Assembly (NCBI GenBank): GCA_021203865.1
Contig: JAJQAJ010000075.1
Coordinates: 1 to 46,689 of the forward strand
Source: Clostridia bacterium
Lineage (GTDB): Bacteria; Bacillota; Clostridia; Christensenellales; Borkfalkiaceae
Direction of reading: 5' to 3'
DNA: 46,689 bases
Shown here in pieces: positions 1 through 46,689 of this stretch (position 1 is the stretch's first letter; each line of letters begins with the position of its first letter). Both the position numbers and the translations under genes were made by a program. Under the pieces are notes generated by a model, which did not search any database, was not told the DNA's origin, and saw only the letters and a program-made list of their open reading frames with translations.

Positions 1-2
1 GA

Positions 3-395
3 AACCTCGGCGGAAGCTACAACATGCTCTCCGATAGGGAATATGGTGACGGATTTGCGGATCTCACGATTGAGACCTTCGGATACGGGTTAGAGTCAAG
101 GGAGAAATCTCAGCCCTCAATAGTTTTTGAGTTTGAGCACTGCGGAAAGCTTGAAAAGACGGACGCCGACAAAATGACGCCGGAGGAATATAAGGAAACG
201 AAGAGGGCCCTTATGACAAAGTCCGCGGAAGAAGCGCTCGAACAGATAGAGAAAAGAGCTTACGCCAAGGAATTTATGAAAAACCACTCCCGCGTCTTGA
301 AATATGGGATAGCGTTCTACGGCAAAGAGGCGCTCGTCCTTCTCGTTGAGTGCGAGGACGGGAAGGATGTGAGAAAAGTGTCCGCTGACAATTAG
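3..395 (+). CDS. DUF1703-type AAA-ATPase/PD-(D/E)XK protein, C-terminal fragment
   Basis: Only the C-terminal part is present; the frame is open to the left edge and ends at TAG 393-395. It matches the C-terminal nuclease-like region of the AAA-ATPase-like/DUF1703 family: an Asp in the strand GFADLTI, a core strand reading VFEFE at about 123-137, then the typical helix SAEEALEQIEKRAYA and a final strand YGIAFYGKEALVLL. The full-length paralogue at 18729-20456 has the same order of elements. In most family members I recall, the core strand reads EFK; here the Lys position is Glu (codon 135-137). An insertion of about 15 residues rich in Lys and Glu follows the core strand. The family is usually called a predicted ATPase fused to a nuclease; its cellular role is not established. 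The gene converges with argH. Confidence 0.8.
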   Translation, partial: NLGGSYNMLSDREYGDGFADLTIETFGYGLESREKSQPSIVFEFEHCGKLEKTDADKMTPEEYKETKRALMTKSAEEALEQIEKRAYAKEFMKNHSRVLKYGIAFYGKEALVLLVECEDGKDVRKVSADN

Positions 396-439
396 TCTCG
401 GCAGAAATTGGTTATTTTTGGCTGTCTGAAAGCTAAAGA

Positions 440-468
440 AAGGCCGTACGGGAATCCCGCACGGCCTT
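440..468. terminator. hairpin between convergent genes
   Basis: The arms AAGGCCGTACGGG and CCCGCACGGCCTT pair over 13 positions with one mismatch around an AAT loop. It lies between the ends of the DUF1703 fragment and argH, which converge. The flanks are short T/A-rich tracts on both strands, so it may terminate both transcripts. Confidence 0.75.
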
Positions 469-505
469 CTTAAAAGAAAGGAGGTATTGAGCAAAGGTAC
501 GACGG

Positions 506-1885
506 TCATATTTCAGACAGCCGTGACCTTATTGAAAGGATGGTCTCTTTAACCGATTTTTCGGAAGCACCGCCATATGAGTTTCTGCTGTCGGCACATG
601 CTTTCGCTGAAATGGAGGGAGTTATGTCCGGTTCAAATTTGTCAGAAAAAGTTCTGTATTCTTCTGTCGTCATGTTTTGGAGTGTTTTGTTGTTTTCGAT
701 GCAGTAACGCACGATTGCGCCCGTAATCTCGTGGGCTGTCCTGAACGGCACGCCTTTTTTTGCGAGATAGTCTGCAACGTCTGTGGCGCAGGAGAAGTCT
801 TCTTCTGCGGCCGCGTCTGAAGCTTTTTTATTCACCGTCATGGCTCCGAGCATCTCTGCCATGATTTCTACCGATGATATGGTGGTAATCTCGCAGTCAA
901 AAAACCCCTCTTTGTCTTCCTGGAGGTCCTTGTCATAAGCAAGCGGGATGCCCTTGAGGACGGTGAGAATGTCTGTAAGATATCCGTACGCCCTTCCGGT
1001 TTTTCCACGTATGAGTTCGCATATGTCCGGGTTTTTCTTTTGCGGCATTATTGAAGATCCCGTTGAATATTCATCGGAAATTTCAAAAAACCCGAATTCT
1101 CCCCCCGAATATATTATCATGTCCTCGCATAGGCGCGACAAGTGTGACATTGTGAGTGAACAGTCGAACGCGAATTCCGCGGCGAAGTCTCTGTCGGAAA
1201 CGCCGTCAATCGAATTTTCACAAGGTGTGTCAAAGCCAAGAAGTTTACAAGTCAGATTTCTGTCTATGGGGTAGGATGTGCCTGCAAGCGCACCGCTTCC
1301 GAGCGGCATGACGTTAGCCCTTTTACGTGAGGCTCTGACCCTGTCTATGTCCCTTAAAAACATTTCGGCGTATGCATTGAAGAAATGTCCGCAGCACATG
1401 GGCTGGGCTTTTCTGAGGTGAGTGTATCCCGGGATTATGACATCGAGGTTTTCTTCCGCTTTTTTGACAAGTGCCTCAGTCAGAACAACAAGTGAGCTTT
1501 TGAGCCTGTCAAAAGCTCCTCTTGCATAGAGGCGGAAATCGGTTGCCACCTGGTCGTTTCTCGACCTTGCTGTGTGCAGTCTTTTCCCTGCGTCACCTAT
1601 TCTTTTGACGAGTTCGTTTTCCATGAAGGAGTGAATGTCCTCCGCGCCGGAAAATTCGGATATTTTTCCGCTCTCTATGTCAGCGCGTATGGCACTGAGC
1701 CCGTCCACGATGGCTTTTTCGTCTTCCTTTGATATTATGCCGCATTCGCCGAGCATGGTGGCGTGGGCTACGGACGCCGTTATGTCCTCTGACCACATTT
1801 TTTGGTCAAAGGGAAGGGAATCATTGAACGTATCCGCGTTTTTTGCCGTGGAGCCGGAAAAGCGCCCCTGCCACAGTTTACCCAT
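506..1885 (-). CDS. argH: argininosuccinate lyase
   Basis: This enzyme splits argininosuccinate into arginine and fumarate, the last step of arginine synthesis in the cytoplasm. The 459-residue length is normal. The fumarase/aspartase-superfamily signature GSSIMPQKKNPD is intact, as are the upstream TARSRNDQVATDFRL region and the substrate-binding segment SIDGVSDRDF. The ATG at 1885-1883 is preceded by a GGGTGA-like ribosome site, and a good promoter lies about 50 bases upstream. It is the only minus-strand gene in the window, and no other arginine gene is nearby. It is divergent from ruvC and convergent with the DUF1703 fragment. Confidence 0.97.
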   Translation of the reverse strand: MGKLWQGRFSGSTAKNADTFNDSLPFDQKMWSEDITASVAHATMLGECGIISKEDEKAIVDGLSAIRADIESGKISEFSGAEDIHSFMENELVKRIGDAGKRLHTARSRNDQVATDFRLYARGAFDRLKSSLVVLTEALVKKAEENLDVIIPGYTHLRKAQPMCCGHFFNAYAEMFLRDIDRVRASRKRANVMPLGSGALAGTSYPIDRNLTCKLLGFDTPCENSIDGVSDRDFAAEFAFDCSLTMSHLSRLCEDMIIYSGGEFGFFEISDEYSTGSSIMPQKKNPDICELIRGKTGRAYGYLTDILTVLKGIPLAYDKDLQEDKEGFFDCEITTISSVEIMAEMLGAMTVNKKASDAAAEEDFSCATDVADYLAKKGVPFRTAHEITGAIVRYCIENNKTLQNMTTEEYRTFSDKFEPDITPSISAKACADSRNSYGGASEKSVKETILSIRSRLSEI

Positions 1886-1932
1886 ATGTCACCCATTATT
1901 ATTTGACTACATCGGCGTTTTAAACTAAAATA

Positions 1933-1961
1933 ATTATACACACTGGTGACTTGGTTAGCAA
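1933..1961 (-). promoter_or_regulatory. argH promoter
   Basis: Read on the minus strand: -35 TTGCTA (1961-1956), 17-base spacer, -10 TATAAT (1938-1933). The leader before the argH ATG would be about 40 bases. No convincing ARG box was found by eye. Confidence 0.6.
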
Positions 1962-2021
1962 GAAAATTTAAGCCAAAATTGCCCGTTTCGGCGGCGCTAA
2001 TATCGTCTTTTCGGGGATCTG

Positions 2022-2519
2022 ATGACCATACTCGGGATTGACCCGGGGCTCGGCATAACGGGCTACGGCGCGATAGAAAAACTTAATAACGGCGACTTAA
2101 TCCCCATTGACTACGGGGTGGTCGAGACGCCGGTCGGTGAGGCGTTCCCGCAAAGGCTCCTTCTTTTGGAAAAGGGCATCAACACTGTCTTGGAAAAATT
2201 CAAGCCCGACGAGATAGCCGTTGAAGAGCTTTTTTTTGTCAAGAACATAACGACCGGTATTCCTGTCGCGCACGCGAGGGGGGTGACGCTTCTCACCTGC
2301 CTCAAATACTGTCCGAAACTTTTTGAGTACACCCCTGGCCAGGTCAAACAGGCACTTACGGGATACGGTAACGCCGACAAAGGCCAGATTATACGTGTGG
2401 TAACGTCCGTTCTGCGCCTCAAAAACAAGCCGCGCCCGGATGATGCGGCCGATGGACTCGCCGTCGCCGTGTGCCACGCCAACACGTCGAGATTCTCAGG
2501 GGAGTTCGGCATAAAGTAA
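2022..2519 (+). CDS. ruvC: crossover junction endodeoxyribonuclease RuvC
   Basis: RuvC resolves Holliday junctions by paired nicks, working with RuvAB branch migration. The 165-residue length is typical. The four acidic catalytic positions are visible: Asp7 in GIDPGLG, Glu68 in VEELFF, and Asp141 and Asp144 in DDAADGLAVA. The ATG follows GGGGA (2013-2017) with a short spacer. This is the first gene of a tight run ruvC-ruvA-ruvB-queA-tgt. A weak divergent promoter (TTGGTT at 1951, CAAAAT at 1974) would overlap the argH promoter region, but I would not rely on it. Confidence 0.97.
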   Translation: MTILGIDPGLGITGYGAIEKLNNGDLIPIDYGVVETPVGEAFPQRLLLLEKGINTVLEKFKPDEIAVEELFFVKNITTGIPVAHARGVTLLTCLKYCPKLFEYTPGQVKQALTGYGNADKGQIIRVVTSVLRLKNKPRPDDAADGLAVAVCHANTSRFSGEFGIK

Positions 2520-2533
2520 AAACGGAGTGAAAG

Positions 2534-3124
2534 ATGATAGCGTATCTTCGCGGTGAGATATTGTCCATAAATGACAAAAGCGCGATAATTTTGGCGGGGG
2601 ACGTCGGATATGAGGTTTTCCTGTCTGGCTCCGCCGCGCGGGCCCTTTCCGGAAAGAAGGAGGGGGCTGTTTACACGTACCTTTCCGTCCGGGAGGACGA
2701 GGTCTCTCTCTATGGTTTTTCCTCGCCCGAGGAAAAAGAACTTTTTTTGAAGCTCATATCTGTCCAGGGTGTGGGGCCGAAGCTTGGCGTCACGATACTT
2801 TCCCAGTTGGATGTCGAAAAGCTGGCTCTCGCCATAGCGCGCTCCGACTTTGGAGCGCTCACGGCCGTCAGGGGTCTCGGCAAGAAGACGGCGGAGAGGA
2901 TTATTCTGGAGCTCAAAGAAAAAATAAGCGAAATGTACGCTGTGACGTCTTCGGACGGCGAAGACGCGTCCATGACACAGACGACAGGTTATGAGGACCT
3001 CGTTGTGGCGCTGATGTCTCTTGGGTACACCAAGGCGGAGAGTTCGAAGGCGATAAACCGGGCGATACAAAACGGCGCGTCCACGATGGAGGACATCCTC
3101 CTCGAAGCCATGAAGAATATGTGA
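2534..3124 (+). CDS. ruvA: Holliday junction branch migration protein RuvA
   Basis: RuvA is the four-way-junction-binding subunit that loads the RuvB motor. The 196-residue protein has the N-terminal OB fold (starting MIAYLRGEI), two helix-hairpin-helix elements (QGVGPKLGVTIL and RGLGKKTAERII, about residues 76-125) and a C-terminal three-helix domain ending in DILLEAMKNM that contacts RuvB. The ribosome site GGAGTGA lies just ahead of the ATG, and the gene starts 14 bases after the ruvC stop. Confidence 0.97.
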   Translation: MIAYLRGEILSINDKSAIILAGDVGYEVFLSGSAARALSGKKEGAVYTYLSVREDEVSLYGFSSPEEKELFLKLISVQGVGPKLGVTILSQLDVEKLALAIARSDFGALTAVRGLGKKTAERIILELKEKISEMYAVTSSDGEDASMTQTTGYEDLVVALMSLGYTKAESSKAINRAIQNGASTMEDILLEAMKNM

Positions 3125-3135
3125 GGTGACGGGCG

Positions 3136-4212
3136 ATGGGGATGTTTGACGACGGCAATTACTCAGATGAGCTCGCGAGGCTGATAAAAAACACCAAAGG
3201 TGAGTTCGACGCCGAAGAAAATGCGCTGAGGCCCAAAACGCTCGACGAATACGTGGGCCAGGGCAAGGCGAAAGAAAATCTCAAAGTGTACATGGAATCC
3301 GCAAAAAAACGCGGAGAGCCTTTGGAACACGTCCTTTTGTACGGCGCGCCGGGACTCGGCAAGACCACTCTCGCGCACATCATAGCAGCGGAAATGGGCG
3401 GACAGCTGAAACTCACCGCGGCGCCCGCGATAGAGAGGGCGGGTGACCTTTCGGCGATACTCACCAACCTCAATGAAGGGGACGTTCTTTTCATAGACGA
3501 GATACACCGTCTCAATCACAGTGTGGAAGAGATTTTGTATTCCGCGATGGAGGATTACGCCATAGATCTCATAGTCGGCAAGGGTCCCAGCGCGAGGAAC
3601 ATCCGTTTTTCCCTGAAAAAATTCACTCTGATAGGCGCGACAACCAAGGCAGGCATGATAGCGGCCCCCCTGAGAGACAGATTCGGCATAGTTCTGAGGC
3701 TTGACAGTTACACGCCTTCCGAGCTTAAAGACATAATAGAGAACAGCGCGAAAACCCTTGGAATAGAGGTCGAGGAAGACGCCTCTCAGATGATTGCGTC
3801 GAGAAGCCGGGGAACTCCCAGGGTGGCGAATAGACTTTTGAAACGCGTGAGGGATTTTTCCGTCGTCTCCGGAAACGAGAAGATAACCAAAGAAGACGCC
3901 GAATACGCGCTCGGACGCATGGATATAGACAGACTTGGCCTTGACGACACGGACAGGGCGCTTCTGTACGCCATGGCGGACAAGTTTGAGGGTAAACCCG
4001 TGGGGCTTGAAACCCTTTCCGCCGTCATAAATGAAGACTCCGGGACGATAGAGGATGTCTATGAACCGTACCTTCTGCAGTTGGGTTTCATCGCGAGAAC
4101 CCCGAGGGGAAGAGTCATTTTGAGACGCGGATATGAACACATCGGCTGGGACATCTCTGACACTCAAAAAAAGCAGCTTTCACTTTTTGAAAAGGATGAG
4201 GAGGACGGCTGA
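3136..4212 (+). CDS. ruvB: Holliday junction branch migration helicase RuvB
   Basis: RuvB is the AAA+ motor that pulls DNA through the RuvA-bound junction. The 358 residues include Walker [10 protein letters not shown], Walker B LFIDEIH, sensor-1 region IGATTKAGM and the arginine-finger region APLRDRFG. The C-terminal winged-helix domain is complete ([17 protein letters not shown], then TPRGRVI). The start lies 11 bases after ruvA with GAGGTGA upstream. The TGA stop overlaps the queA ATG as TGATG, so the two are translationally coupled. Confidence 0.98.
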
Positions 4213-5234
4213 TGCTCAAAACCTCCGACTTTTATTATGACCTTCCCGAAGAGCTCATAGCGCAGACCCCGGCGGAGCCCAGAGATTCTTCCAGGATGCT
4301 TGTCTACAAACGCTCCGAAAAGAAAATCGAGCACAGGATTTTCCGGGACATAGTCGACTATCTCAAAGCGGGTGACGTCCTCGTCATCAACAACACCAAG
4401 GTCATTCCCGCGAGACTTTACGGCAAACTTTCAACCGGCGGCGCTGTCGAGGTGCTGCTTTTAAAACGCCTTGACATGGATCTTTGGGAAACGCTCGTCA
4501 GACCCGGCAGAAAATGCCCCGTGGGAAGGGAGATTTTTGTATCCGACAAACTCTCCATGACCGTCGAAGACGTCACGGTGACGGGCGAGCGAGTCATGAG
4601 GATGAAATGTGACGGGGTTTTCGAAGAGGTTTTGGACGAGGTTGGCTCGATGCCTCTTCCGCCGTACATCAAAAAAAAGCTCGATGACGAGACCAGATAT
4701 CAGACGGTGTACGCGAAACATGAGGGTTCGGCGGCAGCTCCCACGGCGGGACTCCATTTCACTCCCGAGCTTTTGGAAAAGATAAAGGGTATGGGCGTCG
4801 AAATCGCCGAAATCATGCTTCACGTCGGTCTCGGCACTTTCCGTCCGGTCAAAGAGGAGAGCGTCGAAGAGCATAAAATGCACACCGAATACTATGAAAT
4901 TCCGAAAGACGCGGCAGAAAAGATAAATGCCGCCAAAAAAGAGGGGAGGAGGATAATTGCGGTCGGCACGACGTCCGTGAGAACTCTGGAAAGCGTCGCC
5001 GACGAAAACGGTTTTGTCACCGCCACGACGGGCGAGACCGACATATTCATCTATCCCCCGTACGACTTCAAATGCGTGGACGCGCTTCTCACGAACTTCC
5101 ACCTTCCCGAAAGCACTCTCATCATGCTGGTTTCGGCTTTTTGCACGAGGGAGGAGGTCCTGGACATATATAAAACGGCGGTCGGTGAAAAATACAGATT
5201 TTTCTCATTCGGCGACTGCACACTCTTCTTGTGA
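4212..5234 (+). CDS. queA: S-adenosylmethionine:tRNA ribosyltransferase-isomerase QueA
   Basis: QueA transfers and isomerises the ribosyl group of S-adenosylmethionine onto preQ1-modified tRNA, giving epoxyqueuosine at anticodon position 34. The 340-residue length is standard. Recognisable blocks include [14 protein letters not shown] at the start, [32 protein letters not shown] and the C-terminal [15 protein letters not shown]. Its start overlaps the ruvB stop. It is followed after nine bases by tgt, which supplies the preceding base-exchange step. Confidence 0.98.
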
Positions 5235-5243
5235 TTTTGTTTT

Positions 5244-6371
5244 ATGAGCGGTTTTTCATTTGAAATTCAACATGTCGACAAACACACCGGCGCGAGGGCG
5301 GGAATATTCCACACGCCGCACGGCGACGTCGAAACCCCGGTGTACATGCCCGTAGGCACACAGGCCACGGTGAAAGGAGTGCTCCCAAAAGACCTCGAAG
5401 AGGCCGGCTCGTCGATAGTTCTTTCCAACACATACCATCTTTTCATGCGTCCCGGTGACGACGTAGTCAAAAAAGCGGGCGGTCTTCACGATTTCATGAA
5501 CTGGAGGGGACCTATTCTCACCGACAGCGGCGGCTTTCAGGTTTTTTCACTCGCGAAACTCAACAAAATAACCGATGAGGGCGTATGGTTTAACTCGCAC
5601 GTCGACGGGTCGAAGCATTTTTTTACGCCGGAGAAGGTCGTCGGCATAGAAGAAAACCTCGGCGCGGACATAATCATGGCGTTTGACGTATGCTCAAAAT
5701 ACGGCATATCCCACAAAGAGGCAGAAAAGGCGGCGGAGGTGACCTCACGTTGGCTGGAACGGTGCGCGAAGGCGAAGACGAGGGACGATCAGGCGCTCTT
5801 TCCCATAATTCAGGGCAATCTTTTCGATGACCTCAGGACGGCCTCGGCGGAGGACGCCAAAAGATACGCCTCCTACGGCATAGGGATAGGCGGGCTTTCC
5901 GTGGGTGAGCCCAAAGACGTCATGTATCACGTCCTGGACGTTCTAAGGCCCCATCTTCCGGAAAATGTGCCGAGATATCTCATGGGCGTGGGCTCTCCCG
6001 ACTGCCTCGTGGAGGGCGTGAAGCGCGGCGTTGACATGTTCGACTGTGTGCTCGCGACGAGAATAGCGAGAAACGGCACGGCATTTACCTCGAAAGGACG
6101 CGTCACCGTGAGAAACTCCGATTTTAAGGAAGATTTTTCTTCACTCGACGAAAACTGTTCCTGTTACTGCTGTCAAAACTACACAAAGGCGTACCTAAGG
6201 CACCTCGTCAACGTCGGCGAGATGCTCTCCGCTCAGCTTCTTTCACTTCACAACATAACATTTCTGCATTCGCTGATGAAGAGCATGCGGGAGGCCATAC
6301 TCCGGGACGATCTTTTGGGCTTTTCTGAGAGGTTCTACGAAAGTTACAAAATGGACGACAGGACCTTCTGA
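5244..6371 (+). CDS. tgt: queuine/preQ1 tRNA-guanine transglycosylase
   Basis: Tgt exchanges guanine-34 of the target tRNAs for preQ1, the substrate for QueA encoded just upstream. The 375-residue protein has the substrate-binding block DSGGFQVFSL, the general-acid region MAFDVC, the GGLSVGEP loop, the nucleophile region MFDCVLATRIARNG, and the zinc site CSCYCC followed by HL. The usual PTR after the nucleophile reads ATR here, a small deviation. No strong ribosome site is visible, so coupling to queA is likely. It closes the ruv-queA-tgt run; a new promoter follows. Confidence 0.97.
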   Translation: MSGFSFEIQHVDKHTGARAGIFHTPHGDVETPVYMPVGTQATVKGVLPKDLEEAGSSIVLSNTYHLFMRPGDDVVKKAGGLHDFMNWRGPILTDSGGFQVFSLAKLNKITDEGVWFNSHVDGSKHFFTPEKVVGIEENLGADIIMAFDVCSKYGISHKEAEKAAEVTSRWLERCAKAKTRDDQALFPIIQGNLFDDLRTASAEDAKRYASYGIGIGGLSVGEPKDVMYHVLDVLRPHLPENVPRYLMGVGSPDCLVEGVKRGVDMFDCVLATRIARNGTAFTSKGRVTVRNSDFKEDFSSLDENCSCYCCQNYTKAYLRHLVNVGEMLSAQLLSLHNITFLHSLMKSMREAILRDDLLGFSERFYESYKMDDRTF

Positions 6372-6415
6372 AATGTGCGCGTCGGGTGAAATTTTTTGAC
6401 TAAACGGCAAAACGC

Positions 6416-6444
6416 TTGCAAAAAGGGCGTCAATTCTTTATAGT
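6416..6444 (+). promoter_or_regulatory. yajC promoter
   Basis: -35 TTGCAA (6416-6421), 17-base spacer, -10 TATAGT (6439-6444). It lies about 35 bases before the yajC ATG and separates the sec accessory genes from the ruv-tgt run. Confidence 0.65.
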
Positions 6445-6479
6445 AGATTGTATCCTACTTTAAGCGGAGAAAACATCAA

Positions 6480-7040
6480 ATGAGATTTTTATCACTTTTG
6501 GCAAGTTTCCTTGACGATGCCGAAGAGATCGTTGATGAAACCGAGAGCGGTTGCGGAAGCGGTGAAGTCGTCATGTACGTCTTCATAGGCGTCATAATAG
6601 TCGCGCTCGTGGCGGTAATGATAATTTCCTCCAGAAGGAACAAGAAGCGTCAGAAAGAGTCCGAGAACCTCATCGCCGCGGTTCGTCCCGGCAACAAGGT
6701 CAAGACTATCGGCGGCATATGCGGCATAGTCGTCGAAGTCGATGACGAAGAGTCCACATTCGTGCTTGAAACCGGCAGTGAGGAGACGGGCAAATTTTAC
6801 ATAAAGTTCGACAAACAGGCCATATACCAGACCGACGCCGTTCCAGAGTCGACCAACCCTGATGACAAACTTCTCACCACGGCGGCCGACGACGACCTCG
6901 AACCGCTGGGCGATGACGACCCGTACGCCGGGATAGACCAGATATTCGGCACGGGCGCGGCCGCGGGAGACGGAGCCGATGTCGAGGTACCCCAGGATGG
7001 CGACAGCGCTGAAGAATCCGGGAGCGGGGAAAAGAAATAG
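6480..7040 (+). CDS. yajC: Sec translocase accessory protein YajC, long acidic-tail form
   Basis: YajC is a small inner-membrane partner of SecDF and SecYEG. One membrane segment lies at about residues 30-50 (start VVMYVFIGVI), followed by a basic stop-transfer stretch (SSRRNKKRQKE). The conserved YajC domain then has PGNKVKTIGGICGIVVEV and a strand ending in IKFDKQAIYQ. At 186 residues it is much longer than common YajC proteins (roughly 85-120). The extra length is an Asp/Glu/Gly-rich tail from about residue 120 and a 28-residue N-terminal extension. It has its own promoter and is followed by a second small membrane protein. Confidence 0.9.
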   Translation: MRFLSLLASFLDDAEEIVDETESGCGSGEVVMYVFIGVIIVALVAVMIISSRRNKKRQKESENLIAAVRPGNKVKTIGGICGIVVEVDDEESTFVLETGSEETGKFYIKFDKQAIYQTDAVPESTNPDDKLLTTAADDDLEPLGDDDPYAGIDQIFGTGAAAGDGADVEVPQDGDSAEESGSGEKK

Positions 7041-7058
7041 CCCCGGGGCGGCGGAGAA

Positions 7059-7346
7059 ATGTCCGAATTCACACAACTTGCGAACAGTCAAGCGATTGAT
7101 ATAATATACATCGTCATAGGGTCGGTCATAATACTCGCGCTCATAGCCGTCGGCGTGTACACACTCATAGAGCGGAGGAGAAAAAGGGAAGAGGGCGAAG
7201 AGAAAGCGGGATTTTTCAAAGAACAGGTGTCACTTTCCGACGACGCCGACGCATTCACTGGAGACGCGGGGGACGCGGAGGAGGAAGAGGACGTTTTGCT
7301 GTCTTCCAAACTTTCCGATGATGACGGCGAAGGTAAACAAATCTGA
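7059..7346 (+). CDS. small single-pass membrane protein with acidic tail
   Basis: I do not recognise this 95-residue protein. It has a short outside N-terminus, one membrane segment at about residues 14-35 (IIYIVIGSVIILALIAVGVY), an Arg/Lys-rich cytoplasmic edge (ERRRKREEGEE), then a strongly acidic tail with DAEEEED and SDDDGEG. This layout copies YajC without the YajC domain. It starts 18 bases after yajC with GGCGGAG as ribosome site, and a strong terminator follows, so yajC and this gene form one transcript. A role as a small Sec-associated partner is inference from context only. Confidence 0.75.
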   Translation: MSEFTQLANSQAIDIIYIVIGSVIILALIAVGVYTLIERRRKREEGEEKAGFFKEQVSLSDDADAFTGDAGDAEEEEDVLLSSKLSDDDGEGKQI

Positions 7347-7358
7347 AAAATTCATACG

Positions 7359-7397
7359 CGTCTCGTGCGGGAGACCCCGTGCGGGACGTTTTTTTTT
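7359..7397 (+). terminator. terminator of the yajC transcript
   Basis: The arms CGTCTCGTGCGGG and CCCGTGCGGGACG form a 13-bp stem (three G-U pairs) with loop AGAC, directly followed by nine Ts. This is one of the strongest intrinsic terminators in the window. A second hairpin (GCCAA/TTGGC core, about 7447-7460) lies between it and the scfA promoter. Confidence 0.92.
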
Positions 7398-7492
7398 GCC
7401 GGTAAAATTTTCGGGTGGGCCGCGAAACAATGTCATCGACACGCGTGCCAAAGCTTGGCGAGCGCGTCTCTTGTTTTTCCCGCGTTAAACAC

Positions 7493-7521
7493 TTGATTTT
7501 TGGCGGAATGGTTTTTATAAT
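7493..7521 (+). promoter_or_regulatory. scfA promoter
   Basis: -35 TTGATT (7493-7498), 17-base spacer, -10 TATAAT (7516-7521). It gives a leader of about 25 bases to the scfA ATG, which is preceded by the strong ribosome site AAGGAG (7538-7543). The precursor peptide is therefore transcribed independently of yajC. Confidence 0.8.
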
Positions 7522-7553
7522 AGTAGCATAATTTTCCAAGGAGACGACAAAAT

Positions 7554-7712
7554 ATGATCAAAACAATAGCGAAACCCGCGGAAAGGAAGATAACCGGATG
7601 CGGTGAATGCAGAAGCACGTGCCAGTCGGCCTGCAAGACGAGCTGCACGGTGGGAAACCAGAGCTGTGAAAGGATAACCCGGGAACAGAACCCCGAGAAG
7701 ACAACGAAATAG
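7554..7712 (+). CDS. scfA: SCIFF ranthipeptide precursor (six cysteines in about forty-five residues)
   Basis: This is a 52-residue ribosomal peptide precursor. Cysteines sit at 16, 19, 23, 27, 31 and 38, within the family pattern CGEC..TCQSACKTSCTVGNQ. That block is almost invariant in SCIFF peptides of Clostridia. In characterised members the adjacent radical SAM enzyme makes a thioether between a Cys and a non-alpha carbon of a downstream residue, hence ranthipeptide. It has its own promoter and a strong ribosome site, and a hairpin separates it from the maturase gene. The C-terminal tail after Cys38 is hydrophilic and somewhat longer than I expect for the family. No exporter or protease gene is adjacent. 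Confidence 0.95.
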   Translation: MIKTIAKPAERKITGCGECRSTCQSACKTSCTVGNQSCERITREQNPEKTTK

Positions 7713-7723
7713 AACGTGACGTA

Positions 7724-7743
7724 GGAGCAGAAAAATCTGCTCC
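7724..7743 (+). terminator. hairpin between scfA and scfB, possible attenuator
   Basis: The arms GGAGCAG and CTGCTCC make a perfect 7-bp stem with loop AAAAAT, followed by GTAATTTTG. The U tract is imperfect, so partial termination is expected. This would give more precursor than maturase mRNA, a common arrangement in such pairs. It also buries the only GGAG-like sequence upstream of scfB. Confidence 0.6.
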
Positions 7744-7763
7744 GTAATTTTGTGCTAAGAATC

Positions 7764-9092
7764 ATGGTACACGTATTCAGCTTCAAAGAATACAACTACA
7801 TATTCGACTCCGGGTCGGGAAGCCTTCATGAGTGCGACAAGGCCACGGCGGACTATCTAAGGGCCATGCTCGGCGAAGACGTCGACACCTCGTATCTTTC
7901 GGCCAAAGAGAGGGCGGCGATAGACGCCGACATAGAGGCACTCAAAGCTGAGGGCCTTCTTTTCAAAGAGGAGACGAAAGAGCGGCCGATGAAATCCTCG
8001 GAGGTTAAGGCGCTATGTCTTCACATCTGCCACGACTGCAACCTCCGGTGCAGGTATTGCTTCGCCGACTCCGGCGCCTATTACACGAAAAGGGAGTTTA
8101 TGTCAGAGGAGACCGCGAAAAGGGCGATAGATTTTCTTCTGGAAGGCAGCGGAAACCGAAAAATCCTGGAGGTTGATTTTTTCGGCGGCGAACCGCTCAT
8201 GAACATCGGAACCATAAAAAAAGTCGTCGCCTACGCGAGGGAAAAGGAGAAGGAGACGGGGAAAAAGTTTCTTTTTACCACCACGACGAACGCGCTTCTT
8301 CTGACAAGCGACGTCATAAAATTTTTCAACGAAGAGATGGAAAACGTCGTCGTCAGTCTCGACGGAAGGCCGGACGTGCATGACGCCGTGAGAAAAAGCG
8401 TCAGCGGGAAGGGAAGCTATGACCTTGTAATCGACAACGCGAAAAAATTCGCTAGAGCGCGCGGTGACAAAAAATACTACGTGAGAGGTACCTTCACTGC
8501 GAAAAATCTCGATTTTTCCGAGGATGTCATATATCTCGCGGAGCAGGGCTTCGATTCGATTTCCATGGAGCCGGTCGTGACGGACATCGAAGATCTCGCG
8601 ATAAAAGAAGAGCACCTTCCCGTCATCCTCAAAGAGTACGAAAAACTCGCGGAAAGATATCTCGATAAATGGGAAAAGGGCGAGGGGTTCAACTTTTTTC
8701 ACTTCAACATAGATTTAGAGGGCGGTCCCTGCCTTCCCAAAAGAGTGTCCGCCTGCGGCGCGGGGAACGAATATTTTTCGGTCGTGCCCTCGGGAGACAT
8801 ATATCCCTGCCATCAGTTCGCACAGGAGGAGCCCTTCTACATGGGGAACGTCTTTAAAGGAAAACTTGACGAAAAGATAAGGAAGACGTTCGCCGAAAAT
8901 TCGCTTTTCACGAGGCGCGGGTGCGACGCGTGCTTCGCGAAATACATATGCAGCGGGGGCTGCAACGCCAACAATTTCCATTTTTGCGGCGACATCAACG
9001 AGCCGTACGGCATAACCTGCGCCATGATGAAAAAACGTGTAGAGTGCGCCATGCACATTCTCGCGAGGAAAAAAGCCGCGGCTGAGAAATAA
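7764..9092 (+). CDS. scfB: SCIFF peptide maturase, radical SAM/SPASM thioether synthase
   Basis: This radical SAM enzyme installs the thioether in the SCIFF peptide encoded just upstream. The N-terminus (MVHVFSFKEYNYIFD) matches the peptide-recognition region of the family. The [4Fe-4S] motif is CNLRCRYC, followed by DFFGGEP. A C-terminal SPASM region carries auxiliary cluster cysteines, including CGAGNEYFSVVPSGDIYPC, CDACFAKYICSGGC and a late Cys before MMKKRVEC. I start at ATG 7764 because family members begin MxHVF; a GTG at 7752 is in frame but adds four unconserved residues. Neither start has a clear ribosome site. The protein would be 442 residues. Confidence 0.95.
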   Translation: MVHVFSFKEYNYIFDSGSGSLHECDKATADYLRAMLGEDVDTSYLSAKERAAIDADIEALKAEGLLFKEETKERPMKSSEVKALCLHICHDCNLRCRYCFADSGAYYTKREFMSEETAKRAIDFLLEGSGNRKILEVDFFGGEPLMNIGTIKKVVAYAREKEKETGKKFLFTTTTNALLLTSDVIKFFNEEMENVVVSLDGRPDVHDAVRKSVSGKGSYDLVIDNAKKFARARGDKKYYVRGTFTAKNLDFSEDVIYLAEQGFDSISMEPVVTDIEDLAIKEEHLPVILKEYEKLAERYLDKWEKGEGFNFFHFNIDLEGGPCLPKRVSACGAGNEYFSVVPSGDIYPCHQFAQEEPFYMGNVFKGKLDEKIRKTFAENSLFTRRGCDACFAKYICSGGCNANNFHFCGDINEPYGITCAMMKKRVECAMHILARKKAAAEK

Positions 9093-9166
9093 ACATAATT
9101 TTCGGTTAAATTTGCCCAATTCGCAGTTTTTGGCCGTCTCTTGTGTGTTACATCTTGCTTAATTAT

Positions 9167-9196
9167 TTGACGCCTCAAATTTTTTTTTTATATAAT
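9167..9196 (+). promoter_or_regulatory. secD promoter
   Basis: -35 TTGACG (9167-9172), 18-base T-rich spacer, -10 TATAAT (9191-9196). It lies about 55 bases ahead of the secD ATG, which has the ribosome site GAGGAGAGAG. Confidence 0.8.
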
Positions 9197-9252
9197 AGAT
9201 ACGCTGTTTAAAACATTTGGCAATGACTCGGTTTTCGAGGAGAGAGTAATAA

Positions 9253-10860
9253 ATGGGTAAAATAAGATCGGCAGTAATAACGACGATAGTCGTAGTCGCG
9301 ATAGTCGCGGCCACGTTCTTCTCCGTTGTTTCGTTCACCTACGGAGGCGGGACTTACAGATGGAATTCCATAATGTCCGTTCTCTCCCTGGGTTCGGAAT
9401 TCACGGGGGACGCCGAATGCGTGATATATCCGGAGGGCGTGATAACGGAGGCGGAGTACAGACTCTACGCCACCATACCCACAGATGTGGATGAGTTCAC
9501 CGATGAAGATGAATTCGATGACGCCGTTAAAGCGGCGGAAGACTATCGTGACCAGTACACGGACATCGGCAACGGCCTCTACATCGACACGGACACATAC
9601 AAAATGGACGACGGCGGGGAGGACAGTGCCGACATGGTCGAGCTTAGGGCGAACGTCAGAGACGACGCCGAAATCATAAGCTCGCGTCTATCCAAAATGA
9701 ATTTTTCGTCTTATTCCGTATCGGTCGTCAATGATTACGGTCTAAAGATTCAGGTTCCCACCGGATACTCATACTCCGACATGAAGCACGAGGACTACCT
9801 CAACCAGGAGACGTCCTCCGCGACAAAAATATCCGTACTCTCATCCGTCGTTTCCGCGCTTGTCCTTGACGGCGAGTTCACGCTCTGTGTTTCCGACAGC
9901 GGTTACGGCTTTGAACCCGCCGACAGCGACCTCGAATATTACCCCATAACCAAGAAAACCGACTCCATGTCCGACTACATAAAGAAGGTCAGAACATATT
10001 CTCGCGGCGGCTCCGACGCACTGAAATTCAAACTCACGTCTGACGGCAGAACGCTTATCAAGAAAAAGACCAACCAGCTTCTCGACTCCGACGACCCGAC
10101 GCTCTATTTCTGCATAGGGAGCAACGTGCTCATGTCGCTCTCAATCGATTCCATGATAGACAGCAAAAAGTTTTACATCACGGTTTCCGATTCGATGGGC
10201 GCCAAAAGCTACGCCGCGGTGCTCGACTCCGTCGTAAGCGGCGAAATCGTCAATTACAAATACACGTCCGGTGACCCCAATTCCGAAAGCATTTCACTCA
10301 CCGCGGGCTCGGTTCAGAGCGGGAAGGGGGCGGGACTCGCCATGGCTGTGATGCTGCTTATAGTGCTGGTCGCGCTCTGCGTGTTCTCGGTAGTCAAATA
10401 CAAGAAGCTCGGCTGGCTCAATGTGGCGATGCTGCTTCTCTTCTCGCTTATAATGATTTACACGGCGTACCTTCTCAGCATAGAGATAACGATAGCCGTC
10501 ATACTCTGCGCGATGCTCTCTTTGGGACTTTTCGCCGGGACTAATTTCATTGTCTTTGAAAACGTCAGGGGCGCCGTCAATGAGGGCAACATAATGCAGA
10601 ACGCGGTGAAGAGCGGTTACAAAAAGAACCGCGCGGCTATATTGGACGCTCACATAGTTCTGTTCATCGCCGTCTTTATTCTGTATCTTGTCGGCAAAGG
10701 GCCGGCTTCCGCATGCGGGCTGCTCATGATTTTCAGCGTCGTGTTCTCGTATCTCATGTACTGGTTCACGAGGTTCATGTGGTATGTCTGTCTCTCGCCG
10801 GTGAAAGACAAATTCGGATACTGCGGATTCAAGAGGAGGGTTCTCGACGATGAAGACTAA
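9253..10860 (+). CDS. secD: divergent SecD-like translocase subunit
   Basis: The 535-residue membrane protein fits SecD by position (yajC, secD, secF order) and topology: one N-terminal membrane segment (about 8-28), a large outside domain (about 30-350), then five membrane segments. The C-terminal half aligns with SecD blocks: VFENVRGAVNEGN for FERIREELxxG and AAILDAHIVLFIAVFILY for the DANxxTL region. SecD and SecF normally use the proton gradient to help pull proteins out of the translocon. Two deviations stand out. The LGLDLxGG motif is only vaguely present (LGSEFTGD). The Asp of the VDANVLI membrane motif is Gly429 (codon 10537-10539). The outside domain is rich in Asp, Ser and Tyr. It overlaps secF by 11 bases. 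Confidence 0.85.
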   Translation: MGKIRSAVITTIVVVAIVAATFFSVVSFTYGGGTYRWNSIMSVLSLGSEFTGDAECVIYPEGVITEAEYRLYATIPTDVDEFTDEDEFDDAVKAAEDYRDQYTDIGNGLYIDTDTYKMDDGGEDSADMVELRANVRDDAEIISSRLSKMNFSSYSVSVVNDYGLKIQVPTGYSYSDMKHEDYLNQETSSATKISVLSSVVSALVLDGEFTLCVSDSGYGFEPADSDLEYYPITKKTDSMSDYIKKVRTYSRGGSDALKFKLTSDGRTLIKKKTNQLLDSDDPTLYFCIGSNVLMSLSIDSMIDSKKFYITVSDSMGAKSYAAVLDSVVSGEIVNYKYTSGDPNSESISLTAGSVQSGKGAGLAMAVMLLIVLVALCVFSVVKYKKLGWLNVAMLLLFSLIMIYTAYLLSIEITIAVILCAMLSLGLFAGTNFIVFENVRGAVNEGNIMQNAVKSGYKKNRAAILDAHIVLFIAVFILYLVGKGPASACGLLMIFSVVFSYLMYWFTRFMWYVCLSPVKDKFGYCGFKRRVLDDED

Positions 10861-11899
10861 GATTTCCGGGAAGATGATCCTCTTCATAATCATATCGTGT
10901 GCGCTCATAGTCATCGGCGCCGTCGTAGGCACCGTCTGTGAGACCACGGGTCACGGATTTTTCAACTACGGTGTCGAGTATGACTCCGCGAAGTCCGTGT
11001 CCGTCACCTACTACATAACCGACTATCCCGACATCTCCGTCGTCGAGAAGATATGCGAGGAAGAGTTCGAGAAACAGGGGATAAAATATAGATATGAAAC
11101 TTCGTCCGACACCTACGGTGAGATAGAGTACACGTTCTCGTACAGCACGGACGACGAGAAGCTCGCTGCCGCCGTTTACGGGAACGGGATAGACGACGAT
11201 GTAGGGATAAACAACAGGATAGACAAAACAGGAACGGAGGAAGGCGGCGGGATAAACATCGCGTCTGTCGTGGTTTCCGAGGGCATGGCGACCAATGTGA
11301 GAATGTTCAAATACGCCGCGATAGCCGCCGCGTCGATGATGGCTGTTCAGGCGCTCTACTGCCTCATAAGGTTCAGGCTCAATATGCTGGTTTTAAGTCT
11401 CGTTTCCAACGTGCACTGCGTTCTTCTGTCGCTCGCGCTCTTCGCGGCGTTCAGAGTACCTTTCAGCGCGTACACCGCGGGAGTCATGATTTTCGGGCTG
11501 CTGCTCGCCATGATTTTAAACCAGATATTCTATTCCGGCATGAAGGGCGTGTTGAAATCTGAGGAAGACGCGGATTTGTCGTTTAAGGAAAAGACCGACA
11601 AAGCCTACGCCGGGGGGCTTAAAGCGTCCACTGTGCTCTCGTGTTGTCTTTTCGCTCTGGGTGCTCTCATAGCGCTTGTCATGGGTGTTTTCGCGAGATC
11701 TGCGACATACGCGTTCATGGGGCTCGCGGCGTCACTTGTCACGCTTGTCGCGTTCTACGGCTCGACGTTCTTCTCAACCTCGGTATATTCCCGCATGGAG
11801 AAAATCACCGTGTCGCTAAGAGGGCACAAAAAAGATAAAAAAGAGAAAGCCGGCAAGGGTGCTCCCGAGGAGGGCGACATCGCCGTCGAGTCGGTTTAA
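10850..11899 (+). CDS. secF: divergent SecF-like translocase subunit
   Basis: The 349-residue protein has an N-terminal membrane segment (about 7-27), a short outside domain (about 35-150) and five further membrane segments, the SecF layout. The start lies inside the end of secD, so translation is probably coupled. The region equivalent to the NDTVVVxDRIRE membrane block reads LNQIFYSGMKGV, so neither the Asp nor the conserved Arg of that block is visible. The final two segments (ALGALIALVMGVF, MGLAASLVTLVAFYG) and a Lys-rich tail are ordinary. Assignment rests on context and topology more than on motifs. A terminator follows at once. Confidence 0.8.
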   Translation: MKTKISGKMILFIIISCALIVIGAVVGTVCETTGHGFFNYGVEYDSAKSVSVTYYITDYPDISVVEKICEEEFEKQGIKYRYETSSDTYGEIEYTFSYSTDDEKLAAAVYGNGIDDDVGINNRIDKTGTEEGGGINIASVVVSEGMATNVRMFKYAAIAAASMMAVQALYCLIRFRLNMLVLSLVSNVHCVLLSLALFAAFRVPFSAYTAGVMIFGLLLAMILNQIFYSGMKGVLKSEEDADLSFKEKTDKAYAGGLKASTVLSCCLFALGALIALVMGVFARSATYAFMGLAASLVTLVAFYGSTFFSTSVYSRMEKITVSLRGHKKDKKEKAGKGAPEEGDIAVESV

Positions 11900-11911
11900 T
11901 ATAGGCTGAGC

Positions 11912-11934
11912 GGCGGGGTTTTCCCGCCCTTTTT
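11912..11934 (+). terminator. terminator after secF
   Basis: GGCGGG/CCCGCC stem with loop GTTTT, then CTTTTTG. It lies 12 bases after the secF stop and 20 bases before recJ, so recJ may need read-through or an unseen promoter. Confidence 0.8.
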
Positions 11935-11954
11935 GTTTGTAATATGACCCGCTT

Positions 11955-14297
11955 ATGAAAGAATTGCTCCCGGACGTCGTCTTTTCAGAAGAGGACCTTG
12001 AAAAAATAGACAGTCTCGCGAAAGAGATGGAGCTCACGAACGAGGTTGCCTCCGTGCTGTACGCGAGGGGGATTGACACGAAAGAAAAGGCGGAGCGGTT
12101 TCTTTCCGCCGGAGAAAGTCACTATGTGTCCCCTTTCAAAATGTCCGGCATGCGCGAGGCCGTTGACCTCATAACCGAAGCGAGAGACGAAGACTGGGTT
12201 GTAGCCGTCTACGGCGACTACGACGCCGACGGGATATGCGCTCTCACCCTCATGAGGGAGGCACTCATCGAGTTCGGCATAGAGGAGCCCGTCATTTTCG
12301 TCCCGGAGAGAAAAGGCGGGTACGGCCTCAGAATTGAGGCCATAGACAGAATTTTTGACGAATACAATCCGCAGCTCATAATAACCGTCGATTGCGGCAT
12401 AAGCTGCGGGGCCGAGGTTGAATACATCCAGGAGCAGGGCGCGGAGGTCATCGTCACCGACCACCACGAACTTCCGCCCTCTCTTCCCGACTGTGTAACA
12501 ATAAACCCGAAATTTTCTGACGATTATCCATTTGACAATCTTTGCGGCACGGGGGTGGCCTTCAAAGTGGGCGTCGCCCTCAACGGAAAATCGTTTTACA
12601 GGTTCGCCGACATAGCCGCGATAGCGACGGTAGCCGACAGTGTGTCTCTCACGGGTGAGAACAGGGACATGGTGACGGAGGGCCTGAGGCTCATGAACAG
12701 CGCGCCGAGAAAATCCTATGCCGGCCTTCTGAAACCCGGTGAGACCGTGACGTCCCAGACGATATCCTTCACCCTCGGTCCCAAAATCAACGCCGCCGGC
12801 AGGATGAACGACGCGAGGTCGGCCTACGAGCTTATGTCTTCCGAAGACGAGGATGAAATAAAAAGGCTGACGGAGAAGCTCACCGACTACAACACGGAAA
12901 GACAGCAAAAATGCGACGAGCTGTATGTTTCCGCCAAGGCGATGCTCCGTCAGAAGGGAGCGTACGGGAGCGTCATAATGCTTTCCGGCGAAGGCTGGAG
13001 CACGGGGTTTGTCGGCATAGTCGCCGCGAGGATCGCGGATGAGTTTTCAAGGCCGACGCTTCTTTTCGTCAAGGAAGGAAGCAGCCTTCGCGGCAGTGCG
13101 AGGTCGGTCGAGGGCGTCAACATATATGAAGCGCTCAGGGCTTCGTCCGATCTCATAGAGGAGTTCGGAGGACACGCACAGGCTGCCGGCATAAACATTC
13201 TCGAAGAGAACTTCGACAAGCTCGAAAGCTCGCTCAACGAATTCATGGGCGAAAAATACCCGGGCGGCGCGTTCGCGCCGACGCTTAGATACGACGGGGA
13301 GATATGCTCAGAAAAACAGCTTTCGGGGAGGATTGCGAAGGAGCTTGAAAGGTTAGAGCCTTACGGCGTGGGGAACAGAAGGCCGCTTTTTGTCTTTCGC
13401 GCGAAAAACTGTGACGTCAAACCCATTAAGCCTCTTTCCCCGCATTTCACGTTCAACACTGCCGGAATTCGTTCGGGGATAAAACCCGGTGACAAGAGCG
13501 ACTGGAGCGGCTTCACGTATTTTTCCGGCGAAAAAAACGCGCTCATACTGGAGAGCGACGCGGAAAAAAAGATCGTCTTCGAGTTCAATATTGACGAATT
13601 TCTGGGACGAAAATACATCCGCGGCCTGGTTCGAGACGTGGTGTACGGCAATGAGGCCGTGTTTGACTGCAAAAGGGAGACCGAAGAAAATAATCTTCTC
13701 ACGCTTTCAAAACCCGACGTCGAGGTTGACGAGACGAGGATATCCGACGAAGAGGCGGACAGGATGCTGGAAAGCTGCGAAAATTACGGCACCATCTTCA
13801 TAGCTTTTGACCCGGACACACTGAAAAAACACGGGAAGGCAGAGCAGCTTCCGACGGAGATTTTTTCCATGACCGTCCACAATCTCGCGTCCATGGTGCT
13901 TGTGTCCCCGAGGGCCGACACCGACCTTTCGGGATATAAAAACATAGTTCTTCTGGACGGTCTCGGGCGGCACACTCTTCCCGCACTGGAGGGAAAGAAG
14001 GTCTATTCATGCGCCGCGCGCGCGGCGATGCCCAAAGTTTCGGCCAAAAGGGATGACCTCGTGAAGGTGTACAGATGGATGCTTGCCAATTATGACCATG
14101 TGACGGGCGGCTCCGCGGTTGAGGCCGCGAGGACGCTTTCGCCGTTCGGGAGGGTGAATCTTCTTTTCGCCGTTCTTGTCTTTGAAGAGCTCGGCATTGT
14201 GAACTTTGAGACGGGAAAAATGATGATAAATGCCGGCACAAAAACCGACCTTTCAAAATCGAGACTTTATAAAATGATGTCGGAAGCCGCCGGCTGA
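11955..14297 (+). CDS. recJ: single-stranded-DNA-specific exonuclease RecJ
   Basis: RecJ degrades single-stranded DNA 5' to 3' in recombination and repair. The 780-residue protein begins with the DHH phosphoesterase core (YGDYDADGI at about residue 90, VTDHHE at about 170), followed by NAAGRMND and the DHHA1 motif GGHAQAAG near residue 410. A longer C-terminal extension (about 530-780) matches the clostridial form. The ATG has no clear ribosome site, because the secF terminator lies directly upstream. It is followed closely by rsh, the hydrolase and hemZ, probably one transcript. Confidence 0.95.
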   Translation: MKELLPDVVFSEEDLEKIDSLAKEMELTNEVASVLYARGIDTKEKAERFLSAGESHYVSPFKMSGMREAVDLITEARDEDWVVAVYGDYDADGICALTLMREALIEFGIEEPVIFVPERKGGYGLRIEAIDRIFDEYNPQLIITVDCGISCGAEVEYIQEQGAEVIVTDHHELPPSLPDCVTINPKFSDDYPFDNLCGTGVAFKVGVALNGKSFYRFADIAAIATVADSVSLTGENRDMVTEGLRLMNSAPRKSYAGLLKPGETVTSQTISFTLGPKINAAGRMNDARSAYELMSSEDEDEIKRLTEKLTDYNTERQQKCDELYVSAKAMLRQKGAYGSVIMLSGEGWSTGFVGIVAARIADEFSRPTLLFVKEGSSLRGSARSVEGVNIYEALRASSDLIEEFGGHAQAAGINILEENFDKLESSLNEFMGEKYPGGAFAPTLRYDGEICSEKQLSGRIAKELERLEPYGVGNRRPLFVFRAKNCDVKPIKPLSPHFTFNTAGIRSGIKPGDKSDWSGFTYFSGEKNALILESDAEKKIVFEFNIDEFLGRKYIRGLVRDVVYGNEAVFDCKRETEENNLLTLSKPDVEVDETRISDEEADRMLESCENYGTIFIAFDPDTLKKHGKAEQLPTEIFSMTVHNLASMVLVSPRADTDLSGYKNIVLLDGLGRHTLPALEGKKVYSCAARAAMPKVSAKRDDLVKVYRWMLANYDHVTGGSAVEAARTLSPFGRVNLLFAVLVFEELGIVNFETGKMMINAGTKTDLSKSRLYKMMSEAAG

Positions 14298-14310
14298 TTT
14301 GGGGGGCGTC

Positions 14311-16461
14311 ATGCTAGAAAGCCTGGAGATGACCACGGTCCTCAGCAAAATATATTCGCTTTCGGATGACACGGAGAGGGATATGCTTCTCCGCGCGTAT
14401 GACTATTCCCAGAACATGCACAAAGACCAGAAACGCGCGTCGGGGGAGCCGTTTTTCATCCATCCGTGCGCTGTGGCTGAGATACTTCTCGATTTGGGAC
14501 TTGACGCCCCGTCGATAGCTGCCGCCTTTCTTCACGACGTCATTGAGGACACACCCGCGACCAAAGAAGACATTCGCGCGAACTTCGGCGACGAGGTCAT
14601 GAATCTCGTGGACGGCGTGACAAAGCTTGAAAAAATCCAGTATGGCACGAAAGAAGACGAGGACGCTGAAAATTTCCGCAAAGTTTTTGTCGCCATGGCG
14701 AACGACGTCCGGGTTATAATCATCAAACTCGCGGACAGGCTCCACAACATGAGGTCGCTCAACTTTCTCTCTGACGCCAGGCAAAAGAGGATAGCTAGGG
14801 AAACCCTTGACATATACGCGCCCCTCGCGGGAAGGCTCGGAATATTCCAGATAAAGACAGAGCTTGAAGACCTCTGTCTCAAATATCTCGACCCGGAGAT
14901 GTTCGAATACCTCGTGACGAACATAAACCAGAAGATGACTGAAAGAGAGGAATTTGTCAACTTTGTCGTAGGGGAGCTTCAAGATATCCTGAAGGAGTCG
15001 GGAATAAGCGGCGAAGTTATCGGCCGGCCAAAACACTTCTACTCCATATACAGGAAGATGAAGGATCAAAACAAGACTCTTGACCAAATATACGATCTCA
15101 CGGGCGTTAGGGTGATTGTCTCCACCACGGCGGAATGTTACGAAGTGCTCGGAAAAATTCATCTCAAATGGAAACCCGTCCCGGGGCGGATAAAGGATTA
15201 CATAGCCACGCCGAAAAGAAATATGTACCAGTCGCTGCACACGACGGTGGTCACGAACTTTGGCCAGTTCTTTGAGATACAGATAAGGACCGAGGAAATG
15301 CACAAACTCGCCGAGTACGGCATAGCGGCGCACTGGAGATACAAAGAGAACAAGGAGGCTGAGAACAGTTTCGATCTCAGAATCGACTGGATACGCGACA
15401 TTCTCGACTGGGAAGGCTCGATAAAAGACACCAAAGAGTTTGTCGACAGTCTCAAAAATGACCTCTACTCTTCTGAACTTTTGGTCTTCACTCCGCAGGG
15501 AAAGGTGATAACACTCCCTCTGGAGGCCACCCCCGTCGATTTCGCCTATGCCATACATTCGGAAGTCGGAAATAGGTGCGTGGGTGCCAAGGTGAATAAC
15601 AAAATAGTCGCTCTGAATTCTGAACTGCATACGGGCGACGTCGTGGAGATAATGACGACCTCCGCAGACAAAGGTCCTTCCTGGGACTGGCTCAGGTTTG
15701 TAAAATCCGGCTCCGCGAGGGCGAAGATAAGACAGTACTTCAAAAAGGAGATGAAGGAAGGCGACGCCGCCAAGGGGAGAGAGATGCTGGAGGCCGAGTC
15801 GAAATCGCGTGGGTTTGATTTTTCCGACCTCCTCACCGACGACTCGTTCAGGAGACTTTCAAACAGGCTTGTGTTCACAAGCGTCGACGAAATGTGCGGC
15901 GCGGTGGGCAGTGGCGCCGTACCGTGCGGACAGGTCATAACGAGGCTCATAGACTACCGAAGGAAGGAGATGCCGAAGCCCACGAGTGAGAGTGAGCTCG
16001 AAAAGGTAAAGGGCACGCCGGAAGGTGCGGTGACCGTCCAGGGTGAGGAGCAGCTCCTTGTGAAGTTCGCGCATTGCTGCAACCCCGTGCCCGGCGACGA
16101 GATAGTCGGCTATGTCTCACAGGGAAGAGGCGTCATAATCCACAGAAAGGACTGCCCGAACATAAAAGGGTACGACAGGGAGAGGGTCCAGCCCGCGAGC
16201 TGGACGGGCGAGGCCGAAGAGGGATTCCAGGCGGAGATAAAAATCCGCACGGCCAACGACAACGGCGTCATAGCATACATAACGGCGGAAATAGCCAAAA
16301 TGGCGCTTTCCATAACCCAGCTCAACGCGAGGGTCAACAAAGACGGCGAAGGCGTCATAGACATATTCTTAATGCTCAGCAGGAGCTCGGACATAGATAT
16401 TCTCACGGAGAATCTTAAAAAAGACAAAAGAATAGCTGATGTCAGCAGGACGGTGAATTGA
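14311..16461 (+). CDS. relA: bifunctional (p)ppGpp synthetase/hydrolase (RSH family)
   Basis: This enzyme makes and degrades the stringent-response alarmone (p)ppGpp. Domains in order over 716 residues: HD hydrolase (FIHPCAVAEIL, FLHDVIEDT), synthetase (GRPKHFYSIYRKM, YDLTGVRVIV, NMYQSLHTTV), TGS (VFTPQGKVITLP), a zinc-finger-like region with HCCNPVPGD, and a C-terminal ACT domain. The synthetase carries RIKD, the RxKD form found in bifunctional enzymes, rather than the ExDD of synthetase-only RelA. I start at ATG 14311 because GGGGGG lies four bases upstream; the in-frame TTG at 14299 adds four residues and has no ribosome site. Confidence 0.96.
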   Translation: MLESLEMTTVLSKIYSLSDDTERDMLLRAYDYSQNMHKDQKRASGEPFFIHPCAVAEILLDLGLDAPSIAAAFLHDVIEDTPATKEDIRANFGDEVMNLVDGVTKLEKIQYGTKEDEDAENFRKVFVAMANDVRVIIIKLADRLHNMRSLNFLSDARQKRIARETLDIYAPLAGRLGIFQIKTELEDLCLKYLDPEMFEYLVTNINQKMTEREEFVNFVVGELQDILKESGISGEVIGRPKHFYSIYRKMKDQNKTLDQIYDLTGVRVIVSTTAECYEVLGKIHLKWKPVPGRIKDYIATPKRNMYQSLHTTVVTNFGQFFEIQIRTEEMHKLAEYGIAAHWRYKENKEAENSFDLRIDWIRDILDWEGSIKDTKEFVDSLKNDLYSSELLVFTPQGKVITLPLEATPVDFAYAIHSEVGNRCVGAKVNNKIVALNSELHTGDVVEIMTTSADKGPSWDWLRFVKSGSARAKIRQYFKKEMKEGDAAKGREMLEAESKSRGFDFSDLLTDDSFRRLSNRLVFTSVDEMCGAVGSGAVPCGQVITRLIDYRRKEMPKPTSESELEKVKGTPEGAVTVQGEEQLLVKFAHCCNPVPGDEIVGYVSQGRGVIIHRKDCPNIKGYDRERVQPASWTGEAEEGFQAEIKIRTANDNGVIAYITAEIAKMALSITQLNARVNKDGEGVIDIFLMLSRSSDIDILTENLKKDKRIADVSRTVN

Positions 16462-16462
16462 C

Positions 16463-17077
16463 ATGATTACTGTTCATAAAATCAAACCCATAGGGTTCGC
16501 TTCAAATTCATACATCGTGACGGCCGACAAAAAGTCCTGCGTCGTCATAGACTGCGCCCAGCCGAGGGTGTACAAGGAGTGCCAAAAGCTTGGCCTCGCG
16601 CCCGCGGCCGTACTTCTGACTCACGGCCATTATGATCATATCGGCGGCTGCGGCGAGTTCTTCAAAGCCGGTGTACCCATATACATAGGCAGAGGCGAGT
16701 ATGAGCTCATATTCGGCGAAGGCATGAGGGTCGGATTCAACGACGTTGAAATCCCTTACTTTGAGGTCGCCGGATATCTCGAAGACGGCCAGAAGATAAA
16801 TTTTGCCGGCATTGACTTTGACGTCATTTCCACCCCTGGGCACACGGCGTCGGAGGTGAGCTTTATAACCGGTGACATCATTTTTTCCGGTGACGTTCTC
16901 TTTTGCGAGAGCGTGGGACGCACCGACCTCGCTTCGGGGGACGAGGACGCGCTCATTTCATCCGTGAAGCGTCTTTACGCCCTTGAAGGCGATTACAAGG
17001 TTTACACCGGCCACGGCGAGGACACGACTCTTGAAAATGAAAGACGCCACAACCCGTATGTGAGAGCGGTGAAATAA
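16463..17077 (+). CDS. metallo-beta-lactamase-fold hydrolase, glyoxalase-II-like
   Basis: The 204-residue protein has the full metal-binding set of the fold: LTHGHYDHIGG, TPGHTASEVSF, SGDVLFCESVGRTDL and a late TGHGEDT with a final His in ERRHNPYV. This pattern is typical of small glyoxalase-II-like hydrolases of thioesters such as acyl-glutathione-type substrates, but the true substrate cannot be read from sequence. It follows rsh after one base and is followed directly by hemZ, so all three are probably co-transcribed. The same order of rsh, hydrolase and hemZ is common in Clostridia. Confidence 0.88.
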   Translation: MITVHKIKPIGFASNSYIVTADKKSCVVIDCAQPRVYKECQKLGLAPAAVLLTHGHYDHIGGCGEFFKAGVPIYIGRGEYELIFGEGMRVGFNDVEIPYFEVAGYLEDGQKINFAGIDFDVISTPGHTASEVSFITGDIIFSGDVLFCESVGRTDLASGDEDALISSVKRLYALEGDYKVYTGHGEDTTLENERRHNPYVRAVK

Positions 17078-18460
17078 ATGTTTTCGACAAACAGCGAGTG
17101 GCTTGAAAACGAGATGATGGACGTAGTCCGCCTTTTCGGCGCGGAAGGGGAGGACATCGTTCATTATTTTTCATATTCGGAAGGCACATTTTATAACTGC
17201 GTGAGTGTGCGTGGGGAGTTCTATGATTTCGAGGAAAAAGAAAAAGACATAGATGGCGACGAAGAATTCAGACGTTTCGCGAAAAGATACGCGAAGCTCG
17301 CAGTCTATAAGGTGCTGTCCGGGCTTCTGGACGTCTCCTATCCCTGGGGCGCGCTCACGGGCATAAGACCCACGAAGATGGCGTACGCCGAAAAAGCCGC
17401 CGGAAGGGATTTTAAACCGCTCTTTTCAAAGCTCATGGTATCCGACGCGAACGCGAAAATGGTAGGTGAGGTTTTAGACTCCCAGAGCGGCCTTTACGAA
17501 AGAAACTTTCACAACGGGGCGGACATATTTGTGTCCGTGCCTTTTTGCCCCACGAAATGTGAATACTGTTCGTTTGTCACCGCGCCTTTGAAAAACACCG
17601 CGCAGTATGTCGAGCCTTATGTCGACTCGCTTCTAAAAGAGATTGGCGACCTTTCATCATACGTGGGAAAGATAAATTCGGTGTATGTTGGAGGCGGCAC
17701 TCCGTTCACGCTTTCCGAGGGCGACCTCAACAGGGTGCTTTTTGCGTGTGAAAAGCTCTCTCACGGGGCGGAGTTCACGGTCGAGGCGGGGCGGCCCGAC
17801 ACTTTCACGAGGGAAAAACTCAAAATATGTAAAGACCACGGAGTCACGAGGATGTGCGTCAATCCGCAGAGCTTTTCCGACAAAACATTGGAGGCGATAG
17901 GGAGAAAACACACCGCGAATGACACCCTGGATGCGTACGCCATGGCAAGGGACGTGGGGTTTGACATAAATCTTGACCTTATAGCGGGGCTTTTCGGCGA
18001 AACGCTGGAGGAGTTTTCAGAAAGTGTCGAAAAAGCCGCGAATCTCGCGCCCGAAAACATCACCGTCCATTCGCTGTGCTTAAAATCCGGCGCGAAACTC
18101 AAAGAAAACGTCAAAAGGCTGGATATACCCGAAATAGACGCCATGATATCTTTTTCGCGCGAAAGGCTCGAATCCTCCGGATACCGTCCCTATTATTTAT
18201 ACAGGCAGAAATATCAGGCCGGCGGGAACGAGAACGTCGGCTGGTGCCTTGAGGGCAAGGCGTGCGTCTATAACGTGGACGTCATGGAGGAGATATGCGA
18301 CAACGTCGCCGTGGGCGCGAACGCCATATCGAAGAGAGTTTTCGAAGACGGAAGAATAGAAAGACTGCCCACCCCGAAGGACGTCAAGACGTACCTCGAA
18401 AAGGCGCCTTCCATAATTGAAAAAAGAAGGAATTTTTTTCTCACGGATGACGCGTGTTAA
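17078..18460 (+). CDS. hemZ: HemZ, coproporphyrinogen dehydrogenase-like radical SAM enzyme
   Basis: HemZ is a radical SAM protein of the oxygen-independent coproporphyrinogen III oxidase group. Over 460 residues, the N-terminal domain has the clostridial HemZ block YPWGALTGIRPTKMAY. The radical SAM core begins VSVPFCPTKCEYCSF (cluster ligands CxxxCxxC), followed by VYVGGGTP and the later GLFGETLEEF region. The ATG directly follows the stop of the hydrolase gene. Whether it acts in heme synthesis here is uncertain, as no other heme gene is in the window. Confidence 0.9.
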   Translation: MFSTNSEWLENEMMDVVRLFGAEGEDIVHYFSYSEGTFYNCVSVRGEFYDFEEKEKDIDGDEEFRRFAKRYAKLAVYKVLSGLLDVSYPWGALTGIRPTKMAYAEKAAGRDFKPLFSKLMVSDANAKMVGEVLDSQSGLYERNFHNGADIFVSVPFCPTKCEYCSFVTAPLKNTAQYVEPYVDSLLKEIGDLSSYVGKINSVYVGGGTPFTLSEGDLNRVLFACEKLSHGAEFTVEAGRPDTFTREKLKICKDHGVTRMCVNPQSFSDKTLEAIGRKHTANDTLDAYAMARDVGFDINLDLIAGLFGETLEEFSESVEKAANLAPENITVHSLCLKSGAKLKENVKRLDIPEIDAMISFSRERLESSGYRPYYLYRQKYQAGGNENVGWCLEGKACVYNVDVMEEICDNVAVGANAISKRVFEDGRIERLPTPKDVKTYLEKAPSIIEKRRNFFLTDDAC

Positions 18461-18667
18461 AAATTTGCGGTTAAAATTAACCATCAGGAAGCAATCGTCG
18501 TTGAAAAGTGAGTTGATTTCCTGCTGAACGTGTCATGTCGGCTGATTTGTGTGCGCCGTTCACCGATTTTTATGGCCTTATCCGCTCTTTGAATCGGGGT
18601 TACACTTTAAAGCCGACGTCGGCTTAAAGCTCTAACTATAATTTCACTCTATCATTAAAAAGCCGGT
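18461..18667. other. intergenic region with two palindromes
   Basis: No coding sequence is supported here. GGTTAA-AA-TTAACC (18469-18482) lies just after hemZ and is at best a weak terminator. A perfect 14-bp palindrome AGCCGACGTCGGCT (18611-18624), framed by TTTAA and TAAAG, lies about 45 bases ahead of the DUF1703 promoter and is a candidate protein-binding site. Confidence 0.5.
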
Positions 18668-18696
18668 TTGACCTCATTTTTCAGATGTGGTATCAT
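18668..18696 (+). promoter_or_regulatory. promoter of the DUF1703 gene
   Basis: -35 TTGACC (18668-18673), 17-base spacer, extended -10 TGG-TATCAT (-10 at 18691-18696). Very similar elements precede the third DUF1703 copy and lipoprotein C. Confidence 0.75.
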
Positions 18697-18728
18697 AAAT
18701 ACGGAAGTAAGTGAGGAGAAATATCTTT

Positions 18729-20456
18729 ATGGCCATAAGTAAAGACGGAAGAGAGTTTTCTTTGGACTGTGATTTCGTAAACATCGTTTCAAATTGTTAT
18801 TTCGTGGACAAGTCTCTTTTTCTGAGAGATTTGATAGATGGTTACCCCAATCATCCCTCCATGCTTTTTACTCGTCCGAGGAGGTTCGGCAAATCTTTGA
18901 ACATCTCCATGTTGCAGACTTTTTTTGAAAAGACGGACGAGGACAATTCTATATATTTCAAAAACCTCGAAATTTGGAAGTGCGGGGAGAAATATACGTC
19001 CGAGCAGGGGAAGTATCCGGTCATTTATCTGGATTTCAAAGAATGTGAAAGCGACACGTTTGAAGGAACCATGACCGTCATAAAAGACACATTGGCGGTC
19101 GAGTTTGCGCGGCACAAAGAATTGGGAAGAAGCAGGCGAGTTGAAAGAGCACATGACCGGAAGATTTACAAAAAGATCACCGAAATGAACGCGGACGCCG
19201 ACGAGCTTAAAAAATCGCTTTCTCTTCTTTGCAGAATGCTCTATGCGCATCACGGGGTCAAGCCCATAATACTCATCGACGAATATGACGTGCCCATTCA
19301 GAACGCCTATGAACACAAATTTTATGCCGAAATGACGAGCTTTTTCAGAGATTTTCTCTCCGCGGGTCTTAAGGTGAACAAAGATTTGCACTTTGCCGTC
19401 ATAACGGGGGCCATGCGGATAGCCAAGGCGAGCATATTCACGGGGCTCAACAATTTGGGTGTGTATTCCGTGTTGGACGACAAATACAGTCAATATTTTG
19501 GTTTTACAAAAGATGAAATAATAAAAATCCTGGATGATTTCGGCCATCCTGAAAAATTCGATGAAATATGCGAGTGGTACGACGGATATCATTTCGGAAA
19601 AACCGACATATTCAACCCCTGGTCGGTTTCCCGGTATTTCATTGAGGATTTCACACCCGCCAGATACTGGCTGAACTCGTCCGGAAACACAATAATAAAA
19701 GAGCTCCTCAAAAATCCCACCGAAAAAGATGTGGATATGCTTCGGGGGCTTTTGAATGACGTTCCCATAACCGGTGACATAAGTGAGGAAATCTCCTACG
19801 GAGATTTGAATATGACGGTTGGCGACAGTCGGAGTGCGATTTACAGCGTCATGCTCGCGACCGGGTATCTCACGGCGGAATACACCCAACTCGGATTCAG
19901 ACACTATGTCATCCCAAACGAAGAGGTAAAAAAAATATACAGGGATGAAATAATCACGCATATCTGGGGAGGCGAAGGCAAAGGATTCGCGAAGAATTTC
20001 AAAGAAGCTCTCGCATCCAGAGACGCAAAAATGCTGGAAGAAGTCATGAAAGACGCGCTTGGCGCTTCGGTGAGCGGTTTCGACCTTCCCAAGAAAATTC
20101 ATGAAGACACCCCGGAAGAGAAGATATACATGGAAAAACCATATCACACCTTTGTGGAGGGATTTAGCTTTGCCATAGACGACGTGTACATGGTCCGCTC
20201 CAACGAGGAGTCGGGACTCGGAAGATTCGATATCGCCTATCTTCCCAGGAACATATCCGGAATATATCCCGGGGTCATCATAGAATTTGAGGTGGCGACT
20301 TCAAAGGAGAGGATGAACCCTGAGGCCGAAGAAGCACTAAGCCAGATAGACGACAAAATGTATGACGCGAAACTTCTCGACGCAGGGGTCAAAAGGATCG
20401 ACAAATACGCCATGGTGTTTTACGGGAAAGAAGTCAAAGTAGTCAAAAAGGCTTAA
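18729..20456 (+). CDS. AAA-ATPase-like/DUF1703 protein with PD-(D/E)XK-type C-terminus
   Basis: This is the complete copy, 575 residues. The N-terminal ATPase has a Walker A variant RPRRFGKS (49-56) and Walker B ILIDEYD (Asp184, Glu185). The C-terminal region has the nuclease fold elements GRFDIAYL (Asp501), then IIEFEV, where Glu519 and Glu521 form ExE in place of the usual ExK, then AEEALSQIDDKMY and a final strand YAMVFYGKE. I use ATG 18729 because AGGAGA (18714-18719) precedes it and because the third copy begins with the matching MALTKDGRGFS; an in-frame GTG at 18711 lies upstream of that ribosome site. The family occurs in many anaerobes, often in several copies; its function is not established, and links to DNA or mobile elements are conjecture. 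Confidence 0.88.
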   Translation: MAISKDGREFSLDCDFVNIVSNCYFVDKSLFLRDLIDGYPNHPSMLFTRPRRFGKSLNISMLQTFFEKTDEDNSIYFKNLEIWKCGEKYTSEQGKYPVIYLDFKECESDTFEGTMTVIKDTLAVEFARHKELGRSRRVERAHDRKIYKKITEMNADADELKKSLSLLCRMLYAHHGVKPIILIDEYDVPIQNAYEHKFYAEMTSFFRDFLSAGLKVNKDLHFAVITGAMRIAKASIFTGLNNLGVYSVLDDKYSQYFGFTKDEIIKILDDFGHPEKFDEICEWYDGYHFGKTDIFNPWSVSRYFIEDFTPARYWLNSSGNTIIKELLKNPTEKDVDMLRGLLNDVPITGDISEEISYGDLNMTVGDSRSAIYSVMLATGYLTAEYTQLGFRHYVIPNEEVKKIYRDEIITHIWGGEGKGFAKNFKEALASRDAKMLEEVMKDALGASVSGFDLPKKIHEDTPEEKIYMEKPYHTFVEGFSFAIDDVYMVRSNEESGLGRFDIAYLPRNISGIYPGVIIEFEVATSKERMNPEAEEALSQIDDKMYDAKLLDAGVKRIDKYAMVFYGKEVKVVKKA

Positions 20457-20494
20457 TGAGGGCTCCACAGACAAGAAAATAAAATGCTTTCTGA

Positions 20495-20522
20495 CCGGGA
20501 CGGTGTTCCCGGCCGCCTTTCT
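20495..20522 (+). terminator. probable terminator after the DUF1703 gene
   Basis: CCGGGA/TCCCGG stem around CGGTGT, followed by CCGCCTTTCT. The stem is short and the T tract is broken, so efficiency is doubtful. From here to the rpsO promoter (20523-20673) I see nothing I can call. Confidence 0.45.
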
Positions 20523-20673
20523 GTTGAAGGGAATGAAATGATTTGGAGAACGAAACGGGGAAAAATATGAAAAGTGTGGCGCTTTTGGCAAACCCGCCGC
20601 GGAAGAACGAAAGACGCCGCCGCCGCCTGATGTGAGTGCGCTCTCAAACCTTACTTTTGCGGCCTAAAATAAT

Positions 20674-20702
20674 TTGTCTTTTTTGAAATATTATGTCATA
20701 AT
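20674..20702 (+). promoter_or_regulatory. rpsO promoter
   Basis: -35 TTGTCT (20674-20679), 17-base spacer, extended -10 TGT-CATAAT (-10 at 20697-20702). Confidence 0.6.
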
Positions 20703-20708
20703 ATCGTA

Positions 20709-20848
20709 GCGTCGTGTGGGACGGGAGGTTTCCGCGGCGTCACATGCTGACAGGGAATCTCAGGTTCCCGGCAAATTACGTTTTTCAAAGGACTTCGATT
20801 CAAGCGGGCTTCTTTGATATGCGCGAATGTTTCCACGGAGGGAAAATA
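20709..20848 (+). promoter_or_regulatory. structured leader of rpsO, possible S15 autoregulatory RNA
   Basis: The rpsO leader is about 140 bases, long for a single small gene. It can fold: TGTG(GG)ACG pairs with CGTCACA (about 20714-20742), and GGGAA pairs with TTCCC (about 20755-20771). Ribosomal protein S15 represses its own mRNA through leader structures in several bacteria, and these structures vary between phyla. I did not match this leader to a described class. Confidence 0.4.
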
Positions 20849-21103
20849 ATGGACAAACAGGAAATCATCGCCAAATACGGCAGGTCGGAGAACGACACCG
20901 GTTCTCCCGAGGTGCAGATAGCGCTTTTGACGGAGCGTATCAACCATCTCAATGAGCATCTCAAGATTCACAAGCACGACAATCACAGCCGCAGGGGGCT
21001 TTTGAAGATGGTCGGCCGCAGACGCGGACTTTTGGATTATCTCAAAAGCAAGGATATCGAAAGATACCGTGCCATTGTCGCCGCCTTGAAGCTGAGAAAA
21101 TAA
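20849..21103 (+). CDS. rpsO: 30S ribosomal protein S15
   Basis: The 84-residue S15 binds 16S rRNA early in small-subunit assembly. The conserved blocks [18 protein letters not shown] and HNSRRGLL-like [17 protein letters not shown] are present. An in-frame reading extends far upstream (to 20714), but ATG 20849 is correct: it has GGAGGG just ahead, the protein then begins [11 protein letters not shown], and the length is normal. It is followed by a terminator and then pnp, a common bacterial order. Confidence 0.97.
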
Positions 21104-21109
21104 CGCGTG

Positions 21110-21132
21110 GAGCGGCGCTGCCGCTCTTTTCT
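21110..21132 (+). terminator. terminator between rpsO and pnp
   Basis: GAGCGGC/GCCGCTC, 7 bp, loop GCT, then TTTTCTATTT. It probably lets part of the transcripts continue into pnp, since I see no strong separate pnp promoter in the remaining 35 bases. Confidence 0.8.
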
Positions 21133-21169
21133 ATTTGGAATATAAGTAAAGTCAGAGAAGGACAGAGAA

Positions 21170-23266
21170 ATGACAGAAAGTTACAGGGAGTTCACGCTCA
21201 CCATCGGAGGACGGGACGTGACAATTGAGACGGGCAAATACGCCGAACAAGCCAACGGTGCCTGCGTCGTGCGCTGCGGGGAGACCGCCGTGCTCGTCAC
21301 CGTGTGCATGTCGGAAAAACCCAGGGAGGGTCTTGATTTCTTTCCCCTCCAGGTCGACTACGAAGAGAAGATGTATTCCGTGGGGAAGATTCCCGGCGGG
21401 TTCAAAAGGAGGGAGGGGAGAGCGAGCGACAAGGCCATCCTCACGGCGCGTCTCATAGACAGACCGCTTCGTCCTCTTTTCCCCAAGGGACTTTACAACG
21501 ACGTCACCGTCATAGCGCAGGCCATATCGGTTGAGCCCGACATATCACCCGAACCTCTCGCGATGATAGGTTCTTCCGTTGCACTTTCCATATCGGACAT
21601 TCCCTGGGCGGGCCCCACGGGTTCTGTCGTGGTCGGCATGGTTGACGGAAAATACGTCATTAACCCGGACCTTTCGCAAAGGCAAAAAAGCGACATCCAC
21701 CTAAATCTCGCGGGATCCCGCGATGCCATTCTCATGATAGAGGCCGGCGCGAACGAAGTCACCAACGAGGAGATGGTCGGCGCCATAATGTTCGGCCAGG
21801 AAGAGATATCAAAAATATGCGCGTACATCGAGGACGTCATAGTTCCCGCGGTCGGGAAAACCAAGCTCGAAATGGAGCTTTACCATGTTCCCGAAGAACT
21901 TGACGCGGCGGTCCGCGAGTTTGCCTCTTCCAAAATCGAATGGGCTGTTGACACGATTGTCAGGGTGGAAAGGGAAGAAAGACAGGCGGAGGTTGAGAAG
22001 GAGACTTTGGAGCACTTTGCCGAAATCTATCCCGACAGTGAAAAGGAAATAAAGGACAGCCTTTACTACATAACGAAAGAGAAGGTGCGCCAGAAGGTGT
22101 ATGACACCGGCATACGTCCCGACGGCAGAACTTTGACAGAGGTTCGTCCCATATGGTGCGAAAGGAGCGTCCTTCCGAGAGTCCACGGCAGCGCCGTGTT
22201 CACGAGGGGACAGACCCAGACTTTGACGACGTGCACGCTCGGCATGCTCACCGACGCGCAGCGTCTTGAAGGTCTTGATGAGGAGACCTCCAAAAGATAC
22301 ATGCATCAGTACAACTTCCCCGGATATTCCACGGGGGAGGCAAAAAGTCTCAAATCCCCCGGAAGGCGCGAGATAGGCCACGGTGCGCTCGCGGAAAGAG
22401 CACTTCTTCCCGTCATTCCCTCCGAGGACGATTTCCCTTACGCCATAAGGGTGGTCAACGACATCATGTCTTCCAACGGCTCTTCGTCCATGGCCTCCGT
22501 ATGCGGTTCGACCATGGCGCTCATGGACGCCGGTGTGCCCATAAAGGCACCTGTCGCGGGGGTGGCGATGGGACTTATGAAAAACGCCGAAAACGGTGAT
22601 TACAGGGTTCTCACCGACATCCAGGGCCTTGAGGACTTTCTGGGCGACATGGACTTCAAAGTCGCCGGCACCGCGAAGGGCATCACCGCCATACAGATGG
22701 ACATAAAGATAAAGGGCATAGACGACAACATCATGCTGACCGCCATAAACCAGGCGAACGAGGCGAGACAGTTCATACTCTCGAAGATGCTCGAATGCGT
22801 GCCCGAAGTGTCGCCTCAGCTTTCCAAATACGCGCCGAAGATCATATTCTTTGAGATTGATCCTGACAAGATTGGCGACGTCATCGGCAAACAGGGGAGC
22901 GTCATAAAGAAGATAATGGAGGAGACGGAGACCGAGATCGAGTTCAATGACGACGACAGCGGAAAAGGTTACATCTCAACGATAGGTCCCATAGAGAACG
23001 CCGAGAGGGCAAAAGAAATAATCCTCTCCATCGTCAGGGAGCCCGTGGTCGGCGATATGTACATAGGCGAAGTCACGAGGATAATAAAATTCGGCGCCTT
23101 CGTCGAGTTCGCGCCCGGGAAAGAGGGGATGATTCACATCTCCAAACTTGGGTCTAAACGTGTCGAAAAAGTCGAGGACGTCCTCAACATCGGTGACAGT
23201 TGCAAAGTCGAAATAATAAACATCGGCGAGAAGGGCATAGACCTCAAACTTCTCAAAAAAATGTGA
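21170..23266 (+). CDS. pnp: polyribonucleotide nucleotidyltransferase (PNPase)
   Basis: PNPase degrades RNA 3' to 5' by phosphorolysis and acts in mRNA turnover. The 698-residue protein has two RNase PH domains (first with FFPLQVDYEEKMYSVGKIPGG, second with GRREIGHGALAERALLPV), a KH domain (IGDVIGKQGSVIKKI) and a C-terminal S1 domain (GEVTRIIKFGAFVEFAPG, GMIHISKL). Length is standard. The ribosome site is AGAAGGA, eight bases before the ATG. A terminator follows the stop by 13 bases. Confidence 0.98.
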   Translation: MTESYREFTLTIGGRDVTIETGKYAEQANGACVVRCGETAVLVTVCMSEKPREGLDFFPLQVDYEEKMYSVGKIPGGFKRREGRASDKAILTARLIDRPLRPLFPKGLYNDVTVIAQAISVEPDISPEPLAMIGSSVALSISDIPWAGPTGSVVVGMVDGKYVINPDLSQRQKSDIHLNLAGSRDAILMIEAGANEVTNEEMVGAIMFGQEEISKICAYIEDVIVPAVGKTKLEMELYHVPEELDAAVREFASSKIEWAVDTIVRVEREERQAEVEKETLEHFAEIYPDSEKEIKDSLYYITKEKVRQKVYDTGIRPDGRTLTEVRPIWCERSVLPRVHGSAVFTRGQTQTLTTCTLGMLTDAQRLEGLDEETSKRYMHQYNFPGYSTGEAKSLKSPGRREIGHGALAERALLPVIPSEDDFPYAIRVVNDIMSSNGSSSMASVCGSTMALMDAGVPIKAPVAGVAMGLMKNAENGDYRVLTDIQGLEDFLGDMDFKVAGTAKGITAIQMDIKIKGIDDNIMLTAINQANEARQFILSKMLECVPEVSPQLSKYAPKIIFFEIDPDKIGDVIGKQGSVIKKIMEETETEIEFNDDDSGKGYISTIGPIENAERAKEIILSIVREPVVGDMYIGEVTRIIKFGAFVEFAPGKEGMIHISKLGSKRVEKVEDVLNIGDSCKVEIINIGEKGIDLKLLKKM

Positions 23267-23278
23267 AAGCAACCTCGG

Positions 23279-23307
23279 CCGTCCCGCGATATGAGCGGGG
23301 CGGTTTT
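23279..23307 (+). terminator. terminator after pnp
   Basis: CCGTCCCGC/GCGGGGCGG, 9 bp with one G-U pair, loop GATATGA, followed by TTTT. It marks the border between core genes and the accessory region. Confidence 0.8.
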
Positions 23308-23335
23308 GAAAATATCTGAAAATGATGTGGACGTT

Positions 23336-25678
23336 ATGAAAAGAAAAACGGCTTTAAGGACTTTGGCGATTGTGATTTTTTCGACGATTCTTTTCGCGTG
23401 CGTGTCCGGCCTGCTTTTCGGCTGCGGCGGCGGTAAGGACGAAAAAAGAAAGATGACCAACCTCTATTCAGAGGGACTCGACATATACTATCTTCTGGGT
23501 GACGAAATTGATTTCGAAAAAGTGTCGCTCGTCGTCGAATATGAAGGCGGGGTGAGGGAAAATCTCACGAAGAAGGAGTTTGACGTCGAAAAGGCTCAAA
23601 ATCCCGACACTGAGTTCATACTCTACACGGACGGGCTTTACGAAAAAGCTTCGGAAGGCAGGGGGCTCGAAAAGGGCGACTATGACATCTCCTGCGAGGT
23701 CCTTTCCACGGGCGCGAAGGCGGACCTTTTCACATTGACCGTGGGTGACGATTATCTGGATGAGCTCGACGTTCTTCTTTTCAGTGACCCCGAATTTGTG
23801 TCCGTGTACAGGGACAATGTTTCAAACCGCGTGGGAGAGGGTGAGGACAGCTTTATGGACGCGGAGGAGTATTTTGTGGGCGACGACAACGGGTTTGAGT
23901 TCAGACCCGAGCTCACCGTCTACAACCAAAGGACCGACGCGCTTGGGTATTTTTCGTCGTTCAAAGTGGAGACAAAAGTATCGTCTGAGGGTAAGACTCT
24001 CACCGAAAACAATTCACTTGTATCCTACGACGATTTCACTTTCTTTTTTGCCGAGGCGGCCGAAGGAAAGAAGTTCACCCTCGAAATGACTCTCGATGAG
24101 TTCGAGTTTTCCGGTGACAGGACATGTTCTTTTGACGTGACTGTGGCGGACGGATGGAACGTTTTCGACGCGTGTGAGATAGGGAAGATGAACCTTGTAA
24201 GTTCGTCTTTCAATAGGTCCGATTTCGTGACGGGTGACGACTGGAAATCCTGCGGGGTAAACGGGGAAGGATTCCCGATATTTTGGGACCCAGAAGAAGG
24301 TTCTGACGGCGGACTCGTCTATAAAGACGAGGTGAAAATCTGGGAGGATTTCCTCACTGAGAAAGGCGTTGAAATAGGTCCCGTGAACGGTGTCTTTCTT
24401 CACGGCGATATAACGCTCACGAACGATGACATACCGGAAGACTTCGTCATATCGGAAGAGGAGGCGGCACATTTCGGGTGCGACTATGACGAGATGATAG
24501 GCTCGCTTCGCGACTACGTCATGCTCTATGAAAAGAACGTCGAGGAAGATTTCGTCTTCAACGGCAACTTTTTCACGATAGACTGTTCCGGGCTCAAATG
24601 GGGAATGACGCACACCGAGCTTGAAGACGACCTTGAATACTATCCGGAAAATTACAGCGGCAAATATTCCGCGTCCAACTCTGTCCTTTTTTCTTTTCAG
24701 GGACTCACCGACATAAGCACGCCGGCTGGGGAGCGGCACACCGTCGTGATGAAAAACGTCAGTGTCAAGGGCAACGCCATAGATAGGAATGAGACGGAGG
24801 GCAAGGCCGCGGGAGGACTTCGTTTCCTCCATTCGAGAAGTTCTAGGACGGTCGTCGAAAACTCCGTCGTGAGGGAGTTTCTGTACGGTTTTCAGTCGAC
24901 AAACTCGGATCACTCGTTCACCAACCTCACGCTTGACGGTGTCAAAATATACGACAGCTACTATTCGGCGGTATATGTCGCGACTTCCGCGGAGAACGAG
25001 ATAAAAAATTCAGAGATAAGCCGCGCGGGCGGGCCGGCGATAAGGTCTCTAAGCTCCGTAGACAAAATTAACGATGACGGAGACGCCGTGAACTACGAAG
25101 CCGGGGTGACGCTCGATGAAAGCACCACGGTCACCAACTTCGTTGACGGCACAGAGGCTTGGTTCGTCATAAACGACGCGGGAGCGGTCGCGACCTACAT
25201 AAATCTCGTTGACCTCATATTCATGGGCGTGTTTAAAAAGACGGTGACGGACGACGACGGGAAGATAAACCTTATCTACATGTCATTCGCGGACGGTCTT
25301 TTCGACGCCGAGCAGCATTACATGAACAGTGTTTTCAGTTACGGCGACGCCGTCCCCTTCGTGTATAACGAATCGACGATAACGGGCGAAAAAAACACAC
25401 TCGGCGATTTCGGCGGTGACACGTCTTTGTTTAACGCCGCGAAGACCAACTATTACATAGACAATTACGACGCTCTCATCCCGGCGGTGTTTGAAACAAA
25501 CCTCGGCACCATCTTCGCCATGGACAACGGCATGACCGGCATGTACGACCCCAAGCTTTTGGTGGAAGGTGGTGAGGCCTCACCGCTCGACCTCACGGCG
25601 GACGACAATGTGCTCTGCCTTTACTACAAAATGGGCTCCGCCGGTTTTTCAATAGTCGTCGACATGTACGACCTTTGA
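23336..25678 (+). CDS. surface lipoprotein A, Ig-like plus beta-helix family
   Basis: The 780-residue protein starts with a lipoprotein signal peptide (MKRK, hydrophobic core, lipobox LFG-Cys30), so it is likely anchored on the outer face of the membrane. Residues about 35-130 read as an Ig-like strand set of the kind found in bacterial Ig-like group 3 domains (YxxGdEIDFEKVSLVVEY). A middle beta domain has VGDDNGFEFRPEL and VADGWNV. From about 370 comes the family core NGVFLHGDI, IPEDFVIS, YDEMIGSLRDY and the NGNFFTIDCSGLKW block. Short repeating strands (about 450-600) suggest a right-handed parallel beta-helix. I use ATG 23336; an in-frame ATG at 23291 lies inside the pnp terminator. I see neither a strong ribosome site nor a clear promoter. 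The function is unknown. Confidence 0.8.
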   Translation: MKRKTALRTLAIVIFSTILFACVSGLLFGCGGGKDEKRKMTNLYSEGLDIYYLLGDEIDFEKVSLVVEYEGGVRENLTKKEFDVEKAQNPDTEFILYTDGLYEKASEGRGLEKGDYDISCEVLSTGAKADLFTLTVGDDYLDELDVLLFSDPEFVSVYRDNVSNRVGEGEDSFMDAEEYFVGDDNGFEFRPELTVYNQRTDALGYFSSFKVETKVSSEGKTLTENNSLVSYDDFTFFFAEAAEGKKFTLEMTLDEFEFSGDRTCSFDVTVADGWNVFDACEIGKMNLVSSSFNRSDFVTGDDWKSCGVNGEGFPIFWDPEEGSDGGLVYKDEVKIWEDFLTEKGVEIGPVNGVFLHGDITLTNDDIPEDFVISEEEAAHFGCDYDEMIGSLRDYVMLYEKNVEEDFVFNGNFFTIDCSGLKWGMTHTELEDDLEYYPENYSGKYSASNSVLFSFQGLTDISTPAGERHTVVMKNVSVKGNAIDRNETEGKAAGGLRFLHSRSSRTVVENSVVREFLYGFQSTNSDHSFTNLTLDGVKIYDSYYSAVYVATSAENEIKNSEISRAGGPAIRSLSSVDKINDDGDAVNYEAGVTLDESTTVTNFVDGTEAWFVINDAGAVATYINLVDLIFMGVFKKTVTDDDGKINLIYMSFADGLFDAEQHYMNSVFSYGDAVPFVYNESTITGEKNTLGDFGGDTSLFNAAKTNYYIDNYDALIPAVFETNLGTIFAMDNGMTGMYDPKLLVEGGEASPLDLTADDNVLCLYYKMGSAGFSIVVDMYDL

Positions 25679-25698
25679 TTCAGAAATCAACTTATTTC

Positions 25699-25728
25699 CG
25701 CTCCCGCGTGTTTTTGCGGGAGCGTTTT
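25699..25728 (+). terminator. terminator after lipoprotein A
   Basis: CGCTCCCGC/GCGGGAGCG, perfect 9-bp stem, loop GTGTTTTT, then TTTTG. Confidence 0.9.
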
Positions 25729-25787
25729 GTCACATAAATTTCACAAAATCGCCATCATGTATTTTAGCCGAGTTTTGGGTGTATGGT

Positions 25788-25816
25788 TTGACCGGCGACG
25801 CTTTTTTTTATACAAT
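25788..25816 (+). promoter_or_regulatory. promoter of lipoprotein B
   Basis: -35 TTGACC (25788-25793), 17-base T-rich spacer, -10 TACAAT (25811-25816). The gene starts 50 bases downstream with AAGGTGA as ribosome site. Confidence 0.8.
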
Positions 25817-25865
25817 ATTATAGATACAGACATTTTCTAAATAAAGTTTTTAAGGTGAGACACTT

Positions 25866-28280
25866 ATGAAAAAGACGGTATCCTCATTTCTGAAGGCCGT
25901 GGCGGCGGCAGTTATCGTGCTCGCGACAGTTCTCGGATGCTGCTCGTTCCTTGCGGGGTGCAAAAGCAAAAACAAAAAGAACGTCAAAACCGCCGAGCTT
26001 TATGGCATGGACATATATTATCTTTCCTCCGGAACGATAGATTTCGACTCCATATCCCTGTACGTCACTTATGACGACGGGACGAGCGAGACCATGACCC
26101 GGAAGGAGTACGACATAAAGGACAAGAACGCCGCGGATGGCACCGAGTTCATACTCAACACGGACGGACTTTATGACGCCGTGCAGGGCGCTTTGAGAAC
26201 GGGCTCCGACATACAGAAGGGAAACTACGACATATCGTTTTCCATTCCCGATTATAGATACAGCAAAGATTTTGAAACCGTGACGGTGGGCGATGACCCT
26301 GTCTCCGACCTTCTGGTCGTGTACTATGACGAACCCGAATTTTTGTCCACATACGAATACCGGGCAGGTGAGGCCGAGGACCGACCGAACGACGAGGATA
26401 CATATTACATCGTTCCCGAAAACTACACGGTGGGCGATGACAACGCGTTCATTTTTAAACCGGAGCTCTATGTCTACAACTCGGACACCAAGGCGTATGG
26501 GACGTTTTATGGCTATGAGCCTGAAATTTCGGTTTCATTCGCGTCGGAAGGCACGAACCTTGACATTGACGAGTGTGTCTCGACGGACGGTTTCGATATA
26601 AATTTCACGGAAGAAGCGATTGGCGGCGAGTTTGAAATTATAGTGGCTCCCCCAGAAGGTTTTGAACCTCTTTATGGAAGCGACGAACTTTCTAATTTTT
26701 CCATGCGCGTCACCGTTGCCGACGGATGGAACGTCTATTCCGCCAAGGACCTTGGCATGATGAACATTGTGTCCAATACGTTCAATAGAGAAGATTTCTG
26801 GATAACTAACGAGACGGGCGAAAGGTCAGATTACAACCAGCAGCTTTGGACGAGTTTTTGGGACGAAGAAAAAGAGGATATGACGGAAAAGAACACGGAC
26901 GAAATCTGGGACGAGTTTTTGACCGAAAACGGATACGAGACCAGACCCGTGAACGGAATATACCTTCACGGCGACATCTCGATTACTGAAAAAGACATCC
27001 CCGAAGACTTCGTGGTAACGAGGTCCGAAGCGCGTCATTACGGATGCGATTATGACGAGATGATAGACTCCGTCCGCGATGGTGTCAAACTCTACGAAAA
27101 ATACATGGAGGACGACTTCACGTTTGACGGCAATCTTTTCACCGTCGACTGCTCGTCTTTAAAATGGGCGATGACCTACATCGACTCCAACGGAAATTTT
27201 GACCATTACACGGAGCAGAAAACCGATGTTTACAGAGGCGGGAGGCTTTCCGTCTTCGCCGTGCAGGGCGTGACGGACATGGAAACAGAAGAGCGTCCCA
27301 CCGCGACTTTTGAAAATCTCGGCGGAAGGGGAAACGCCATAGACATGAATGACACCGAGGGCAAGGAAGGCGGAAGTTTTTGCTTCATAGAATCTCTGAG
27401 CTCTGAGACCATCATAGATAACTGCCACGCGAAAAACTTCCTCTACGGTTTCAAGGGCATGGACTCGGATGACTCTTATGTCAACCTCAAAATTACGGAC
27501 ACCAAAGTTTACGACAACTATTTCAGCTCCATGAGGATTGTGCGGTCTGCGCGTAACGAGGTATACCACTCTGAGTTCAAACGTTTCAGCGGCCCCGGGG
27601 TGTTCCAGATAAGCGAAGCGGAGGAAAGAGCAAAAAAGTATAGCGGTTACTACGAGACGGGGCTTTTCGTTTCCGAGGATTCGACGCTTGAAAGCCCGAT
27701 ATCGGGGAGCGAGGCGTGGTTTGTTAGCTCCAACGCGACCTCCATCGCGTCGTACATAACCATGGCCGATAGCCTCATACAGGCTTGCAGTAACGACACG
27801 AAGACAATCATCAACGAGGACGGGAAGATGAACCTCATGGTCTTCCTCCAGGACACTGACGATTTTGGCTGGTATCAAGGAAAAATGAACTCGCGCTACC
27901 AGCGCGAGGGGAGTGTTCCGTTCATTTTGAATGAAGAAACTGAGGTGGAAGATCTTACAGAAACATCGACGGACGAGGATGTGGCCCTCCGCAACGCCGC
28001 CGCGATGAATTATTTCGTGGACGGGGTTGCGGACGGGAGTATCACACCCATCCCGGCGACCTTCTCGACAAACCAAGGGACGCTGGTTGCGATAGATAAT
28101 TTATATCAGGGATTCTATGACCCCGCGGCTCTTCGCGAAAACGAGGGTGAAGCGCTTGGAGAGGAGTACGAGCTGTCCTTCGACGAGGGCGACAACGAAA
28201 TCTATGTCTACTACCGCATGGACGGCGCTATGAAAGGCACATATCTTTCTCTCATAGTGTCACTTCTCGACATCACCTGA
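25866..28280 (+). CDS. surface lipoprotein B, Ig-like plus beta-helix family
   Basis: The 804-residue protein is a paralogue of A. The signal peptide ends in LAG-Cys32; an earlier VLG-Cys25 would also fit a lipobox. The Ig-like region begins YGMDIYYLSSGTIDFDS. The middle part keeps VGDDNAFIFKPEL and VADGWNVYSAKDLG. The core block has NGIYLHGDISIT, IPEDFVVT, YDEMIDSVRDG and DGNLFTVDCSSLKW. The likely beta-helix region has IDNCHAKNFLYGFKG and VYDNYFSSMRIVRS. A short acidic C-terminal strand pair follows (DNEIYVYYRMDG). With A and C it forms one subgroup (GLDIYYL or GMDIYYL near the N-terminus). It has its own promoter and terminator. The function is unknown. Confidence 0.82.
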   Translation: MKKTVSSFLKAVAAAVIVLATVLGCCSFLAGCKSKNKKNVKTAELYGMDIYYLSSGTIDFDSISLYVTYDDGTSETMTRKEYDIKDKNAADGTEFILNTDGLYDAVQGALRTGSDIQKGNYDISFSIPDYRYSKDFETVTVGDDPVSDLLVVYYDEPEFLSTYEYRAGEAEDRPNDEDTYYIVPENYTVGDDNAFIFKPELYVYNSDTKAYGTFYGYEPEISVSFASEGTNLDIDECVSTDGFDINFTEEAIGGEFEIIVAPPEGFEPLYGSDELSNFSMRVTVADGWNVYSAKDLGMMNIVSNTFNREDFWITNETGERSDYNQQLWTSFWDEEKEDMTEKNTDEIWDEFLTENGYETRPVNGIYLHGDISITEKDIPEDFVVTRSEARHYGCDYDEMIDSVRDGVKLYEKYMEDDFTFDGNLFTVDCSSLKWAMTYIDSNGNFDHYTEQKTDVYRGGRLSVFAVQGVTDMETEERPTATFENLGGRGNAIDMNDTEGKEGGSFCFIESLSSETIIDNCHAKNFLYGFKGMDSDDSYVNLKITDTKVYDNYFSSMRIVRSARNEVYHSEFKRFSGPGVFQISEAEERAKKYSGYYETGLFVSEDSTLESPISGSEAWFVSSNATSIASYITMADSLIQACSNDTKTIINEDGKMNLMVFLQDTDDFGWYQGKMNSRYQREGSVPFILNEETEVEDLTETSTDEDVALRNAAAMNYFVDGVADGSITPIPATFSTNQGTLVAIDNLYQGFYDPAALRENEGEALGEEYELSFDEGDNEIYVYYRMDGAMKGTYLSLIVSLLDIT

Positions 28281-28304
28281 AAAAACGTAAGGTGGAACTC
28301 ATCC

Positions 28305-28331
28305 CGCCCGCGGCGACGCGGGCGTTTTTTT
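28305..28331 (+). terminator. terminator after lipoprotein B
   Basis: CGCCCGCG/CGCGGGCG, 8 bp, loop GCGA, then seven Ts. Confidence 0.92.
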
Positions 28332-28359
28332 GACGCGTGGTTAAAAAAACCGACGCGTC
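28332..28359. repeat. inverted repeat ahead of the lipoprotein C promoter
   Basis: GACGCGTGGTT and AACC-G-ACGCGTC pair over 11 positions with one bulged G, loop AAAAA. It ends 14 bases before the -35 element, the place of an upstream operator, though it may be only a second hairpin behind the terminator. Confidence 0.5.
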
Positions 28360-28372
28360 GCACCGTTTGAAT

Positions 28373-28401
28373 TTGACCTCACCCTCGCATAGTGGTACAA
28401 T
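28373..28401 (+). promoter_or_regulatory. promoter of lipoprotein C
   Basis: -35 TTGACC (28373-28378), 17-base spacer, extended -10 TGG-TACAAT (-10 at 28396-28401). The bases TTTGACCTCA are identical to those in the promoter at 18668. Confidence 0.8.
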
Positions 28402-28465
28402 TTTGTCATAAAATTACATGACAAAATATGAAATTGTCATTTATGATGATTACAGGAGGGCCTGG

Positions 28466-30859
28466 ATGAGAAAGAAAATCACTCGCGCTGCGGGACTTTG
28501 TGCGTCATGCGCTTTCATTTTGTCTGCGCTTTGGGGAAGCGGGATCGTGTTTTCCGCCTGCAAAACGAAGACGAACATATCCAAGGCGGAGATTTTGGGA
28601 CTTGACATATACTATCTTCCGGAAAGCGAAATAGACTTTGACGCCGTCACTCTTTTTGTGACATATGACGACGGAAGCACGGAGACTTTGAAAAACAAAG
28701 AGTATGACATATCCGACAAAGACGCGGCGGAAGGCACTGAGTTCATCGTGTCGACATCCGGCCTTTACTTAGAGAACGCGAAGGAAGGTGATATGAAGGA
28801 GGGAGATTACAAAATAACCTTCTCCGTTCCTTCGCAAAAGTACAGCGGTGTGTCTGAGACAGTGACGGTGGGGAAAAATTACGCGAAAGACCTCGAAGCC
28901 GTTGATTACGAAGACCCGGAGTTTTTGTCGGTTTACAAGTTCAGGGCGGGAGAGAGCGAGAAAAGACCGAATGACGAGGACGCGTTCTTTGAGGTTCCGG
29001 AGGAATATTTCGTAGGTGACGACAACGGATTCGAGTTCAAACCCGAGTTTTACGTCTACAACCCCGCGACGAAGGCTTACGGGAAGTTTTCCGGATATGA
29101 GACAGAAATGACAGTCACGCTTAGGGATGAGGGGACGGGGCTTGACGTCTCTGAGCTTTGCTCGTGCGACGGTTTCATTGTCGATTTCACCGAAAAGGCG
29201 GTGGGACACAAATTCACGATATCCCTGACCTCGCCCGCGGGCATGACGCCGCTCTACGGCGGGGACTTTCCCGACATTTCCATGGACGTCATGGTGGGTG
29301 ACGGCTGGAATGTCACGACGGTGGAGGACCTCGGACGCATGGCGCTTGTTTCCGACACCTTCAACCGCCAGGATTTCGTCAACGGCGACGACGAAAAATC
29401 GGTGGAGGGCGGCGCGCCCGCAAAAATTTACTGGGACGGCGCGAGCGGACACACGGCGAAATACACGAGCGACATATGGAGAGAATATCTTGAAGCTTTG
29501 GGTTTTAGAGACCTTTCTCCCGTGAACGGCATATATCTACACGGCGATTTGGCGATAACTGAAAGTGACCTTCCGGAAGATTTTCTTGTGTCCGAGGCGG
29601 AGGCGAGACATTACGGAGTGAACTATGACGACATGGTGGGTTCGATTCGAGACGGCGTGAGGATTTTTGAAAAAAACGTCGAGGAGGATTTCACGTTCAG
29701 CGGGAATCTTTTCAGCATAGACTGCTCGTCGCTCAAGTGGAGTCTCACACACCTTGACTCAGATTTCAGTCTCACATATTATGGTGAGAACGCGACCTCC
29801 TACAGGGAGAGTAGCGTGACGGTTTTCTCTTTCCAGGGCCTTACCTCGAGATACGCAAACGTCAGGGCGACGGTGACCATGGAGAATCTCTCAGCCGTGG
29901 GAAACGGCATAGACGTGAACGATACGGAAGGCAGGGCGGCGGGCTCCGTGCGGTTCGTCGAATCGAGAAGCTCGGTGACAAAGGTGAGAAACTGCAGGGT
30001 GCGTGAATTTCTTTCCGGATTCTCGGCGAAAAACTCGGACGATAGCTATGTCAACCTCGACATAGATAGAACGAAAGTGCATGATTGCTACAACTTCGCG
30101 CTGATAGTCACAAAGTCCGCCTCGAATAATGTGACAAACTCCGAATTTTTAAGATTCAGCTGCCCCGCGGTGACGCTCATGAGTGACACCTCGGAAAATG
30201 AACTGTCCCCGCATTCCTATTCAAAGGCGGGACTCACAGTGGATGAAAACACCCGGATAGAGAGCGCGCTGAACGGCACGGAGGCATGGTGGGTTGCGAA
30301 CGGCGCGAGCTCCGTCGCGGGATATGTTTCCTACGCCGACTCATGGGTCGTGGGACCGTGCACGAATTACACGAAGACCATTTTGAATGAAGACGGGAAA
30401 CTCAACATGCTGGCGGTGTTCCAGGACGGCGAATATTTCGGCCAGGGTTCGACAAAGCTCAACACATATTTCAAACAGGGCGACGGCGTGCCGTACATTC
30501 TAAATGAAACCGTCTGGGACAGTTCCATGGGCTCGCGCTCGGAAATCGCGTCGGCGGAAGAACTCGCTTTTTTCAATGCGGCCGCGACGAATTATTACGT
30601 TGACAGCATCGCGAAGGACACCCTTCTTCCCATTCCCTTAACTTTCATGACAAACACCGGAAAGCTCTGCGCGGCGTCGACGACGCTGAACTCTTTTCTG
30701 GACCCTCTTTCCTTTCAGTTTGAAAGTAGAGCTTACGGAGACCAAGACAGGATTGTCTTTGACGAAGACGATGGCTGGCTCTACATGTTTTACAGGATGG
30801 ACAGCGTGGGGTCGGACGGTGTGGGCCTCAGCATCATAATAGAGCTCTACGACGCGTGA
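28466..30859 (+). CDS. surface lipoprotein C, Ig-like plus beta-helix family
   Basis: This is a 797-residue paralogue of A and B. I use ATG 28466 because AGGAGG (28454-28459) precedes it and the product then begins with a normal signal peptide (MRKK, lipobox FSA-Cys32); an ATG at 28418 would add 16 charged residues. The Ig-like region starts LGLDIYYLPESEIDFDA. The core block includes NGIYLHGDLAIT, LPEDFLVS, YDDMVGSIRDG and SGNLFSIDCSSLKW. The beta-helix-like part has VRNCRVREFLSGFSA and VHDCYNFALIV. I see no terminator behind it, so some transcripts could run into the transporter genes, although a promoter lies between. The function is unknown. Confidence 0.82.
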   Translation: MRKKITRAAGLCASCAFILSALWGSGIVFSACKTKTNISKAEILGLDIYYLPESEIDFDAVTLFVTYDDGSTETLKNKEYDISDKDAAEGTEFIVSTSGLYLENAKEGDMKEGDYKITFSVPSQKYSGVSETVTVGKNYAKDLEAVDYEDPEFLSVYKFRAGESEKRPNDEDAFFEVPEEYFVGDDNGFEFKPEFYVYNPATKAYGKFSGYETEMTVTLRDEGTGLDVSELCSCDGFIVDFTEKAVGHKFTISLTSPAGMTPLYGGDFPDISMDVMVGDGWNVTTVEDLGRMALVSDTFNRQDFVNGDDEKSVEGGAPAKIYWDGASGHTAKYTSDIWREYLEALGFRDLSPVNGIYLHGDLAITESDLPEDFLVSEAEARHYGVNYDDMVGSIRDGVRIFEKNVEEDFTFSGNLFSIDCSSLKWSLTHLDSDFSLTYYGENATSYRESSVTVFSFQGLTSRYANVRATVTMENLSAVGNGIDVNDTEGRAAGSVRFVESRSSVTKVRNCRVREFLSGFSAKNSDDSYVNLDIDRTKVHDCYNFALIVTKSASNNVTNSEFLRFSCPAVTLMSDTSENELSPHSYSKAGLTVDENTRIESALNGTEAWWVANGASSVAGYVSYADSWVVGPCTNYTKTILNEDGKLNMLAVFQDGEYFGQGSTKLNTYFKQGDGVPYILNETVWDSSMGSRSEIASAEELAFFNAAATNYYVDSIAKDTLLPIPLTFMTNTGKLCAASTTLNSFLDPLSFQFESRAYGDQDRIVFDEDDGWLYMFYRMDSVGSDGVGLSIIIELYDA

Positions 30860-30908
30860 AACTCCGTCGCATCGCCGCTGAATGTCGCACATGACTCTAA
30901 ATTTAGTT

Positions 30909-30947
30909 ATACATTGATAAATGATTTGCAAGCAAAAATCAATGTAT
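30909..30947. repeat. 10-bp inverted repeat around the -35 of the transporter promoter
   Basis: ATACATTGAT (30909-30918) and ATCAATGTAT (30938-30947) are perfect reverse complements separated by 19 bases. The -35 lies in the gap and the right arm ends two bases before the -10, as expected for a repressor operator. It is the longest perfect AT-rich dyad I noticed at a promoter in this window. Confidence 0.65.
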
Positions 30948-30955
30948 GGTATCAT
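30926..30955 (+). promoter_or_regulatory. promoter of the transporter operon
   Basis: -35 TTGCAA (30926-30931), 18-base spacer, extended -10 TGG-TATCAT (-10 at 30950-30955). Transcription would start near 30962, about 80 bases ahead of the first gene. Confidence 0.7.
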
Positions 30956-30961
30956 AAAATG

Positions 30962-31026
30962 TGTGCCGTGCGTGGCACAGAAAAAGCCTGAAATTGTTGT
31001 CCGCCAATCCGCGCGCGGGTTGGCGG
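30962..31026 (+). promoter_or_regulatory. two-hairpin leader of the transporter operon
   Basis: TGTGCC/GGCACA (30962-30979, loop GTGCGT) is followed by a long hairpin 31001-31026, in which CCGCCAATCCG pairs with CGGGTTGGCGG through a GC-rich top. No U tract follows, so these are not ordinary terminators. No ribosome site is visible between the second hairpin and ATG 31042. Confidence 0.5.
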
Positions 31027-31041
31027 CGCACGTCCGAGTTC

Positions 31042-33255
31042 ATGAACTATTTGGTTTGTTTAGGGACGATAGTCCTCATAGCGTGCATATATCTCATATT
31101 CCGAAGGTTCTTTGAAAAGCACATGTCCCTCACTTTGAAGGTGTTTGCGCTTGTTTTGGCCGCGGTCTTTTTGGCGCGCTACACGGTGAGCTCGAAGTCG
31201 GTCTTCGACGTTTCGGCCGCGCTTTCAGAAAGCGGCCCGGAGGACATTTCGACGTGCCTTTCCTACATAACGCTCTTCGCTGTGTGGCTGGAGCTTTCGT
31301 CGCTTCTCGTGGTGTGCCTCTATCCCTTTTTCCCGGGTGAGAGCGTTTTTAAGAACTACGCGAAAACTTTCGCGCTCATTTCGGCGTTCATAAACTTCGG
31401 ACTTTTGAGATGGACCACCTATTCGTTTGAGGGAGTGTATCTCGACGACACCCTCACGGCGGGCGCCGTGCTTTTGGCGGTTGAGGTGGGGATGGTACTT
31501 TGTCTCTCACTTCACGCGCTCTCATACGGCGGAGGTTTCCACATAACGAGAAAAGAGGGTGTGAGGATGGCGAGGTTTTTGCCTGTCCTCTTGTTCTCGG
31601 CGATGATGCCGTACATGTTCAGCGGCGTCCTCGGAAACTTCGGATACACCCATTCCATGGGATTTGACACCTACCACAGGGGATACATCTATTTCACGCT
31701 CCTTCTTTTGGTCGCGGCCGTCTTCTGCTTCATCAAGTGCGACAAAGAGTTCATACGAGTGAGCCTTCTTTTCGCGTCGCTCGGCGCGCTCATATCGTTT
31801 TGGTACCAATACGACTACACGACGTTTTCCGATTTCGGGTCATGGCCGCTGCATCTTTGCTCGCTCATGATGATGGCAGTGCCTCTGTGTCTCATATTCC
31901 GCTGGCAGTGGCTTTTCGACTTCGTGCTTCTTTTCGGGGTGGGGGCGGCGCTCATAGGCATACTCCTTCCCGTCTACGAAAACTCGTACGGCGCCCTTTC
32001 GACGGACACGGTTACCTACTGGCTTTCCATGGTGGTCTCCTTCGACTTTCCCATCCTCATGTGCTTCTACGGGATATACAGGACGCCGAAACTCAGAGAG
32101 GGACTTTGGTGCCTTTTCGCCTTTTTCGTCTACTTCGCGGCGGTGGTCATTGCGAGTGCGTTCATGTCGGCGGACGGCGAGATTGTGGACTTCTTCTTCG
32201 TGTCGAGCACGGTGCTTTCCGACAAGCTCGGAAGCGTCGGCTCAGGGCTTTACGGCGTGGAATTTACCGTGGGACGGGCAGCGTTCCAGCCTCTCTACGA
32301 GCTCGTCTGGTTCGTCGTGTACGGCGTGATAGGTGTGCTTTTGTATTTCTTCTATCAAATGCTCGTGGGTCTCAAAGACATGTATGTCGGGATATACGAG
32401 AGGCAGAGGGAGATAAAGCTCGAGGAATACGCGTTTTTCGAGGAACGCGGAAACATGAAAACAACAGGAGAATTTATGAACGGCGAATCTGTTGACAAGC
32501 TTGTAGTCAAAAATCTGTACAAAAGGTACGGCTCTTCCAAGCGCTACGCCGTGACCGACGCCTCTTTCGAGGTTAAAGCCGGCGAGATTTTAGGATTTTT
32601 AGGCCACAACGGGGCGGGAAAGAGCAGCATAATAAAATGCATCGTCGGAATCCAGCCTCCGACCGCGGGTTCGATTGAAATAAACGGCTACGACGTTTCC
32701 AAGCAGTCCGTCGAGGCGAAGATGCAGGTAGGGTTCGTGCCTGACCACTACGCGCTCTACGAAAAGCTCACCGGAAGGGAGTACATAAACTACGTCGCGG
32801 ACCTCTACAACGTCTCTAAAGAGGACAGGGACGAGAGGATGGAGGATCTTTTGGAAAAGCTAAGCATGGGGGACGCCATAGACTCTCCCATACAGACATA
32901 TTCCCACGGCATGAAACAAAAGACCGCCATAATGTCCGCCCTTATCCACAACCCTAAACTTTGGATACTCGACGAGCCTTTGACGGGCCTTGACCCCACG
33001 TCCATATACCAGGTCAAGCAGTGCATGATAGACCACGCCGCGAAGGGGAACATAGTCTTTTTCTCGTCGCACCTCATTGACATTGTCGAAAAACTCTGCA
33101 CGAGGATAATAATGATAAAGCGCGGCCACATCATGGTCGAAAACACGATGGACGAGCTCATGGAAAATAACGTCGACCTCGAACAGTACTATCTTGACGT
33201 TTCATCCCGTCCAATCGAGGGCGAGGATGAGGACCCCTCTGAGGTCATGGCATAG
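31042..33255 (+). CDS. TMEM164/YwaF-like membrane domain fused to an ABC ATPase, copy 1
   Basis: Residues about 1-460 of 737 are polytopic, with roughly 13 hydrophobic segments. After a gap of charged residues, residues about 484-715 form an ABC ATPase: Walker A GHNGAGKS (521-528), signature YSHGMKQK (about 620-627), Walker B WILDEPLTGLDP and H-loop SSHL. The membrane half contains WPLHLC (Trp268-Cys273), which reminds me of the YwaF/TMEM164 family; that link needs a profile search. I use ATG 31042 because it aligns exactly with the start of copy 2; in-frame GTG 30961 would lie at the transcription start. AGGAG at 32466-32470 and an in-frame ATG at 32476 sit exactly before the ATPase domain. 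The permease gene follows after 25 bases. Confidence 0.85.
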   Translation: MNYLVCLGTIVLIACIYLIFRRFFEKHMSLTLKVFALVLAAVFLARYTVSSKSVFDVSAALSESGPEDISTCLSYITLFAVWLELSSLLVVCLYPFFPGESVFKNYAKTFALISAFINFGLLRWTTYSFEGVYLDDTLTAGAVLLAVEVGMVLCLSLHALSYGGGFHITRKEGVRMARFLPVLLFSAMMPYMFSGVLGNFGYTHSMGFDTYHRGYIYFTLLLLVAAVFCFIKCDKEFIRVSLLFASLGALISFWYQYDYTTFSDFGSWPLHLCSLMMMAVPLCLIFRWQWLFDFVLLFGVGAALIGILLPVYENSYGALSTDTVTYWLSMVVSFDFPILMCFYGIYRTPKLREGLWCLFAFFVYFAAVVIASAFMSADGEIVDFFFVSSTVLSDKLGSVGSGLYGVEFTVGRAAFQPLYELVWFVVYGVIGVLLYFFYQMLVGLKDMYVGIYERQREIKLEEYAFFEERGNMKTTGEFMNGESVDKLVVKNLYKRYGSSKRYAVTDASFEVKAGEILGFLGHNGAGKSSIIKCIVGIQPPTAGSIEINGYDVSKQSVEAKMQVGFVPDHYALYEKLTGREYINYVADLYNVSKEDRDERMEDLLEKLSMGDAIDSPIQTYSHGMKQKTAIMSALIHNPKLWILDEPLTGLDPTSIYQVKQCMIDHAAKGNIVFFSSHLIDIVEKLCTRIIMIKRGHIMVENTMDELMENNVDLEQYYLDVSSRPIEGEDEDPSEVMA

Positions 33256-33280
33256 AATTTTAAGGAAAGAGCGGGAAGAC

Positions 33281-34933
33281 ATGGCTACATTCAAGACACT
33301 CTTCATGATGCAAATTAAAGAGAAGTTCGACTGGTCTTTTCTCAAAAGCCCGAAGCAGATAGCCTACAAGGTCATAATGGCCATTTTGGGCTTCGCGGTC
33401 ATAACCGCGTTCGTCTACTTCGTCCTTTGGTTTTGCCAGTACATGCACATCTTCTCGCCGCTCGACTACACACCGCTTTCCGTCATGGCGGTGCTCTTCC
33501 TCATTCTTTTTATATTCACTTTGGCGACCTGCACGGTGTCTCTTAGCCGCGAGCTTTATAGAAGCCGGGACAACCAGATACTCTTAACATATCCCGTGTC
33601 CTCCAACATGGTGTTCCTTTCAAAGATGCTGGTGTGCTTCATAAACGAGGTAAAGAGGACCTTCTATTTCCTCATGCCCGTCTTCATAGCGTACGCCATA
33701 CTCGCGAAACTTATCTGGGTCGCGTACATCTGGATACCCGTCATGCTGATTGTCATGACCGTTTTCACGGTCGTGTTCGCTGGATTTCTGTCACTTCCCA
33801 TAAACTACGTCGCGTGGTTTTTCAGAAAACATGCGAGCGTCAGGATAACGACCGTGGCCGTCCTCATAGCGGCCCTCATCGGCGTGATAATATACATAAT
33901 CACCCTCATTCCCAGCAGCATAAACTTCGTTTCCAGCTGGTCGAGGGTTTCGGAAATAATATCGAACTTCCTCAACTGGTTCACCAAGAATTTCTACGGC
34001 TGCTACGCGTTCGTGTCGTTCCTCTGCGGAAAGTCCTACCAGCTTTCGGTGACGTTCTTCTCGGAGTTTTCATATCTCGTCCTCATATGTCTTCTGGGGC
34101 TCATAGCTATTTTCGCGGCTCTGGACGTTTGGATCTCGAGAAAGGCCTACACAAAGGTCATTCAGAGGGAGTTTGAGTTCGACAAAAAGGTGGTGAAGGA
34201 GAAAAAGCCGAACGTCAAACGCTCGCGCTTCTTCTCAACGTTCTTTTATGACGGCAAGAGGATGCTCCTCGACAGTTCCATTCTGACCTCGCTGATATCC
34301 GTCATCGTCGTGACGCCGATAGTCGTCCTTTTACTTAACGTCGTCTTCTCGGCGATAAGGACGCGTCTTATAGGCCAGCACCTCGTCGTAATGTTCAACA
34401 TCCTCATCATCCTTCTTTTCGCGATGTCATCGAACGTCTGGGTGTCGTCGATATACAGCCGGGACGGCAACGCCCTCACCCTTGAAAAGACCAAGCCGAA
34501 CAAGACGTTCAACATTCTTTTCACGAGACTTATGCTAAGTTTCGTCTCGTCGCTTCTCGTTGTTCTGCCATCCTCGATAATTTTCATCTACAACGCAGGT
34601 GTAGGCGTTCTCGACGGATTTCTCATAATCCTGATAGAGCTTCTCATGGTGTACAGTCACCTTCTTTGGAGCGCTGAGATAGATTTTCTGCATCCGAGAA
34701 TAGAACTCTACCAGACCGCGGGCACGGCCGCGAGAAATCCAAACGAGACGAAGTCGATGATTTTGTCATTTGTCCTTAGCATCGTGACGGCGCTTTTGGT
34801 TTTCCTCTTTTTGCAGGTCACACCTAAACTTGAGTATCTTAGGGTCCTTCCCTTCGTCCTCATTTTCGCGGGATACAGGGTGGTGTCTTTTAGATACAAA
34901 TCAGAACTTTTCCTGGAGGAGAAGAAATTATGA
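33281..34933 (+). CDS. ABC-2-type exporter permease, copy 1
   Basis: The 550-residue polytopic membrane protein has about twelve hydrophobic segments in two blocks, separated by a charged cytoplasmic loop (about residues 290-325, with FEFDKKVVKEKK). Length and layout resemble the putative ABC exporter permeases that pair with a separate ATPase. Recognisable shared pieces with copy 2 are TFKTLFMMQIKEK at the start, FYFLMP and SSNVWVSSIYSRDG. I use ATG 33281; an in-frame ATG at 33194 lies within the upstream gene and gives an unlikely hydrophilic leader. The natural partner is the ATPase domain encoded just before. The stop overlaps the next start as ATGA. Confidence 0.83.
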   Translation: MATFKTLFMMQIKEKFDWSFLKSPKQIAYKVIMAILGFAVITAFVYFVLWFCQYMHIFSPLDYTPLSVMAVLFLILFIFTLATCTVSLSRELYRSRDNQILLTYPVSSNMVFLSKMLVCFINEVKRTFYFLMPVFIAYAILAKLIWVAYIWIPVMLIVMTVFTVVFAGFLSLPINYVAWFFRKHASVRITTVAVLIAALIGVIIYIITLIPSSINFVSSWSRVSEIISNFLNWFTKNFYGCYAFVSFLCGKSYQLSVTFFSEFSYLVLICLLGLIAIFAALDVWISRKAYTKVIQREFEFDKKVVKEKKPNVKRSRFFSTFFYDGKRMLLDSSILTSLISVIVVTPIVVLLLNVVFSAIRTRLIGQHLVVMFNILIILLFAMSSNVWVSSIYSRDGNALTLEKTKPNKTFNILFTRLMLSFVSSLLVVLPSSIIFIYNAGVGVLDGFLIILIELLMVYSHLLWSAEIDFLHPRIELYQTAGTAARNPNETKSMILSFVLSIVTALLVFLFLQVTPKLEYLRVLPFVLIFAGYRVVSFRYKSELFLEEKKL

Positions 34934-35334
34934 AAAAAGCCTCGCTTTTTGTCGTGGCGGTCGTGTGCGTTCTCGCCATAGTCATAATAACATTCTTCGG
35001 CCAGGCTGTGGAGATGGGTCAGTTCCACATTACTATCAACGAGATAACTATAACCAACGAGCAGAGCAGCGGCACCATCAGAATGAGCTATTCGGACAAC
35101 GTCGACGCTGACGGATATGCGTACGTGTATCTCCACTGCGAAATTTCGCCCGCTGAAGCGGATGACCCCAACGCATACAGATTTCAGCTCGATGGTGATG
35201 TTGACCCCGACATCGCGGGCATAACCGAGGACAGGGGCGTCGTATACTTTTCACAGCCCTACATGGTCACCGCGAGGGTGGTCGCCACCGACGGCGGGGG
35301 AGCGTGGACGACAGTCCGCATCTGGTGCAGCTAA
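34930..35334 (+). CDS. small membrane-anchored outside protein, copy 1
   Basis: The 134-residue protein has one N-terminal membrane segment (about residues 4-23, MKKASLFVVAVVCVLAIVII) without a lipobox. A beta-rich outside domain follows (QFHITINEITITNE, then YAYVYLHCEIS and a last strand WTTVRIWC). It overlaps the permease gene by four bases, so the two are translationally coupled. The counterpart in unit 2 is 39294-39710. I do not recognise the family. A job as outside partner or substrate guide of the exporter is inferred from its fixed position only. Confidence 0.78.
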   Translation: MKKASLFVVAVVCVLAIVIITFFGQAVEMGQFHITINEITITNEQSSGTIRMSYSDNVDADGYAYVYLHCEISPAEADDPNAYRFQLDGDVDPDIAGITEDRGVVYFSQPYMVTARVVATDGGGAWTTVRIWCS

Positions 35335-35357
35335 AAAAACTTTTTTGGGTCGCGCTC

Positions 35358-37637
35358 ATGGTTTATGTGATATCTGCTGGGACGATAGCCCTTTTAATCG
35401 CACTCTATTTTCTTTTCCGCAGGTTCATTGAGGCCCACGCGCGCCTTTTTCTCAAAATCTTCGCGGTTTTGATTCTCGCGCTCTTCGCCGTCCGCTATTA
35501 CGCCTCGTCGGGTTCGCTTTTGGAAGGTGTCCACGCACTCTCGGACAACCCCTTTTACGGTGAGAATGCGGGGTGGTTTTCTTCTAAGGCGTTTTCAAAC
35601 GTCTTTATGGTGCTCGTGACCGTAGACGTCTGGATGGAGATTGCGAGTGTGCTCGTCGTCTTTGTCTTCCCGTTTTTCAAAAAAGGGAATGTCTTCGAAA
35701 ACGTCGCCAGATCTTTTACACTCATATTTTCAGTTATCAACATTGCACTCCTCAGGTGGACGTCGTATTCCTACACAGGATCATACGGCCTTGATGTGTG
35801 CAGTGTTTTCATGTCCGTAGAATCGGCGTTTGTCTTTTGCGTCTGCCTTTATTCGGCCTGCAAATCGGGGCTTAAACTTAAGAAAAATGAGTTTTTGGGC
35901 GTCATGTACGTCGTTCCCGCGATGATAGTTTTCACAATGATGCCCTGGACTTTGGAGGAGCTTTTCGGGAACTTCGGCTACGCGCACGTGACTCGCTTCA
36001 ACGCCTTCCACAGGGGTTACATCTACGCGGGAATCGTCTTTGTCATCGTCATGTACTTCTACCTTAGAAATAAAGACAGGGAGTACATCCGCATGATGCT
36101 TCTGTACATCTCCCTCGCGGCGGTGGTGACGTACTGCTCTAAATACGACTACACATCGCTATACACGGTCTCGGAGTGGCCGCTGCACCTTTGCAACACG
36201 ATAATGTTCATAGTGCCGCTTTGTCTCATGTTCAAATTCGACTGGCTCTTCTATTTCGCGCTCTTTTTCGGTGTTCTGGGAGCTTTCGTCGCGATGCTCA
36301 TTCCGACATACGAGCGCTCCATGGGCGTATTTTCACCCGAGGTCATATCCTATTGGCAAAACCACATCTTGGCCTTCGGGATTCCGCTCACGATGCTTTT
36401 CACGGGTGTCTACCAGCGCCCGAAACTCAAACACTTCTTCTATTCGCTCGTGGGCTTCGCAGTGTATTTCCTTCTAGTCATAATTTTGAACTCGTACCTC
36501 AACACCGACTTTTTCTACACGAACAAAGACCAGATAACCTCTCTTTTAGGGTCCTTTGGGATAAGGCTGAAAGAGTTTACTCTGACATTCGAGCTTCCCA
36601 ACAGCACGCTTACCTATTATCCTTTGTATCAAATTCTCTTTTTTGTCATATACGTACTTGTCGCGTTCCTCGTGTGGTTCGTCTACGCGTACATATTCAA
36701 AATACAGGACCACTACCGGCACGTCGAGGGAAGACGCCGTGAGATAAAGGCGGAGGAGTACGCCGCGTGCGTGGCCTCGGGAGTCGCGTCGCTCGGCGCG
36801 TACCAGAATGAGGAGACTAAGGGCAAGATAGTCCTTGACGGCGTATATAAAAGATACGGGGAAAACGAGTTCTATTCCGCGGCGGACGTCTCTTTTGAGG
36901 TGCACGATGGCGAGGTGATAGCTTTCCTCGGCCACAACGGGGCCGGGAAGAGCACGATAATAAAGAGCATTGTGGGGATTCACCCCTTGACCAAAGGCAA
37001 AATCGAGGTCAACGGCTATGACGTTTCCACTCAGCCCGTCGAGGCGAAAGCGGAGATTGGGTTTGTGCCCGACCACTACGCGCTCTTTGAAAGACTGACT
37101 GGGCGAGAGTACATAAATCATATGGCGGACCTCTACGGCGTCTCGGAAGATGAGAGAAACAAAAGGATTTCCGAACTTTGCGGAAAGTTCAGGATGGAGG
37201 ACTCGATTGACTCCAAAATTCAGACCTATTCCCACGGCATGAAGCAAAAGGTGGCCATAATGGCGGCGCTCATACACGACCCCAAGGTTCTCATTTTAGA
37301 CGAGCCTTTGACGGGGCTTGACCCTGCGTCTGTGTACGAGGTGAAAGAGTGCCTTCGCGAGCACGCCCAAAAGGGGAACATAGTCTTTTTCTCGACGCAT
37401 TTAATCGACGTTGTCGAAAAGCTTTGCACGAGAGTGATAATAATAAAGGGCGGGGTCATCCAGGCTTCACGCGAGATGGCAGAGTTGGCAAAAGAAGGTG
37501 TCGACCTCGAAAAGTATTTTCTTGAGGTCGGCGAGGGAGCCGACGGGGACATAAAGCGCGTTCCCGTCGAAAAAGAAGAAAAAGGGGAGGAGGAGCTCGA
37601 TTTCCTCTTCCGGAAGAAGGTTAAAATTAATCGATAG
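35358..37637 (+). CDS. TMEM164/YwaF-like membrane domain fused to an ABC ATPase, copy 2
   Basis: The 759-residue paralogue of copy 1 has the membrane half at about 1-470 and the ABC ATPase at about 489-725: Walker A GHNGAGKS (525-532), signature YSHGMKQK, Walker B LILDEPLTGLDP, H-loop STHL. WPLHLC is conserved with Cys279 and His277. It ends in a longer charged tail (VEKEEKGEEELDF). I use ATG 35358 because MVYVISAGTIALL aligns residue by residue with the start of copy 1; an in-frame GTG at 35304 lies inside the preceding gene. As in copy 1 there is no good ribosome site. The internal ribosome site and Met before the ATPase domain of copy 1 are absent here. Confidence 0.85.
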   Translation: MVYVISAGTIALLIALYFLFRRFIEAHARLFLKIFAVLILALFAVRYYASSGSLLEGVHALSDNPFYGENAGWFSSKAFSNVFMVLVTVDVWMEIASVLVVFVFPFFKKGNVFENVARSFTLIFSVINIALLRWTSYSYTGSYGLDVCSVFMSVESAFVFCVCLYSACKSGLKLKKNEFLGVMYVVPAMIVFTMMPWTLEELFGNFGYAHVTRFNAFHRGYIYAGIVFVIVMYFYLRNKDREYIRMMLLYISLAAVVTYCSKYDYTSLYTVSEWPLHLCNTIMFIVPLCLMFKFDWLFYFALFFGVLGAFVAMLIPTYERSMGVFSPEVISYWQNHILAFGIPLTMLFTGVYQRPKLKHFFYSLVGFAVYFLLVIILNSYLNTDFFYTNKDQITSLLGSFGIRLKEFTLTFELPNSTLTYYPLYQILFFVIYVLVAFLVWFVYAYIFKIQDHYRHVEGRRREIKAEEYAACVASGVASLGAYQNEETKGKIVLDGVYKRYGENEFYSAADVSFEVHDGEVIAFLGHNGAGKSTIIKSIVGIHPLTKGKIEVNGYDVSTQPVEAKAEIGFVPDHYALFERLTGREYINHMADLYGVSEDERNKRISELCGKFRMEDSIDSKIQTYSHGMKQKVAIMAALIHDPKVLILDEPLTGLDPASVYEVKECLREHAQKGNIVFFSTHLIDVVEKLCTRVIIIKGGVIQASREMAELAKEGVDLEKYFLEVGEGADGDIKRVPVEKEEKGEEELDFLFRKKVKINR

Positions 37638-37642
37638 GAAAC

Positions 37643-39289
37643 ATGGGCGCGTTTAGGACACTTTTCATGATGCAGCTTAAGGAGAAGATAGACTTCTCGT
37701 CCGCCAACAGCCTTAGAAAGCTGATTTTTAAGGCTGTTTTCGCCGTGGTCACTTTTTTGGCAGTCATGGCGATAGCGTACGTCGTCTACTTCGTTTGCAT
37801 CTATCTTCGTCTCTTCTCGCCCCTTGACCATCTTCCCGTCAGCGTCATGTCGGTCGTCTTTCTGCTTCTTTTGGTCTTTTCGCTCGTGACATGCACGATA
37901 ACTCTCTCGAAGACACTCTTTCTAAGCAAAGACAACCAGTTTCTCATGACCTTCCCCGTGCACGCGAGCACGGTCTACCTTTCAAAGGTGTGCGTGTCAT
38001 TCGTTTATGAAATACGCCGGACGTTCTATTTCCTCATGCCGATATTTTTCGCCTACGCGATAATATCGGGACTTCCGTGGTTTTCGTATTTTTGGATAAC
38101 ATTCATGCTTATCCTTTTCACGGGCCTCATGGTGGTTTTTGCGGCTTTTCTGGCGTTCCCCATAAACTACATCGTGCAGTTTTTCAAAAAGAACAGAACG
38201 GCGAGGTATGTGGGCGTCATAATTCTTCTCGCGGGAGTGGTCGCTCTCGTCGTCTGGCTCATAGGTCTCATTCCCGCGGACATAAACCTTATTCGAAGCT
38301 GGTCCAAAATATCCCAGTATCTCACACAGTTTCTCAACTGGTTCACGAAGGGATTCTATTTCTGCTACGCCTTCGTCATGTGTCTTTGCGGCAGCGACGC
38401 CTCGTATTCGACGAAATTTTTTGACAGCAACACCTGGATTGTCCTCGCCGTGGTGGTGGGAGGGATAATTCTCTTCGCTTTGATAAACATGGTGATCTCC
38501 CGCTACGCCTACGCGAAAACCGCCGACAAACAGTACGAGTTTAACAAAAAACAGTCCGTGAGGGACAAGAGGAACAGAAGAATGTCAAAGACCGCCTCGT
38601 CCCTTTATTACGACTCAAAGAGGATGCTCTCCGAAAACAACCTCCTTTCCGCTTCGATAGCGGTCATAATAATAACGCCGCTTTGCACGCTCCTTCTGAA
38701 CGCCGTCTTCGCGGCGATAAGCAAGAGGGTGGTGGGTGATTATCTCGCTATCTCGTTCAACATTTTGGTAATACTTCTTTTCGCGACCTCATCCAATGTT
38801 TGGGTGTCCTCCATATACAGTCGTGACGGGGAGTCGCTCGCCGTGCACAAGACGAAGCCGGTGAAGTCCTTCCCCGCGCTTTTTGAAAAACTGTTCGTGA
38901 GCATGCTCTCGACGGTCCTTGTGGTGGTCCCCGCGTCAGTGATATTTTTGGTTGAGGCGGACATGGGCGCCCTCGATTCGGTGCTCATCATCCTGACAGA
39001 GCTCGCTGTGGCGTTCGGACATCTCTTTTGGAGCGCCGAGATTGACTTCATGAACCCAAAACCCCAGGTTTACAGCACTTCCGGGGCCGCGGGCGTCAAC
39101 CCCAACGAGGTCAAATCCATAGCGCTTTCATTCTTTTTGTCGATAATAACGATGGGCGTCTTTTTGTTCTTCTTAATGTATGACGCGTCGTACGTCTACA
39201 TAAGGGTGTTCATTCTGGCGGCGATATTCGTTGCCTACCGCCTGATAGTTTTCAAATTCAAGTCGAGAGTCATGTACGAGGAGATGTGA
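37643..39289 (+). CDS. ABC-2-type exporter permease, copy 2
   Basis: This 548-residue polytopic protein is homologous to copy 1 over its whole length: start MGAFRTLFMMQLKEK, middle FYFLMPIFFAYAI, basic loop with FNKKQSVRDKRNRR, and SSNVWVSSIYSRDG. The motif LLxSKDNQFLMTFPV near residue 95 matches RSRDNQILLTYPV of copy 1, a shared intracellular element. It starts five bases after the fusion gene with AGGAAA as ribosome site, and ends four bases before the next gene. It presumably pairs with the ATPase of the second fusion. Confidence 0.83.
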   Translation: MGAFRTLFMMQLKEKIDFSSANSLRKLIFKAVFAVVTFLAVMAIAYVVYFVCIYLRLFSPLDHLPVSVMSVVFLLLLVFSLVTCTITLSKTLFLSKDNQFLMTFPVHASTVYLSKVCVSFVYEIRRTFYFLMPIFFAYAIISGLPWFSYFWITFMLILFTGLMVVFAAFLAFPINYIVQFFKKNRTARYVGVIILLAGVVALVVWLIGLIPADINLIRSWSKISQYLTQFLNWFTKGFYFCYAFVMCLCGSDASYSTKFFDSNTWIVLAVVVGGIILFALINMVISRYAYAKTADKQYEFNKKQSVRDKRNRRMSKTASSLYYDSKRMLSENNLLSASIAVIIITPLCTLLLNAVFAAISKRVVGDYLAISFNILVILLFATSSNVWVSSIYSRDGESLAVHKTKPVKSFPALFEKLFVSMLSTVLVVVPASVIFLVEADMGALDSVLIILTELAVAFGHLFWSAEIDFMNPKPQVYSTSGAAGVNPNEVKSIALSFFLSIITMGVFLFFLMYDASYVYIRVFILAAIFVAYRLIVFKFKSRVMYEEM

Positions 39290-39293
39290 TGTC

Positions 39294-39710
39294 ATGAAAA
39301 AAGCTTCCGCCTTTCTTATCGTCATAGTTTTGATAATGTCCGTCGTCGTGATATCGTTCTTTGGTAAATCCATCGCCGTGGGACAGTACCAGACATATTT
39401 CTCAGACATCTGGTTCACGAACGAAAAGGACGCCAACAACACGATTTACATCGAATTCGATGAGGCACAGGGCTATGGCACGGTCTTTCTCGAATACGAA
39501 TATCTTCCTGCGGACGTCGATTATCCCGATAAGGTTGCGTTCTCTCTTTCCAACGACACCTATACGGATGAAAACGGAGAAACACAGTACAAGGCTGAAT
39601 TTGTGAGACCCGGCTATCTCGTCTTCAACATGACGGGGGCTGTGCACGCATACATCCGCACGACCGACGGCTCCACCAAATCCGACGACGTGACTGTCGT
39701 CTGCTACTGA
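39294..39710 (+). CDS. small membrane-anchored outside protein, copy 2
   Basis: The 138-residue protein begins MKKASAFLIVIVLIMSVVVI, closely matching the anchor of copy 1, and continues ISFFGKSIAVGQYQ (copy 1: ITFFGQAVEMGQFH). The outside domain has little identity with copy 1 but keeps its size, beta character and a Cys at the second-last position (copy 1 WCS, copy 2 VCY). The ribosome site GAGGAG lies at the end of the permease gene. It is the last gene of the probable six-gene transcript. Confidence 0.78.
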   Translation: MKKASAFLIVIVLIMSVVVISFFGKSIAVGQYQTYFSDIWFTNEKDANNTIYIEFDEAQGYGTVFLEYEYLPADVDYPDKVAFSLSNDTYTDENGETQYKAEFVRPGYLVFNMTGAVHAYIRTTDGSTKSDDVTVVCY

Positions 39711-39747
39711 CCTTTTTTTGCTCAATTTTTTTTTATTGTTTTATCTG

Positions 39748-39771
39748 AACTCGGCTCCCAGGTCGAGTTTT
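39748..39771 (+). terminator. possible terminator of the transporter operon
   Basis: AACTCG/CGAGTT, 6 bp, loop of ten, followed by TTTACG. It lies 38 bases after the last stop, with long T runs before it (39712-39740). Weak alone; the hairpin at 39885 is stronger. Confidence 0.45.
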
Positions 39772-39884
39772 ACGAATAGTTGTGACCAAATCACCTCCCT
39801 TTGTCCCGAATGTGGGAAGATTTTGAGAAGTGAAAGGCAGTGAGCTCCATATATGTTATAGACGACCTCAATTATTCAATTTTT

Positions 39885-39912
39885 GCCGAGACTAATTGTC
39901 TCGGCTATTTTT
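39885..39912 (+). terminator. intrinsic terminator in the intergenic block
   Basis: GCCGAGAC/GTCTCGGC, perfect 8-bp stem, loop TAATT, then TATTTTT. It is 175 bases after the last transporter gene, so it either ends a long 3' UTR or a separate small transcript from 39772-39884, a stretch where I see no gene. Confidence 0.8.
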
Positions 39913-39961
39913 ATGAGTGCGATTTTTGACGAAACCATTTATCTTTTGCCGGACATGCGGA

Positions 39962-40262
39962 TATAATAAATGCTCCGGGTTTCCGGGGCCTAGTGTAGAA
40001 AATCTTACATAAAAGAAATGAGAAGCGAAACCCCTATAGTGTTAATGGCATAATAAAATGCGGTCAGTGGGGCGCCCTGAAAAACCATTCAGAAACGGTT
40101 ATAATTCAGTCACCGAAATAAAAAAAAGTGCTATCCTAATGGTATGCGCCGCAAGGCGTAAAGAAACCACAGGAGGCACCAAAGGGTGACAAGCGTGAAA
40201 GTCGGAATAAGAAAAAAGTCGGCATAAGTGGTGTGAGAGGAAAGGAGGATAAGCATCCTCCT
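39962..40262 (+). ncRNA. candidate structured non-coding RNA or remnant of one
   Basis: The 778-base space 39711-40488 has no supportable gene. After a TATAAT box (39962-39967, poor -35) comes a hairpin-rich stretch: CCGG-GTTT-CCGG, TGCGCC-GCAA-GGCGTA with a GNRA loop (40144-40160 region), AGGAGGAT-AAGC-ATCCTCCT (40243-40262), and a direct repeat GTCGG[AC]ATAAG with period 17 (40201-40228). The base composition and purine-rich joints look like folded RNA. Parts recall domain I of group II introns, but I find no domain V and no reverse transcriptase. Exact ends are a guess. Confidence 0.3.
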
Positions 40263-40340
40263 GACCTACTCGATTCGTTGGTGCACGTGAAATTTCAGGT
40301 CTCGAGGGTCAGATTCGTCCGTGGAGGTTATGTGGGTGTG

Positions 40341-40447
40341 TTAATTTTAACCAGGTACAATAAATGTGATTTTTTCACAATCTCGCTTAATTTTAACATT
40401 TTCTTTTTCATTTACGCTCAAATTTAAGAACTCACATGTATCATGTG
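40341..40447. promoter_or_regulatory. repeat elements upstream of lipoprotein D
   Basis: TTAATTTTAAC occurs twice in direct orientation (40341-40351 and 40387-40397). Between them is TGTGA-TTTTT-TCACA, and near the gene is the dyad CACATG-TAT-CATGTG (40433-40447). I could not find a convincing -35/-10 pair for lipoprotein D; TATCAT at 40439 lies within the dyad. Confidence 0.4.
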
Positions 40448-40488
40448 CGGTGTGTAACGCAAGTATATTTTTGCATAGGAGTTTTAAA

Positions 40489-43095
40489 TTGCACATGAGA
40501 GAATATGGAAAGAACACGCTTAAAACCGTCGTCGCCGTAGCACTGGCGGGGGTGATTGTATGTGGCTGCGGAGTCTTGTGGTCGTGCAAGGGCGAGGAAA
40601 AAACCGAGTCTTCTGAAAGGAAGATATCTTCCGTCGCGACGAGTGGCTTCGACCACTTTTACACGCCGGGAAGCGAGATTGACCTGGAATCCCTTTCCGT
40701 CGTCATAACTTATTCGGACAAGTCCACAAAGACGCTTACGGAAAAGCTCATAGACGTCGACGCGGAAGAGCCGATAGAGGTGGAGACGGAAGATGAGGGC
40801 ATAGTCGAACCCGCCGAAACTGAAACGGATGAAACATACGCGGACGAAAAAGACGCGGAGACCACGGACGACGGGGACGAGGAGGAAGAGACTTCTGAGG
40901 AGGAGGTCACAAAGAGCATCTTTGACGACGGAGCCGAGTTCATACTCTACACGGACGGCCTTTACGAGGAACTGACATTAGGCCATAACGCGGAAGGTGA
41001 ATATTCGTTTTCATGTCTTCTCGCCGAGGACATGGAAATCTACGATTTGGGAACAGTATACATAGGGGATGACATCACCTATTTCAACGTCACACTTTTT
41101 GAAGAGCCCGCTTTCGTGACCGAGTACAAGGCAAACCTTGAGCGTACCGGTGATAAGGATGACGACAACGATTTTGTAAAAGCGGTGGACGAGTACTGTG
41201 TGGGTGACGACAACGGCTTTGTATTCACGCCCAAGCTCACTTTATCCGACCCCGGCAACGTCAAACTCTCATTTGAGCAGAGCGTTTACAATGTGGACGT
41301 CGCCGTGTACAGGGATGAGAGCGATGAGGGAGAACCATTGAACCTTTCCGACAACCTCTATGTCTCATATTCGGATTTCACCTTCGATTTCACGGACGAG
41401 GCGGTGGGTGAGTATTTTACGATACAGATGACACTCACGGATTTCGATCGCGATTTTTCCGGAACGCCGATTGAGCCTGTCACGATGACCGTCAAGGTCA
41501 TGGACGGCTGGAATGTCTACACCGCACTGGACCTCGGACACATGAGCCTTGTCGACTCTGACCCCGGATCCAGCAATTACATTGAGCGGTTGACGAAGCC
41601 GGTCTTCTGGAACGGTTCAACAAGCAACAATCAGGTGTGCGCCTTCGACATATGGAAAGATTTTCTCGATGAGAAGGGAGAGGATAAAAACACTCTCAAA
41701 TCGACCAACGGTATTTATCTTCAAAACAACATAGAAGTGACGATGGACGACATCCCGGAAGATTTCTTCATCGGGGAGGATGAAGCCACAAAGAACGGCG
41801 TCAATTATCCCGACATGGTGGGATGCATTCGGGATGATGCTTTCCCTTACACGCACTACATGACTGACGACTTCACACTCAACGGGAATTTATTCAAAAT
41901 AGACTGCTCGACGATAAAATACGGGCTCACCACGAGGACTTCAAGTGGGCTCAAATACTATGCCGAGGGCAACACCGCGGTCAACACGTCAAATTCGGCG
42001 CTCATATCCTTCTTGGGTGAGAAGGACACCACGACAGACTGGTCGCGCGTGGATGACGCCCAAAGACATATCGCCACGGTGGAAAACGTCGAACTTGTCG
42101 GAAACGTCTCCAACCCCGGATACTCGGTAAGCGGCAAGGAGAACGGCATGGCGGCGGGAAGTTTGCAGGCGGTGCGCAGCGTGTGCTCAAAGCTTAAGAT
42201 GGACAACTGCATCTGCCGCGAGTTTGTCATGGCGGTCGACGTGGAGTCGACGAACTCCAATTATGTCGGACTTGACATGAAGGGTTCCAAGATTTTCGAT
42301 TGCTACAATTGCGCGGTCTATGAGGTCACCGCGGAAAACAACTATATCAGAAACTCGGTCTTCAAAAGAATAGGCGGGCCGATTGTCATGTCAAAGAGCA
42401 AAACTACTGACGACGGTGGTGATAACAGTTACGGATATTACTACAACTGCGGCATCGAGATAGACGACGACACCGTCATAGAAAACTATCTCGCGGGCGA
42501 CGAGGCTTGGTTTGTCAGTATGGACGTCACTTTCATCCCCGTCCTTTTGGGGTGGTTTGACGAGTTCTTTGAAAGAGTCGGGAAGACCATTTACACGGGA
42601 ATGTCGACGGCCGTCGGCGCAGACGGCGAGCAGGCCGGCTCTTCCGCCGTCAACGTCCAGTGGGTGGCGATTGATAACGGAGCGGGGAGCTCCTCGGACA
42701 CCTCTGAATATCTCAACTGCGATTTCAGAATAGGTGACACGGAGTATATGCTGAGTGAGGAAACTTATACGAAAACGTATCTTTCAGACCCGGAAAACTT
42801 CGCGTCTCAGGCGGAGTACATAGGTGCGCTTTCCAACTATTTCATGGATGAGTGCAACTACGCGTACATGCCGCTCGTCTTTTCGACGAACACCGGAAAA
42901 AGCTTCACGATAGCCTCTCAGACGATGTCGGGCGGGGATCCGTTCTATGATCTCGCGGCTTACGCTCTGGATAGCAAACTTGTGCCCGTAGAACTTACGG
43001 AGGAGGACACGGAGATGTTCCTCTACCTTTGGTTCGGGTCTATCCGCGGAGTTCTCGCGATGCCTTTGGGCGACGCCGTGACGGAGGAGACATAG
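40489..43095 (+). CDS. surface lipoprotein D, Ig-like plus beta-helix family with acidic insert
   Basis: This protein has about 868 residues. I place the start at TTG 40489, seven bases after AGGAG (40477-40481); ATG 40495, two codons on, is 13 bases from it and is the alternative. The lipobox is LWS-Cys. The Ig-like region begins TSGFDHFYTPGSEIDLES, followed by an insertion of about 50 residues made almost only of Glu, Asp and Thr (40756-40918) that no paralogue has. The core keeps VGDDNGFVFTPKL, MDGWNVYTALDLGH, NGIYLQNNIEVT, IPEDFFIG and NGNLFKIDCSTIKY. The beta-helix-like stretch has MDNCICREFVMAVD. With E it forms a second subgroup (SSVATS and FDHFYTP). The function is unknown. Confidence 0.82.
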   Translation: MHMREYGKNTLKTVVAVALAGVIVCGCGVLWSCKGEEKTESSERKISSVATSGFDHFYTPGSEIDLESLSVVITYSDKSTKTLTEKLIDVDAEEPIEVETEDEGIVEPAETETDETYADEKDAETTDDGDEEEETSEEEVTKSIFDDGAEFILYTDGLYEELTLGHNAEGEYSFSCLLAEDMEIYDLGTVYIGDDITYFNVTLFEEPAFVTEYKANLERTGDKDDDNDFVKAVDEYCVGDDNGFVFTPKLTLSDPGNVKLSFEQSVYNVDVAVYRDESDEGEPLNLSDNLYVSYSDFTFDFTDEAVGEYFTIQMTLTDFDRDFSGTPIEPVTMTVKVMDGWNVYTALDLGHMSLVDSDPGSSNYIERLTKPVFWNGSTSNNQVCAFDIWKDFLDEKGEDKNTLKSTNGIYLQNNIEVTMDDIPEDFFIGEDEATKNGVNYPDMVGCIRDDAFPYTHYMTDDFTLNGNLFKIDCSTIKYGLTTRTSSGLKYYAEGNTAVNTSNSALISFLGEKDTTTDWSRVDDAQRHIATVENVELVGNVSNPGYSVSGKENGMAAGSLQAVRSVCSKLKMDNCICREFVMAVDVESTNSNYVGLDMKGSKIFDCYNCAVYEVTAENNYIRNSVFKRIGGPIVMSKSKTTDDGGDNSYGYYYNCGIEIDDDTVIENYLAGDEAWFVSMDVTFIPVLLGWFDEFFERVGKTIYTGMSTAVGADGEQAGSSAVNVQWVAIDNGAGSSSDTSEYLNCDFRIGDTEYMLSEETYTKTYLSDPENFASQAEYIGALSNYFMDECNYAYMPLVFSTNTGKSFTIASQTMSGGDPFYDLAAYALDSKLVPVELTEEDTEMFLYLWFGSIRGVLAMPLGDAVTEET

Positions 43096-43116
43096 GAGAC
43101 ATTTTGACATTATCAC

Positions 43117-43149
43117 TCCCGCGAGTATGGTAAAGCTCGCGGGATTTTT
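43117..43149 (+). terminator. terminator after lipoprotein D
   Basis: TCCCGCGAG/CTCGCGGGA, perfect 9-bp stem, loop TATGGTAAAG, then TTTTTC. Confidence 0.92.
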
Positions 43150-43206
43150 CTCGTCTGACATTTTAGGCGTTTTTGTGAAAATTGGCGTCCCCATGCGGTA
43201 AACTCC

Positions 43207-43235
43207 TTGAAATAGAAGTCCTTAAAGCGTATACT
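43207..43235 (+). promoter_or_regulatory. promoter of lipoprotein E
   Basis: -35 TTGAAA (43207-43212), 17-base spacer, -10 TATACT (43230-43235), 40 bases before the ATG. Confidence 0.75.
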
Positions 43236-43274
43236 TAAAACGTATATAAATTTTATTTTGTGCGGAGCGAAAAG

Positions 43275-45773
43275 ATGAGAGCGAAGACAAAAAAGGCGTT
43301 CACTGCCGCCGGCGCTGTCGCGATGGCGGGCGTTCTGGCCCTATGTTGTGGGGTGCTTTCCGCGTGCAAAGGCGGGGAAAAGAAAGATGATACAAAGGAA
43401 ATAAAGGTTTCTTCCGTTGCGACATCCGATTTCGATCACTTCTACACACCGGATGACGTCATAAATTTTGACGAATTCAAACTCACCGTCATGTACAGCG
43501 ACAACTCAAAAAAGGAAATATCCGACATCGAGTTTCATGATGGGGAAGAATTTCAAAGCGATGAAAGCCTCGCCATAGTGAGAACGGACGGACTATATGA
43601 TAGGGTGAAAGGATATGGCTCGGCGGAGGAGGGTAAATACGCGCTCTCATGCTTCCTTCGCGAAAACGAGACTGAGTACGCGCTCGGGTCGGTTGTCGTG
43701 GGTGATGATATAACTTATTTCGACGTTCTGACGTTTGAGGTGCCGGACTTCCAGAATACGTACGAGGACAATCTCACGCGCTGCGGAGACAAGGAGGATG
43801 ACAACAATTTCGTGGGCACGGTCACCGATTACTGCGTGGGGGACGACAACGGCTTCATTTACAGGCCCTCGCTCACGCTCGTGGACATGTCGGATTTCAC
43901 GCACTCGTTTGTTCAGAAAAACTATGAAGCCGACGTCACTGTCAAGCTTTCCGGCTCGTCGGACGCTCTGAATCTTTCTGACAACCTCTACGTTTCATAT
44001 TCGGATTTCACGTTCTATTTCACAGAAACCGCGGTTGGGGAGCGCTTTGAGATAACCGTGACCCCTTCGGCGTTTGAAAGGGATTTCGTCGCAACGCCCA
44101 TAGAGTCCGCGTCAATCACCGTGCTCGTCTGCGACGGATACAACGTCTATGACGCCATAGATATAGGCCACATGGCGCTCGTGGAAGAAGGTGCCGACCT
44201 TTCGGGCGACTTCACGGGCGACCCGTCGAGGCATGTATTCTGGAACGAGGAGACGGACAGCTTTGAATACGTAACTTACTACGAGCTCTGGCGCGATTTC
44301 CTTAAAGAGAAAGGCGAGAGCGACGATGAGCTGAAGCCCTGCAACGGGATATACCTTCACGGCGACATTTTGATAACATCGGATGACATACCGGAAAGAT
44401 TCTTTGTTTCTCAAAAAGAAGCTGATTTCTGGGGCGTAGATTACGACGAGATGGTGGGCTCCGTACGTGACTATTCGTTCATATACTCACACTACATGAC
44501 GGATGACTTTACGTTTAACGGGAACCTATTCAAAATAGACTGTTCGACTCTCAAATACACGCTGACGTACAGGAGGAGCGGCTTCGGCGATGACGGCACG
44601 GAATACGGACTTAATTATTATTCAAGGTCCACAACCTCTGTGAACACCTCAAACGCCGCGCTCTTCGCGTTTTTCGGGAAGGAAAGCGACGCGCTCGCGG
44701 AAGAGGGAGTTTCTGAGAGCTCGCGTCCCACGGCGACATTTGAAAACGTCGACATCGTCGGCAACATGTCGAACCCGAATTATTCCGTGAGCGGAAAAGA
44801 GTCCGGCTGGGCCTGCGGAAGTTTGCAACTCGTCATGAGCGAAAGTTCAAAACTTGAAATATCCAACATGATCTCGAAGGATTTTGTCATGGCGATAGAC
44901 TGTCAGAAATCTCTTCCCGGATATGATTGTCTCGACATGAGGGATTCAAAGGTTTTTGACTGCTTCAACTGCGGAATATTCCTCTATTTCTCGGCGGAGA
45001 ACTCTGTCAAAAACTCTGTCTTCAAAAGGATAGGCGGACCCGTCGTCATGGCGAGGTCGAGAGCCGAAGAAGACGTTGACGATGACGGCAAAGAGCACTG
45101 CATAGAGTCGGGCTGTGTCATAGACGAAAAGACAATCATTGAAAACTATATAGCGGGTGACGAAGCCTGGTTCACAAGCATGGGTGTGACATTCATAGCG
45201 CCTCTTCTCGCCGAGTTTGACGTGGCGTTCAACAGAGTCGGGAAGACCATCTACACCGGAGAGTCAACCTCCGTCGGTGCCGCTGGTGACCAGGTGACCG
45301 CTCCCGCCGTGAATCTCCATTTCATGGGCATAGACGCCAACATGTCCTCGAGGTCTTCGGGAGACAGGGGGAAACTCAATCTCAACTTCTCGCTCGGGGA
45401 TTCGCAGTTTCTTCTGAATGAAAATTCTCTTGCGAAAGGCAGTGACGGAAAGGACGTTATGACGTATGACCCCGAATATTACGGAAGCCAGGCCGAATAT
45501 GTTTCGGCCATGCTCAACTCGTATATGGACAGCAATCTTTCATCGTCGATAGCCTTCGTCACGAATACGGGGAAGATTTTCACGATAGCGAGCCTTTCTT
45601 CGCTTTCGTCTGAAACGCCATTCTACACCATGGAGTCATGGTTTGAGGGTTCGAGCGCCCTTGTGCCTCAGACACTCACGAAAGACGATACGGAAATCTA
45701 CCTTTATTCATGGATAGGCGGCTATGGCGCCGTGCTCGCGATGGCGCTTGGTGACTACGTGGTTTCCGACTAA
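43275..45773 (+). CDS. surface lipoprotein E, Ig-like plus beta-helix family
   Basis: The 832-residue protein is most similar to D: SSVATSDFDHFYTPDDVINFDE, NLSDNLYVSYSDFTF, VGDDNGFIYRPSL, NGIYLHGDILIT, IPERFFVS, YDEMVGSVRDY and NGNLFKIDCSTLKY. The end is LVPQTLTKDDTEIYLYSW, as in D. I use ATG 43275, with GGAG seven bases upstream; an in-frame GTG at 43260 lies upstream of that ribosome site. The lipobox is LSA-Cys31. It lacks the acidic insert of D. Between strands it shares GKTIYTGESTSVGA with D (GKTIYTGMSTAVGA), a subgroup marker. It has its own promoter and terminator. The function is unknown. Confidence 0.82.
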   Translation: MRAKTKKAFTAAGAVAMAGVLALCCGVLSACKGGEKKDDTKEIKVSSVATSDFDHFYTPDDVINFDEFKLTVMYSDNSKKEISDIEFHDGEEFQSDESLAIVRTDGLYDRVKGYGSAEEGKYALSCFLRENETEYALGSVVVGDDITYFDVLTFEVPDFQNTYEDNLTRCGDKEDDNNFVGTVTDYCVGDDNGFIYRPSLTLVDMSDFTHSFVQKNYEADVTVKLSGSSDALNLSDNLYVSYSDFTFYFTETAVGERFEITVTPSAFERDFVATPIESASITVLVCDGYNVYDAIDIGHMALVEEGADLSGDFTGDPSRHVFWNEETDSFEYVTYYELWRDFLKEKGESDDELKPCNGIYLHGDILITSDDIPERFFVSQKEADFWGVDYDEMVGSVRDYSFIYSHYMTDDFTFNGNLFKIDCSTLKYTLTYRRSGFGDDGTEYGLNYYSRSTTSVNTSNAALFAFFGKESDALAEEGVSESSRPTATFENVDIVGNMSNPNYSVSGKESGWACGSLQLVMSESSKLEISNMISKDFVMAIDCQKSLPGYDCLDMRDSKVFDCFNCGIFLYFSAENSVKNSVFKRIGGPVVMARSRAEEDVDDDGKEHCIESGCVIDEKTIIENYIAGDEAWFTSMGVTFIAPLLAEFDVAFNRVGKTIYTGESTSVGAAGDQVTAPAVNLHFMGIDANMSSRSSGDRGKLNLNFSLGDSQFLLNENSLAKGSDGKDVMTYDPEYYGSQAEYVSAMLNSYMDSNLSSSIAFVTNTGKIFTIASLSSLSSETPFYTMESWFEGSSALVPQTLTKDDTEIYLYSWIGGYGAVLAMALGDYVVSD

Positions 45774-45791
45774 AAAAAGAATATCAGTCGA

Positions 45792-45823
45792 CGCGCACGG
45801 GGTTTGGACTTCGTGCGTGTTTT
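45792..45823 (+). terminator. terminator after lipoprotein E
   Basis: CGCGCACG/CGTGCGTG, 8 bp with one G-U pair, loop of 12, then TTTTG. The stretch from here to the next promoter (45824-46009) holds no gene or repeat that I can support. Confidence 0.75.
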
Positions 45824-46009
45824 GTTGCGAGAGAGTTTCGGCCGGGACTTTTTTGCTGATTTGAAAAAAAGAGTGAATTTATGAGAATTTCGTGTCTTTG
45901 GCACTTTGATATCCGAAACCGGGTCGGGGTCATGTTTCCTTTTTTTGATCTTTTCCCTTCGTGAGCCGCGACGTCCTGAGACGTTCCGGGTTTTAACGCT
46001 CAAACTCGC

Positions 46010-46038
46010 TTGAACACTTTTCAAAAAGATGCTATCAT
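46010..46038 (+). promoter_or_regulatory. promoter of the third DUF1703 gene
   Basis: -35 TTGAAC (46010-46015), 17-base spacer, extended -10 TGC-TATCAT (-10 at 46033-46038). Spacer length and the -10 TATCAT equal those at the second copy (18668-18696). Confidence 0.72.
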
Positions 46039-46067
46039 AGAGTGAGATATGATAAGGAGGTTTTTCC

Positions 46068-46689
46068 ATGGCTTTGACAAAAGACGGAAGAGGATTTTCC
46101 GATGACTCTAATTTCAAGAATGTCGTTTCAAAATGTTACTACGTTGACAAGACTCTTTTCATAAGAGAATTGATAGACGAGTATCCCAAACATCCTGCCA
46201 TGCTTTTCACGCGTCCGAGAAGGTTCGGAAAATCTTTAAATCTTTCCATGATAAAGACTTTCTTTGAGAAGACGGACAAGGAAAATTCCGTTTATTTCAA
46301 GGACCTCAACATATGGAAATGCGGAGAAAAGTACACGTCCGAGCAAGGGAAATACCCCGTCATTTTCATGGACTTTAAGGATATCACCAACAACACTTGG
46401 GAGAAGATGCGTGACAATCTAAAGGACATGATAATGTCTGAGTACAAAAGGCACCATGAGCTTAAAGGTCACGTCAGTGGGGACAATGTGGACAAATACG
46501 AAAGAATTGTCAAAGGAACGGGTTCTGAAGTCGATTACGAGTCATCGCTGAAATTTCTCACGGACATTCTTTACGAGTTCCACGGTGTGCAGCCGATAAT
46601 CCTCATAGACGAATACGACACACCCGTGCAGAAGGGACATGACTTCGGTTTCTATGACAAAATCATAGATTTCATCAGGTCGTTTTTCT
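46068..46689 (+). CDS. AAA-ATPase-like/DUF1703 protein, N-terminal part
   Basis: The gene runs off the right edge; 207 residues are visible. ATG 46068 has the ideal ribosome site AAGGAGG (46054-46060). The first 100 residues are about 70 percent identical, by eye, to the copy at 18729: FVDKSLF/YVDKTLF, MLFTRPRRFGKSLN, CGEKYTSEQGKYPVI. Identity then drops sharply (about residues 105-165) and returns at the Walker B region PIILIDEYD. The Walker A variant RPRRFGKS is intact. The nuclease part is outside the window. Confidence 0.88.
   Translation, partial: MALTKDGRGFSDDSNFKNVVSKCYYVDKTLFIRELIDEYPKHPAMLFTRPRRFGKSLNLSMIKTFFEKTDKENSVYFKDLNIWKCGEKYTSEQGKYPVIFMDFKDITNNTWEKMRDNLKDMIMSEYKRHHELKGHVSGDNVDKYERIVKGTGSEVDYESSLKFLTDILYEFHGVQPIILIDEYDTPVQKGHDFGFYDKIIDFIRSFF

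Follow-up and report, generated by a model that had tools for sequence, protein, structure and literature searches.

What might an ABC exporter do when its ATPase is fused to a multi-pass membrane domain resembling TMEM164, and how are two such gene sets that lie side by side related to each other? The window (the whole stretch of DNA analysed, 46,689 nucleotides) comes from an uncultured Clostridia-like bacterium and holds two adjoining gene sets of this kind.

Gene content of the two units

A first-pass annotation had described a gene order, an ATPase fusion, a tandem duplication and tight spacing, all of which reading frames and Pfam matches bear out. Each unit encodes a fusion, a permease of about 550 residues and a small anchored protein, as that annotation had it; all genes are on the + strand, and spacing within both units ranges from a 4-base overlap to 25 bases.

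23291..25678, + strand, lipoprotein 1 of the fourth-gene family, upstream group
25866..28280, + strand, lipoprotein 2 of the fourth-gene family, upstream group
28418..30859, + strand, lipoprotein 3 of the fourth-gene family, upstream group
30926..30955, + strand, site resembling a promoter, before unit 1 (by consensus only; 19 in the region in total against 10.2 expected by chance)
31042..33255, + strand, unit 1 fusion of a 13-TM TMEM164-like domain and an ABC ATPase (737 aa; reading frame, Pfam, topology)
31687..32322, + strand, PF14808 (TMEM164) match of unit 1, residues 216–427; Cys273 kept, Met330 in place of His at 32029–32031 (bases computed from residues)
32554..32982, + strand, ABC_tran (PF00005) match of unit 1, with Walker A, signature, Walker B and H-loop motifs
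33281..34933, + strand, unit 1 permease (550 aa), PF16949-like, below cut-off
34930..35334, + strand, unit 1 small membrane-anchored protein (134 aa), Ig-like (Big_2) only via longer relatives
35358..37637, + strand, unit 2 fusion of a 13-TM TMEM164-like domain and an ABC ATPase (759 aa from ATG 35358; 762 aa from GTG 35349, from which its residues are numbered)
36024..36671, + strand, PF14808 (TMEM164) match of unit 2, residues 226–441; Cys282 at 36192–36194 and His339 at 36363–36365 (computed)
36885..37310, + strand, ABC_tran (PF00005) match of unit 2 (Pfam)
37643..39289, + strand, unit 2 permease (548 aa), PF16949-like (over cut-off in one scan, under in another)
39294..39710, + strand, unit 2 small membrane-anchored protein (138 aa)
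39885..39905, + strand, hairpin resembling a terminator, behind unit 2 (by consensus only; 21 such hairpins against 15.4 expected by chance)
40495..43095, + strand, lipoprotein 4, the fourth gene of unit 2, downstream group
43275..45773, + strand, lipoprotein 5 of the fourth-gene family, downstream group

The ATPase of each fusion is complete, as had been proposed, with PF00005 scores of 111 and 110.1 bits (Pfam cut-off 25) and all four motifs intact in both units. The permeases lie around the 25.7-bit cut-off of PF16949 (ABC_tran_2), at 19.3 and 22.3 bits for unit 1 and at 15.3 bits in one scan and 33 bits in another for unit 2, and the same is seen in relatives (35.2 bits in L147, 13.7 bits in L126). 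By sequence, the ATPase-permease pair is a member of a widespread, PF16949-like, two-gene ABC type. Outside the order, relatives of both proteins form plain pairs in 10/10 neighbourhoods read, and none of the 10 neighbourhoods of phylum relatives contained an anchored Ig protein or lipoprotein of the families found here.

By its length of 548–550 aa and by published descriptions, the permease may be likened to the single-permease layout of the type V exporters YthPQ and EcsAB, for which the part of the literature available to us models two ATPases with one permease polypeptide holding the whole membrane part; in contrast to our fusions, YthPQ and EcsAB are without a fused membrane domain. Comparison of the two permease halves by hhalign revealed no repeat (probability 1.7%), so the putative 2:1 ATPase:permease stoichiometry rests on length and analogy, and the permease matched no solved structure by sequence. 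The small protein gave weak matches to parts of a glucanase, of tail tube proteins and of a surface protein (best E 4.1e-05), parts which we take to be Ig domains. Rfam at gathering scores returned no riboswitch or structured RNA in the window. An anti-phage defence system is unsupported, as PADLOC matched nothing beyond the generic ATPase region of the fusions and had no match in the permeases, the small proteins or the two lipoproteins scanned.

The membrane domain and its Cys-His pair

The idea that the extra domain is TMEM164/YwaF-like proved right as to identity, since PF14808 scores above its Pfam cut-off of 25 in both fusions (51.4 bits in unit 1, 81.3 bits in unit 2, and 58.5 bits for unit 1 in a genome-survey profile search), but the profile accounts for only about half of the membrane domain, covering roughly the last 7 of 13 predicted TM segments in both proteins. 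With TIGR02206 (NCBIfam), the other profile named at first pass, the two domains reach 54.9 and 32.4 bits and stay under its 75-bit cut-off, and the first six segments have no match in Pfam or NCBIfam. Over 59 aligned fusions the 13 segments follow the alternation expected from the positive-inside rule, with segment limits drawn by hand from mean hydropathy and a two-residue loop (302–303) that is uninformative. An internal duplication of the domain (segments 1–6 against 7–13) was not supported in a single hhalign comparison (probability 6.8%, E 0.0054), and the domain matched no solved structure by sequence.

Human TMEM164 uses C123 and H181. The fusions have in common with the TMEM164/YwaF family (PF14808; TIGR02206 'TMEM164-related integral membrane acyltransferase'; ATGY superfamily) the PF14808 domain, a PLHLC-type motif and a Cys and a His 57 residues apart; they differ from it by the six TM segments added in front, by the ABC ATPase and by scores below the TIGR02206 cut-off. 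The Cys is present in 66/66 fusions and the His in 65/66, the sole exception being unit 1 of the window, while unit 2 has both. Among 42 stand-alone TMEM164 relatives, chosen without selecting on the motif, 40 carry the pair (Cys in 41, His in 41), the exceptions being a Ser for the Cys in one and a gap at the His in another. Loop charges across 59 sequences place the pair, by prediction, on the outer face of the membrane. Available parts of the literature describe TMEM164 as a cysteine-dependent acyltransferase and CoA-independent transacylase; a search under the family names found no paper on the bacterial TMEM164 family. A second activity in lipid chemistry, one of the roles suggested at first pass, would be the best reading of the fused domain because the Cys-His pair is kept and is predicted to lie outside.

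In unit 1, where Met330 replaces the His and Cys273 is kept, 9/27 conserved TMEM164 columns are changed, as against 4/94 ATPase columns. Unit 1 is therefore probably a pseudo-transacylase partner, whose TMEM164 domain would be dead while its ATPase is conserved. The earlier suggestion that the two units form a heteromeric machine looks plausible and gains a new reason, in that unit 1 alone has lost the His and has an eroded domain together with a conserved ATPase.

A fourth gene, distribution and history

Five large lipoproteins flank the units (23291–30859 and 40495–45773) and belong to a family, overlooked at first pass, that is the fourth gene of a conserved operon. The survey of relatives found the same gene set again and added this regular fourth member: fusion, permease, anchored protein and lipoprotein follow each other in order on one strand in 51/59 fusions examined, and contig ends truncate six of the remaining eight. 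A lipobox fits a permissive pattern in the first 110 residues of 49/54 family members, and four more were accepted by eye. In L043 the fourth protein has a TM anchor instead, and in L121 the anchored Ig-like part and a weakly beta-helix-like part form one protein. The lipoproteins scored 15.7 bits with PF05048 (NosD; cut-off 23.6) and at most 23.5 bits with the beta-helix profile PF13229 (cut-off 25.9; 4/5 window lipoproteins scanned, numbers 1, 2, 3 and 5), and their single match to a solved structure had an E of 0.43.

Fusions occur in at least 36/297 genomes of the order (Christensenellales), in at least 10 families, and in 0/298 other genomes of the phylum draw; none was found in viral contigs. 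Near full-length fusions are present in 27/151 genomes of the family (Borkfalkiaceae) and, among the matches listed, in at least 2/19 genomes of the genus. The fusion is thus an order-wide though patchy family rather than a local one, and since it is patchy across family and genus the system is not essential.

The same genome carries a complete four-gene third copy on a different contig, which, together with recurrence of the fusion in other genomes, rules out an assembly artefact. The two fusions of the window are 46–47% identical, and in the ATPase tree (58/59 fusions; L134, with only a partial ATPase, left out) unit 2 forms a group with the third copy and relative L059 that leaves unit 1 outside (100/91). 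Identity and ATPase tree rule out a recent tandem duplication, and the tandem copies are, by these comparisons, old paralogues; the 13-TM tree (unrooted, 28/59 fusions) gives the same arrangement a support of only 81/51. The downstream lipoprotein pair groups with the lipoprotein of the third copy, which matches the ATPase tree.

Three genomes (L154, L167 and L170) encode the 13-TM protein, the ATPase, the permease and the Ig protein by separate genes, with the 13-TM gene immediately in front of the others; this is a Rosetta-stone link to the fusion. Assembly looks stepwise: an ATPase-permease pair gained the Ig protein and the lipoprotein, then a separate 13-TM gene, and finally became one fusion. 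As to whether such unfused modules are the direct ancestor, their ATPases form the sister group of the fused ones (96/67, an unstarred branch; long-branch warnings were raised for L170 and L121), and their 13-TM proteins group with stand-alone ones (100/99, in the unrooted tree with 28/59 fusions). Ig-type proteins and lipoproteins are found even in modules that lack a TMEM164 domain; the presence of the lipoprotein is thus independent of the transacylase.

A possible envelope machine and competing readings

This recurrent gene set, with its large surface lipoprotein, points to a so far undescribed cell-envelope machine. As read from the sequences, the parts are a long permease, an ATPase joined to a 13-TM domain with a TMEM164-family second half, a small anchored protein and a large lipoprotein, kept together across the order. 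Our tentative reading, held with somewhat less than even confidence, is that they form an ATP-driven four-part envelope machine with a built-in, outward-facing lipid transacylase, of which we infer both the activity and the substrate. One permease would be held between two fusion chains (ATPase2-permease1), the arrangement modelled for YthPQ and EcsAB. The TMEM164-like domain would, with the His assisting, load its own Cys with an acyl chain taken from a phospholipid of the outer leaflet and pass this chain to an acceptor, a membrane lipid or a lipid-anchored protein, presented or extracted by the ATP-driven permease, while the anchored protein and the lipoprotein would make up an outside assembly. 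If units 1 and 2 of the window pair up, the machine would be asymmetric, with a single functional site of acyl transfer, because the transacylase domain of unit 1 is probably dead and its ATPase conserved. Against a transacylase machine stand the unmatched first six TM segments, the TIGR02206 scores, the TM anchor of L043 despite its Cys and His, the lipoproteins of modules without the TMEM164 domain, the patchy occurrence and the missing permease repeat.

The regular lipoprotein neighbour raises the alternative, which we consider unlikely, that the 13-TM domain is a specific acyltransferase acting on the N-terminal Cys of these lipoproteins, with the ABC part supplying or freeing them. Consistent with this are the lipoboxes of the fourth gene, the predicted outside position of the active-site residues, and an own genome that has Lgt and no match to a DUF1405 LhaT. 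LhaT itself (YpjA, DUF1405), the Bacillus lipoprotein N-acetyltransferase, acetylates lipoproteins on the outer surface and is placed by its authors in the ATGY superfamily, and would resemble the fusions in superfamily and in its acyl (acetyl) transfer role; however, it is a single domain of six TM segments from another Pfam family (PF07187), which is absent from the Pfam matches of both fusions. Yet lipoproteins also occur in modules without the TMEM164 domain, L043 keeps Cys and His beside a TM-anchored fourth protein, and the fused Ig protein of L121 starts with a TM-like segment and shows no lipobox by eye. Nearness to one locus is weak proof, since lipoproteins are common in bacteria. 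It is similarly improbable that the permease is a flippase moving a lysolipid or glycolipid outward, which the attached domain completes by acyl transfer: such a fusion would couple flipping to acylation, and TMEM164, in the accessible descriptions, moves acyl chains to lysophospholipids, but the regular anchored protein and large lipoprotein are left unexplained. TagGH, a type V exporter for teichoic acid, likewise has its ATPase fused to membrane and outside parts; in the sections of the literature available these are one helix and an outside domain, and no TMEM164 domain is described.

NosDFY is an ABC pair with a beta-helix outside protein, and to our knowledge no transacylase fusion of it exists. 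We also rate as unlikely that the 13-TM domain has no catalytic role and serves as a scaffold or gate, docking the ATPase to the outside proteins for NosDFY-like mechanical work. Sister modules without the domain, the conserved ATPase of unit 1 in spite of its lost His, and the weak beta-helix and NosD matches would agree with it, but those matches stay below curated cut-offs (15.7 against 23.6 bits for a NosD-type partner) and the Cys and His are conserved in fusions and stand-alone relatives alike. It appears very unlikely that the system is a conventional EcsAB/YthPQ-type peptide exporter in which the fused domain and the outside proteins serve immunity or regulation. The plain pairs outside the order speak for it, as does the need for EcsAB in secretion of lipoprotein-leader peptides in S. 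aureus, according to part of the published account; nevertheless, spacers of at most 25 bases leave no peptide gene between the genes within the units, and the conserved transacylase pair goes unexplained.

Returning to the four-part transacylase machine, its strongest form would be a new class of ABC machine, in which an ATPase covalently joined to an outward-facing lipid transacylase couples hydrolysis to acyl transfer onto outside lipids or lipoproteins, here as an asymmetric pair of a working and a dead copy; we regard this as doubtful. If true, energy-coupled acyl transfer on the membrane's outer face would be a new route of lipid or lipoprotein remodelling where acyl-CoA is absent. The bacterial TMEM164 family gains a genetic context that suggests partners, and the evolutionary ladder of pair, core, 13-TM partner and fusion, together with a natural, probably dead-enzyme paralogue, offers ready controls.

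Organisation and components of the exporter module

The first-pass annotation had described two tandem exporter units, each encoding a fusion of a membrane domain with an ABC ATPase, a permease and a small anchored protein. This order was recovered in full, as six genes all on the + strand between 31042 and 39710, and both fusions scored above the Pfam cut-offs for PF14808 (TMEM164) and for the ABC ATPase, which bears out the proposed fusion. The units and the large lipoprotein genes that flank them are as follows.

23291-30859: three large lipoproteins, upstream
31042-33255, + strand: unit 1, fusion
33281-34933, + strand: unit 1, permease
34930-35334, + strand: unit 1, small anchored protein
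35358-37637, + strand: unit 2, fusion
37643-39289, + strand: unit 2, permease
39294-39710, + strand: unit 2, small anchored protein
40495-45773: two large lipoproteins, downstream

The source genome (1.68 Mb, 98 contigs, 95.4% complete) has its closest named record in L059, a MAG labelled Clostridia bacterium, at 66% identity. PF14808 spans approximately the last seven of the 13 predicted transmembrane (TM) segments of the fusions. Mean hydropathy and loop charges across an alignment of 59 fusions, on segments delimited by hand, predict an N-out, C-in topology: the lysine and arginine density is 0.17-0.33 for loops on the inside and 0.02-0.11 for those on the outside, with a two-residue loop as the exception. 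The window permeases are PF16949-like, with scores around the cut-off of that family.

The neighbourhoods of 59 fusions (two in the window, 57 in loci of relatives) were searched with profiles made from the window genes. In 50 of the 59, the genes next to the fusion, on its strand, encode in turn the permease, the small protein and a large protein of the window type, although at L136 the match to this fourth protein was weak (E 2e-07). A longer stretch of the L143 locus (L205) added a 51st fusion with all four genes. The eight fusions lacking a complete set comprise six cut by contig ends, unit 1 of the window, which runs into unit 2, and L121, where one 840-aa protein, unmatched by the lipoprotein profile, combines the anchored Ig part with a weakly beta-helix-like region. 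Judged by its sequence, the fourth protein is a lipoprotein: 49 of 54 members fit a permissive lipobox pattern and four more do so by eye, leaving L043, which has a TM anchor (1/54). Its length ranges from 683 to 1616 aa, some members being cut at the ends of the fetched stretch. A Big_3 Ig domain was found above the cut-off (21.2 bits) in the relative from L149 (30.4 bits) and below it in that from L057 (18.7 bits), and the beta-helix matches of the family lie under the curated cut-off. The 39711-40494 region, a long intergenic gap before the downstream lipoprotein genes, has no Rfam match.

The small proteins have a single, N-terminal hydrophobic segment. A Pfam scan gave no Ig match in the two window proteins, or in the short relatives from L147 and L055; because only longer relatives match Big_2 (L154, 84 bits; L121, 24.2 bits; cut-off 22.8), the window proteins carry the Ig label by family.

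Distribution and apparent stepwise assembly

A near full-length fusion was counted (as rows) in 27 of 151 genomes of the same family and, among those listed for the genus, in 2 of 19 (the source genome and G110), so its distribution is patchy. In the order-level draw, PF14808 fell within an open frame of at least 660 aa in at least 36 of 297 genomes, from at least ten families, and the ATPase was confirmed in 35 of these 36, the remaining one being G311. In the phylum-level draw, 17 of 299 genomes had PF14808, with no match in an open frame above 310 aa apart from the source genome. The TMEM164 family is unusually expanded in three genomes of 1.0-1.4 Mb (G024, G281, G304), each with eight or nine PF14808 matches.

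The permease profile matched 56 of the 299 phylum-draw genomes, including the source genome. In ten of the other 55, all from outside the order, the permease always adjoined an ATPase gene, which in one case was divided between two frames and in another was cut by a contig end, and no adjoining gene matched the small-protein, lipoprotein or 13-TM profiles. Within the order, nine further loci were chosen for ATPases apart from full-length fusions. Five of these (L164, L165, L166, L168, L169) have ATPase, permease and a small-protein match without TMEM164, with Big_2 domains above cut-off in the three scanned (L166, L168, L169); in L164, L165 and L169 the gene that follows can be seen to have a lipobox-like start. 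L171 has ATPase, permease and two neighbouring proteins without Ig match, and L172 is a bare ATPase-permease pair, found also immediately before the fusion in L148. In the remaining two of the nine, L167 and L170, and also in L154, a separate 13-TM gene immediately precedes the ATPase gene; in L154 an AGGAG stretch stands before the ATPase start.

A single fusion event is well supported by the sequence tree of 78 ATPase domains, since the 58 fused ATPases form one group (98/92). The three unfused ATPases adjoin it (96/67, below the mark for strong support) and core ATPases fall outside; several sequences, including L170 and L121, drew a long-branch warning from the tree program. A tree of 13-TM proteins places the unfused members with the stand-alone ones. 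One stand-alone family of 13-TM TMEM164-like proteins, 476-515 aa long (L137, L155, L156, L157, L159), has PxQLC in place of PLHLC and no adjoining ATPase gene of the fusion's family. A 334-347-aa protein (L137:8614-9618 and L157:7838-8881) adjoins two of these 13-TM genes; by eye, its start resembles that of an acyltransferase-3 membrane protein.

The Cys-His pair and divergence of unit 1

Among 66 fusions, the Cys and the His of the PLHLC motif are both invariant (66/66). A second His, which in unit 2 lies 57 residues beyond the Cys, is present in 65. Stand-alone TMEM164 proteins sampled without motif selection (42 proteins; 43 loci tried, one without a hit) keep the Cys in 41 cases, the second His likewise in 41 (one gap) and the motif His in only 20, while seven 13-TM proteins without ATPase fusion have both Cys and second His (7/7) and never the motif His (0/7). 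The Cys and second His, kept across all three groups, are therefore the constant pair. Predicted topology places both at the outer face. Human TMEM164 uses C123 and H181, 58 residues apart. TMEM164 is called a cysteine-dependent acyltransferase in a 2026 paper (PMC13276253) and a CoA-independent transacylase in a review (PMC11592020).

The one fusion without the second His is unit 1, where it is replaced by Met. Nine of 27 conserved TMEM164 columns are changed in unit 1 and in L121, and at most two in every other fusion, yet L121 keeps Cys and second His. The conserved ATPase columns changed, out of 94, number 4 in unit 1, 8 in unit 2 and 12 in L121. Identity to the outgroups L130 and L138 is 36-37% for unit 1 against 47% for unit 2 in the TMEM164 region, and 64-68% against 58-60% in the ATPase; the first six TM segments have no such gap (30-31% against 31-33%). 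From these comparisons, the TMEM164 region of unit 1 looks like a domain-specific loss of constraint, with a putatively dead transacylase on a live motor.

In the lipoprotein tree, the upstream trio (98/98) stands apart from the downstream pair, which groups with the lipoprotein of a third copy on another contig of the same genome (100/99); the exporter of that copy is nearer unit 2. Because lipoprotein and exporter relationships match, we infer that each exporter may have its own lipoprotein set.

Putative mechanism and other genes of the window

At the level of genes, the sequences establish co-conservation, fusion, residue conservation and a predicted topology. The module could carry out acyl transfer at the outer membrane face, which may be coupled to ATP, through an ATPase-permease complex of possibly 2:1 stoichiometry, by analogy; YthP2Q and EcsA2B are modelled as 2:1 ATPase-permease complexes in one study (PMC11466899). 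Units 1 and 2 might form a heteromer.

A narrower reading is that the module acylates its lipoprotein. LhaT acts on lipoproteins outside the cell and is placed by its authors in the superfamily of TMEM164 (PMC12345273). However, the lipoprotein also occurs in sister modules that lack a TMEM164 partner, and in L043 the Cys-His pair is retained alongside a TM-anchored fourth protein, both of which argue against restricting the putative acyl transfer to the lipoprotein. A literature search under the family names gave, judged by title among the papers listed, none on this architecture, which, given limited subscription coverage, is weak evidence of absence.

Elsewhere in the window, two adjacent ORFs of 535 and 349 aa (9253-11896) follow a radical SAM gene and have no Pfam match above cut-off, and a protein with AAA-ATPase_like and PDDEXK_9 domains (18711-20456) is encoded between radical SAM and polynucleotide phosphorylase genes.
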